Source: Tetrahymena thermophila SB210
Taxonomy: Eukaryota; Ciliophora; Oligohymenophorea; Hymenostomatida; Tetrahymenidae
Length of the DNA stretch: 64,000 nucleotides
Reading direction: 5' to 3'
Assembly: GCF_000189635.1 (NCBI RefSeq)
Contig: NW_002476412.1
Coordinates: 186,001-250,000 of the forward strand
Positions 1 to 64,000 of this stretch are shown one piece after another (within the stretch, counting starts at the first letter, position 1; the number at the start of each line of letters is the position of its first letter). Under the pieces are notes generated by a model. The model saw only the letters and a program-made list of their open reading frames with translations. It ran no database searches and had not been told where the DNA came from. A program made the translations under genes and the position numbers.

Positions 1-484
1 TAATTAAAATTTGTGAGTCATTAAAAATCTTCAAAGTAAAAATTAAAAATTACTTTTTCTGCAAACTATTTTACAAACCATTATTTATTTTTTTAATTTT
101 AGTTCAAATATTTAATTTTTAAGCAAATAAAATTTACTTTTAAAATAATTCCAAAAATAAAAAATTTTTTTTTTTTTAAATTAAGTTTTGAATTGCTTAA
201 ATTTTTGATTGAATTCAGTCAATAAAAACTGTTTAAGTACTTAAATAAATGAGTTTTATTTTTACATTTGAATAAAAAACCTTATTTTTTCAACAATTTA
301 ATTAATATTATTTGCAACAAATTTAACAATTTGTGTGTCTGAATTGTTACGCAATCACTTTATTATGATTAGATTATTAAACCCTTAAATAACTGAACAA
401 AATCTAAGCAATATTTAATTTTTGCTTTTTATATAAGCCAAAAAGTAAATAGATAAATAAATATCTGTATTAATTAGAGTAGAA
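1..484. other. AT-rich upstream region
   Basis: No coding frame, RNA gene or repeat is recognisable. It is extremely A+T-rich with long T and A runs and lies upstream of the large gene starting at 485, so it probably contains that gene's promoter. No specific motif can be defended. Confidence 0.5.
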
Positions 485-3400
485 ATGATTTTGATAGTAA
501 TAACTATTATTTTCTTAATAATTCCTGGAATTTTAAAGGGTTAAATAATAAATGTTAATTAAATATACTCCCCTTTGTTTCATAATTAACTGTAATAAAA
601 TGATTCTAACTGGATTCCTTTAAAGTTAAAGGCCATTTCATTTAATAATTGGATCTTTTTGTCATCTGGATTCAGTGGAATTACTGTTATAAGCCAGGAA
701 GGTGATTAAATCTTGCAGATAGAAAACATAGAAAACAACTACATAGAGTCATTTGAAGTTAATTCAGATGCATCATGCATTTTTATAGGGATCCGTAATT
801 CTTTGAGGGTGTATTCTCTCACATATTTAAAAAATAACACTAAATTGTTTGAGTTTTAACTTTAATCAACCTACACCTTTCCAACAGATATCTAAAAAAT
901 GGTTTACAGTGAGAGCAAAGAGCTGTTAGTTGTTGGCGGGAGATAGGGATAAGTTATTGTATATGATACTACACATAAAATTAGTATCAAATAAGTTGCA
1001 GTATTTAATACAACATCTGGAGTTATAAATGGTCTTTTTATTTCCAAAAATGGAGATTGGCTTTATATAGCTAGCGATTTGGTAGGCCTATTCATGCTCA
1101 AGCTACAAGAAATTACACTTCCAAAAGACTCTCTAGATAGTCGCTAGATCTAATTAATATTAGCTGGTCATGGTACATATGGGATCATATCTTACCAAGT
1201 GATTGCAACTTCAGATAATTTCTACATATTTGCTATTGATTTTTGGTATGGTTTTTTCTATGCAAATTCTTAGTAAATTGTCCAAAGTAGTGTAAATTAA
1301 TATCCATTTAATATTAATTTTAATGCATATTGGCCTTTTCACTAATTTAATCCAACATGTTAGTCATTAATTCTTAATTCTCAAGAGACTTTTTTATTTC
1401 TAGGAGTGAGATCTTAAGGTATTTTTATATTCGATATTAGGGACAGAGAGTAAATTAAATTTTTCTAACAAATCAACTCTGATTCTCTCGTTTATTCAAT
1501 TTAGTTTTCAATTAAAGAAGACTTTCTATATTTTTCGGATGCAACAAAAGTCTTTACATTTTAGCAAGAATAAATTAATTTAAACGAGAATTTTCCAAAT
1601 TTGTTCAATATCCACTAAATAAAATATGGATAGCTTCCAACTTAAAATTATAAGTGGAGATGCTACACTGATGCGAATGATGATTATCTAATTGGAGCTT
1701 TTGACTATTCTGGTTTGTTCATTTTCCCTATCAGACAAAATCCTTACAATTTAGATACGTCTGTTTACAAATTTTACGACTTGCAAGTAGACTCTATTTA
1801 CTTTGAACCTTCTGGAAAATACATGGTAATTCCTTAATACTTTTCTGAATATCTACTAGGAATTTACTAGTATGAGCCGCTTGATAATAGTCCAGAATAG
1901 TAAAATATATCTTTGGAAAATACAAAACTGATTAAATAATATGACATAAATTAATTATAAATAACTGAAATGATCACTTTTAGTTTCGATAGGTAGTACG
2001 CTGTTTAGACATATGGTATAGGCTTAATCATTTACAATGCAACTGATATTTTCAACATTTAAATTCTTTCTAGATGGAATACCCCAGATTTCATGCAAGG
2101 AGAAAACCAAGGAGCATGTATAACTAATGATAATAATTGGATATTAAGCACAATAAGGTTGTTTGGTGTTTATCTTTTGAACATTTAAGATAAGAGCAAA
2201 CCATTTTTATCTGACTACAAATACACTCTTGGTGGAGAAAGTATAATTATTTCATCATTTTAAAATTATGCTTACCTAATCGATGGAATCAAAGGATTTG
2301 CAATAATAGATACAAATTTTTTTCCAAAAATTAATATCATATCAAGGATTAGCTTACCAGGATATTGTGTTATGGGTTTACTAATTTAAGATGAGTAATA
2401 TATATTTGTTACCACTATGGAAAGAGGAATGCTCACTTTAATTGACATTAGAGATAAAAGATTCCCTACAGTAGTAAATGCAATAATATATGAAAAGCAA
2501 TATGGAATGGCGATTTGCATGCCTAATAATTCAAATTATATTTTTGTTACTACTTCAGCAGGTATTATTACCTTTCCCATCTATAGTGGTGTAAAGATGC
2601 ACACAAGTGTGAGTTTAATTTCATAAAATCAGCTCACATAAGAGGTTCGAATCTCTAAATATGAGAAAAGAAATATATAAGGTGATTAAAATACCCCAAC
2701 GCTCAACGATGAATATATTTTTTATGTTGGAGAATAAATCTAATTTAATTTTGCTATTTTATATCCTATTGATGAAAATATGCACATCAGTGACATCTAT
2801 TTTTATCAAGATGGATAAATGGTGAAATTACCTTCTTTCTTTTCGTTTGATTAATTCTAGCAGTCTATTTAATTTTAAACTGATAAGGCTTTGCTTGGAA
2901 GTAGCAAAGTAAATTTGAATCTAAACATAATACTTATAAAAACAGTAATCCCATTAAATTCAAACTCCTTTATATTTAATTAATAAAACTAACTTGATAA
3001 AGCTATTACTAATCAATAACAATCTCAGTATATTTACCAGAGCCTCTTATAGTAAAATATTTTAGATTCTAACTCAATAATTAGTGAAAGTTATGATTTT
3101 ACTAAAGCTTTAATTTTCGATCTTACAGTTTAATAATAAATTTTAGATCCATCTGTTTTCTAAGATTAAAATTTAAAAAATATTGTTCTGCCATAAATTA
3201 TTTGGAAAATAAACCTATCATTGATGAAGTCTTTTTACATAAACCCAATAAAATTCTATATATAACCATCTTTGAAATTTAATAGCACTTAAACATCTTA
3301 GTTTATCACAACTAACTCATAAGCTATTTCAGTTACTTTGCAAATCGACAACAAATCTGGTAAATTGATATTACGAAGTGTCTTAAGTGTAGCTTTTTAG

Positions 3401-5752
3401 ATTTCTGATTAGAAAGATCAAATTATTATTACTGGAACTGTTGTTAATGTCAATGCTGTTTTATAATAAAAAATAGTCTTTGCCAATATAACAGAGATAA
3501 CAAGCACAAATAGTTCAAATATTACAATAACAGTAGTTGATAGCATAAATTATCCAATAGTTTAAGTTATTCCTATCTTTTAATGCTAATTCATATCATT
3601 AAAGTAGCAATTAGTGCTTAATGCATAGAATACTTTATAAGATTAAATTTATAATTAATTTTCTGAAGGAATTCTTTTTATTGAAAGTGAAATTACTATT
3701 TCGTTTTCACATAGTACATTTCTAGTTGAAGATGTATCAGATATATCATATGAATATTTTTATCTTACCTCAAACGGTAATTACATTTCTATTCCTCCAA
3801 ATTTATGGCTTCAGTAGATGGATGGAAGTTCGCTTACCCTAAAAGGGTAAACAACTGCAAGTATGTACCTCAAATCATACACTTTCAAAATTATTGCCTC
3901 TGATGGTTATACAAAAGCAGAAGACACCTTTACAATTATTATAAGTGGAGTACCATTGAATTATGTCTTAAATTTGTTATTTAAAATCTTAGGTCCAATT
4001 GTCTTTGTTTTAGGCATGTACAAACAAAGAAGCATCTTCTTAAATATCATATTTAGTAATAAAGTAACATACTCAGAAGAAATTGCAATCTGCAATCAAC
4101 CATTTGTAAAATAAATAATAATGCTCGGATCTCTCTAGTAGGATTCTAAATAAATTGTTAACTAGTTATTTTCAAAAGTATTGGTCAAAATGAAACAGCA
4201 AATACAAATAGATTCTTCAAGCCAAAATAAAGAACGTAAAATTAGTTTTGATTTAAAATCAGAATCTGAAAAAGATAGTAACATTTTTAACATTTGCAAT
4301 AACTCAAATGAAGATTTCAAGAATTTTCAAGAAAGCAAACTATAACTCACATAAAAGAAAATAAACCCTAAAAGCTTAGAAAAAATGACCTAAAGTATTA
4401 GTAAAAATAAGAAACACTCAGTAAGGTCGATCCTTGAAAGAAAGTATTTAAATTAAAATGGTTCAATCAACACAAGTTAAATAATTTGTGATATCTAATC
4501 TTACAATTTAAATCTAACTCAGTCAAATTTTAATTATGAAAATGAAATTCAAGATCCAAATTCTAGAATTTAAGTAGCCATTAGAGCCTATATTTCAAGA
4601 TATTTCTTAAGTCTTGATAAGAAATCTTAAAAAGCTTATGAAAATATTAAGCGTTACTGTTTGTAATTTTTACATCAATAAGAGAATGATTGGTACAAAT
4701 AGATAGTTATTATAAAATATGATTATGACTAAAAGGATATTCAAAACTAATAAAACCTCAGCATATTCCCAAAAATAGACTTTCAATATTTGATTCTAAC
4801 TCACATTTTTCAATCTTTTAAGCTCTTTCCAGATAAACTTTAAGAAACACCTAATAATTTTAAAGAATTTTTGGAGTTTGAAGCAAAATACAAGACTAAT
4901 ATAAATATTTATTTAATTAGAGATGTTATTTTTGCTGATGTTCTTGGTTTTAAGTAATTTTCTCCATCTAAATTTAAGCCTTCAGTAGGTTAATCAATAC
5001 ATCTTTTTTCATATGAAATCAAATAAATAATTGCTTATAAGAAGAAAAATATTAAAGATTGTTTAAAGCCTGTCTTTAAATTTTTTAATCTAGATTATAC
5101 TAAATATGGAATCTCCAAGAATATGAGACTCCCAGCATGGATTTATCTAGATCAGAAACGAGGTATGATTGTCATGCGTGGAGTTCCTCAGTACGAAGAC
5201 TCAGAAGAAGTCTTAATTAAAATCAAAGATTACTCTGGCTATGTAGTTTAGCAATTTCTGTTAAAAATCAGAGCTAATGCAAGCCAATAAATGTAAAATA
5301 ACGAAAACACATTATAAACTCTAAATTTATCTAATTAATACGATTTAAATATTAATCATAGAAAAAGCTAATATAAATTTAATACCTCTCCCTTTTTTAA
5401 ATACAAAGATAATTCTCAGATAAACTTTTCTTAGTATTTTTTTTAGTAACAAGATTAAACGAAATCAATAGATAATTAAAAAAATAGTGGTAATTTTAAA
5501 TTAAGCTTGCCTAGCTAATAGAATTTAGAACTTCAATCTTTAGAAGAAGAAGGGAATACATTCAATTAAAAATCACTGAAAATTTAGTAAATCATAGATT
5601 ATCAATTTAGGAGAAACAAAAATAGCAAAAACATTACATAAATTAGCAATACTACTGAAGAAATCTAAAAAATTATAGATAAAGACTCTTAAATATTAAC
5701 TCTTGAAGACGATATTTCTTCAACCAAATGTGACTAAAGGCGAAATAGTTGA
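485..5752 (+). CDS. Giant LVIVD/beta-propeller type-I membrane protein (copy 1)
   Basis: A single exon of 1755 codons read with TAA/TAG as Gln, ending at the TGA of 5750-5752. Residues 1-20 form a signal peptide (MILIVITIIFLIIPGILKG). About 1000 residues of propeller-like repeats follow, with recurring patterns such as WLYIASDLVGL, GFAIIDT and GMLTLIDIRD that resemble LVIVD repeats. A dystroglycan-type cadherin-like (CADG) segment lies near residues 1090-1150 (FKIIASDGYTKAEDTF), followed by one membrane span around 1159-1180. The cytoplasmic tail of about 570 residues is Gln/Asn-rich and has a second CADG-like stretch (LPAWIYLDQ, residues ~1540-1550). It is a clear paralogue of the gene at 12679, with the same order of parts. 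A surface adhesion or receptor role is inference; no catalytic motif is visible. The start is chosen because the ATG opens the signal peptide directly. Confidence 0.9.
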
Positions 5753-6599
5753 TTCAAAATATTTTCTACATTCTAAATTTTTTTAGATTTTAATATTATT
5801 AATTTCTTTAAACAAATATAAATAGATAGTATAGCTTTTTATAAATAAATTTATATTAATCAATTTCTTCTTAGGTTTTTAAAGTGTTTTTTATAGTTCA
5901 AATTTATGTTTTATTTTATACAATTATTAAGAAATTTTATACAGTTGAAAATAATAAGTTTGATCTCATCTATTAAAAAATGGTTTAGAAAGTGAAAAAT
6001 AATCAATCATAAAATTGAACAAAAATAGAAAAATCGATCCAATTTCTATCAAATTTGAATCATTTTTAGTATTTAAAAATTTTTAGAAATTAATTTTATA
6101 AAATTAAATTAACAAAATTAATTCCGTCAGTAAATAATTAAATTATTTATTCATTTTTTACTCTTAGTGATGAATATTTATTTGGGTTTAATAAGCTTTT
6201 AAATAAAAAAAATAAACTTTAAATTTTAAAAAATAAATGTAAGTAAGTAAATAAAATGATATTTCTTAATCCCTTTAAAATATTTAAGTGATTTGATTAT
6301 TTTTTGTAAATTTTTATTTTATTACACATACTTAAATATTCAAACATATAAAACTATTTTAATAGATAATTTTTCATACTAGTAAAAATTTAAAAACTAA
6401 TCGCTTGATTTTGTAAATATTATTTAATATAATCAATTATGTTTATTTTTTTTCAGCTTAATAATAATAATAATTGCTTATTGTTAATTTTAGGTATCTT
6501 ATACTCTGCTAAATCTTTAAATATTTTGCAAACTATTCAAGTTCCTTTTATTTTAATTTCAACTAACTTTTTTTTTAATTTTAAAATTAAAACAGATAA
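5753..6599. other. AT-rich spacer
   Basis: Follows the TGA of the first giant gene and precedes an array of minus-strand LRR exons. No gene, RNA or repeat was recognised. The last 150 bases could hold an eroded further LRR exon, but the match is too weak to call. Confidence 0.4.
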
Positions 6600-7560
6600 T
6601 TAAAAAATACTTACTCTAAATTTAATGTAAGTTAGTAGAGATTCTTATAGCAATAAAAATCAAATGAATCTTTACTCTCACATAATTTTAAAGGCACTTT
6701 GCTTTTTTATTAAAATATTGTTTATTTTGCAAAAGTTATTTATTTATTTACATTAGCTGTAAATGTAAATTTTAAAGATTTTGGCATTATGAGAAGCTGT
6801 TCACTAAGCCAGAGAATCCTTTTTCAGTAACAAAAGTCCCTCTTTAAAAAAAAATTAATATTGATATTTAATTATTGAAATTACGATAAGAAGAGCACAA
6901 TTTTTTTAATATTTTATAACTTTGGGATACTTTATTAAATAAACTTAATGCCCTCATCAGATATTTTATTATTGCTACATAAATAAATATGAAATTTTAA
7001 ATTGTTATTTTTATGATAAATTAAAAATACTTAAATATAAGATTAATTGTTTCAAGGGAGCTACAGCCTAAAATAAATTATGAAAAATATTCTAGTGCCT
7101 TATCTTCTAATTTATTGGAACTTTAACAAAAATAAATAAAATATCTTTATGAGTAATTTAATTTACTTTAAGAATAACTCTAGCTTTTTTAATTTTTTAA
7201 AGCACTTTTGATTTGAGTCAAGACTCATTATTCCTTTGCTAGTTATCTGATTTAATCTTATAAAATATATTTGATTAATCTGGCTTGAGAAAAAATTATT
7301 TTTACTCAAAAGATAAGCTCAAACTTTTTAAGGACGTAGAATTTCCTATTGTTGAAATAATATCCTCAAAAAAATTATCATCTACAAAACTTTTACTAAA
7401 TAAATAAGGTTTAATGGATTACTTATATTAAAGAATTTACTCAAAGCTTAAATTTAATTCCTCTAAATTTTCACTTTTTAGAATGCAATCTTCAAGGTAT
7501 TTAAACTTGAATTGTTCTTTTTTTGATGAGCTATTTATATATTAAAACCATTAAAAATTA
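6600..7560 (-). CDS. Minus-strand array of leucine-rich-repeat exons (gene ends not found)
   Basis: Reading the minus strand with the ciliate code gives at least six short LRR-type blocks. Approximate places are 6617-6690 (ending YKNLYQLTLNL, then a GTAAG donor), 6750-6850 (EKGFSGLVNSFSQCQNL), 7027-7130 (AVAPLKQLILYL, then GTA), 7160-7255 (NQITSKGIMSLDSNQKC), 7298-7370 (NSTSLKSLSLSF) and 7430-7540 (SENLEELNLSF). Each resembles one 30-residue repeat of the type NQIxDEGASGLGSALxKCxNLxNLxLNL seen on the plus strand at 8.6 kb, but more diverged. Sequence between blocks is AT-rich and intron-like. No start codon, stop or non-LRR domain could be tied to the array, so it is either the middle of a multi-exon gene or a gene remnant. 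Individual exon borders are approximate. Confidence 0.45.
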
Positions 7561-8614
7561 CTAATTCCAATTTATTAAATCTACTTTTAATTTATTTGTA
7601 ATTTTTTCAGCACATTAAAGTTTAGGTTATGTAACTTTATCATTAAAAGAAAATACTTTACTTAATTTTAAATTTATTTATTGTTTTACATCTTCTAAAG
7701 AATGTAAGTATTTTTCTTATTATGAATCCATTTTTTTTTTGGATAAATAATTATTAATCCTTTATTAAATTTTTTAGAAGTTAAATGAATATCAAAAATA
7801 ATGAATATATTTTTATTTTTTTACTCAAATTAAAATTTTAGTTAAATTTTATTAATTTTATTTCAAAGATAGGCACAAATTTAAAATTAATTTCAAAAGT
7901 TCAATTAATAATTATTGTATTTTTTAAAATTTAAGTACTCATATAAAAAAATTTTTTTCAATAACCCATCTCTAACTTCTACTATATTTTGTACATTATA
8001 ACGAGTACTATTAAAATTTAAAAATCAATGTTGCACTTACTTATTGTCATATTTTTTTCTAAAAAAAAACTTTATAAAATCCTATTCATCTCTCTTATAA
8101 CTATTTGTTTCTTTTATCGAAATAAAATCTAAATAAAACTAAATTAGTTTTTTAATATATTTTTAATTAATAAATTAAATTTCCATTAATCATTATTCTA
8201 ATTTTTGAAAAAATAAATAAATGATATAACAGAAAAACTATAACAATCTAGAAGATGTAATTATTTATTTTTTATAAATATCCATTAAATTTATTTTTAT
8301 TAAAAAAAAAGTTTTTAAACTCTTCGCTATAATCTCACTCAGTTCTCAATATTAATTTAAAGTATATTTAATTTATTAATTTTATTATTATTAATCAATC
8401 TTTTTTATTTTATTTTATTTTCAAGTCACTTACAATATTATTTTTCTAATAGATTCATTCATTTTATTTTAACAAATATTTTTTCTTTATTTTTACACAT
8501 TTTAAAAATTTTTTTTATTTCAAATAAATTTATTTCTAATTATTTCATATTTTTTCTTCAGTTTTTTTTCTTCTAACCAAATAATTATTTATATTTTCTT
8601 CAATATTTTCAAAG
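7561..8614. other. AT-rich spacer between divergent LRR arrays
   Basis: Very AT-rich, with many T runs. It sits between the minus-strand LRR exons and the first plus-strand LRR exon. I see no exon that would supply a first exon for either array, and no other gene. Confidence 0.4.
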
Positions 8615-10662
8615 TTAGAATAAAATTTGTGATGAAGCTATATCAGGCTTGTGTTCTGCTTTAGTTAAATGCCTTAATCTCTCAAATTTGACACTTAATC
8701 TTGAGTAAAGACAGTTAACTTGTTTTCAATTTTGATAATTAATTATTAATATAAAAATGAATTTAAAACAATAAATCTTATGAAATTTATTCATTTATTT
8801 ATTAATTTTTTATTTGAATTAAATTTCTTTTTATTGTGTTCCTGTTATTCTTTCTTTCTTAATTAATTTAAATTATTATTTTTTAATTATTACTTTGAAA
8901 AATTTATTTCTTATTATTTCACTTTATCCTTCTAACTAAAAAATTAATTATATATTTTTCCTTCAATATTTAATAAGGTGGAATTAAATAAGTGCTATAG
9001 GTGCATCAATATTAGGTTCTGCTTTAGCAAGCTGCACTAATCTCTCAAATCTAAGACTTAATCTCTAGTAAAAACATTTTATTTGTTTTGGATTTTATGT
9101 TTTTTTAATAAAAATAAATTTAAAACAATAAAACTCTATTAATAAATTAATTTATTTATTAGCTTTATATTTATTTATTTTTCTTTTTTATCATGTCTAT
9201 TCTTTATTTATTTTTAATTTAACTCATTTATTTTTTCATTTTCAACTTTGACTTTGATTATTCATTAAAATTCTTATTATTTCAAATCTTTTTTTTATTC
9301 TTACCTAATTAGCTAATTAATTATGTATATTTTCTTCAATATTTAAAAAGTACCAATAAATTAGGAGATAAAGGTTCAGTAGATTTAGTTTCTGCTTTAG
9401 CAAAATGCCAAAATCTCTTAAATTTGACACTTGATATTGGGTAAATAATTTTATTTGTTATGGATTTATATATTTTTTAATATTACAATTAATATATATT
9501 AGCTGTCTATTTGATTTATTTTTCTCTTATATTTTTCTTTCTTTACCCATTTAAAAAATACATTCATTCATTTCAACTTTTTTTTGATTTTAAATTAATT
9601 AATTTCTTATTATTCATATTTTTTCTTTATTTATTCCTTAAACGAACTATAATAATTTTATTTATTTTCTTCAATATTTAAAATAGTGGAAATCAAATTA
9701 GCACGTTTGGTGCTTCGGGCATAGGCTCTGCTTTAGAAATATACCCTAATCTCTCAAATTTGGCACTTTATCTCTAGTAAAAACAATTTACTTTTTTTTG
9801 GATATTTAAAAAAAAATGAATTTAAAAAAGTAACTTCTTTTATTTTATTTATTAGGTATATTTTTCTTTTTTATTAAATTTATGTTTTTCATTATTTTAA
9901 TATAAATGATTCATTTTTAATTTTTACATTTTTAACTTTTGCTTTTATTAATTCACATATTTTCTTCATTTTTCCTTCCAAATAACTAAATATTTACATA
10001 TTTTTTTCTTCAATATTTAAAAAGGTGGAGTTAAATTGGTGAAATTGGTGCAAAAGAATTAGGTTCTTCTTTAGCAAAATGCTCTAATCTCTCAAATTTA
10101 ACACTTAATTTAGGGTAAAAACAATTTATTTATTTTGAATTTTGATATTTTTAAAATTAAAATAAATTTAAAACAATAATGCTCTTTTGAATTAATTAAA
10201 TAATAATTATTTTCTTCAATATTTAAAAAGTGAAAATTATATTGGGAATGAAGGTGTATCTGGCTTAGGTTCTTCTTTAGCAAAATGCACCAAACTCTCA
10301 AATTTGACACTTAATCTCTAGTAAAAACAATTTATTTGCTTTTTATTTTGATATTTTATATAAAAATGAATTTAAAACAATTAAAATTTTTTAATTAATT
10401 AATATATTATCTTTTGAATTAATTTTATCTTATATTTTTTATTTTGCTTCAGTTTTTTTTTTGTTTCTTAATTAAACTCATTCATTTTTCAATTTTACTT
10501 TGATTGTTAATAAATTTGCTTTTTATTATTTCATATTAATTCTTCATTTTTTCATTCTTCAAAATTTAAAAGTACCAATAAAATTGGTGATAGTGGTGTA
10601 TCAGGCTTGGGTCTTGCTTTAACAAACTGCACTAATTTCTCAAATTTGGCACTTAATCTCTA
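8615..10662 (+). CDS. Seven tandem one-LRR exons (partial leucine-rich-repeat gene)
   Basis: Seven exons of exactly 90 nt: 8615-8704, 8978-9067, 9351-9440, 9687-9776, 10025-10114, 10231-10320 and 10573-10662. Each is preceded by a similar acceptor (TTCTTCAATATTTAAAAAG or close) and followed by GTAAA. Each encodes one repeat, consensus NQIGDxGASGLGSALAKC followed by TNLSNLTLNL. All start with one base finishing a codon and end with two bases of the next, so every exon is phase-symmetric and any number can be joined in frame. Introns are 116-283 nt and similar to each other, so exon plus intron was the duplicated unit. The repeat type is that of ribonuclease-inhibitor-like LRR proteins; binding partner unknown. 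No start, stop or other domain is visible, so the gene is partial here or a remnant. Confidence 0.6.
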
Positions 10663-10823
10663 GTAAAAATAGTTTATTTGTTTTAGATTTTTTAATAAAA
10701 TTATGAATTTATACATAAAATCTCTTTATATTTACTGATTCATACATTTATTAGCAATTTATCTGATTTATTTTTCATTTTTATTCTGGTTGAGTTTTCT
10801 TTCTTTCATTAATATTTAAAAAG

Positions 10824-10845
10824 GTGGAATAAAATAGGTAAAGAA
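10824..10845 (+). pseudogene. Truncated eighth LRR exon
   Basis: After the same intron end (AATATTTAAAAAG), the first codons of another LRR exon are present (W-N-K-I-G-K). The similarity then stops abruptly near 10840 and unrelated AT-rich sequence follows. This marks the 3' break of the plus-strand array. Confidence 0.5.
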
Positions 10846-12678
10846 TAGAATAGAATAACTCGCACATATAAATGCACTCAGAATACATCTTAAAATTAAT
10901 TTTTATTTTATTTATAAATATATTTTTATTTATTTTTTATGTATTTTTATAATTATTAATAATTCAATCAATATCTAATTTTTTTTTTTTTTTTTGATTA
11001 TTTAACATATACCCAGTTTCCTCTTTTTCTCAAAAAATCCAAAACAAATTTGGTAATTTAATAACCTTTTTTTAATGGTTTATAAACGGGTAAAAAAGTG
11101 TAATATGACAATTATGAATTATTTAATGAAACTATGGCATATATTTTTGTAGTTAGATAGTCATTAAATTTTATAATTATTGTATTAGCTATATTTTTTT
11201 AGATAATTTTATCTTTTAAAACTAATATTAATTAGTTTTTTTAAATATTAAAATTCAAGCAATAACAGTAAAAAAGTTTAATTAACAACTAATTTTTTTA
11301 ATTTTATATTGAATAAATTAGTCAAAGAGTATATCTTTTGGTCTAGTTTTTGCATAATAAAATCAGCTAAAAGCTAAAAAATAGTATATAATTCCAGTTA
11401 TTCTTAGTTTTATATAAAAATATTAAATCCCTTTAAATAATTTAAATATTTACTAAAAGTCTTTTAAAGTATAAAAGAAAATAATAAAATAGCATATTAA
11501 CTACTTGGTAAAACTAAATTGCTTCTTTAAAAATCATAATGTATATATCAATAAAGACCTTAAATAAAAACACTGCTTTATTCAGAAAAGGTGAGTGTTT
11601 AATTTTTTTTTCTGAAGATAATTTTCCTTAAAAAGCTTCTTTCTGAAATAAGTTAAATCAACTTGAATTAAGATGATAATGATATTTTAATTGCGGAATA
11701 ATTAGATATCAAAAGATTAGCTTAATTATTGTAATTAAATGATTGAAAATTGATTGAATATTATTTGAGCTATTTAATCTATTTTGTTTTTATCATCTAT
11801 AATTTAGCAAAATAAAAATTATCTGAGTAAGTAGTTTATTTAAATATATTCTAATATATATATGACTGATTATTCTAATTATTTATTAAGATAACTATTT
11901 AACAGATGTAAATATTAAATTTTTAAAAATAAAATTATATTATTTTCAAAGTTTAATTTCAAAAATAGCATCGATATTTTTTCTATTAAAAATTTCATAA
12001 AGGTATAAGAGGATGGTAATATTATTATGTTAATCATAAAAATTATTAAAAAAATTGATAATTATTTATCACAATAATTTAATTAATTTTATGATTATTT
12101 GATGCTTATGTAATCCCTTTAAATGTAACTCTGATAAAATTGAATACGCTGGTCTTTTTTTTAAATTATAATCAATATTTGTTTCTAATAATGCATTCAT
12201 TAGTGATTAAAGGTAAATAAAAAAATTTCCCAATTTAAATTTTTACTAAGCACATATTTTGCAAACATTTTAATTAATAAGAAAAAAAAATTTCATATTG
12301 TAATTAATATTATAAAAACTACTATTTTAAAAAAACTATATAATTTAAATGGAGTAGCGTTAATGGCAAACAGTTATTTATCCATTATCATAACTTTACA
12401 ATTATAAATACTCAAATTGAAAAATCTATACATTTTATTCATTTTGATTTATTTGCGTTTTGTTGATTACTCATTTATTTATGAAAGCTATCTAAAAATA
12501 ATTTGGAGAAGTTCGATTGTTTAGCAAGCATATTCTTGTTTGTTAAAGACCTAAATTAATAATCAATAATTATAAAATATTAATAATTTTTGTATTTAAT
12601 TGAATACATCAAAGTAAATTTATAGTAAAAAGTTAAATAAATAAACCAACCAACGTATAAGAAAAACAATATATTTAT
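10846..12678. other. AT-rich intergenic region
   Basis: No coding frame, RNA gene or repeat recognised across 1.8 kb. The last few hundred bases must contain the promoter of the second giant gene. A short TAAACCAACC at 12652-12661 matches the first ten bases of the Tetrahymena chromosome-breakage sequence but not the rest. Confidence 0.4.
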
Positions 12679-15600
12679 ATGCGAATATTAATCCCCTTAT
12701 TGATATTTATTTAATAACTAAGCTAATTTGTATGGTCACAGAATTCTAATATAAATTTAGTATATTCGCCATTTTACTTAAATAAAATAGATTTTACAGA
12801 AGATTAAGGAATACCTCTCACTATTAGAGTTGCGTAAGATAAAGATTTAGTTTTTATATCATTAGGATTTAAGGGCATATAAGTAATGGATGAAACAGGT
12901 AGCAAATTAATCTTTAAATCAGCTTTAGGTAGAGATTACATAAGCGCCTTTGATGTAACTAGTGATGGCAATTATATTTTAGTAGGATTGAATTCAGAAA
13001 TCAAGGTTTACCAATTCATTAATCCTCTAAATTAATTAAATTTACCATAATAGTTTATTTAAGTAGGATAATGTAATTTTCCAACTCAAGTGGAAGATTT
13101 AATTTATGTAAAAGATATAAAAATAGCTGTAGCCGTTGGAATGCTAGGAAGTGTTGTTGTCTATGATGTTGAAGTAATGTCAGAAGTATATATTCTATCA
13201 ACTTATACTGTTGATACTCTTCAGATTACTGGCGTATCTGTTTCTGACGATGGTCACTGGATTTATTTGGCTTGTGATATTGTAGGAGTAGTTGTTTTAA
13301 AGATAAATATAATTCCTCCTTAGATTCCTAATGATAAAAGATAAGCAACTTTACTTAATGCTGCAACAGGTGTCGGATATAGGAAAAGTTGGTATGCTAC
13401 TGCAACACATGATTAATAAATTTTATTTGAAGTAGAGATGTGGTTTGGCCTATTTTATGCACCATTTAAAAACGTACTGGCAAGTAGTGAAAGCTAATAC
13501 CCTCTTAAATTAAATTTCACTGGTTTTTGGCCATTTTCACAAATTAGTCCTACTACATACATCCTCTTGATTTCATCTAATGATAATTTGCTTTTTGTAG
13601 CAGCTAGATCGCAAGGTATTTTCATATTTGACATCAGCTAGAGAGATAATTTTAGATTTTATCATTAGATTTAAGTTGATGCCCTCGCTTAATCAGGCGT
13701 TTTCTCTAGAACTGAGCAATATTTATATTATTCAAATTCGATCAGCGTGTATACATTTGTACAAAATAAACCTAATCTTAATAATCAATATCCTAATATT
13801 TTCAACACCAATTAAGCCATTGAATTAAGTATGGATGGAATTTACAAATGGAGGTGCTACGTAGATCCTACGGATAACTATTTGATCGGAGCGTTTGATT
13901 ATTCTGGATTTTACATAATGCCTTTCTATTAAGACCCATATAAGTTAAATTTAGACACTTCAATTAGATTGAGTATTGAGTCTGATTCAGCCTACTTAGA
14001 CCCCGATGGAAAATATCTTTACATTCCTTCTTTATATTCTGAAAATTTATTAACTGTATTACAGATTAAGCCAGACAGTACTGATCCAACCAATTCATAA
14101 AATATATCTATTATGAACCCAAAAATAGTTTATTCTTATCATACAGACACAGTTTAAATGTCTGAATCAATTAAATTTAGCAAGGATAGGCAGTACGCAA
14201 CTATAACTCACTCAACTGGAATCTTAATATTCAACACAACAAACCCTCTTGACTTTAAACTGATCAAATATTGGGAAAATCCATCATTCATAAGTGGAGA
14301 AAATCAAGGAGCTGTAATAACTCACGATAACAAGTGGATTGTTAGCACTGTTAGAGCTTATGGAATTTATGCTTTAAGTTTTACTGATAAAAATAACATT
14401 ACTTTAGTGGACTATATAGAAACTTTAGGTGGAGAGGGGATAGAATTATCAATTCTAACTGATCAATATGCTTATCTAATGGATGGAATGCTTGGTTTTG
14501 CTATAATAGACTTATACTCTTTACCTAAAATAGATATAATCTCCAGAGTTAGCTTACCTGGCTGGACAAGTATGATATAGCCTTTGTTTGATGAGTAGTA
14601 TATGCTTGTCGGTTAAATGGAAAAGGGTATGCTTTCTCTACTTACTATAAAAGACAAAATAAATCCAAGGAAAATTAGTGCTTACTAAAGAGATAAGCAG
14701 TATTGTGTATCTATTTGCATTCCAAATGATTAGTCTTTTGTTTTTATTGCTGGACCTCAAGGAATAATTAGTCTTCCTCTAACAAGCAAAGTAATGATTC
14801 ATACAGAGGTAAGCTAATTAATATCAAATGGTAGTACAAATACTACACAAAAATTTGATTAAAAACTATCCCTAGTAAACACTACTGGATTAAGTTAGGA
14901 TGACTTTGTCTTTTCTGTAGGATAGATTATCTAGTTAAATTTTGTTATACTCTATCCTCAAGATAATATGAAGATCACTTCTTTACATATTTATTAGAAT
15001 GATTAAGTCTTAGATTTACCATACTTTATGTCCTATAATCCCTCAACATAAACTTTAGTAATGGCTATCAGTCAGTAACTACTTTAGAATATTGCTGGTG
15101 GAGTCGCTTTAAACACTATTCTTGTTGAAACTGTGATTCCACTATCTACAAATAACTTCATATATGATGCTGATGATGCTGATGATTTAGCAGTTACTAA
15201 TTCTGATTAAGCATAATTTATTATCAATTATTTGTAACACTAAGGAATAATTAATGACAAATATACTTTAAATTCTGGGTTTAATCCTAATAACTACTAA
15301 ATATTTGATGACAATTTCCTTAAAGGTTAAATTCTTACTAACGTTACTTCAAAAGACTACCAAAAAGCCTCTCAACAATTTATAAAAAAAGTTATCATTA
15401 CTTTAATATAATCTCAGTTTGTGAATTCTGTTATTTATTATGTAAGACCATCTCTATTTTTCTACTACTAAAGTTCCTCTCCTTCCATTTAAACATTATC
15501 AGATTAAGTTGTTATTGAAATTCAATCAAATGTAAATGATGGGATTTTTGTTTAGCAAATTTACCAAGGAGTGATTTCGTCAACTTCTTCTACTTTTAAT

Positions 15601-17967
15601 TATCTAAGGCTTAGTGGGTAGCTTAATTTAGTCAATAATATTTTATAAAATAAAATAATATTTGCTAATAAAACAGTAATACATATGGATGATTAAATAA
15701 ATAATTCTACTTAAATGTTAAATATAACTATTTCTGATTCTATTAATTTTCCAATTGCTTACATCCTTCCTCTTAATAGATGTAATTTTATTACCCTAAA
15801 ATAGTAAATATAAGAAAATCCTAATAGTACTTTACAGTAACAAATCAATAGACTCTTTTCGAACTCAGAAGTTGCTATTGAGGAGGATCTATCAATCATA
15901 TTTGCTGATAACACATTTTAAACTTCAGATGCTTAAACAATTACATATACAACTATGTACACGAAAGGAGATGTTGATAATGAGGAAGGGTATAAAAAAT
16001 TGACTTAGGACTTCTGGCTATAATAAGAAGGCAGCACAAAATTGTCATTCCATGGTACTGTACCTACTGATTCGTATCTAGAAGTTTTTTCATTTAAAGT
16101 GAATGCTACTGATGGTTACACTTATAAAATTAGTAAATTTTAAATTAAGATCTACGCAATACCTTTTTCTTATATTTTTAATCTTCTACTTAAAATTCTT
16201 GGTCCATTCTTTGCAATAATTGGTATCTACCAAAAAAGATGCATTATTCTAAACATGATATTTAAGAATAGTGTGCACTTCGATGAAGAAATTGTTGAAT
16301 GTAATTAAAAATATGTTAAAAAAATCATTATGCTTGGTGATAGCCATTAAGACTCAAAAATTATTGTGAACCTCTTATTTGCAAAAATTGAGTAAGAGTA
16401 ATCGAAAAAAAAAAATGTATAAAAATAAGAAGAAATAAATCATACTAACCCTTCGATGATAGATGAGGGTCATCCTTATTGTAATGATTAATAATTAGAT
16501 GAAAATAATATTATTAAAATGGTTTAGCAAACAAAGTTAATGACAACTAATAAACCTCCAAAGGTAGTTAATATCAAAAAGACAAAAAATCAACTTAGTG
16601 CTTTTAAATCTTAATAAAAAACTCACCCCGCTGAAAAGCTTTATTTAAAGTAAGATGGAAGTATGAGCATGTCTAAAATAATTAAAGATATAATATCTTT
16701 TAATTTAATGAAAGTTAGACAAATTAACTAGAATAATATTGCTGATTTGAAAAATGTAAATTCCAGGTTATATAGAGGCATAAGATCTCATGCAGCAAGA
16801 TATTTACTTTAGTTAGATAAAAAATCATAGCTTGTTTATGAGTTCATTAAAAGTTATTGCTATGAATATTTGTAAAAATCCTTAAATGATTGGTACAAGG
16901 CTTTGGTCAATTTAGACTATAAATAAGAGACAGATGATAAAGGCATTTTAACAATCTTCCCTCAACTCTCTATAAACGTATAAAATTTAATAAAAATTAT
17001 ATTTTAAATAAATATTTTATCAATCGAAGAAATGTCTTAAATTAATAATTTCACTTAACTTATTAAACATTCAACAAATAAACAACTTGATATTAACTTC
17101 TTCCTCATCAGAGAAGTATTATATGCTGATGCTCTCGGTTATTGCTCACACATACCTTCCGTTCTATAGCCCTCTGTAGGAGAATCAATTCATTTACATT
17201 CATATGAAATTTTATAAATTATTGCTTTTAAAAAAGAGTAATACAAAAATAGTTGTGTGAGATTCTTAATGAGCATGCTTAATTTAGATTATAATAAATA
17301 TGGAGTTTCTAAAAATTTAAGGCTTCCTAAATGGTTATAATTAGATTAAAAACATGGTATTTTAATGATTTATGGTACACCTTCTACTGAAGATATAGAT
17401 GAAGTACTAATTAGAGTATATGATCTTAGTGGATATGTAATAAAATAATTCTCTTTAAAAGTTTAAGCTTCTGAAAAATAAAAATTTGTAAAAGATGAAT
17501 CTCTATTTAGCATACCTGATGAAAGTGACTCCTTATTTTAATTAGATTAAGTTTTAGATGATAATTAGTAATTGAGTTAGAATTGTACATTTAATATCTA
17601 GCAAATTTCTCCAATATATAACAAAAGAGAAAGATAAAAAACTTATAAGTCAATTTATAAAAATTCTACAGATTTTAGTCCCTAAAAATAAGCCAATGAA
17701 ACATTTAACTCAGATACATTTTTTTTCTAATAACAACATATTTTAAAGTCAAAAACAAAGGATCCTGTTAGTATTTAACTTTATGAATTCTAAAAAAGAG
17801 ATAATAGTAAAAATTCATTTATAAAACATAATGAAACAATATCTTTCTCTCATTAAAACTCATTATTTCCATTTAAAACAAATAATGATTTAATTTCTTT
17901 AAACTATCAAGAAACTATTAATGAAACTTAAATAACAAATTAAGACACATTATATAAAGAAAAGTGA
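12679..17967 (+). CDS. Giant LVIVD/beta-propeller type-I membrane protein (copy 2)
   Basis: A single exon of 1762 codons in the ciliate code, ATG at 12679 and TGA at 17965-17967. It is the paralogue of the gene at 485-5752, with nearly the same length and order of parts: short hydrophobic signal peptide (MRILIPLLIFI), propeller repeats (GHWIYLACDIVGVVVL, GFAIIDL, SLPGWTSM), a cadherin-like stretch with FKVNATDGYTYK near residue 1140, a membrane span after it (FNLLLKILGPFFAIIGIYQ), and a Gln/Asn-rich cytoplasmic tail with a second CADG-like patch (LRLPKW). The two copies are the same strand, 6.9 kb apart, and too diverged at the DNA level to be a recent duplication. Function unknown; surface receptor or adhesin is a guess from the layout. 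Confidence 0.9.
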
Positions 17968-18335
17968 AGTTTTTTTATTTTATGTATATTTTCTTTTTAT
18001 TATTGCTTTTATTTATTTAATGAATTGATCTATTTTTAAAATAATTTTTTAATCTTAGCCTACCCTAAGAAAATAGTTATAAGTTATTATTTTTAAATAT
18101 CTGGTAAATATTATTATATTTAATTTGAATCTGGGTTAATAATCTAAATATAATATTAATATCTATTTATCTTCTTTTAGGTAATTTATTTAGAGTCTTA
18201 CTTTCTTTAATTTTATTCAGTTTTATAATTTGTATATAATATAAACAGTTAATCAATTGATTAATAAAATAAATTAATTCTTAAATCTAAAAAAATATGT
18301 TTAATAAATTATTAATTATCTTTTTATAAGTAAAT
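17968..18335. other. AT-rich spacer
   Basis: Between the TGA of the second giant gene and the start of recognisable Cys-rich repeat remnants. No feature seen. Confidence 0.4.
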
Positions 18336-19800
18336 TTTATTTAGGTACTCCTGGCTAAGTAGTATATTGCTCACCTTTAACAGATGTATCATGTTTGTGA
18401 TATACTGATAGGAGTATCTGATAATAAGTATCTTCAAGTAAATTATATATATCTTATTATGATGATGCTTAAATCTTAATAGGAATACTTGGAACTTACT
18501 ATGCTTCTTGTCTTCTTGTAAGATTATAAAATTCATTTGTTGAAAGTAGCTTAAACAGTTGTACTAATACTGCTTACTTTTCTGGAGAAATATAATGAGT
18601 TGAAAATACAAGAAATCGTATGACAAATAGTCGTTTGGTAAAACGGATTGTCTGTTTGTAATATAGGAACTTTAAATTCAATAAAATAAATGCTAATAGT
18701 GATTAATCTAGTTGTGTTTCTAATACTGGTAGTTACTCTAAAAATAATGGTTGGACAGACTCAGATTGTAATATTTGTAATGATGATACTTTGAATTCAA
18801 CAAATTAAAAGGCTAATACTGACTATTCATCTTGTTTAGCTAGTCTAGGTGTTGATTCAGATTGTGCTGCTTACAATTCAGGAACTTCAAATAAAATAAA
18901 TGTAATGGCTAATAGTGATAAAAATCTTGTGTTGTCAGTATAATCTAGAATGATTGGACTGATTAAGATTGTGGTGTTTGTAATGCAAATACTATAAATT
19001 CATCAAAAGTAGAAGTAAATAGTCATAATTCATCTTGTTTAAATAGTTCAGATAGCGAATTAGAGTAGGTGACAGGAATGATTCAGATTGTGCTGCTTTT
19101 ATTGCAAGAACTTCAAATGTAATAAAATTAAAATCTAATATTAGAACCACTATTTCTTGTGTAACTGTATGCATTGGAAACACACTTTGATTTATTAGAT
19201 TGTGATTGTGCTACTTGTAATACAGGTACTTCTAATTCAACAAAAGTTAAAGCTTTTTAGTAACTATCCTCTTTTGTATAAGTACTGGTAGTAGTAAAAG
19301 AAATAGTTGTTAGAATGATTTAGATTGCATTACTTGAAATGCAGGAATATCACACTCAACAAAATTAAAAGCTAATAATGACTAACATTATATTGTTAAT
19401 TCAGGATGCCGTAAATATAATAGTGGTTGAACTGATTCAGATTAAGCTGCTTGTAATGCAAATACTTAAAATTCATCAAAAGTAAGTGCAAATTGTGACT
19501 AAAATTATTGTTCAGCCTTTTAGGGAGCTGCTCTAGAAGTAGCGGTTGAACCTATTCCTATTGTGCTGCATGCTAAGCATATACTTCAAATTAAATAAAA
19601 GTTATAGTTAATAGTTATTAATCTTCTTGAGTTATTAATACAGGTAGCTTTACTAGAAACAGTGTTTGGACTGATTCAGATAGTGTTGTATCCAATTCAG
19701 GTACAGCAAATTCTAAAAATAAATATGAAATCTGATGAAAGTAGCCATGTTACTACTTTTAAAGGATAGGGTGCAAATGTTCCATGTAAATAGACTAATG
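18336..19800 (+). pseudogene. Decayed Cys-rich tandem-repeat surface-protein gene
   Basis: About ten degenerate repeats of roughly 110-120 nt. The consensus reads TKLKANSDQSSCVS, then TGSxSRNxGWTDSDCAAC, then NAGTSNS on the plus strand. Good examples start near 18650, 18760, 18850, 18950, 19060, 19200, 19330, 19430 and 19660. Upstream (18340-18600) is a less repetitive Cys-containing part. Spaced CxxC pairs plus Ser/Thr/Asn-rich linkers are typical of ciliate secreted or GPI-anchored surface proteins, including immobilisation-antigen-like families. The reading frame is lost several times by TGA stops and small indels (for example TGA in the first 100 bases and frame changes between neighbouring units), and no signal peptide or C-terminal anchor was found. 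Introns could explain some gaps but not all. Confidence 0.6.
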
Positions 19801-20304
19801 TTCCTAAGGTGGCAATAAACAGGTTTTGTTTTAAAATTATTTGCAAATAATCGATATACATAAAATAACTGCATTGAATCTTGTGTAACCCCTAAATAGA
19901 TAACATCAATTTTGAATTATTATTTTTGTGGTCTACATAACAATTAAATCATATTTTAAAATTTTAGTTTTAAAGGTATTACCTAACCTGAGTATCTGAT
20001 TAAATTAAATAAAAAATATCAAGTTTTGATTTGCACTTAATAAATATTTAAATTAAAAGCAAAAGTATAAAAATAGTTTGCTTTTTATCTGCTATTAATA
20101 AATTATAATAAATTCATTGTAAAAAGTAAACTGTGAATTACACTTTTAGTAAAAAAGTTTGATAAACTCCTATACATGTATAACACTAAATAACGAAGCA
20201 ATTTTATTTGCATACTGTTTTACATTATGATAATAATAATAATATTTATTAATTTATGCTTCTGCTGATTAATGAATAATTAGGAGATTTTTAAATTTTT
20301 TTAA
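19801..20304. other. AT-rich spacer
   Basis: Sequence between the Cys-repeat remnant and the 3' end of the minus-strand gene at 20305. No exon or RNA recognised. Confidence 0.4.
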
Positions 20305-22428
20305 TCATCTGAATTGGACCATGTAAGAATCCTTGTGCTTAGGATCAGCCAATCTGAAGATGGGCATATTTTGAGTACCATCCTAATAGAAATTGATATT
20401 TTATTAATAAATATCTTATCTAATAATTATTTTATTTAATTAATTACCCAATGAGCAGGTTGGTGTTTAGCAAATCTTTGAGAAACCAAGTTAGGAATCC
20501 AGTAAGTATCAGCTCTTAACAAGTGACCGGGTTATCTACCGTACCATCTGGTAGCTTCAGGAATGCTATTAATGAATTAATTAAATTTTTAATAAATCAT
20601 ATATAATAGGATAATTTTTTTAAAGCAATTATTAATAAAAGTGAAATAAATATTAAGAGGTTTAAGAAATTCTAATTTATTTAAAGAATTATTTACTTGT
20701 TTTGAACAGTAGGAATTCTGATGTATTTAAGAGCCTTCATGACATTGTCGTAACATCTGACATCCCAACTAAATTATTTTAGAAAATAAGTTAATTTAAT
20801 TAGTTGTAAGACAAAAAATAGCTTTTGTATTATCAATTGAAAATAATGTTTACTGGTTCCATCTATCAGCAGCAGCAACGATTTGACCGTGACCACTGAA
20901 GGGGAAGGGATTACCCAAATGATCCAAAACCTTAGCAGCAAAGGCGTACATAACGAAAACTCTAGCGTAGAAGTTTCTTAAAGGTAACTTTATTCATATA
21001 AAGAAAAATATTAATACATAATTAGCAATCATCAATTTATAATTCCTGTAATTAACTATCTAACTAACTATTTTATAATGCATATTAGTGTTGTATCTTC
21101 GTATATTATTAGCATTTATTTTTAATTTCTTATATCTGTTATTTCAAAAGAATATTTTAGATTTTTTGCATCATTTTATTGATTTAAATAAGTAAGTATT
21201 TCCCTTTTGCAATAGCATATTTACATCCTTTAAATAAATTATAACACTGTATTGCTTGCTATAAATCTTTTGTAAATCCTATTTATTAAAGGTCTATTTT
21301 CTTCATTTTTTGATTCTTTTTTTTCCAATTAAATTTTTATATGATTCCAAAATCAATTTCGTTTGACTTAAACTAGTTTATAAGAGCGAATAACCTATTA
21401 TTAGCTTTTTCATTGATTATTCAATTAAGGATCAAATCATTGTTGTATGCCTTTTTGTTAAATATATCTTTATATCTTAAAGGAGTATCATGCAAGAAAT
21501 AAAATTGGTTTTTTTTGATTCGATTAAAGAAGAAATTGGATATTCTATAGAAATCAATATATTTTTCAATAAGAGCTATAAAGATCTGCTTTTATTCGAA
21601 ATAGTTAGTTAATTAGTTAATTATTTAGAATTATCTGAATTAGTGGTAGAAATGGAGTTTTTTTTTTTACTTCTCTGAGAATTAAGTAAGAGAGACCGAA
21701 ACCACCGAGGAACTTTTCGTAGGTCCAGTTTCTGTAGAAGGTGTGGTTGGGAGGGATCAAAACGTATCTATCAACAACTTGATTGAAGGAGAGAGATCTC
21801 AAAGGTCTCAACAACTATTTTGAAAATGAAAATGAAATTAATAGGACTAAAAAACAGCTTTTAATCAATTTAAAATGTCGCATTCTAACAATCCCTATTT
21901 TCGTTTAACTTTTGCTGTATATTTTTTTGTTTTGATTTGCTCAACTTTACAGTTTAAACTATCTTTTTGCAAAAATTAAAATTGATGCTATTTAATTTTG
22001 AAATGATTTGTTTGGATGAATATCAAAAATTTTCTGCTTTTACTTCAGCGAAGTCACTCTTGAACTTTTCAGAGGGTTCGAGGAAGTATTCTTAAGTCTT
22101 TCTGTTGAAGACAGGTGAGAAGTTTTCATCTTCATAATCTTGAGACTTCAATTCGATGTTGGAAATCATTTTATCGTCATAGGCGTCCTAATGAATTTAT
22201 AAAGAGATATTATGATAATTGCAAAAGAAAATGAAGTAATTTGATGCAAGAATAAGCTAACTATTTTTGAATTTGAATAGCTTTCTAACTGTTCTAAAAC
22301 ATTTTTATCACAAAATTGGACGCTTAGCTTTATTTTTTGCTTCAAATTAAAATAATTTGTTTTTAAATCCCTACAGCTTCTTCCTTAGTGCTGAACCATA
22401 ACTTGGCTTGTCCTTCCTTGACTGGCAT
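20305..22428 (-). CDS. Conserved 247-aa protein, probably mitochondrial, highly expressed
   Basis: Seven exons on the minus strand with matching phases: 22375-22428, 22044-22187, 21671-21814, 20854-20987, 20697-20768, 20448-20565 and 20305-20382 (744 nt, 247 aa). All introns are GT-AG; the third is 683 nt. The protein starts MPVKEGQAKLWFSTKEEA, has an acidic N-terminal third, then a hydrophobic or amphipathic middle (FLGGFGLSYLILRE, FYARVFVMYAFAAKVLDHLG) and a basic, aromatic-rich C-terminus ending SYMVQFR. Codons are the preferred set of strongly expressed ciliate genes (AAG, GGT, CTC, GTT), unlike its neighbours. I do not recognise the family. A ciliate-specific subunit of a mitochondrial respiratory complex would fit the length, composition and expression-type codon use, but that is inference. 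Confidence 0.85.
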
Positions 22429-23256
22429 CTCTTCTTTCTTTTGTATGAAATTTTCTTTTTTTTTCTTGATTTATTTTATTTATTTGCTTTGTTAATTTTC
22501 TTTCTTTTTTCAGATTTATTTTATTTTTTTCTTTTCCTTATTTTTTCCCTTCATTCATTTTGTTATTTTTACCTTTCAATGATTATTTCCATGTAAAATT
22601 TACATGGAAAATCCCTACTCCATCATTGTATTTATATGTATTTATTTATGTAGAAGAGTCATCGTATAGATGCAATTACTTTATTGATCTTTTGATATGT
22701 TCATTTTATTTATTTAATAAAATCAAAACTTAATTAAAAATTGAGTGAACCTACAAACCAATTCTTGTTAAATATCTTTTGAAGATATACTTGATTACTT
22801 ATTAATAACTATGTTTTGCATCAAATTAAATCCTAAATAAATTACTAAATAATAAATAAACAAATCAATAAAATCACTTTCAAATTATAATTCTTTCTTT
22901 ACTCTTCAAAAGTAAATTTTAGCTATCTCATTCATAAATTTAATTTTTAAAAATCATTAAATTTTATAATAGAAATTTATAATTAATTAAATTTTCAGTC
23001 AAAAGGTCTTTATTAAAAATTAAAAAATATTAAAAATTGAAAATATAATTTTATATTAAAAATATTTAAGATTGAGTTTAAAAGAATGTTTTTATACAAA
23101 AAAATTTTATCAATATATAAATAAAGTTTTTCTTTCTTCCTTTCCTTTAATTTTTCTTTCTTTTTGTATGCTTTGCTTGCAATTTTCTTATTAATTAATT
23201 TTTGTTAACATATCCATAAATTTTTGTATTATTGCAAAGAAAAAATATAAAAGGAA
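22429..23256. promoter_or_regulatory. Divergent upstream region of two housekeeping-type genes
   Basis: 828 bases separate the start codons of the minus-strand 247-aa gene and the plus-strand 148-aa gene, so both promoters must lie here. It contains long T-rich tracts (22440-22560) that read as low-complexity Phe/Leu frames and are not genes. No named promoter element can be defended. Confidence 0.5.
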
Positions 23257-24376
23257 ATGCAAAACGCCTATCCCGAAATCACTGACTAACATCGTGAATT
23301 TTTAAAGAAACAAGGTTTGAAGGTTTATGAACCTAAGCCCCTCCCTGATTAAATCAATCCTTTTTCTAAAACATGTAATAAATTGATAACTCTAGGATAA
23401 ATATCTTGTTAGCTTTACCAATAATCGCTTTAAATATAATAGATAGAAATTCATTCAAAATCATTATTAAATAAATCTAAATATTTTGATTTTAGGCTAA
23501 CGCATTAAAAATATGGAATATTTACCAGTTTAGCTTAGATTTATAAAAATCTTATTATAATATACAGGAATTACAAGCAAACTATTTGGCAAACAATATT
23601 GAAATCATCAGTTTTAAAATTTCAATTAAATTATTATTATTTTAAATTGAAAAATATTTAGAATATTAGGTTTTCCATTCTACATATAACATAAAAAAGC
23701 ATGCAATATTATCTATTATAATTATGAATTAGTAATTTTAAGCAAGATAATGAATCTTATTTTTATTATATTTATTGGTGATTTTGTAAATTTCAATTTG
23801 TTTAATTTATTTATTTATAAAATTTAGACTGGATCACTAATGCCTTTATTATTGGTGTGAGTTTCTTGGCTAGAAGACATGCCCTTAAGGTTGGAGCTCC
23901 TCGTATCTTCTGGTCAGGTTGTATTGTTGGTGTTCCTCTCGCTGCAATTATCTCAAGAGGTAAAAGTGACTAACTCGATGAACTTGTTGGTGCCAGGTAT
24001 AATTAGATGATAGTTTATATATATTTAGAAGTTTATTAAGGATAAGAAAATATATTTATTTTAACCTAATAGAAGTTAAAGATATTAAAAATTAGAAATG
24101 ATACTATTGATTAGATCAATAAAAAGAAATAAAATATTTGAACCTTTATTTTTAAAACAAAACATTTAAATCTCATTTAAAAGCAAGTAGAATTTACATA
24201 TTTTTATTATAAACAGAAAAACTCTTGAATAAAAGCTTGAATATGCTCCAATCACAAGAAGAGCTTGGGAAAGAGCTTTGGCTACCAATTAGGAATATCA
24301 AAATGAAATCAAAACCCAAATTCAAGATTTATAAGCAGAAATTGCTGCCAAAAAAGTTGCTGCTAAGTTAGAATGA
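23257..24376 (+). CDS. 148-aa single-span membrane protein, probably mitochondrial
   Basis: Three exons, 23257-23374, 23828-23996 and 24217-24376, joined in phase to give 148 aa and a TGA stop. The N-terminus is MQNAYPEITDQHREFLKKQG. Residues ~40-82 are hydrophobic (WITNAFIIGVSFLARR, IFWSGCIVGVPLAAIIS) and could be one or two spans. The C-terminal third is a charged coiled coil rich in Ala, Lys, Glu and Gln, ending AAKKVAAKLE. Codon use is of the highly expressed type, as in the divergent neighbour at 20305-22428, with which it may share regulation. I do not recognise a family. The look is that of a small accessory subunit of an inner-membrane complex; this is inference. Confidence 0.85.
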
Positions 24377-26685
24377 AATAATTAAAATAATATCATTTTA
24401 ATGTGTATTTTTACATAGCTATTGTACTTGTTTTGCATACACTTACTAAGCTATAATTTAATCATTTGATAAACAATTTATGCTGTATTATTTATTCGAT
24501 TGTGCTCTTAAAATAAATTTTAAACACAATTTATTATTTAAATCTCTTATTTTGGTTTAAAAACAAACATATAAGTATAATAAATTATAGAGTCTAACTA
24601 TAAATTTACAAGAATTAACTTAATAGTTTAAAATCATTTAAATTAAAAATAATTTTTATTTACTGTTTATAAATATTCTTTTCTTTAAAATATTTTAAAA
24701 TATTAAAACTTATCAGAGTTTTGAATCAACAAACAAAGAGTAATTAGTTTAGAAAAAAAAAAATCAGTTTTTTGTATTTTTAAAAAAATTTTGGTTTCTA
24801 AACTTTGTATCATACATAATATTAATAAAAATTATCAAATAATTGACAGTACTCAGTAAAATGTTAAAGGGAAAAAAGGGTTATAAAAATATTTTTCAAA
24901 AAAAATGAAAAAAATTTTGTATAAATTAATCTATTTATATATTTATTCAGTAAAGAATATTTAAAATTGAAATAAATTATTTAATAATAGAGTGAGGAAA
25001 AAACTATTAATTTTTTAAATAAATTAAAATCAAATAAAAACTTGAAAATAATTATAGATTAATACTTTTTTGAAAATTATTTATTTATTATTAACAGTTT
25101 TTTTGTATATTTATGAATTTAAGAAATTAAAGATGATATAATGTGTCGAAAAACTATTTGTTTAGTTAGAAAATATTTTAATAAAAAATTTTTGATCTTT
25201 TTAGAATTAATACAAATTTATTTTGACACTGAAAGAGGTGAGAGCCTAATAAAATGTATAAGATCTAAATTTTTTTAATGATTTGTATTTAATTTACATA
25301 TTAAATAAAAATTTAAATATTTATAATTTTTTTTTTTTAATTTTATAATTTTAGCATTCATTTATTTTATTTTAAATGAATATATTTTAAACAAAATTTA
25401 AGTTGATTAATAGATACATATATAGGTTTTGTGCTTTTATAATTTTATTATTTAATTTTCTTTCTTTAGTAGATATTTTATCATAATAATATTAATTAAT
25501 TGAAATGATGAATAATAAAGAATTGTTAAAAATAAAAAATTTTTTAATTGTTTGATGAGTTGAATTTTATAAAATTGATATTTAGAAATAATAAATTAAA
25601 ATAAATTGTGATTTAATCATGCTTTTTAGGCTTTACTATACTTTTTTAAGCTATAAAACAAAGAAAACTTGGTTTGAAATAATATTTGATGCGTGTTTAA
25701 AGATTATTTGAATAAATAAATAATGAAGCTCTTCTCTTAAAATGGTTGGTGGGTAGGTGAATGTGTCTACGCTAAATTTTGTTTCTTTTTTTCTCAATTA
25801 AGAGAATTTTTGTGTGTGTATGGGTAATGGATGATGGCTAAATATCAATTGCTTGCTTGCTAAAAAAAGGGAAAAAGTAACTAAAAATGCTTTGCTTTTT
25901 GCTTGCTAAATGCAAATTAACTAATAAATTAATTAATTTGTATATTTGTTTATTTATTTAACTAGCGTTGCCCTAACCTTGCTTTTATTGAAAGAAATAA
26001 TAAATGTTTTTTTTGTTGGTTTCCGCGGAGAACTTACTTTCTAAGCTCCTAACTAACTAATGAAAAAATACGCTATCTTCGTTAAAGAGAGAGCTAAATA
26101 AGAATAACTTGTATTAATTAATTAAAGACTACAGAACGAACTAAAATAGATTTGCTTTATAAAATATAATAAAAAGATAAATAAAACAATAAAACTTGAT
26201 GGAGATTGTTTGTTTGTTTGATTGATTGATATACCCTTGCTAGATTATTTGATTAATATATGAAAATAAAAAATAACGCGAAACTGCAAACAAATGGCAG
26301 GTAACATTTTAGTTAAATTGTTTCCTTCCATAGTCCGCTATCGCTTCTATTGTTTTTATATTAATTGTTCTTATTGCCAGGATCTCTAACTAGCTAGCTA
26401 GCTTGATTGCTTGCTTATTTGTTGATGTTGTTGCTTAATTGATTTATTTACTATATATATAATATACTTATTAAAGAGACATACATTCATTTCTTTTTCC
26501 TTATTTTCTTCTTTTTATTTGCTTTGCTTAGTTAGATTTTGCTTACTTTATTGTGGTTTGATTGGTTTTTAATTACTTAGCAGTCAGTTCTATCTTGTGT
26601 TCTCTTGGTTTATCTTCAACTGTATCTCCAAATCAGCCTTGATTGATTTATTTTGTAATTAATTAATTAATTCTATATAGTGAAA
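24377..26685. other. Long intergenic region with a richer 3' part
   Basis: 24377-25700 is featureless AT-rich sequence. From about 25700 to 26685 the base composition changes: there are GT-rich and TTGCTTGC-rich stretches, and a small island near 25965-26060 containing CCGCGG. No long TGA-free frame with coding character is found on either strand. The richer part directly follows the stop of the U2AF gene (minus strand) and may be its long 3' UTR. Confidence 0.4.
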
Positions 26686-27678
26686 TCAATTCTATGGCTT
26701 AACAAGCTAGGCTAAATAATCGTGAGTGCCTTGCTTGTTATTGCTGTCGCTTTATTCGTTATTGCTGGTGGTTCCATTATTGTTGACTGAACCGCTTGCA
26801 TTGACTTTCATGTCTTCTTCATCATCTTCCTCGCCCCACTTTGCGATATCAGCTCTTCTTTCTTCAGAGTTTTTGTAGCCAGGAGAAGCTGACTTAGAAT
26901 GCTTGGAGTGAGATCTAGACTTCTTCTTCTTTTTATCTTTATCTTTCTTGTGCTTTTTATGGGAGCTTCTGGAACGAGAATGCTTCTTTTTGGAGTCTTT
27001 TTCATGTTTTTCAGATCTTTCCTTATCCTTTCTTTTCTTTTTAGATCTCTCATCATCATCTGATCTAGAGCGAGAGCGAGACCTGTTCTTGTATTCAGGA
27101 TGCTCTTCGTACATTTATCTGAAAAGGGATCTTCTGAATGGTCTACCGATAGGCTTAGAGTGAATGTAATTACAGTATCCACTTCTTTTGCACTGACCTT
27201 CAATATATTGTTTGCATTTTGCATTAGAGAAATCAGTAACGGGAGAGAATTCAGGTTGGAGCTGTTGCTTGTCGTAATAACGAGTCTTTAAGGACATCAA
27301 GCACTTAAGAGCTTCGCTTTCCCTAACATATTTAACGTAAACGTTTCCTTTCATGTGATCACCGATGTTATCACAAATGATCAAGTCATCAATTTCTCCG
27401 TAACTTGCTAACTCCAAAAAGACTTCCTCATAAAATTCTTCGTAGTGATTCAAAGCCTTCTAAGCTTCTTCTTCGCTGACTCTATTACCCTAAGCCAAAG
27501 CCAACTCAGTGGGGGAGTTCTAGTACATGTGCTTAATCAAGATAGTCTAACTCTCAGAGGGTCTGTTGTGGATTCTGAGACATTTATTTTCATATCTGCA
27601 AGCACCAATTTTAAAGTAGAAGGGACAATTGACCTTGTCTTCTTCTGTACCATACATACGACTTAATTTCTCAGCCAT
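26686..27678 (-). CDS. U2AF1: U2 snRNP auxiliary factor small subunit (U2AF35)
   Basis: An intronless 330-aa gene in the ciliate code. U2AF35 binds the AG at the 3' splice site and pairs with U2AF65 in the nucleus. Visible parts in order: first CCCH zinc finger C18-x8-C27-x5-C33-x3-H37, with the family signature FYFKIGAC; the U2AF-homology (RRM-like) domain, residues ~45-155, including [20 protein letters not shown] and GNVYVKYV; second CCCH finger around [15 protein letters not shown]; then a basic RS/KR tail ([20 protein letters not shown]) of roughly 90 residues and an Asn/Gln-rich end. Reading stops at TAA or TAG near 26752 would cut off the last 22 residues; the true stop is TGA at 26686-26688. 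The start ATG gives the expected N-terminus ([20 protein letters not shown]). Confidence 0.95.
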
Positions 27679-29796
27679 TTCTAAAACTTAAACTTACTTA
27701 TTTACTTACTTTTACTATTAACCTTACTACTTCTACTACTAACTAACTTTTACTACCTTACTTGCTTTCTTTGCTTTCCTTTACTAATAAGCTAGCTAAC
27801 TAAAATTTATACCTTAACTTAGTTTATTTAGATATTGTCTATAGACTTCCTTTTTCTACCGCTTTTCTAAGATTTAAGTCTTTTCTCTTTACTTTTCTTT
27901 GATTATTAAATAATTATATTAATATTTTTCTCTTTTCTCTTTTTTCTTTCCCCTCTCAAAGAAACAAACAAATAAAAAATCAAACATCCAAATAAGCAAA
28001 CAAAATAACAAACTATATTTATTTATTTCTTTCTTTCTTTGATTGCTTGTATATTCTTTTTTTGCATATTATTAATAAAATCATATGCAAATTATTTTAA
28101 ATTTTGTAAAACTTTCATTCATTGACAAATAAAAAATATAAAAAGCAATCTGCTATTTAATCTGAATCTTACTTATATCCAAAATCCTTCAAACAAAAAT
28201 TAAATTTCAATTACCTAAATTTATTAAATTTTTGAATCACTTTTATTTGATATAAAATTTTTTGAATACCATTCTCTTAATCAAAATGCTTTAAATTTAT
28301 TTAATTTATAATATTTGTTTCTATCAGCATAAAACAAGCAACAATAAATCTTATCATAATATTAAAAATTTATAAAATTTGCAATTTTTATGTTTTTGTA
28401 TTTTAAGAATGAAATAAAATAATTTAATTAAATATTTTATATCAATATAGGCAAACAAAATTATTAAATTTTATAATATCTAGGTTGCAAATTATTTATG
28501 TTTAAAAAATAAATTAACTTTTAAGAATTAAAAAATTTTATTCACATTTAATTAAAGCATAAATATTGTTTTATTCTTTTTTGATATTATTGAAATAAAA
28601 ATTAATTATAAAATAAATTAAAACAAAAAAAATAATAAATAAATAAAATTCTCATTTCATTTTTGTTAAGTTTTTAGCACAAAATATTTTTGCAAATTAA
28701 TTTTTTGAAATAGTTAAATTTTATTTCTTAAATTAATTTCAAATACTTTCCGAAACTTTTAATGCTTTTATTATGTCTAAATCAATATTATTTAACATTT
28801 TAATGTAGGATTATATTAGAATTTTGTTTTATATGGAGATAAATATTTATCAATATATTTTGAAATATTTGATATTAAAGTTTTTTAATATTTGTTCTCA
28901 AAAATAAAATAGGCTTTCAAATCGATTTATAAGATGTGAAATAAAGTTTAATGGGTTTAATTATAGTTCACAAAAATCTGATGTTAATTTTTATTTATTT
29001 ATTTATTCTTTAGACATTAAAATCTATTGTCCTAATTTTACAAAAAATTCTTTAGGCTCTAAAAATACTCCATAAATTTAAAAATGTTGAAATTTGATAA
29101 TCTTACATATTTAATTCTAACTAATATAAATAAAATTATGCTAGTTAACATTTATCTTTATAAACTTAACAAGTAAAATAATCAATCCATTTATTGGTTA
29201 TAAAATTTTTTAAATGCATATCAGAACAATAAATTTTCAAAGTTTTTAAGTTTTTTTATTTTTCAAAGAGTTTTTTTTGTGTGATTTAACTAGAGAAGCT
29301 GCTGATTCGATTTTATTAAATGGACTTTGTAAATTTCTTTATTTTTATTAAAAAATTAAACTAGTCTTTAAAAAAATATGTTTAATTTTAAATACGAATG
29401 AAATAGCCGCATGTAGAAAAGAAGACAGAGAGAAGATAGCAAACATATTCATAAATGATACAAATCACTAGGAGTATGGGGCTGAACTGAAATCAAATTT
29501 TACTGAAGAATAAATAAATGGAAGAACTTGACAGATTGTTATCAAAAATTAAATATACCAATAAATAAAAAGTGCGAAAAATAAAGGAAAACGATAAGCA
29601 AATAAGCAATAAAGCAAGTAGTAAGAAAGAGTTAATTATAACAAATTTGATAATAGTATTACTCATTAAATTTGATTTGCGTAATCATAATTTCAATAAT
29701 AATTATTTAATTGCAATATAATTAATATCCATTAAAAAGGAAAGAAAGTCTAACAATTAATTTAGAAGGAGATATACAAAATAACTATAGAAACAA
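27679..29796. other. Intergenic region between U2AF and EF-hand genes
   Basis: 2.1 kb shared upstream region of two divergent genes. 27679-28030 is pyrimidine-rich on the plus strand (purine-rich on the U2AF sense strand) and is probably U2AF 5' UTR and promoter. 28030-29390 is plain AT-rich sequence. 29390-29640 is less AT-rich and purine-rich just upstream of the EF-hand gene; the only open frame there is about 30 codons. Confidence 0.4.
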
Positions 29797-30684
29797 ATGG
29801 GAAATTCAAGTTCAAACCAAGTAATTCTACTATTCAGCATTATCTGCTTTTGGCATTTATTTCAAATTCATAGAAAAACCATTTTTTTTAAAAACTTTAA
29901 GCTTTCACCTGAATTGGCAAACAAAATTATGGGTGTTTTTAGAAAGATTGATACTGATGGTTCAAAGTGTATCGATAAAGAAGAAACTCTCAAGTTCTGG
30001 TAAATACACACTTAAAATTTTGAAAAAGAGCATCAAACAAATTGATATCATTTTCATTTCATAACATGTTCTATTGTTTCTAGATCTATTTTTAAAAACT
30101 TCTTCAATAATCATCAAAATAGGAAATCTAACTATGCAAAAGTTAATACAGATGAACTTTTCAAAGCTGTAGACGTTGATAATAGCGGCACAATTACTGA
30201 AGATGAATGGATGGAATTCTGGAACTCAGTTAAAAAAGCAGGTTATTCAGAATAGGAAATAGAAGAAGAGGTAAAAAATATAAAAACAATATCATCAATT
30301 ATTAAATTAAACAAATGCTATTTACAAAAATAAAAAAAACAAACAAACAAACTAATAATAGTTCTATCAACTTAAAGAGTTCAAAGCACACATTTAAAGG
30401 ATTGCTTTGAATGAAATAGAATATTCCATATTTTAAAAAAATTAAATTTTATTTGTTAAGTAGAATTCCTTAGTTATTAGTCAAGTAATAATCAATAAAT
30501 AAATAAATAAATGATTTAAATCAAAAGTAATTGCATAAAGAATTTACTTACTTTGGCAATAAGAAATATTAAATAAATAAATAAATTATTAACAATATTT
30601 ATTTTTACTGATTATTCTTATTATTAAAATTAGTTGGAAGGTCTTCTTGAAGGTTTTTCTTGGGTTTACTTTGACCATAAATGA
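29797..30684 (+). CDS. Small EF-hand calcium-binding protein, putatively N-myristoylated
   Basis: Four exons, 29797-29820, 29902-29999, 30123-30270 and 30634-30684, in phase to a TGA; 106 aa. The protein begins MGNSSSNQ, a good N-myristoylation context, so membrane attachment is likely. Two EF-hand loops are complete: DTDGSKCIDKEE (residues ~25-36) and DVDNSGTITEDE (~59-70), each with acidic residues at loop positions 1, 3 and 12. Conserved aromatic pairs follow each loop (LKFW, MEFW), as in a large ciliate EF-hand family. Intron 1 (29821-29901) is 81 nt, a multiple of three, and has no TGA, so retention would insert 27 mostly hydrophobic residues; the spliced form is preferred because it joins the myristoylation site to the EF-hands as in related proteins. 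The exon 3 acceptor at 30121-30122 was chosen over one at 30082 because only it keeps the frame. Confidence 0.85.
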
Positions 30685-32441
30685 ACTATTTTAACATAGA
30701 ATGTTATACATATTTAGCCTGCTAAATAAATAATAAATAAATAAAACATTAATCTCAAATGAGCTTTCATGCTTAATCAACCAAAATTAGTTTTTAATAA
30801 TTGTTATCTATTGAAACTACTTTTTCTATTCACGAAAATTATATATAATTTATTTGTTGTATTAAATGATTCTATAAAATTATCAAAAATACAACTTTCT
30901 CTCCTCTTTTTTCTATAACATATTTTTGAAAAAAATTAGTATAAATTATATAAAAGAGAAAACTTTAACCAAATGTTTTACTTAATTTTAAAAACCAAAT
31001 AAAATCTTATTTTTTATATAAAATTGAAAAAGCTCTTGAAAATTTTTGATTAAATCTAAAAAAAAATTATTCAAAATAAACTATTAAAGAATTTTTAATA
31101 TAAAAGCAATTCTATAAATAATCAAAATGGATTAAAATGTGTTTGTTTTTTTTCTAAAAAATACAAAAAATATTTAGAATTACTCAACTTTTTTCTCTTA
31201 AATTATGTTTTAAAATATCATTTTTTGATAAAGAGAAATTCCTAAAATAAAGGCTAAAAGTATGATAATACTTATTGATTTTGAAAAAATATTAATAAAA
31301 GATATTTAATTTAATGCTTTATATTTATTTATTTTTTAATCTGTAAAATTTTATTCATATTTAATAAATTGTTTTGAAACTTCAAAAGTAAATTAAAAAA
31401 AATATTTACAAAATTAATTTATTTTTTGATAGAATTTTGAATTACAATATAAAAAAAGTAATTTTCTTTTTTAAATTAATATTAAAACATATTTACTATT
31501 TATTTTAAATAAACTTCAGCAAATTTAATATTTTATTTTTGCAGTGTATTATTTTTGAATTAAAATAAAAAATTATTACTGTATTAAATAATTTAATTAT
31601 TTATTATTTGTAAATTCAAATGATTGCTTGCTTACTAATAAATTAAACTTTTTTAAAATAAATAAATAAATATTAATGAAAAATTAATCAACCTTTATTG
31701 AATATATTAATTAAAAAATGTTTTTCCTTTTTATTTAATTTGTTTTTTTACTATGTAAATTTTTAAAATATTAGCTTATTTTCCTTTTATGGTTTTAATA
31801 GTCCTAATTTTTAATCAAAAATTTTAATATTTCTGAATTTTGAGAATAGCTTAAAATAAAAAATAATCATTATTTTTAATTAAGATTTCCTATTATTAAT
31901 ATTTTAATTTATAAAATATTTTAACTTTAATATAGAAAAATATAAAAGAAGAAATTTCATTTTAATATAAATAATATATTTTATTTGTTAATTTTATTAT
32001 TAATTTTAAATTAATTTTGAATAAAAATCAATTTGAAATTTTAGATATAATTTATCCGTTTAGGTTATTGGTTGATAGAGAGAGTGAGAGAGCTTTTATT
32101 CTATCAGACTTGCAGTTTTTAAGAAAGATGAAAGAATCAAACAAAAGAATTCAGAAAAGCGAATAAATCTCTCTGATCTTTTGTTATGCATTTAAGAAAA
32201 GATAGTGCATTAATGTATGCATGAGAGAGCGCAGAGAATATATATACATATATATTTAGTAATTTAAAAGGTTAATTAGATACTAATTTTATTGATTGTT
32301 TAGTTTTTAAAAAATAAAAATCTTTGAAAGATTCCAATAGAAATATTTAATCCAAATAAAATCAATTAAAATAGCAAGTAATCAATATTTAGCTGATCCT
32401 ACCTTTAGATTATTTTAAATTCATAAAATAAAATTACAACA
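30685..32441. other. AT-rich intergenic region
   Basis: No gene or repeat recognised. A less AT-rich stretch at about 32050-32260, with GAGAGAGTGAGAGAGC and a TATATATACATATATAT run, lies 200-400 bases upstream of the Rpn12 start and is a candidate promoter or 5' UTR. Confidence 0.4.
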
Positions 32442-33765
32442 ATGACTTTATAGTAAGCTTAACCTCTCTTAGCAGAATTTGAAACTTTAATAGCTTCTAA
32501 CAGCAATGCTCCTAGAGTAGGCTAATTAATATCTTAGTTAAAGGTATTTCTTTTAAAAGAAAAAATTAAGTTTAGTATCTATTTTAAGTGAATTTAATCA
32601 ATCAATAAATCATTTACTTCTAAATATCAAACATTTACTTTTATAAAAACAAATAGCGTATTATATTCCTCCTACCCAGTAATGATCCTCTCACTAAAAC
32701 AAAAAATGAATAAGAGTTGATTGCATCCAGTAATGAACAGCTTTAATTTTTAATCTCTAAATTATTTCATAAAACAGATAAAACGATAAATTGGGAGTAT
32801 TAAATATTTGTTTTAAAAAAGGACGTTTCCACGAATTGTGCATTTTACATAGCATTTAATCCAAAAACATTCAAAGCTTTGAGTCAGCAATTAATTACTT
32901 AAGAGCTTATTACGAAAATTATCCTTAATTGCCAGCTTCTCAAGATAGAAATTAAATTATTGCATTGAATTTGTTATATCTTCTTTCTTTCAATAAGTAA
33001 TTCAATATAAATAAATTTTAAAATAGAATTAATAAATTTTATTATTAAATAGAAACACTGAATACCATTCAGCTTTGGAGTTAGTTCCAGTTGAAGACTT
33101 GCACAATAATTAATTTATTCAATTCGTTACTGAATTAGAAAAGTAGTTGGCTATTGGTAACTACTCTGAAGCTCTCCTTTCTAAAAACAAGTCTCCTCTT
33201 GCTCACTTCGATATATTCTTGGATAGAATCTTCGAAACTATTAGGTAACTTAGGATATTCTTTTGATTTTTAACTGATTAAGAGATTTATTCTTTATATT
33301 TATAAAAAATGAATTTAAATGATTCATTAAATGTGTTAGAGAGCGTTTGTTAATAGAGTTTATTAAGGGAATTATAACAAATAAATTAGTAGAAACAAAT
33401 AAAAGCTAAGAAATTAATATTAATTTTAAAAAAACAGATTTGAAACTGCTAGAAGTGCTGAAAAAGCCTATGAAAGTTTATCAATAAATGATGCAATTAA
33501 ATTATTTAACCTTCAAAATGCCGATTAACTTAAAAGCTTTTCAGCTGAACAATCAAAATAAGGAGAAGTAAATTAACTATTTGAATGAGCAATTAATTAA
33601 TCAATAATTATTATTTTTTTTAAGGAACAAGGATTTTCTTGGGTTTTCGAAAATAATAGATTAGTCTTCCGTCATAAAGATTCTGATAAAAAAGCATTAT
33701 TCAACTCTGAATTTCTTATTTCAACAGCACTAAGTTATGCTCATGAAATTGAAAAGATTGTTTGA
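32442..33765 (+). CDS. RPN12: 26S proteasome regulatory subunit Rpn12 (PSMD8)
   Basis: Six exons, 32442-32543, 32657-32729, 32822-32996, 33053-33244, 33438-33567 and 33625-33765; all phases agree and give 270 aa, close to yeast and human Rpn12. Rpn12 is a PCI-domain subunit that is added last to the proteasome lid and triggers joining of lid and base. Recognisable segments follow the family in order: FLLPSNDPLTK, SFESAINYLRAYYENYPQLP, IALNLLYLLSFNKNTEYHSA, ELEKQLAIGNYSEALLSK, HFDIFLDRIFETIRFETARS (start of the PCI helix-winged-helix part), AEKAYESLSINDAIKLF and the C-terminal FSWVFENNRLVF strand with a final helical tail. The exon 3 acceptor (32820-32821) was chosen because it gives a gap-free match to the family; other AG sites add foreign residues. 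Confidence 0.93.
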
Positions 33766-34298
33766 ACTAAAAAATTTATAACTTGTTTTTTATAACTTTA
33801 TAATATTTGAGAAATGTAAATACATGCATACATACCTTTTATGTCTTTATCCTTAAACAAACGAATATTAGATTTAATCTGCAAACAATCACTTTATTTA
33901 AGTTAATCATTTAAATTTATTTACAAATAAAATAACCAGTTTTTAAAATAAATTTTTAATAAATTTAAAGAAACTGATTTAAATTCTTTAATTTTTAAAT
34001 AAATTAAAAAAAAAATAAATTTTGCTTTAATAAATGAATTTATTTAAATTAAATATTTAACTTTCTTAATTCAACCTAATTGCATAATTTTTCTATTTGG
34101 AATTATTTTTTAAGTATTTCACTAAAATTTAAATGTAATTGTAAAATTAGAGTGTTAATTGAAAGAATAAATAGAGAAATGGCTGAGCTTTATTTATAAA
34201 AATAAAAAGAAGACATATGAATGAATAGTTTTTACATATAAATAGTAAATTATTAATTATAAAATTAAAATGAGTAGTTAGTTTTTTTTATATTTTTA
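33766..34298. other. Convergent 3' spacer
   Basis: About 530 bases between the stop of Rpn12 (plus) and the stop of Lon (minus), so it holds both 3' UTRs. AT-rich, no structure recognised. Confidence 0.5.
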
Positions 34299-37200
34299 TC
34301 AGAGCTTGCTTTGTTTATTCATTTGATCGGCTTCAAATTTAGCCTTGCGTAAGCTTAGTTCTTCTTATTCATCAAATGCAATATCAAGAACTTCGAATAT
34401 ATTCTTTACAAACTTAAAACTATTTATTTTTTTTATTAAATAATTATTAATATATTCATTTTTTACTAAATTTATCAATTAATTTATTTACTCTATGTTT
34501 TTCTTAATCTCAGGAGTGATATCTTCTGTATCTTTGCGATTCTTGTAAGGTAGAATGATTCTAATTATTTAATTAAAATAAATTAATTTTAATAGCTTTC
34601 ATTAAAAATTTTAATTACGTTTTGATACCATTGGCATAAGCGGCTAATACCTTTTCCTTAATTCCTCCCACTGGAAGAACTAAACCCTTCAAAGTTATTT
34701 CACCAGTCATAGCAATATCACTTCTAATCTTTCTCATTGAAAGTAAAGAAAGCTATTATAATAATAAATTATTTACAATTACAAAAAAAAAAAAGATTTA
34801 AATATCTTACTAATGCAGTTGTGATTGTAATACCAGCTGAAGGACCATCCTTTGGTGTAGCTGCTGCAGGGAAATGCACATGAATATCAATATTGTCAAA
34901 TAATTTTTCAGCCTTAAAAATATCAGGATCTTTCATCATGAATTGAATGTTCTACCAATTTGATTTAATCCATCCTATAGCAGTTTGTACAGATTCCTTC
35001 ATAACATCGCCTAACTAACCAGTTAAGTTAATTTTACCTAAATTATTAAAACAAAACTTAGAATTTTTCAAGAATTTAGAAATTTAAATTTACCGCTTCC
35101 TTAACTCATGCTTGCTTCTATGATCAATGTTTTTCCACCAACAGCTGTATAAGCCATTCCCACTGCTATACCTGGAGAATTAATACGGTCTTTTATTTCC
35201 TCTTCATCATATATTTCAATGCCTAAGACATCTCTCACATAATCAGGAGTTATTTTTACTTTTTAGAATTCCTATTTAGATCAAAATTTAATTCGAATAA
35301 AAATTTAGTCAAGAAATATTTCAAATTAAAATAAAATATGAAATAATTCAAATTGAAATTTTAAAATCCAATAAAAAAGGATTTATTCTCAGAAACATTT
35401 AATAAAATAATTAATTGAATTATAATTTTAATAAAATTTACAGGCAAATTTGGCTTGTCTTTGTGAGATTATTTGTGGGTGGAATATTTAACAGCAACAC
35501 TTCTGCAAACAGAACCTATGTTTCTTTCTAATTGACGTACTCCAGCTTCTCTTGTATAGGCCTTTATAATCAAATCAACTGACTCTTTATCAAGGTCAAT
35601 GATACTTTAGTTGATTCCGTTTTCTTCAATTTATTTTGGTATTAAGTACTTGTGAGCAATGTCTTTCTTTTCATCCAAAGTGTATCCTGGAATTTAAATA
35701 ACTTCCATTCTGTCAAGAAGAGGTCCTTAAATTGTATCCAATTAATTTGCAGTAGCAATAAACATCACATTAGAAAGATCAAAAGGCAAAGCAAGATAGT
35801 GATCAGTAAATGTAGAATTTTAGTTAGGGTCAAGAACTTCCAATAAGGCACTAGATGGATCTCCTCTGTAATCTCTATTTATTTTATCGATTTCATCAAG
35901 TAAAATTACTGGATTTTTAGATTAGCACTTTCTTAAAGCTTGGATAATAACACCAGGGAGAGCACCAACGTAAGTTCTTCTGTGTCCTCTAACTTCTGCT
36001 TCATCTCTAACACCACCTAAAGATATTCTTTCAAATTTTCTTCCTAAGCTATCTGCTATAGATTTTCCTATATATAAATGAACTTTTTTAGTAAAAAATA
36101 ATAACTTCATTTTATTCTTATTTACCTAAAGATGTTTTTCCAACACCAGGAGGTCCACAAAGACAAATAATTGTTCCTTTAGAGTTTCCTTTCAAAGAGC
36201 GAACAGCAAGGAATTCTAAAATTCTTTTCTTAACTTTTTCTAATCCTGAATGGTCTCTATGTAATATTTCTTCTGCTAACTTTAAGTCATAAGTATCTTA
36301 AGTTGTTTCATTCCAAGGAAGCTCCAACACAGTATCAATATAAGTCCTAATCACATTAGTTTCTGCGTTTTGACTTCTAATACTTTTCAATCTTTTTATA
36401 TTATAAAAACAATTTAGATTTTAAAAATTAAAAAAAAATAATTATTAATTTATAACAAAAAATGATATTTAATAATTTTTAGCATGTTCTATTTAATTTG
36501 CTTTCAGGTATATCTTAAACATAATATTTAAAAATTTTTCGATATTTTAACACTTATTTTCTTCCTTTAACAAAGAAAGAAAGAAATAAACAAATAAAAA
36601 TATTTTTTTCCTTACTTCATATTTTTTTTTGAAAAATTTGTATTTTTTAGTTTTTGAATAAAAATTTTGTAATTAATTTGAATGCTAGATAGCAATAGAT
36701 ACTACTACTTTTTAATTTTTAAATAAAACTTAATTAATTTATTTATTTATTTACCTTTTAAATTCTCTCATTACAGCATTAAACACGTTTTCTGGTAGTT
36801 GCTTCTACTTAATTTGCATTTCTAGTTGAGACATTTCGTCTTCAGGAGAAACATTGAATCCTCCAATTTCATATTATGGAGGTTGTTGACGAAGAATTAA
36901 TTGACGGGATTGTGATTCATTTGACATTTCTTTTTTGACTTTCTTTTCTAACTCATTAGCAAGTTTGAGCTCATCGTTTTTTGATTATAAAATTTTGCAT
37001 ATTTCTTTGATACGCTCTTTGATTTCATTAACTTGTAAAATGACTTGCTTTACCTCTGGCTGAACGTCCAAATAATTAGCTACTGAAAAAACTAACTTAT
37101 TGATTGATTATTCATTCTCTATAAGTTGCTTTTTAGGCGGGACAGCTTCAGGTTTGCAAACTATTTCTACATAGGTTTTAGCTAAATTACGGAAGTCAGA

Positions 37201-37816
37201 GATGGTATTGTCAGCTTTAACAGCTTTTTCTATTTCAGGAGGGATTTCATCTGAAATCAATTCTACGTTAGCGATGTAATAAGGAGAGGTTTTATCAAAA
37301 TCAATTACTTTAAAACGACCAAATGCGAATGCTCCGTAATACCTAACTTCTCTATGATTTTTTTAATAACCAGCTGTAAATGTATAAAAAGTTCTATCTT
37401 CACTGGTTATCTTCAATATAGTTCCATATCTAGCAAAATTTTCGATTGTTTCGATATTTTTTTCTTTGCACAAAGTAGGATCTAAATTTGGTAAAACACC
37501 TATCATGCTGTTGAACTTCTTAGCTATAATTTAAATTATTTTAAACATTTTATTCAGACTAAGTAATCATAAAACTAAATGATAAAGAATAAACTGATAA
37601 ATTTGTTTCAATGAGTAATTTAAAAAAGTCTTATGTTTATTTGGTTTAGAATGATGCTAATTAAGCATTAGTCTATAAAAGTAAATTAATTTTATAGAAT
37701 ATAACAATGAATTTACCATCATATTAGTAAGTTTCAGGAATCCTTATGTTGATGGTTTAGTATGGAAATACTACTCTGTTGTTAACAGGTAGAATGTAAA
37801 GTTGCATTTTCTTCAT
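34299..37816 (-). CDS. LONP2: Lon AAA+ serine protease with C-terminal SKL (peroxisomal Lon)
   Basis: Nine exons: 37717-37816, 36755-37523, 36126-36391, 35442-36067, 35094-35271, 34811-35037, 34619-34753, 34492-34560 and 34299-34419; about 829 aa. ATP-driven protein quality-control protease. Parts in order: Lon substrate-binding domain from the first residues ([13 protein letters not shown]), coiled region ~220-300, AAA+ module with Walker [10 protein letters not shown] (369-377), Walker B ILLDEID (D436, E437), sensor IATANQL, then the protease domain with catalytic Ser in [10 protein letters not shown] (S713) and Lys in [10 protein letters not shown] (K754). No mitochondrial presequence is present and the last residues are QSKL, a type-1 peroxisomal signal, so this is the peroxisomal form. 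Every splice phase agrees except exon 6 to exon 7, where one extra base in an A4 run at 34740-34743 breaks the frame (see findings). The first ATG has an in-frame TGA two codons upstream. Confidence 0.93.
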
Positions 37817-38095
37817 TTTTCAAGGAAATTTTTTATCAATAGGCTTTAAATATGCTAAATTATTGATGACTTTAAATAAGCTTTTATTTTTCTAGACTTT
37901 AGTCCACCTTCCTGTTTTTAAATATAAAATTCTTTCTTTCTAACTTTTTTAAAAGTAATCGAAAATCCTTTTTGCTTTTATTTTTTTTCTAATAAATTTT
38001 TTTACTTTTTTTTCTTTTGGAAATTTTAGTTGATTATTTTTTAAATCTCTTAAATATTATTAAAGAAATACGTTTAAGGAGAGATTGATGAGGGA
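37817..38095. promoter_or_regulatory. Short divergent promoter region
   Basis: 279 bases separate the Lon start (minus) from the plus-strand frame starting at 38096. T-rich, no named element; if the 38096 gene is real, both promoters are packed here. Confidence 0.35.
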
Positions 38096-38581
38096 ATGAA
38101 TGCATCAATCAGCGTAATAACATATCTGATAGAAGGTATTTATACATCTTAATATGTTTGCCTAATTAGCAGATAAATACCGAAAATTACGTCATACAAG
38201 CCGTAAAAAATTAAATTTGCATTAATTATTGGTGAAACCATCTTACATCACTTTAGTACATATTCTCTCTACTTTAAATAAACAAATAGAGTTAAATTAT
38301 AATTAAGTAATCTGCGAATAGACAATAGTCTTATAATCATCAACAACACTCATTCAATCAATAAATATTTTTACTTATCTCTGTAAATAGAAAATCTATT
38401 TCAGACGTTTAATTTTATCTAGCTTAAGTAAAGCAATTTAAATGCAATCGAACATAATCTTGTTTAGGACTTAACTTAGTAGAATAAATTAAAGGAATTT
38501 ATATTAATTTATTTTATTATAGTTGCAACCTGTTTAATAATAAATATTTTTTCTAGATTCCTTTTAATTTTCTTGGATTGA
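38096..38581 (+). CDS. Possible 161-aa tail-anchored SNARE-like protein
   Basis: A continuous ciliate-code frame of 162 codons ending at TGA 38579-38581. The last 90 residues look real: a helical stretch (NSLIIINNTHSINKYFY, QSNLNAIEHNLVQDLTQQNK) is followed by one hydrophobic segment (FILIYFIIVATCLIINIF) and a very short tail. That layout resembles Golgi/ER SNAREs of the membrin/Bos1 type, where the SNARE helix ends at a C-terminal anchor. The first 60-70 residues are less convincing and the true 5' end may be spliced differently. An open frame of this length could arise by chance in a one-stop code, so the call is tentative. It sits just upstream of, and on the same strand as, the 96-aa gene. 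Confidence 0.4.
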
Positions 38582-38864
38582 ATTAATGAACGTAATTGAA
38601 TAAATGTATCTGATTTGCATATGAATATTGAATGACTTCAACTTTAATATTAAATGTATGCAAAACTTATTAAAATTTAATTGCATATTCTTTATTTGTT
38701 TTAGAAGAATAATCGAGAAATATAATCTCGTTGACGCTTTCACTAATATTAATTATTACGTATAATATTTGCATCTTAACAAACCTACTTATTCTTTATT
38801 ATAAAAGTAGAAAAAAATAGATCTATTCTTTAATTAAAATTTTTATAATTTAGCATCATCTGCA

Positions 38865-39155
38865 ATGGCTGAAAAGATTTTAGTAAGAGTTGCGCGTAAT
38901 TTTGGCTATTTAGGAATAATAGCTGGCGCTTACTGCGGATTTTTAGCAAGAGACGAATACAATTTTTCAACATTTTCAAGAATCCATGAGCTTTGTGATG
39001 AATACAATTAAAAGCAAGAACTTCTAGATTTGGAAGTAAAATAAATCCAAAAAGAGCTGAAAAGAGTTGCTTAAGAGAAGGAATAAGCATTAAAAGACAT
39101 GTTAAAGACTACTAAAAAATAGTTAAAAGATTTAGAAAGTAAAAATAAATAATGA
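38865..39155 (+). CDS. 96-aa membrane-anchored coiled-coil protein
   Basis: A single open frame of 97 codons, ATG 38865 to TGA 39153-39155. The N-terminus MAEKILVRVARNFGYLG runs into a short hydrophobic segment (IIAGAYCGFLA, residues ~18-28), then a long charged helix from about residue 45 to the end, rich in Lys, Glu, Gln and Leu with a clear heptad look. Topology and size recall small mitochondrial or ER membrane tethers, but I do not recognise a family. A TTTAG directly upstream (38847-38851) could be a splice acceptor, so a short upstream exon cannot be excluded. Confidence 0.65.
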
Positions 39156-40307
39156 AATAATTAAAATTATTGTTTTAAATAAAATAAAAAATGACAAAAG
39201 CAATTAAACACAATTAAAATTGAATGACAATATTCATTTAAGCAGATAAATAAGTAAAATATATTTATAATAAATTAAAATAATTTAAATTTTGGATTTC
39301 TCTTTTCAATCAATTATACAGTATTTATATTTTTAAACATGTAAAGTTTATGTATTTATACAAATTTTTTTCAACTTAATATGAATCTTAAAAGATAAAT
39401 ACAAATATAAACACAAAAATCACTTACTCTTTATTAAAATATTATTAAAATTACTTTTGTAATTAATCTAGAGCAAATTTTAACTAATAACTTCAAATTC
39501 GTTTTTTATTTCTTGATAAAATATATTTTTTCTATATAATTGTTTTTTTCCTGTAAAATATATTATTTAAAAAAGAATATTTTATAAACTCTTATCAGAA
39601 AATGCTTCAAGTCAAAAATTTTTTCAAATTAATTATAAAGGATTAAAATTTTCTAAGAACAAGTAGAATTTATGGAACAATTAATTAAAAATATGGTGAA
39701 TTTTAGACATTCTTTTTCACTTAATTAATATAAATTTATAAAAAATGTTAAAGCTCAATCATTTATCCATACAAAAATTAAAAAAATAATTATTATCTTC
39801 TCATTTGATATCTTATAAAAAATTTAAGAAAGAAAAATTTTGAAATTCAATAAAATACATCAAGAAAATTAATTTAAGAAATATTTATTTTATGGTGTAT
39901 TTTATTTCATTTTCTAAAATAAAGAGACAATAAATCATTTATTATTTTAAACAAAAATAATGATTCCATCATTTCATCTTAAAAATAAATAAATAAAATA
40001 AGTTTAATGTGAAATTAAACAAAAATTTTCAGATTAAATTTTAGAGGATATTTTTTTAAAATATTTTGTTTGAAAAAATTGTTTTTAGATTTTTATGATA
40101 TTTCAATTTTTTTATAATTTTTTGGTCAAAATATTTTGTTTTTAAAGAAGAATTGACTACGTTTTGAATATAAATTGATATATATTGATAAAATGATTAC
40201 ATAGAAAATGATAATGAAAATTTGTTACTGAGTCTATTCTAAATTGTTAATGATTTATTAATTATTTTTAATATTCTAATCTTAACTAAATTTCTCTCTA
40301 TTATATT
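39156..40307. other. AT-rich intergenic region
   Basis: 1.15 kb between convergent genes; no coding frame, RNA or repeat recognised. Likely holds the 3' UTRs of the genes on both sides. Confidence 0.4.
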
Positions 40308-43300
40308 TCAAGAAACTAGCTTTTTTAGCCCTATTTTTGATTTCTCTTCAGGAGCTATTTTTGCAAAGTTGTCTACTTAGTTTGTATAGTACACATTTTG
40401 TGTTAGTATTGGCACATTTGCACCTACTCTCCTTTCGTAGAGCCCATAGTTGAAGCCAATTATTTTATAAATTGGATTTCTGTTTATTAATCTCTCATTT
40501 ACAAGCTGGATAATTTCAGGAATAAGGCAAATAAATCCAATTGTTAGGAATATGAAGAATGAGGATGTGCTTGAGAAGAAAGCACTGACCATCTTATCCA
40601 AATTATTATATGAAATTCTAGAAATTCCCTTTGTTTGTATTATGAACATGACTATAATAAATAGGATGTAATCAATAACCATCACCCAACTATTTTTTAA
40701 TTTCAAATAAAACACTTAGGTAAAAAAAAAAAGTTAAAAAGTGTTACTAATGATATGAAATATTTGTAGAATGAACTATTTATTTGTATTTCATCAAATT
40801 AAAAATGGTAAACAAAGCACAAATTTATGTGAAACCATGGTTCATAACAACACCTGTTCCATCTACAGCTTCTTGCAAAGTCTATTCATTATTTATAAAA
40901 TTTTAATCAAATTATCTTAGATTTTATTCAAATAAAATTTGTAAATGAGGGAAAGAAAAAATTCAACAAAAACTTTATCAAAAATTAAAACATAAATTTA
41001 TAAAAGAAATTAATTTGCTTTTATGTTTTCACTAATAATTGTAAAGCCATTCAAATTATAAATTCAATAAATTTTAGTACGATAGACTTGTATTTTTAGT
41101 TAATATTAATTTCACTTCAAAAATATGTTAATATTTGAATGTATTTAGCTATCTTTAGCCTATGAATATTCTTAATATGAAAAATAATAAAAAAAATATG
41201 TTTGATTACGTAGGAGGTAATAAAGAAAATAAATATTCCTTAGCACAAAGAAAGAAAAGCTCTATAGAAATATTTAGGTATTGAGGTAAGTTTTTGAAGA
41301 CTTCCTTAGAGATAAACTTAAGGATATTCAATTTGCTAATACATTTAGATATCGAAATCTAAGAGGTAAAAGAAAGCTGCACCCCAATTAGCGAATAGGA
41401 ACTCATAGAAGAAATAGATCAAATTACAGAAAAACAATTAACCAGAGTACATCACATGGAAAGCATAAATTAATTCTAAAGTTGTAAATATTATACTCTT
41501 TTCTATCATATAAGTACATAATTGCTAGCTTTTGTGATAATGCTGTCTACCATATGATAATATAAGATAATTGAGTTGCTTGAAACTTGTGAATTAACCA
41601 TCAGCATATGGTAATATAGATTACTAATTTGAATTATCCTCTCCTTCTTTACTGTAAACTAGAGAAACATCTGAGGTCTACATTAAAGGAATATCTTTTT
41701 CACTTGAGCCAACTGCCAAGAAGTTTAGAGAAGGAGATATACATCCTTTCACCTATGAAATCAAAGTTTATTTTAGTAAAGGACTCATACCCCATATGAC
41801 ACAATTTTATGCATGTAACATCATAGTGAAAAACATCACTTTGAAAATTTGCATGTTTTGGTCTTGAGAGCTAAATAGTGTTTAAAGAACTTTGGCATCC
41901 GATTCCATATTATATTTTATCTTATAGCTAGATATCTAACTAACAATATTAGATCCGAACGTGCTTAGTTTCTATTCATAAAATCATAGTAAAATATATT
42001 AATAAATAAATAAATTAATTAATTATTTTTGATTAATTTAAATTTAAAATATTTAAAGAATAAAATAGTAAAAATAACTGATTAATTAACAATCAATTAT
42101 TATTCATAATAAAGATATAGCTTCTCAATATAAAAATATATTAAGATTTATCTGTGATAATAATATAAAATAGCTACTCAAATATGAAGAGAAATCATAC
42201 TTGAGAAAATTCGCTATTTTATAAATATAAAAAAATTTTCTTTTTTTTTAAAAGTAAAATTTTAATTTTTTTTTCTTTAAAAAATAACTTTGTTTGTTTG
42301 TTTAAAAAAATATTTGAAGATTTAATTTTACATATTATTTGAAGTAGAAGTCAATTTCTTTAATGAGAAGGGTTGGATCTTATTAGGAGATTCTGAATGT
42401 TGGAGCAAGTGAGTTTTCTTTGAAGATATTTTACTGTTAGTTATAATTTTATTCAGTAAGATACCAAGGCTTAATACTTGATTGAGTTAATCTGTTGAAA
42501 GGATCTCTGTAAAATGTTTTAAAGGCAAATAAACCTAAATACTCTAAGTTATTTTCGATATTAGCTAAAAGTTGATCTGTTTAAACTGTATTCTGTTTGA
42601 GATCGCTTAATACTGCAAAGAATCTATCGTCAACATGTTTGGTAGCAAGAATTTAGCAAGTATATCCTCTAGCTCTAAATTACTTAATAGAAAGCTTAAT
42701 ACTCTCTGATAATTCATTATCCATAATCATTTTATCCATAACTACTTCTGGAGAACCTCTCATTAATAGCTAATTATCACTGTTTGTTCTAGATATATAA
42801 CTTGTTTAGTAAGGTCTATCAGCACTAGGAGCTTACTAAAAGTTCAAAGTGAAATTTTCTTCCACGTTCATTGTACTGATTATAAATTAGTTTTGCTCTT
42901 CTCCGTTTGTATAAAAGATTTCCAGTTTTTCACAGTACTCCTTTAAAGCAATATCTTCTTTTGTTTATTAATATTTTCCATTCGACATCAAGCCAAATTT
43001 GAAGAGTTTAACTACCTACTGAATTTATCTTTCTCCCATTCCATCAAATAAATGCTGTTTTTTATAAAGATTCAATTAATTAACAATTTTTATTTTCCAA
43101 ATAATTGAATTAATCATTTTATTCTGTAATAAATCTATTAAAATTTACAATTAATTTAAAATATTTGAATTAAACAAAATTTAAATTTTTGATTTTGCAT
43201 TTCATTCAAAAAAACATTTATTTAATTTAAAGATTATTTAATTTTTAAAAAAGCTAATTACTGAGTTATTGTTTTAATCAAAACCAATATCGTAAGCAGT

Positions 43301-46300
43301 AAATCCTTAGAATTCAGTATATCTCTCATTTACATTTTCTAAATCGGAAACAATTACATTAAGTTTTCCTAAGAAACTTATTTTTTATCCATCAAAAATT
43401 ATTTCTTTGTATTTACTAATTTCTTTCTTTTAGTTCTTTGCTTCTAATTATTTATTTATTAAGATTTAGTATTAATAAATTATTTTGATTTGATTTATTT
43501 ACCAGGCTCCTGTTAAGTGGCAGTGCTTTTATTGAGATCAACTCTTTTCTTCTCATCCTCAAAATTAAGCTTCTTTTTGCTTTCTTAAAATTCTTTTTCA
43601 CTTTTTAATATTCTCTACTTAGGTTTAGTTTCGTAATAAGATTTACTAGCATCTAAGGGTTTCATTTCTTAATCCAATTAAGTAAACGAAATGGCATTCA
43701 TCTGCTTTTAACTCTCTATAATGTCATCCCAATCGTCTGGCATTCTGTTAATTAAGTATGTTTACAACAAATCTACAGCTCCTAAAACAGGATATAAGAA
43801 AGTTGGAAGAGTACTTGTAAGGATTACAAGATAATTCATGAATACCTTAAATACTGGATCTACTTGCTGATGTAATTTATTTCAAATAATATTTATTATT
43901 ATAAATTATAGGGATAGATACGATAAATATTAAAATTCGGCTGAATAATTTATTTCTCACTAAAAATTAACCGAATGCTAATTGCCCAATGCTGAATAGA
44001 CAAAATATTCGATTAAACAAAATATTCGGTCTAGCCTTATTAAATTATATAAATTATAATAATTGATAATACTTTAAGATAATGGTAGTTGTTTAAGGCA
44101 TCAGAAGCGAAGGAGCTACCAAGGATGGCAAAAATAATAGCAAAAACTATAATAAAAATAAGTGAAAAGAAGACGTGTAAGTTGATGAAACTGTTCAAAA
44201 TATGTTAAAATGTTTCTCTTTAGAAATTAACTCCATTGTATTTAGATTTTTATGAAGTGAACAAAACAATTCCAATGATAAAATCAGAATTAAGCAATCT
44301 CATATTTTTAATGCCAATGTTCTCTTCTCTTTATACATTAAGTAAAAATTAATCATTAATATGTTTTTTTTAACAATTTACGTGATTTAAAATTCGTTTC
44401 CAGAATTTACTGCAGATGACTTAAATGTTCCTTCCCATTTACCCTCTTAGATAGAAAGAGTATCACTATTAGACTTAATAGTACCATCTATACTAAAGGC
44501 ATTGCTAATTAGTTAAGACTTATCCAGCTCTCTTATTTGCTAAGGTACATATTTTCTTTCAAAACCAGACTAATTTATTTTAAATAAATTTAGATAAAAT
44601 TACTTCATAAAAAATACACACCTGAGAGCCATGAGAATCCAAATTAATAAATATGTCTTCACCTGAAGATGAAACCAAAATCAAATCAGCTGGAAGAAAT
44701 TCACCTTATTTTATTTTAACAATGTCACCCTGTCTCAGTTCACCTCTTTTACAGGATACAAAGCTTCCATTAGAGCTTTTTTAAACAGTCTAATTATCAA
44801 CAGCTTAGCAGAAATAAAAATTTCTTTTCTTTAAATTGTAGTCAATAACTAACTAGGAGAAAACTGAGAATAAATATAGAGCAATCATGCATGGGAAATT
44901 CTTTTTATTTAATATAATAACATTTTAATTAAATAAACCTAAAAATATTCGAACTAATTGATTAATAATCTGAACTGAAGCTTGCTTTTTAATTTAATTT
45001 TGTAAAAGAATTTGATAAATTTAGCAAAAATCATCAATCAATTAAAAAATCCTAATTAATAATAAGGATTTTAGGCGAGTTTTATTTATTTATTTATTGA
45101 TTTTATTTTCTATTTTATTTTTTTGTTTTTTGCTAAATTTTCAAAAATAATTTGGCTATTTGGATTTTTAAAATGATTTAAGAAGGTTATGGAAAATAGT
45201 TACTCTCGAATTCTACCAATAAATAACAGATGCGATGACACCTAAAAAGAAGAAATAAACATTTATTTTTTTGAAGGCAATTTGCAATAATAAGTAGAGA
45301 GTGAAGGTGAATCTATTTTTAGCAGGAGCAATACTATTTTATAATTAAGAATTCACTTTGTTATTTCCAAAAGATATGTCTAGAGGTTTTATTTTAGGAC
45401 GTAAAAGCTGAGGATTTGAAGAGAAAATTTTAGCTATTTTTGATTTTTACTCATAGGGTTTAGTTTGACTTTAATATTAAATGGCATTGCATAACTTAGT
45501 ACATATTCTTTTGCAAGCTGATTGCTTGAATTCAGATGGATTTTGTAATTAATTATTTCCATATGGAGCGCTCATTTAATTATTCTGATCTGCCTAAAAT
45601 TGCTCTTAATTATCTTCTGCTTGGTTCAATATAATTGGATCATTATTCATGCGTGACTGAGATCTAATAATATTATTGTCTTAGTTTTCCCTTATGAACT
45701 TCTGGTCATCTTGAACTAGAGACTCATTTAACTGAGAGGAATTACCATAAACAAGACTTTGATTAACGCCTTTATACATACTTTGATTAAAATCTTCATG
45801 AACTTCTTTCTCTGTAAAAAAATGAGTAAATTAAAAATTTAAATATTTTGGGTAAATTCACTATGAAAAATAAACAACAACAATACTAACTAAACACTCT
45901 CAATAAATAAAAAAGATATTTGACAGCTTTTAACTAAAAATAAATTGCTTTTAAAAAGTAATGGTTGATTAATAGTTTGTTTATTAGTCATAAGAAATTG
46001 TAAGTTTGCATGATTTGATTATTGAAAAATAAAAAAAATTAGAGAGTGATTTATGAGTTTTAATTTAGATTACAGTTTTTGTTTTAAAAAGAGTCTAATT
46101 ATAATTATAAAATTTATTATTTATAACAAAGTATTACATTCTTCTTCATAGATAATTTGATCTCTCCCGATGTTATGTTTCTCCGCAGTTTTAATTATTC
46201 TTTGCTTTTCAGGACTCAAATCTATTCCAATTATTCATTTAATTTGCATTTTCGCATAATAATTAACAAATTTACTCTGATCGCTCACATGATTTCCTTA

Positions 46301-47656
46301 TTCTTCAAGGTGATTTATTGAATCAACCAATAAAACTACTCTGCTATTTTCTTCATCTTATGTTGAGTTTTCTGCTTTCTTCTTTTTCTTTTTTTTCTTA
46401 GCTTTAACAACAAAATAAAATATTCATTAATTAATTAAATAACATTATCAAAAAGCTTTTATTTATCTAACAAATTTAAAATTTATTTTCTTAACAATAG
46501 TTAGATTGATAGATATCTCATCATTTTTAATTTTGCTTATGCTTACTATAATTTGAGTTGAAATTTCTACTTTTTCGATAATTTTGATTAACAAATCAAC
46601 CAATTTAATTAACAAATATAAATTAATCAACGTTAACAGCATTTCGCTAAAAAATTAAATTTTGTGTATTTATTTATTTTTTATCCACAAAAAAACCTTA
46701 CTCAAATTATCTTTTAGCAAAAAAACTTAAAATTAGACTTTTTGTTTGTATTTTTGGTATTAATTTAAGTAAAATACTTTTAACGGGAGGCACAAGCTCG
46801 TTTTATTCTGTATCATTAATGGTATTGTTAGGATGAGTAGGAAATAAGTTATTATCTGTAAAAAGCATATTATTTTATTCTTGTGAGGTTATATTTTACT
46901 GGTTTTACATTTAGTGGTCTTCTTATTACAATTCATTGATCAATTAATCGATATCTGCTTTCTGTTCGTTTCCATTTAAGGTCTATCCTTGATCTGTACC
47001 ATACATTTACTATGGTTATTATTAGTTGCTTTCTTGATAATTACTCTCAGGATTTACAATTTCACTAGCAAAATTTCCATCTTAAATTTCAGAGTTTTCA
47101 ACTTGTTTCTTTTTTTTCTTCTTTTTTTTCTTTTTCACAGTAGATTAGTCAAACCCTTCCTAGTTATTGATCTAATCTTATTGCTACTGCTAATCGTAGT
47201 AGATTTACTAATAATTACCATCATCTAACTAGACAATTTGATGCTGATCTTGTTGCAAAATTTAATCAATTGCATCATTATTTTGGTTTAAATCAATAAT
47301 TTCTTCTTGCTAAGGCTTTTTAGAAGTAGTTGCTCTAAACGAGTCTAAAGCACTTTCTACAACTTGCTTATTTTCTGCATATGCCTCATCTTTTAAATAA
47401 AAAATTAAATTTACATTCTAATGAAAAACCTTTTTCTTGAATATCAAAAACTATTTTTTTTCATTCAAAAGAATTCTTTGGTTTATATTTTAAAAACTTT
47501 TAGTATTTTCTTGTATTTTTTACCATATGCCTATTCCTACTGAATTTCAATTTATTGGTCTTAAACTTATTCCTCTTCTTCAACTCTTTTTTTCTTCTTC
47601 TTTTTCTTTTTCTTTCTAGCTCCATCAGCTTATGGTGCACCCACTTTATATTTCAT
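40308..47656 (-). CDS. P4-type ATPase (phospholipid flippase) homologue with degenerate catalytic motifs
   Basis: Fourteen exons, all GT-AG and in phase: 47524-47656, 46778-47389, 46276-46401, 46138-46221, 45204-45811, 44622-44900, 44411-44569, 44073-44321, 43503-43866, 43262-43443, 42332-43054, 41210-41971, 40748-40881 and 40308-40689; 4797 nt, 1598 aa. Residues 1-430 are low-complexity, Gln/Asn-rich, with three poly-Lys tracts. Then the P4 order follows: TM1-2, actuator domain (GEFLPADLILVSSSGED), TM3-4 with LPTFLYPVL at the PISL site, P and N domains, TM5-6 (MYSGQLFFCNLIYFFYEFL) and TM7-10 ending at residue ~1560. P4 proteins normally move phospholipids across membranes using ATP. Here the actuator DGET is DSHG (609-612), DKTGTLT is DLENVNE (905-911), KGA is RGSP, TGDKxE is TEQNYN (from 1132), and GDGxND is GSSEKD (1261-1266). 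With an intact frame, a pseudoenzyme is likelier than a pseudogene. Low-complexity start residues depend on exon 1 at 47656. Confidence 0.9.
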
Positions 47657-49111
47657 AAAAATAAGTTAAAATTTTATTACTTCTTGGCTCTTTTATTTAG
47701 AAGTTTCAAAAAATATAATCAAACTTAGAACATTATTTTTATGGCTATTAAAATATATAAAGCTAAAAATTAATAATAAAAATTACACTGAATTTCTTTT
47801 TGGTTATTCTGATCTTCATAGTTAAGATTGTAATATAAAAAATATAAAATAATGGTTGAAGTTTGCCTTAAGAATTTTGATTTATTATACTAAATCTTAA
47901 ACTATTTCTTCTTTATTATAGAGTTCACTTTCCATGTTCTCTAGATTAAATTTTTGTTAGCTTTTAATTTATTCTTTTAGTTAATTACTTAATTAATAAT
48001 TTAGATGGATTTAAAATCAAAAACAAAAAAAAACAAAATCTAATTAGTCTTTTATTAAATGTTTATAAAAATAATAGAAATTTTATAGTTTCTTATTAAA
48101 TTTTTTTTGATATCAATTTACATTTATTCATACTACCAAATACCTTAAGGTTATTTACCACCTAACAATAGTCTTTGACTTATCTTTTTTATTAATTGTA
48201 GATTTTAGTTTACTCTATTAAATTCCATAAAATCTGATTAGATATCATCCTACAAAGATTTAATATAACAATTAAAACTAATTATTTTCAATCAATAAAA
48301 ATATCTACTAATTATAGCTCAATGCTATTTAAATTATTATTTTGTTCATATGATAAAAAATATTAATTTTATATTTTTTTACTTACTCTTAATTAGTAAT
48401 TAAAAATCATAAGGAAAGAAAAATCGCACGAATTAGATTATCAAAATTTTTAAAAATAAAAATCTTCTCAAGTAAAATATTGTCCTCAATATTTGGTTGA
48501 ATTAATGTAAATTTAATTTTATGATTTATCCAAACAATCACCTTTATGAACAAAAAAGAAAATGAAATATCAAATATAATTCGGGTTTAAACTTGTTAAA
48601 ATTTTATAAAAATAACTTCAATTCAATAAAAAAAATTACATTTTACTATTATAGATATGTATTTGTTGATTCTATTTGCTATTTAAAGAGCCAATCTAGA
48701 TATAGAATATCACTAGAGTTTCAAATATTTGTCTTAAATATTTAATTTATTTATTAAACTAGTTTCTATCCTGAAATTATATTCAAAATAATGTAAGCTA
48801 AGTTGATGTCTAATAAATTAAAATATAAATAAATAAATATATTCAATTTCATTTGAAGCTTTAAATTATTATCTATTTTTTAAATAAATTGATAACAAAA
48901 TTTTCCTTTTTTTAGAAATAAAATTCGCTCTATCCATTTGAAAATAAACTTTTTATAAAAATTTAATTAATTAAAATTCCATAAATTACTAATCTATATT
49001 TTTGAAAAAAAATAAAAATAAATGATAAAATCAAATAAATTTTATTACTAATAATAGAAATTATTTACTTTTTTACCAATATTCTTTAAATTTCCTTGAT
49101 TTTTTAAAAAG
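47657..49111. other. AT-rich intergenic region
   Basis: Upstream of the flippase homologue (minus strand). No coding frame or RNA recognised; the promoter of that gene must be near its right-hand end. The part from about 49000 carries the intron-like lead-in to the LRR exon at 49112. Confidence 0.4.
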
Positions 49112-49520
49112 TGGAAATTAAATTGATGATGAAGTAGTATCAAGCTTATATTCTGCTTTATTAAAGTGCATTAATCTCATAAATTTAATACTTGATCTTA
49201 AGTAAAAAAAGTTTATTAATTTTGGATTGTGATACTTTTTAATATAAAAATGAATTTAAAACAATACTAATCTTCTAATTCATTTGTTGGTTTTTATTTA
49301 ATTTATTTTTTTATTATTCTGTTTGTGTTTTTTCTTTGTTTCTTTTTTCATTTCTTATTATTTCATATTTTTTTCATTTTTTCCTTCTAACTTACTAATT
49401 AATTATATTTTTTTTTTCTCAATATTTAATAATTTATTAAATTGGTGAAAAGTTGCAACAGGCTTAGGTATTGCTTTAGCAAATTGCACTCATCTCTCAA
49501 ATTTTAAACTTTCTGTTTGG
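49112..49520 (+). pseudogene. Two plus-strand LRR exon remnants
   Basis: 49112-49201 is a full 90-nt LRR exon of the same design as those at 8.6-10.7 kb (NQIDDEVVSSLYSALLKC, then INLINL), with a TTTAAAAAG acceptor and GTAAA donor. The second copy, about 49434-49520, lacks a clean acceptor AG and has lost bases in its first third (frame broken before the segment ATGLGIALANC). The similarity, including the intron, ends near 49640. No further plus-strand exon follows, so this is a broken fragment of an array. Confidence 0.6.
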
Positions 49521-50534
49521 TAAATATAGTTTATTTATTTTGAATAGTGATATTTTTAATATAAAAATGTATTTAAAACAAAATTAATCTTTTTATTTAT
49601 TTATTAGCTTTTTATTTTTTTGATTTATTTTTATATAAGAGGAAAAGTGAGGTTTGGCGAATAATTTTTTACACCCAATTTTTAAAATCAATTTTTAACA
49701 TTAAATTAAAAAACTTATTTTAATATTATTCAAAGATATAATTTTATAAATACAATAAATATTAAATATTTATTATTTAATTATATTTTACTAAATTCTT
49801 TATTGAATATATTTAATTCGATGTAATTAATTAACATTATTAATATTTTTCATATCAAATAATCATATTAAACTAATCTTTTCATTTTTAAAATCTTATG
49901 GTAAAAGGATTAAGTGTTACTTTTGAACCAATTATATCTAATTATTTTTAAATTTGTTACTTTAAGAAAAAAAAAATAAAATAATTTACCTCATATAAAT
50001 TTAGAAGTTATTTAAATTCTGACATTTTAACATTCCTTAACAAAATTAATTCATATTTTAATCATCAATTTAATTATATCTGTTTTGATAATAAAGTTTT
50101 TAATGATTTTAAACTACAAAAGGTAATTTTGATTTCGTTAATTATTACTTTTTAAAATAAAAGACTAACTTATTACATTTATTTTATATTTTTAAAGATT
50201 ATATATAAAATTTATTTTAATAATCATAAAAATTCAATAGATGAAGGTTAAGAAATAATTTATAACAAACTCATAGAACTTAATTGTATGAAATTAATCC
50301 AATTTATTAAAAATAAAAATCTATCTTTTGACAATAAATATTATTAACACTAAATATCCATATTTAATATTATTATTTTTTGTTTATTTACAATTTTAAA
50401 AATATTAATTTTATTTTGTTTTAAAAATTGAATAAACATTTCAACTAAAATAATAAATTTGAATTTTTTCCAAGTTAAAATATGTCTTAATGTCTAAAAT
50501 AAGTTAATTTGCTAAAATAAAAATAAAAAATTAC

Positions 50535-52240
50535 CTCAAATATAAAATTAGATTTTTTATAGTTGTAGATTTTCCTAATAAAACAATCAAATTTATTGCT
50601 CCTTACCCTTTAATTTCATTTGAGCTATTTTTAAATATAAAGAAAATAAAAATAAATTAAATAGATCAAGTTATAAATAAATTATAATTAAATTATACTC
50701 CAATTTCAAAGTTAAATTAGCTATAGATTTTGAAATTAATAGTTAATTTCCTAATTAAGAAGCTCCCTCATCAGTTATTTGATTAAATCTAGTGTATGTG
50801 TGTATTTAAGATAAAAGATTGCTTGGATTTTAAAGAAAATGTTTACTTCAAATAAAGTGTAAGATTTTTTAAGTTGCTTAGCTAAATCAATCCGTTTGTT
50901 AATCCAAATAATCCTTTATCACTAATTACATTGTATCTTTAAGATAATTTATAAGTTTTTTGAAATAAAAAAGTTTAAATTTAATTGAAACAAATTACAA
51001 TAGTTCAATTTTTATGGTCTCAAGGCTTTAGCATTTAGTTATACTTGTTCCTAATTATTGAGCTCCTTAAATTCCTAACTTATTTTATCTTAAAAATATA
51101 TTTGATTTAAATATTTGTTTATTTATTAAATATAAATTCCATTTTTTTATCTCCAAAAATAATATTTTTAAATTGTTAAGTAAAGCTAATTAAATTTAAT
51201 TAAAATAATTTCAAAAATTTGTTTTAAGTCAAATTTTTATTTAAAAATTTTTTTTTTAATCTATCACAATCAATCATATAAATTAATAAAATAAATTCTA
51301 AAAAAATTTTAAAAGCATTTTTTGAATAGCATATCCAAATAAATAACAAAATATAATTTCAATTTAAATTGAATTTTTCATATTTTGTTATTCTTAAAAA
51401 AAGTATTTTTATGATTTAGCATATTAAGTCAAATTTATAAAGAAATTACTCAAAATTAAGCTCTAAATAAACTAAATTTAAACACAAGCTTATTGAATTA
51501 AGAAAATCTAAAGCTTTAGCTCCATTGATATTATTATTGCTAAAATAAAAGTTAAAAATAAAATTAGGAATTATTTTTACCTTGAAATATATTTACCTAA
51601 TAGACAAATTTAAATATTTTAAATTTGTGCACTATGTTAATCTTAAAGCTAAATTAGACAGACCTACATTAGTCAAATTGTTACAGCTGAGTTTAATTTA
51701 AAAAAAATTATACTTAAATGAAAATATTCGAGACTAAATATGGTATTTACTTTAAATTTAAGTTTAAAGTTGTAAGATTAGTGCAATCTCCAATACCTTT
51801 GCCTAGATTAGAGGATCCTGTATCATTTATATTATTAGAGCTATATATTTTAATATTAATATATTTATCATTTTTAATATTCAATTAAATATCTTTATAA
51901 TTTTTATAACAAACATTTTCTTATTTAACAAATTGGCCGAGCTTATAATAATAATAGTATTAAAATTACGAATCTTTAATAAATAGAAGTTTTTAAAAGT
52001 AAATATAATACTTACCTAAGGTTTATATCTAAATTTGTTAAGTTTGCGTGATTTAATATTGCTTAAGCTAAAAAGGAAGCACCTTACTGGCTGAGTTAGT
52101 TATTTCTAAGAAAAATAGTTTTTATAAAATATACTAAAAGAAAATAACTCACTCTAAATTTAGCTTTAGCTATTGAAGATTTTTATATTAAGCTAATTTT
52201 AGTTTTATTTTTTATAGGCGCTATACTCCATAGTAAAGAT
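50535..52240 (-). CDS. Minus-strand array of LRR exons (gene ends not found)
   Basis: At least eight LRR-like blocks on the minus strand. Examples: 50535-50625 (GKSTTIKNLILYL, then GTAATT donor), 50700-50800 (NQITDEGASQLGNQL), 50845-50930 (DKGLFGLTNGLIQLSNLKNL, then GTAAAC), 51465-51545 (NINGAKALDFLNSISLCLNL), 51600-51680 (NLTNVGLSNLALRL, TQCTNLKYLNLS), 51755-51840 (NINDTGSSNLGKGIGDCTNL), 52015-52115 (QGASFLAQAILNHANLTNL) and about 52140-52200. A weaker block lies near 51010-51070. Each block is one repeat, followed by a GTA-type donor where it could be checked. The repeats are more diverged from one another than those at 8.6-10.7 kb, so the array is older or under less homogenising pressure. 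No start, stop or other domain could be attached. Confidence 0.45.
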
Positions 52241-53875
52241 TTCTTATTTAAATTTTTTATTTTAAAATTGATATATTTAAAAGACAAAAGGTTTATTTAT
52301 TTACTTAAAATCTAGCTCAATCAATTAATCATTAAAATTATTTGATTTTAAAAACTTTTTTAATAAAAAGGTAAATTTGACTTAGAGAAATTAATTTAGA
52401 TGATAAATTACTGCTTCTAAAGTTGGATATTTCATTCTATAAGTCTTTATTTTTTCTTTTTTGATTTTTAATTTAAAACTTTATTTTTTTTTAGTTTAAA
52501 ATAATTCAAGTAAAAAATTTATGTATTAATTAATTTGGTTAATTTCAAAAAAATTAGTTTAAGCAAATAAATACAAATTAATTTAATTAAGATTCCTTAA
52601 AATGTATTTCAAATTTATTTTTTATTTAAAAAGTAAAAAGAAATCCACTATTATTTATTTATGTACTGTAAATAATTTATCTTAAGCTGATTCTAATTTT
52701 AGAATGTGTTCTAATTTAAGTACGCTAAAATTAAAAAAATTTGATAAAAAATTGAATTTTTTCAAAAGATTTAAAATTTATAATATTTTTAATAAAAATA
52801 TAATATAAATATTTTTTAAAAAACATTATTAAAAAATAAAGGCATTTAGCTATTACTCATTTTTTAATTTTCAATTTTTGCTTTTATTGTTGTTAATTTC
52901 TTTTCATTTCATCTTTTTTCTTCATTTTTTCCTTCTAACTAACTTAAAATTTTATAATTTTTAAAAATTTATTAAAAGTTACATACAATTAAATATGTAG
53001 TAGAAGAATAGAAATACTTGCTCAAATAATTTACTTAAAATAAATCTTAAAAATAGCTTTTATAATAACTTAATTCATTAATTATTATATAAATAAGTTT
53101 CTTTGAAATTTTTTTGAAATAAAATGTAAATTAGATAAATACAAATGCAAATTTTATTAATAGAAAGTTAGTTATTAATTAAACATTAATATTAAGAATT
53201 TTAAGCTATAAACCTTATTATTAATTATCATTTTCAATTTAAATATTTGCTTTATGTTTACATATTTTCCCAATATTCAATTTAAAATCTTATAATATTT
53301 AATAATCATATTATGTGGGTAAAAATTCAAATTTATCTATTTATGTTAAATTTGATTTCATAAATTAAGAAATTTCTATTTGCTTTTTAATTTTATATTC
53401 ATGCACTATTTTTATTAAATTGATAAAATTAACTCGTATAAACTGAAAAATTTTAAAGCTAAATTTATTACTTTGAGTTAAAATAATATGTATCTGTTTT
53501 CAAAATACTTCATCATGCTGCTATTAGTAATAAAAAAAGCCATCAAAAGACTTTTATTTTCTATCTAAGTGTTTGTTTAATTCTTGATATATAAAAATGT
53601 TTCATTTAATAAATTTTTTTTTCTTTTTTAAGTAATTTGGTTAAATAAAATAAAAGGTTAGCAAAGTGATAGGTAAAGATAAATTTCATAAAGCTATTTT
53701 TGTAATTATTCAATAAAATATATTGAGATTTTAAGTGAAATTTAGTACATCCCTACAAATAAGAGTATAAAAATAATTTAAAAATTAAGAGAATAGATTT
53801 ATGTTAATTTCCAGCTGTAAAGATTTCTATATTTAAAGAAGATGATAAGCATAATAAGTATCTAATTAAAATTAA
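52241..53875. other. AT-rich intergenic region
   Basis: No gene recognised. One isolated short plus-strand LRR-like string (near 52685-52730, RMCSNLSTLKLK) may be another stray exon remnant. The rest is plain AT-rich sequence. Confidence 0.35.
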
Positions 53876-54637
53876 GGTTAAGCAAATTTAATTAAATTTT
53901 ATTTTTGGTGTTAATGCTATTTAAATTATCTAATTAAAGTGCTTCTTATCTATTTTTGATTTCATAAAGATATCAAATATATATCACTTTAGATTAAATT
54001 TAATTTTAGAATACTCGTATAAACTCAAATATATAAATCTACTATTTTAATTACTTAATCTAATACTTTTAGTCATAGTTAAAGATATTTTTATTCTATG
54101 TATATAAAAGCTCGATAGATTTATTAAACCAGAAATAATAACCAAAAAAATAGTAAATGAAACAATTCTTACAAATATTGTACTTGTCTGTCCTTAGCAA
54201 TTTCTTTTGCTCTTGGCTCTATATGCTCAACAGATTTTAGAATGGTTAAGCAAATTTAATTAAATTTTATTTTAGGTGTTAATGCTATTTAAATTATTTA
54301 ATTAAAGTGCGTCTTATCTATTTTTTGATTTCATAAAGATATCTAATATATATATCACTTTAGATTAAATCTATTTTTAGAATACTCGTATAAACTCAAA
54401 TATATAAATATAGTATTTTAATTACTTAATTTAATACTTTTAGTCATCATTAAAGATATTTTTATTCTATGTATATAAAAACTCGATATATTTTGGCATA
54501 AATAAATAAATGATCAAATAAAAAATATTAAACCAGAAAAAAATAGTAAATGAAACAATTCTTACAAATATTGCTCTTGTCCTTAGCAATTTCTTTTGCT
54601 TTTGGCTCAGTATGCTCAACAGATTTTAGAATGGTTA
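53876..54637 (+). repeat. Imperfect tandem duplication of promoter plus signal-peptide region
   Basis: Two adjacent direct copies: 53876-54243 and 54244-54637. Both begin GGTTAAGCAAATTTAATTAA and end just after AGATTTTAGAATGGTTA, so the joint carries the short overlap GGTTA. The second copy has about 27 extra bases near 54493-54525. Each copy contains an ATG followed by the same signal-peptide coding start; only the second is followed by the rest of a gene. Identity is high but with scattered substitutions and small indels, so it is recent but not brand new. Confidence 0.85.
54157..54243 (+). pseudogene. Truncated first copy of small secreted-protein gene
   Basis: Begins MKQFLQIL like the intact gene at 54550 but has a two-base insertion in the signal peptide and is cut off by the duplication joint after the codons for STDFRMV. 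It cannot make the mature protein. Its upstream region is a full second copy of the promoter, so it may still be transcribed into the intact gene. Confidence 0.75.
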
Positions 54638-54867
54638 ACGACTCTGTAACTACTATTAATCTCGAGTGTGAAGGATTACGTGGTGGATCAGGATTGTGTC
54701 ATGGCTCATTTAGCTTCAATTATGACTTTGAACATATATCTAGCTGTATAATTTCTGTTAGCAGAGAAGGAAATGTCGTTAGATACTCTGGTTGGAAATG
54801 TGAAGTTGGTGAATAAGATCAAACTTGCTAAATTACCATTGTAAAGAAGGGTGCAAGTGCAGTTTGA
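54550..54867 (+). CDS. 105-aa secreted Cys-containing protein
   Basis: A single-exon ciliate-code gene, ATG 54550, TGA 54865-54867. Residues 1-19 form a clear signal peptide (MKQFLQILLLSLAISFAFG), with cleavage likely just after it. The mature chain is about 86 residues with six cysteines (in SVCSTDF, LECEG, GLCHG, SSCII, WKCEVG, QTCQIT), enough for three disulfides, and looks all-beta with alternating polar and hydrophobic residues. I do not recognise a family. Small secreted disulfide proteins in ciliates include granule cargo and mating or signalling factors; nothing here decides among them. Its promoter and start are duplicated upstream. Confidence 0.8.
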
Positions 54868-55495
54868 TTAATAGTGATAAGATGCTTTTTTAATTAATTA
54901 TTTTATTCAATAAATAATAGAATAAAAATATAATTATTAATTTTTATGTTTTTTTTTATAATAATAATATTGTATTAGCTTAATTAAATAATATTTTAAG
55001 TCCAAAAATTCTTAAATAAAATCCAAAATTTTAATTAGAGCAATTTTTTGAAATTTTTTGCATGCAATTCTTAAATATTTAAATGAGACACACTAACTAT
55101 CTTTTATTTAAAACATCAAAATATATCACAAAATAAAATTTTTTTTTTAATATACATAATCTTTAATTTAATTATTTTTATTTCTAAATATTATTTAAAT
55201 CATCGCCAATAAATAGTGATGATTATTTTTTAGTATTGCAAAGTGCTATAATTTAATTAATTTTATTTTTAAATGAATACTACAGCTAAATTAACGAGCT
55301 TGACATACAAACTAAATTATATCAAATTAGAATAAATTTGAAAAATTATTGAAAATTATTTTATTAAAAATCTGAAATTAATTTTAATAAGTATATGAAT
55401 TTATTTTAATAAAATTTGTTTACTCACTTAATATATTCGAAAACAAAATAATTTAGAATTTAAATAAATATATAGAAAAAATTTATTAATTTAAG
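54868..55495. other. AT-rich convergent spacer
   Basis: 3' flanks of the secreted-protein gene (plus) and of the 299-aa gene (minus). No feature recognised. Confidence 0.4.
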
Positions 55496-57221
55496 TCAAT
55501 ATTTAAGAGGATTGAGTGTTTATGGAGTACCGTGACCTATTTTCAACTAAGTAAGTCTTTCTTTATCTATTTTAGTATATGTTTCTGATTCTCCTATCTT
55601 ATTAAGAGCTAATTTATTAGGATGTCTTTTTCTTTCTAATTATTTTATGAAAGGTTCTTATGTAAATCCAATTTTCCTTATTGGAGGTGGATTATCAAAT
55701 TTCTATTTTGATATTTATTCATTCCATTCTATTTTGCATTTGCCTCTTTTCAAATCTTCTTTAGCTATTTAAAAATCAAGATTAATTAATTCTAAAAATA
55801 TAAAATTGATAAACTTAAAAAATTTATTAAAACGTGAATTTATTACTGAGTTTTTTCATGTCTGCAACTGAAGATTTATCAGCTACTATCATTTTTTTTT
55901 ATTCCTTATTTTAATAAAATTAAATTTAGTAAAATATTCTTAATTTATTATTCCTATTACAAATCTTAATGATGAGTTTGGTTCGATACATTTAAATAAA
56001 AAATTATTTTCGTATTTTTATATTTTGTTTCCAAAAATATCTGTATTTAGAGAAGGTTTGAAACGTGATTTTTTGCTTAGATCAAAGTTCTCAACAGTGT
56101 AAAATTTATTAACAGTCTGACACCAGTTTGGAGTATCATCTGAAACAGTCCTTTTTAATTAAAAGTAGTAATTTATTAACATGCTTATTTTATTCTTTAA
56201 TTTTATATTATTATGCAATTTCAAATTCATATGATTACAAGACATTTCTAAGTAAGGGTTGCTCTTTGAAGTCTTTATCTAGTCTTACCAAAGGTTTAGT
56301 AACAAATAAATTTTCTCTATTTAGATAAGAAGACTATGATTTTTTCATGAAATCGCTTTAGCTCTGTTTTTGAGATTCGAAATCTTACTTTTGAATAACT
56401 TAAGATTATCTTATCTGTTCACTCGGAAGTCTTGCTTAACTATTATTTATACACAAAGGTTTCATTTATTTTGATTTTATAATTTTAAGAACATTGATTA
56501 TTATTTAAATAATAATAAATATTACACAAAAAATTTTTATTTCTAAATAATGTTTTTTTTTTTTTAAGCATTAAAAGAAACTACAATTAAAATTTTGACT
56601 AATTACTTTGCAAAAGAACGTTCTTTAACTATCTTCCAATTAGATTAATGATTGCATATTTCTAAGTTTTACTATCTATGATCAGTTTAGCCAGTTGCTG
56701 TTAATTATTACTTTTCTTGAGATATTTTGTTGTATTTACTTTAGAAGAACTTACTTTATTATTTTAAATTAGAATTTATTTAAAAAGGGTTTGATGAATA
56801 TTTTTAATCACTTTTTATAAAATGATTTTCTTTGTTTAATTTTCAAACAATTAATTATTACTTTTAATCACTGTAGTTATTGTTAATGGTATTGTATTAT
56901 TTTGAATAATCAACACTAGTATGCTAACGCTTTGCAGCTTATTTGAAATCATATGAAAACTAATCTGAATAATTTCTATTTTCAATTCTTGCTCCTTCTC
57001 CCTTTTCATATAATAAATATCTTCATTTTTAATATAAGGCATTTTTTATGCTAAAAATGTTTTTCTACATAATAAGTCCAGCTAATTAAAGCATAATGTG
57101 CAAATAATAATTTTAAAAATAAATAAGAATATTAAGTTACAGCTGAAGCATAACAAGGAGGAAAGCGTGGAGGATCAATCTTATCTTTGAAATGCTCTCC
57201 AGTAGCAAAGAATTTAAGCAT
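55496..57221 (-). CDS. Novel 299-aa Gln/Asn/Lys-rich protein
   Basis: Seven exons with agreeing phases: 57141-57221, 56862-57001, 56607-56810, 56389-56439, 56289-56316, 55990-56116 and 55496-55764 (900 nt, 299 aa, TGA stop). The protein starts MLKFFATGEHFKDKIDPPRF. It has a polar, low-complexity middle (YNTINNNYSDQ, KISQEKQQLTATGQTD) and a basic C-terminal part with Pro-rich and charged strings (NPPPIRKIGFTQEPF, LERKRHPNKLALNKIGE). No signal peptide, membrane span or enzyme motif is visible. Basic, disordered proteins of this kind are common in ciliate cilia and cortex, but that is only an association. The fifth exon is just 28 nt and the donor of exon 6 (GTATCG) is weak, so the last two joints are less certain than the rest. 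Confidence 0.65.
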
Positions 57222-58163
57222 AGTGTTTTCTATGAGAATATATATTGCTAATAAAAATGTAAATTGAGAGATAATATTTTAAGTAAGTATCAAAATATAT
57301 AACTATTTATGATAAAAGCTAATTAATTTATTTATAATCAATCTCCTTATGTTTGAAATCAATCAATCAGTCAGTCAGTATTTAATCTTATTTAATTAAT
57401 TAATTAATTAACTTATTAATTTCTAAAATAATGAACAAGCAAAGCTGGTAAAAAAAATACATGAAATAATGAATATCTTAATATTCTATTCTACTATTCA
57501 TTTTAAATTTCGCTAATTTGAAATTAATAATAAAAAATAATATCTACTTAATCATTTTTATTGTTGAATCTAAGTATATTTAAATCTAATAATAATTTCT
57601 CAAAATTAATTTATTCTAATGATTGATTCTTTTAATCAAATAATTAAATAAAAAGTTTAAAAATAACAATTTATAAAATGATAATAAAATAATTTAATAA
57701 AAAATCATAAAATTTTTTTTTAGTGAATGTAAATTTCTTTAATATCATATATTAATATTCCAACATTTTTAAAAAAAATTATTATAAATCTTCATATATT
57801 TAGGTACTCTCATTTTATTTTACAAAATTTTTGAAATTTAAGGTATTTATGTATTTTATTAGTAAGATTAAGGAGAAGTTACTGTTAAGTTGATTTAAAT
57901 ATATTAATATATTCAGATAAATTATTATATCTCTCAAACTACTTATTTATATTTAAAAATATCTCTGTTTATATATTTAAATATATATCTTAATATTTAG
58001 TAGATATTTGATGATATATAAATATTTGGATAACTACCATATTAGTAGATGATTTGAGAATAATATTTAGTAATTTCTATTAGGTTCTTAAAGAATAACA
58101 AAAACTTGAAAGATATATAAGATTTAATTAAAAATTAATATATTCTTTTAACTAGTCTTAGAA
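57222..58163. promoter_or_regulatory. Divergent upstream region
   Basis: 942 bases between the starts of the minus-strand 299-aa gene and the plus-strand TMEM223-like gene. AT-rich with TATATTTA-type repeats around 57890-58030. Must hold both promoters; no named element. Confidence 0.4.
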
Positions 58164-59236
58164 ATGATATTTTCAAAAATTTTAAGACCTGTAATTCAAC
58201 AATAAAAAATTGCTTTAAGCAATTACAAATAGCTTACATTTAGCACATAAAGGTACTTTGCTTAGAAAAAAGAGTAAGAAAAGAAGGAAAGAGGTCCAAG
58301 ACCAAATAAGGATCAATAATACACAGCGTTTTTGTTTGATGAAGAAAATAAGACTCCTATCTTTGAACATATGCTAGGAGAAGTAATTAAATAATTAGAA
58401 AATATGTTAAAAATGAATGAATAGTTCAAAAAAGAAATAAAAAACATAATATAAAATGAATAATTTAAGTATTTATAATATTAACGGCTTTTAAAATATC
58501 AATTTAGAGAGATTTAAGGATTGCAATAAGAATTTTTACTATTTTTACCATCATGAATGTCTTTTTAGCTGTTGGAGAATATTAATATCCAAGTAATAGG
58601 AATAAATTGATTTTATTTTACTTTTAATGATATTATATAATAAGATATTTCATAAAATTAAATAAAATTCTACATTGCTTTTTATTTTAAATCATTCAAT
58701 TGTCTTAAAACTTAGTCTTTGGTGGATGGAATAGTTTTTCATTTTCATTATGTGCATTGACAGGCATAGGTCTTCTAACATTTTTTAGTGTATTTTCTAA
58801 AAGAACTATTCATAAAATGAAGTTGCTCAGAACAGGCGACTTCGTTGAAGTAACTTTTTTCAACGCGTTTTGGGTAAATGGTTTTTTAAATGTTTAAATT
58901 TCTAAAATAATATATAAATTTTATATTATATTTTCATGTATTCAAAAGGTATATTTACTTAATGACTTATAATAAATATATATATTATTAATATGATAGG
59001 TTCCATAAACAAAAATGATCCATGTGAGTGAATTTGCCAACATGTAAGCAAGTTTTGTTGGTTATTCAAGAAGTGAACTTACAACTCTAGGTAAAGTATG
59101 GATAAATCTTGAAAAAAATGCTTTTTATGGGCATAAAGCATACGAAGATATTTTAATAGAAATTTTAAATGGCAAATCTGTTAAGTTGGATTCTTATGTC
59201 TTGCAAAGAGCAGCATAATATCAAAAGAAAAAATGA
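58164..59236 (+). CDS. Mitochondrial two-span membrane protein, TMEM223/TMEM70-like
   Basis: Four exons, 58164-58382, 58508-58592, 58716-58873 and 59000-59236, in phase; 232 aa with a TGA stop. The first ~35 residues are basic, amphipathic and free of acidic residues (MIFSKILRPVIQQQKIALSN, then RYFAQKK), a typical mitochondrial presequence. An acidic linker follows, then two hydrophobic spans: residues ~77-95 (IAIRIFTIFTIMNVFLAVG) and ~108-125 (FSLCALTGIGLLTFFSVFS). After these comes a conserved-looking matrix segment beginning KRTIHKMKLLRTGDFVEV, and a C-terminal helix. Two close spans followed by an R-x-V/I strand and a soluble domain is the layout of TMEM223/TMEM70 proteins, which assist assembly of respiratory complexes; this family link is from layout and is not certain. 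Confidence 0.75.
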
Positions 59237-60499
59237 AAATTTATAAAAATAAAATTTAAATAAACTAACATAATTATTTAATATATTTATTTCCATTTTA
59301 ACTTATTGAAATCCAAACTAAAATTAATCATTTATGAATTATTTATTCTAAACATTTATTAACAAATATTAGCCTACCAAATTTAACTAAATCTAAAAAA
59401 TAAATTGTATTTTTTGTTTAGTCTTAACAATATTTTTAGATTATTTTATTTTTTAAAATGCATTTTTAAACTATTTTCTATCTTCTAATATTTCAATTTC
59501 AAATAAAAAGTTGGTTTGGTTAAATTTGTTTGTTAAATTTCTTCTAAAAAATATTATTTTAGAATCATAAATATCATATTTACTTTAAAATTATTAATTC
59601 ATAATTTAATAAAAAACAAATAATCTCAATTATAAAATAATTTAAACAAAAATATTTGAAAAAACTTGCTTTTAAAAAATTGATGATAAAAACTAAATTT
59701 ATAAATTTAAAAAATCATCAATAATTAAAATTATGTTAATAGAATTGATGTATTAAAAATATTTTTTGAAGAAATTATGCATGTTTTGTGAAAATCATAT
59801 TCATATTTAATTTAATTTTAATAAATAAATAAGATTAGTTTGAATATTTTATCTAAATTTATTATTTAAACAAGAATACACAAATTTAATAAAATTATCA
59901 ATAAATGACCATTCATAAAACACAATATAAGATATAGATTTTTGATGAGTTTGTTAAAAAAAGGATTAATAATAAATTAAAAATTTAATAATTAGGCTTA
60001 ACGAATAAATCAATCTTTTTAGAAGATTTAATTTTAAAAAACGTTTGTTTTTATTATTTATTCTTTTCATTTTAAAATAACTAATTAATTTTATTATGGT
60101 AAATAAAAGTAAAGAAAAAGTAATGAAATATATTTGATTGAATACTAACTAGATTGTTTTTAACAATAGATAATAAATTTCCATGCAATTTAGTAAAAAT
60201 AATAGATGTATTTATTTATTTGTTTGTTTATTTTATATTAGCTTAACTTATTCCATACAAGTGATTGTGATTTAAGAATTAACCTGAAGAAATAACTCAT
60301 TCATAAGTAAGTACATGCTATACTTTATAAAGTATTTTATTGTAATCTTATTTATGTGTTAGAAGATGGAATTTGTGATACATAAGTGATTTAATATGTA
60401 TGTTTTACTAGTTAGTAGATATTTTAGATGTTCAAATCTATATTTAGCTTGTAGGCAAAGAGTGTTTGCTAAAAAATATATTTTAAATGAATTATCTCA
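59237..60499. other. AT-rich convergent spacer
   Basis: 3' flanks of the TMEM223-like gene (plus) and the Grl gene (minus). A short less AT-rich stretch at 60240-60320 ends in a donor-like GTAAGTAC but gives no convincing exon. Nothing else seen. Confidence 0.4.
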
Positions 60500-62343
60500 T
60501 CAGAAGGTAATGGATTCATCGTTATCATTAGGAGCAGTAGCAACAACTTCTCCTTCAACAATATCGTCTAATTGATCGGGTGTTTGATGAGCATTGTAGT
60601 CAGTGTATAAAACTCTGTCATCAACGTTGGCGGTGTAATCAACTACTCCATTATCAATGAGATCATCATAACGCTTCTTGTAGCTTTCACCTGCAGTTGC
60701 AATTTGTTTTTCATAGATGTTAATGATTGCAGTCAATTAATCTAATTAATCAAGTAAAACTTCTCTGTAGTGAGATCTATCCTTGATGTAGCTATCGTGC
60801 TTTTCTTAGGTATCTTAAATAGTTTTGACAATTGCGTTATAATCAATCAAACATTAGTCTACTGTGTGTTAGGCAGCTTCAACTCTTAATTCAATTTCTC
60901 TCAAAACTTATTATTAAGTGATTAATTCTTTTTGGAGGTAATCAATTTCCTTTTTCAATTAGATAATATAGTCTGAAATAGATTCAGCCAAATTGATCAT
61001 GTCATTAATTTTATCATTCATGTTTTTCTTGATGACAGCCTCGAGTTCATCTAAAATAGCGAATAATTCTTATTTAATAGCTTATAATCCAAGTCTGGAT
61101 CCACTCTAAAAGCTATCAACATCGATATCACCCTTATCGTTATCGATGTGTCCAGTTCCGATTTCATCCTCTATTAACAAATTATTAGTTAAATAATCAA
61201 TAAATAAGTTTATAATTTCTAAATGTTTTTCATTTGTTCATATTTAAATGCATGTTTAACTTATCTTAAAAATTTTAACCAATATAATTTTAAAAAACTA
61301 AATTGATTTTATTTAAACTATTATTTTATTCAAATAAAAAATTTGGTCTAATTTTATTCACAGACTAGCAATTCTTGATTAAATTGTTTTTTTTACATTA
61401 AAATAAATTTAGATTTTATGATTTATTTTCTACATTTTTTGATAATTCGCAATTGATTCTGAATTTATTGGTTAAATACTTCTAAAAAAATTTTTTATAT
61501 GATGTATCAAAATCTCATACTTAACTATAAATTAATTTCTACAGTCTCATTGAAATAAAAGTTTAATGGAGCTTTTAAAAAGAGTAATTAATAAATTAGG
61601 TTCAATTGTGCATTTGAAAATTGATGTAATAATGTTAAAAATTAATTATTTTTACTGGTTCTATCTGAAACCTTATCATCCAAAGAATCTCCAACATTGT
61701 ACTTGGAGGCATCAACTTATTAAATCGTTGCCTAGAATTAGAGGAGCATCAATTGGAGACCATTTGAAGTGGAAAACAAAGAGCTATCGTTTTAGTTTTC
61801 TCTAACAACCTTGGTAATAGCCTTTAATTAGGTAAATGAGTAGTTATCAAGAGCGTGTCTCAAGAAGTCAATTAAGTTGAGAGCAGTCTAGGCGTGTCTA
61901 AGATACTCAACAAAATCGAGAGTCTACTAACAACTTTGCTTTTAATACTTAGCAATCTTATCGTAATCTTCATTAGTCTTATTTGTAATCCAATTAACAA
62001 AGTCAAGTTGTTAGTTGTACTCATGAATGACTTCGTCAAGAGCGTCCTTATCTTGACCACACTCAGCGAACTTAGATTCCTTTTAAGTGTTTAAATCTTC
62101 AATCAATTTTTCAAGATATGCAGTTTCGATTTTGACAGCTTCATCTAAATGGAGGATTTGTTAGTTAATATCAGTTGAGAATGATTTCAAAAATGCCAAA
62201 ATGTCATCGACAACATATTCTGTTTGCATTTAAACTAGTTAAATTCCTTAAAGCATAGCAGAGGTAGTATCATTACATGAGACACTGCCAATCATGCTCA
62301 AACTTAGGCAAAAAATTGCTAATAATGCCAACCTTTTTCCCAT
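60500..62343 (-). CDS. Granule lattice (Grl) family dense-core granule protein
   Basis: Two exons, 61656-62343 and 60500-61170, joined in phase; 452 aa, TGA stop at 60500-60502. A signal peptide (MGKRLALLAIFCLSLSMIGS, cut before or after Cys23) is followed by an acidic, Asp/Gln-rich protein made of long helical and coiled-coil stretches (VDDILAFLKSFSTDINQQIL, AVKIETAYLEKLIEDL, LQKELITQQQVLREIELRVE) with few cysteines. Family members are proproteins that enter mucocyst secretory granules, are cut by proteases and assemble into a Ca2+-responsive lattice that expands on exocytosis. The acidic turn GTGHIDNDKGDIDVDSF between the halves, right at the exon joint, is a likely maturation region. Which numbered GRL gene it is cannot be told from here. 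Codon use is of the highly expressed type. Confidence 0.85.
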
Positions 62344-63448
62344 ATTAATTTTGATATCTAATATATTATGATTTCCCTTTTTTTTGTTTGTTTTTCTTTA
62401 TATTTTAAAAGTTCGTTTTAGTTAATCAAAACTCACTCACTTTACATCAAAACATGAGTTGTTGTCTTTATTTGTTTATTTTCATTCATATTTACATTGA
62501 TAAGTCAAAACAAATTAATACCCTTACTAAAATCAATGAAAAAAAATTTTTTTGCTTCATTTAATTTCCTGTATTTTGTTTTTAGGAAGCCACTTTCCTT
62601 ATTATTTTGAGTGTGCTCATTCATTTTATATCATATAATCATTGGTTTTTAAAGCTATAATTGAATGAAACAAATACGTTTTTTTTTAATTGCTTTGAAA
62701 TATCCTCAGACCTTTTTTGCAAAAATAAGAAAAACGAATATTTTTAAAAAATGAGCTAATATGAATGAACTAAGAAAAACGATTATAAAATAAAATTAAA
62801 TCTTTTAAATTTTAAATAATTTATTATGCAAAGAATGGATTTATAAAATATTTTTTCTTTAAAATTAATTTTTTCAGTTTTTTTTATTTAATCTTAAATC
62901 AAATATTTTGCATTCAAAATTAAATTAAACTTGATTAAAAAATTCTTATTTCATTTAATTATTTATTTCTTCAAATTGCTATTAATTTAATTTATGATTT
63001 TATTAAAAAATTAAAATTATTTCAACTTTTAAAAAAATTAATACATTAAACTTTTATTAAACTTAAAATAAAATAATAAATTTACATCAAAATACCAAAT
63101 GTGAACATTAAATTATTTTAACTGGACAATAATCTGATATTTTAAATATATTTATTATATTTGTTATTACTTATGAGAAATATTAAAATTTTTTTCTTAA
63201 TTTTTGCTTTTTTTACTCAAATCAATCATTAGTATCTTTATATATAGCTAAGGCGAATTATTAAAGGCAAATATAACTAAAATGAAGATTCTTAGCTTGC
63301 TATTAATTTAATTTTCAAATAAATATTTTTATTTTTAATAATATTAAATTTTTTATTTATTTCAGAGATTTTATAATAAAATATAATAATTATTTTTAAT
63401 TATTAAAAGCTTAAATTTAAAAAAATAAAAACCATTTAAACAGGTAAA
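62344..63448. promoter_or_regulatory. Divergent upstream region
   Basis: 1.1 kb between the start codons of the Grl gene (minus) and the tail-anchored gene (plus). The 250 bases nearest the Grl start are less AT-rich (repeated CTCACTCACTTTACATC-like and TTTTTTGTTTGTTTTTC strings) and probably hold its promoter. The rest is plain AT-rich sequence. Confidence 0.4.
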
Positions 63449-63924
63449 ATGAATTAGTAGGCAGGTAAAAAATAAAGTGCTTCTATGCAATTATTGAGAA
63501 ATGCATTATTTGGCAAGAATTACTAAATTTTATAATTTGCTAGCTCAAAATAAAATGTAAAACAAAATTTTTCTTTTTTAAAATTAATTATTTTATTTGC
63601 ATTTTTAAAAATTAGAGCACTTTAAATACAAAAGAAAAACAATTGATCAACACATAGCAAAAAGCTTATTATTATTACCATTTTTTAAAGCAACAAAATT
63701 AACAAATGTTATACGAAATAAGACTACTAAACAATAATACGCTTTAAATTGAGAAATAACTATAAAATATAAGTGAAGAAATCTAAAAAGCTAATAAAGA
63801 TATGTGTGAAAAAATGAACAAATTAACAAGGGAAATCATTTCATTAAAAACAAAATAATTGAATTTGATTCATTTTGGTTTTGCCATACTCGTAGCAGCT
63901 GTAATTGTTAAAGTATATAAATGA
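63449..63924 (+). CDS. 138-aa tail-anchored coiled-coil protein
   Basis: Two exons, 63449-63556 and 63616-63924, joined in phase 0; 138 aa with TGA at 63922-63924. The N-terminus (MNQQAGKKQSASMQLLRNAL) is basic and could be a mitochondrial presequence. Residues ~40-113 are a long Gln/Asn/Lys/Glu helix with heptads (YEIRLLNNNTLQIEKQLQ, EKMNKLTREIISLKTKQ). One hydrophobic anchor (LIHFGFAILVAAVIVKVY) ends three residues before the stop. This is the layout of a SNARE or a mitochondrial outer-membrane tail-anchored protein; no family is recognised. The 59-nt intron has clean GTAAAA...TTAG ends. Confidence 0.75.
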
Positions 63925-64000
63925 TATTTGGTTTACACATAATATAAATATAATTCTTAGAATTGAGATTTATAAAATATTTATTTATTAATTAAATATC
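63925..64000. other. AT-rich 3' flank at window edge
   Basis: Seventy-six AT-rich bases after the last stop; nothing recognised. Confidence 0.5.

Follow-up and report, generated by a model that had tools for sequence, protein, structure and literature searches.

A 64,000-nucleotide stretch of the Tetrahymena thermophila SB210 genome (NCBI RefSeq GCF_000189635.1, contig NW_002476412.1, positions 186,001 to 250,000; hereafter the window) carries a 14-exon minus-strand gene whose predicted product, a relative of P4-ATPases, lacks the five catalytic signatures of the family. The best reading, with a probability of roughly 0.6, is a stand-alone pseudo-P4-ATPase that probably serves as a membrane scaffold or sensor without catalysing a reaction. 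The gene had been proposed in an original prediction as a full-length P4-ATPase homologue with a conserved non-catalytic role. The pseudo-P4-ATPase part of that interpretation stands on homology, signature loss and the lack of any restoring splice junction among the pairs scanned, and what helps the non-catalytic role is the intact frame.

Genes were predicted using an exon/intron Viterbi gene finder (genetic code table 6) trained on six open reading frame fragments of the window, of which the gene under study supplied two. This separately written program recovered the 14-exon model already proposed, running from 47656 to 40308 on the minus strand, with the protein at 1600 rather than 1598 residues. 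For the coding-score test the model was retrained without the pseudo-P4 gene; the in-frame score was positive and above both other sense frames in all 14 exons, 13 of which also outscored the best antisense frame (exon 14 being the exception, 17.0 vs 17.6). The G+C content is 10-21% in the introns and 24-32% in the exons. The features, in window coordinates, are as follows.

47524..47656, minus strand: exon 1, start codon and first Lys-rich tract (gene finder, GC, coding score)
46778..47389, minus strand: exon 2, Q/N-rich tail and second Lys tract (gene finder, GC, coding score)
46276..46371, minus strand: exon 3, alternative start 46401 (gene finder, GC, coding score)
46138..46221, minus strand: exon 4 (gene finder, GC, coding score)
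45204..45811, minus strand: exon 5, tail end and first hydrophobic helix (gene finder, coding score, hydropathy)
44622..44900, minus strand: exon 6, second hydrophobic helix and first half of the actuator domain (PF00122-like, below cut-off)
44622..44642, minus strand: LDSHGSQ near the LDGES place, catalytic Glu absent (HMMER alignment)
44382..44569, minus strand: exon 7, actuator domain (gene finder, coding score, HMMER alignment)
44073..44328, minus strand: exon 8, end of the actuator domain and third hydrophobic helix (gene finder, coding score, hydropathy)
43503..43866, minus strand: exon 9, TM4 and start of the inserted charged linker (gene finder, coding score, alignment)
43792..43809, minus strand: LPTFLY in TM4, at the IPISLL/IPVSMY place (alignment)
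43262..43443, minus strand: exon 10, candidate phosphorylation segment (gene finder, GC, coding score)
43325..43372, minus strand: LGKLNVIVSDLENVNE, the place originally predicted for LGQVDYVFTDKTGTLT (by eye; alignment programs do not support it)
42332..43054, minus strand: exon 11, nucleotide-binding domain up to the TGDK site (gene finder, coding score, profile alignment)
42749..42760, minus strand: RGSP at the KGAD place (HMMER alignment, block scan)
42440..42457, minus strand: TEQNYN at the TGDKQE/TGDKME place (profile alignment, block scan)
41210..41971, minus strand: exon 12, remaining P domain and first part of the C-terminal membrane domain (PF16212)
41693..41710, minus strand: GSSEKD at the GDGAND place, first Gly and last Asp kept (HMMER alignment, block scan)
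40748..40881, minus strand: exon 13, membrane domain (gene finder, GC, coding score)
40308..40689, minus strand: exon 14, last membrane helices, tail and TGA stop (gene finder, coding score, hydropathy)

The N-terminal tail of about 440 residues is of low complexity, rich in Q, N and K, and includes poly-Lys tracts; an upstream acceptor at 46401 in place of 46371 would start exon 3 earlier and add a third such tract. Similarity to P4-ATPases begins only near residues 450-490, as would be expected if exons 1-4 belonged to another gene and the P4 relative began within exon 5. This arrangement is improbable: the gene finder joins exons 1-4 to the rest, and the next TGA in the frame of exon 4, at 45647, lies within the span of exon 5.

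Judged from its sequence, the predicted protein is a P4-ATPase homologue by descent, with similarity far beyond chance. It matches TIGR01652 (E 3.7e-47, score 160.7, below the curated cut-off of 431.25) and, above cut-off, the C-terminal membrane domain PF16212 (E 7.2e-30), while matches to PF00122 and PF13246 fall below their own cut-offs. The best relative of solved structure is ATP11C (E 1.1e-23), matched over residues 79-411 and 624-1135 of the 1192-residue query. TM1-2, the actuator, TM3-4, the nucleotide and phosphorylation regions and the C-terminal membrane domain follow one another as in P4-ATPases. When a profile of three canonical P4s was compared with the predicted protein by hhalign, the N domain was aligned up to the TGDK site, with a probability of just 48-55% (E 1.2e-4 to 1.8e-4), and the phosphorylation site was left unaligned. 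The ATP11C alignment suggests a P4 helix arrangement, but ten transmembrane helices could not be made out in a simple hydropathy scan. Structure prediction from single exons was uninformative (mean pLDDT 33.3 for exon 11 and 39.2 for exon 12). With ATP11C, ATP8B1, ATP8A1 and Drs2p the Tetrahymena protein shares co-linear domains, a PF16212 C-terminal domain and N-domain similarity, but it lacks the five catalytic signatures and the P-I/V-S motif of TM4, and has in addition the low-complexity tail and a charged linker of about 80 residues inserted after TM4, from exon 9 into exon 10.

The phosphoenzyme cycle of P-type ATPases depends on KTGT around the phosphorylated Asp, on the Glu of the actuator, on TGDK and, within GDGxND, on the Asn and the first Asp. 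Alignment and a block scan, in which motif blocks were scored along the protein and compared with 60 shuffles, place RGSP at the nucleotide site (for KGA), TEQNYN at the TGDK site and GSSEKD at the GDGxND site, as had been predicted. For all three blocks the top match in the protein is the co-linear site, clear of the runners-up, with scores of 21.0 (nucleotide), 29.3 (TGDK) and 18.0 (GDGxND) against shuffle maxima of 20.3, 23.0 and 21.0, respectively; because the GDGxND score lies below its shuffle maximum, that placement leans also on context (HMMER aligns the site). In the actuator the loss of the catalytic Glu holds, but the substitute is not the DSHG first named, since HMMER puts GSQS at DGES, changing Glu to Gln.

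The phosphorylation site is placed less firmly. At the site chosen by eye the protein reads DLENV, and DKTGT is absent. With a block that ends at the Asp, D907 ranks second (17.3, against 20.0 for the top match and a shuffle mean of 18.9), and with the full DKTGTLT block the D907 place is not among the six best matches listed. A second candidate, EIIFD (residues 887-891), scores 15.3. Neither MAFFT nor hhalign produces this placement; MAFFT puts the site in the linker in one alignment and elsewhere in another. Those positions are thought wrong, as no hydrophobic strand ending in Asp occurs there, yet they indicate that the by-eye placement is not forced. The original claim of a surviving lone phosphorylatable Asp (there D905, here D907), placed by eye and with a block score below the shuffle mean, is accordingly weak.

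The statement that every motif is lost holds for the five catalytic signatures but is too broad for the flanking P-domain residues, where MSPLLK and the last Asp of GSSEKD survive. With candidate Asp 907, these would be the remains on which an active but very unusual ATPase might work, by way of that Asp, the lysine of SPLLK and RGS. That prospect is remote, given that KTGT and TGD are missing, as are the actuator Glu and, within GDGxND, the Asn and the first Asp. From enzymology, their loss would preclude a phosphoenzyme cycle and, with it, the use of ATP for lipid flipping.

None of the canonical catalytic motifs occurs in the six frames of 40200-47900. Among 7,790 minus-strand GT-AG pairs (introns of 35-500 nt), none creates DKTGT, TGD[KRNQ] or GDGxND. 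KGAD and TGES arise at one junction each, in both cases outside the proper domain; in a reversed-sequence control of 9,075 GT-AG pairs, KGA[DES] arose 7 times and the other motifs never. Alternative splicing as a restorer of the motifs was therefore rejected, as neither scan gives one at its proper place. On the other side stands a near match to DKTGTLT, KTGNLL (three mismatches), which sits within exon 11 in another frame, after a stop codon.

The membrane half appears better kept than the catalytic half. Against ATP8A1, the N/P region scores 15.2 bits and the C-terminal region 36.6 bits, a ratio of 0.42 (noisy at scores this low), whereas nine canonical P4 proteins range from 1.21 to 1.56. 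Of the columns that three canonical P4s share without variation, the protein keeps 28/116 in the N/P region and 34/94 in the C-terminal region. Raw identity, compared with the linker omitted and the phosphorylation site misplaced, is 22.9 vs 20.2% (ATP8A1), 17.3 vs 19.3% (Drs2p) and 16.4 vs 21.5% (ATP11C) for the N/P and C-terminal regions, respectively, and shows the inverted balance only in part. The stronger match in the membrane domain would suit a passive, scramblase-like lipid or ion pathway that needs no ATP; this is very unlikely, for the TM4 motif is lost (LPTFLY keeps only the Pro) and no positive sign of a conductive path was seen.

The spliced sequence contains 1, 34 and 64 TGA codons in its three frames, the single one being the stop. 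When neutral change was simulated, 26, 1 and 0 of 300 runs stayed free of TGA with 5, 10 and 20% of bases redrawn, respectively, and this rapid gain, set beside the unbroken frame, argues against long neutral decay. A decaying pseudogene young enough to be unbroken would be consistent with the strong divergence and with the lack of an orthologue in the viral and prokaryotic DNA collections scanned, where 8 stretches of viral_contigs and 49 of genome_contigs matched a pattern and none was related (a query made up of one protein plus six short peptide patterns finds close relatives only). It is quite improbable, however: neutral change as large as 16-23% identity to canonical P4s implies should have left many TGA codons, and there is no in-frame stop, with coding bias in 14/14 exons. 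Such intactness suggests that the cell still selects for the pseudo-P4 protein.

Fusions of a P4-ATPase to a guanylyl cyclase in ciliates were reportedly first described by Linder in 1999. Two, PAC1 and PAC2, occur in T. thermophila (PMC3143110), and in P. falciparum GC-beta the P4 domain fused to the cyclase is called degenerated (PMC6592433). Descent from such an alveolate fusion draws on both precedents and is unlikely; the cyclase part would have been lost or become separate, leaving the P4-like part to regulate a cyclase in trans. The gene stops at a TGA at 40308, no cyclase domain was matched in the predicted protein (E up to 1), and Pfam, searched to E 0.01, matched none of seven flanking open frames, hence no cyclase there; unlike the fusions, the Tetrahymena protein stands alone. 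Human TMEM94, compared here by its literature description, is likewise P-type-like in build without a catalytic motif: structural analysis showed no TGES and no phosphorylation-dephosphorylation, with autoinhibition left possible by the authors (PMC12134183). TMEM94 is a proposed Mg2+ transporter of debated class, and a later ERMA paper that mentions it reportedly defends an ATPase (PMC13322241).

As a scaffold or sensor, the pseudo-P4-ATPase would keep in its membrane half a P4-type lipid groove, a CDC50-like partner surface, or both, and its lipid- or partner-dependent shape could be read out through the cytosolic domains and the N-terminal tail, whose poly-Lys tracts could bind anionic membrane. 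The loss of the TM4 motif, part of the lipid path, weakens a lipid-binding role. Scaffold, regulator and lipid sensor would look alike at the level of sequence.

Pseudoenzymes are well studied among kinases. By titles and abstract openings, the open-licence literature (most subscription papers lie outside it) describes no pseudo-flippase or inactive P4-ATPase like this one, nor does such a protein appear in those of the open-licence Tetrahymena P4-ATPase, CDC50 and flippase papers among the matches listed. Tentatively, stand-alone pseudo-flippases may form a class of their own in a ciliate lineage, one that would have shed the whole ATPase cycle and kept the membrane fold, so that a pump became a lipid or partner sensor. 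Such proteins would be the free-standing equivalent of the degenerate P4 domain in Plasmodium GC-beta. A P4-ATPase homologue that stands alone without catalytic signatures would let the flippase membrane domain be tested directly in the absence of ATP use. It also touches the question of why guanylyl cyclases in alveolates come fused to P4-like domains, of which one or more is degenerate.

The window has a G+C content of 22.5%, and its reading frames open when TAA and TAG are read as glutamine and TGA as stop (table 6). Genes were predicted on both strands using a small exon/intron Viterbi finder combining order-2 codon-position statistics with GT-AG scores, trained on six open reading frame fragments from the window, two of which belong to the candidate pseudo-P4-ATPase gene studied here. 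It returned a single minus-strand gene from 47656 to 40308 with 14 exons (1600 aa), the span and exon number of the original prediction, with G+C contents of 10-21% in introns and 24-32% in exons. When the coding model was retrained without this gene, with low-GC regions chosen by the analyst as the non-coding set, all 14 exons scored above zero in frame (6.6 to 55.9, total 296), and the predicted frame outscored both other sense frames in every exon and the best antisense frame in 13, the exception being exon 14 (40308-40689; 17.0 vs 17.6). In the spliced sequence the only in-frame TGA is the stop, and the two other frames contain 34 and 64. In simulations (base substitutions only) that replaced 5, 10, and 20% of bases by draws from the composition of non-coding sequence, 26, 1, and 0 of 300 runs, respectively, remained free of TGA.

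Other predicted features of the window are as follows.
365-5752, plus strand: long predicted gene
9687-9776, 10025-10114, 10231-10320 and 10573-10662, plus strand: four 90-nt exons (Viterbi)
12761-17967, plus strand: long predicted gene
26689-27798, minus strand: CCCH zinc-finger protein
32442-33765, plus strand: CSN8/PSMD8/EIF3K family protein
34492-37807, minus strand: Lon protease gene, with Pfam Lon_lid and AAA matches in the open frame 35238-36191

The two long plus-strand genes encode proteins that resemble paralogues by eye, each with a weak Ig-like He_PIG match and the first also with a weak beta-propeller match (PF23414), all under cut-off. The four 90-nt exons (9687-10662), which encode similar 30-aa units with a leucine-rich repeat look by eye, were merged by the gene finder with the paralogue gene at 12761, and the predicted last exon of the Lon gene (33273-33069) looks like a false extension.

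The proposed P4-ATPase homology held in profile searches and in searches of the sequences of solved structures. The P4 C-terminal domain PF16212 matched residues 1298-1542 above cut-off (7.2e-30), with PF00122 (partial, 2.8e-6) and PF13246 (0.003) each under its own; the P4-ATPase model TIGR01652 gave 3.7e-47, its 160.7 bits being far under the 431.25 cut-off. The solved structures gave matches to 34 distinct sequences at E <= 1: 20 P4-ATPases (top ATP11C, 1.1e-23) and 14 others, all at E >= 0.24, namely 13 sodium/potassium pumps and one calcium pump. No relatives were found in one viral and one prokaryotic sequence collection.

Three catalytic signatures are replaced at the aligned positions as originally read: KGAD of the nucleotide site by RGSP, TGDKQE by TEQNYN, and GDGAND by GSSEKD, which retains the final Asp. 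When the whole protein was scanned with the three motif blocks, the co-linear site was the top match for each, with scores of 21.0, 29.3, and 18.0, respectively, against maxima of 20.3, 23.0, and 21.0 in 60 shuffles; the GDGxND block alone does not exceed all shuffles, and HMMER aligns this site in context. The catalytic Glu of the actuator is gone as predicted, but HMMER pairs DGES with GSQS (Glu to Gln) rather than with DSHG. DKTGT is likewise gone under any placement, but the proposed phosphorylation segment, LGKLNVIVSDLENVNE, was located by its by-eye likeness to LGQVDYVFTDKTGTLT, and neither MAFFT nor hhalign aligns it to the canonical site. With a block ending at the Asp this place scores 17.3, second to a top match at 20.0 and below the shuffle mean of 18.9; when the block covers all of DKTGTLT, the place lies outside the best six matches. 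None of the canonical motifs occurs in the six frames of 40200-47900; one out-of-frame near match to DKTGTLT (up to three mismatches) lies within exon 11 (42332-43054), with a stop codon in place of the Asp.

Alternative splicing that brings the motifs back was considered using 7,790 minus-strand GT-AG pairs (introns of 35-500 nt) and 9,075 pairs from the reversed sequence as control. None of the 7,790 junctions produces DKTGT, TGD[KRNQ], or GDGxND; one yields a misplaced KGAD, within the N-terminal tail, and another a misplaced TGES, close to the C-terminal membrane region, so that no junction restores a motif at its proper place. The control gave KGA[DES] seven times and the other motifs never.

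MSPLLK aligns with VSPLQK/APLQK of canonical P4s, and the fourth membrane helix (TM4) retains the Pro while P-I/V-S is gone. Columns invariant among ATP8A1, Drs2p, and ATP11C are retained at 28/116 (8 gaps) in the nucleotide and phosphorylation (N/P) region, counted without the inserted linker and with the phosphorylation site misplaced in the alignment used, and at 34/94 (2 gaps) in the C-terminal region. Identities to the three are 22.9, 17.3, and 16.4% (N/P) and 20.2, 19.3, and 21.5% (C-terminal), respectively; among themselves they share 43-58% and 36-48%. ATP8A1 segments score 15.2 bits (TM4-N/P) and 36.6 bits (C-terminal) against the protein, a ratio of 0.42, versus 1.21-1.56 in nine other P4 proteins, including the distant NEO1 (1.55) and ATPase IIA (1.26); these are one row per protein from 20 P4 rows, excluding ATP8A1 and construct variants. 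The catalytic part is the better conserved in canonical P4s, whereas scores here are reversed and identity concurs for two of the three proteins compared. With scores this low, the reversal is no more than an indication that the membrane half is relatively better retained than the catalytic half.

Taken together, the missing catalytic signatures, the unbroken frame, and the relatively better retained membrane half point, at the sequence level, to a pseudo-P4-ATPase incapable of the phosphoenzyme cycle. Because the gene is intact, the cell presumably still needs the protein, most likely as a membrane scaffold or a lipid or partner sensor. The 440-residue N-terminal tail (Q 17%, N 11%, K and E 9% each), with its poly-Lys tracts, may contact anionic membranes or other proteins. 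Exons 1, 2, and possibly 3 (46276-47656, minus strand) each encode a tract of 8 to 10 Lys with a stretch rich in Glu and Asn after it, a pattern that looks as if the tail were enlarged by internal duplication; for exon 3 (46276-46371), use of a phase-compatible alternative acceptor at 46401 would give the third tract.

TMEM94 is another P-type-like protein, whose structures showed no phosphorylation cycle, autoinhibition not being excluded (PMC12134183). In alveolates P4-like domains are joined to guanylyl cyclases, and T. thermophila has two proteins, PAC1 and PAC2, in which a P-type ATPase is fused to a cyclase (PMC3143110); according to a 2017 review, the ATPase-like domain of these alveolate cyclases had no demonstrated functional activity (PMC5746546). 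The P4 domain of P. falciparum GC-beta is described as degenerated (PMC6592433); a further paper states that a CDC50 protein stabilises GC-beta and that GC-alpha, in contrast to GC-beta, conserves the catalytic Asp (PMC7858053). Whereas the degenerate domain of GC-beta is fused to a cyclase, Pfam finds no cyclase in the protein studied here, whose gene terminates at 40308, and no match in seven flanking open frames. Given the GC-beta precedent, degeneration of an alveolate P4 domain is already known; what would be new is a free-standing degenerate domain without a cyclase.
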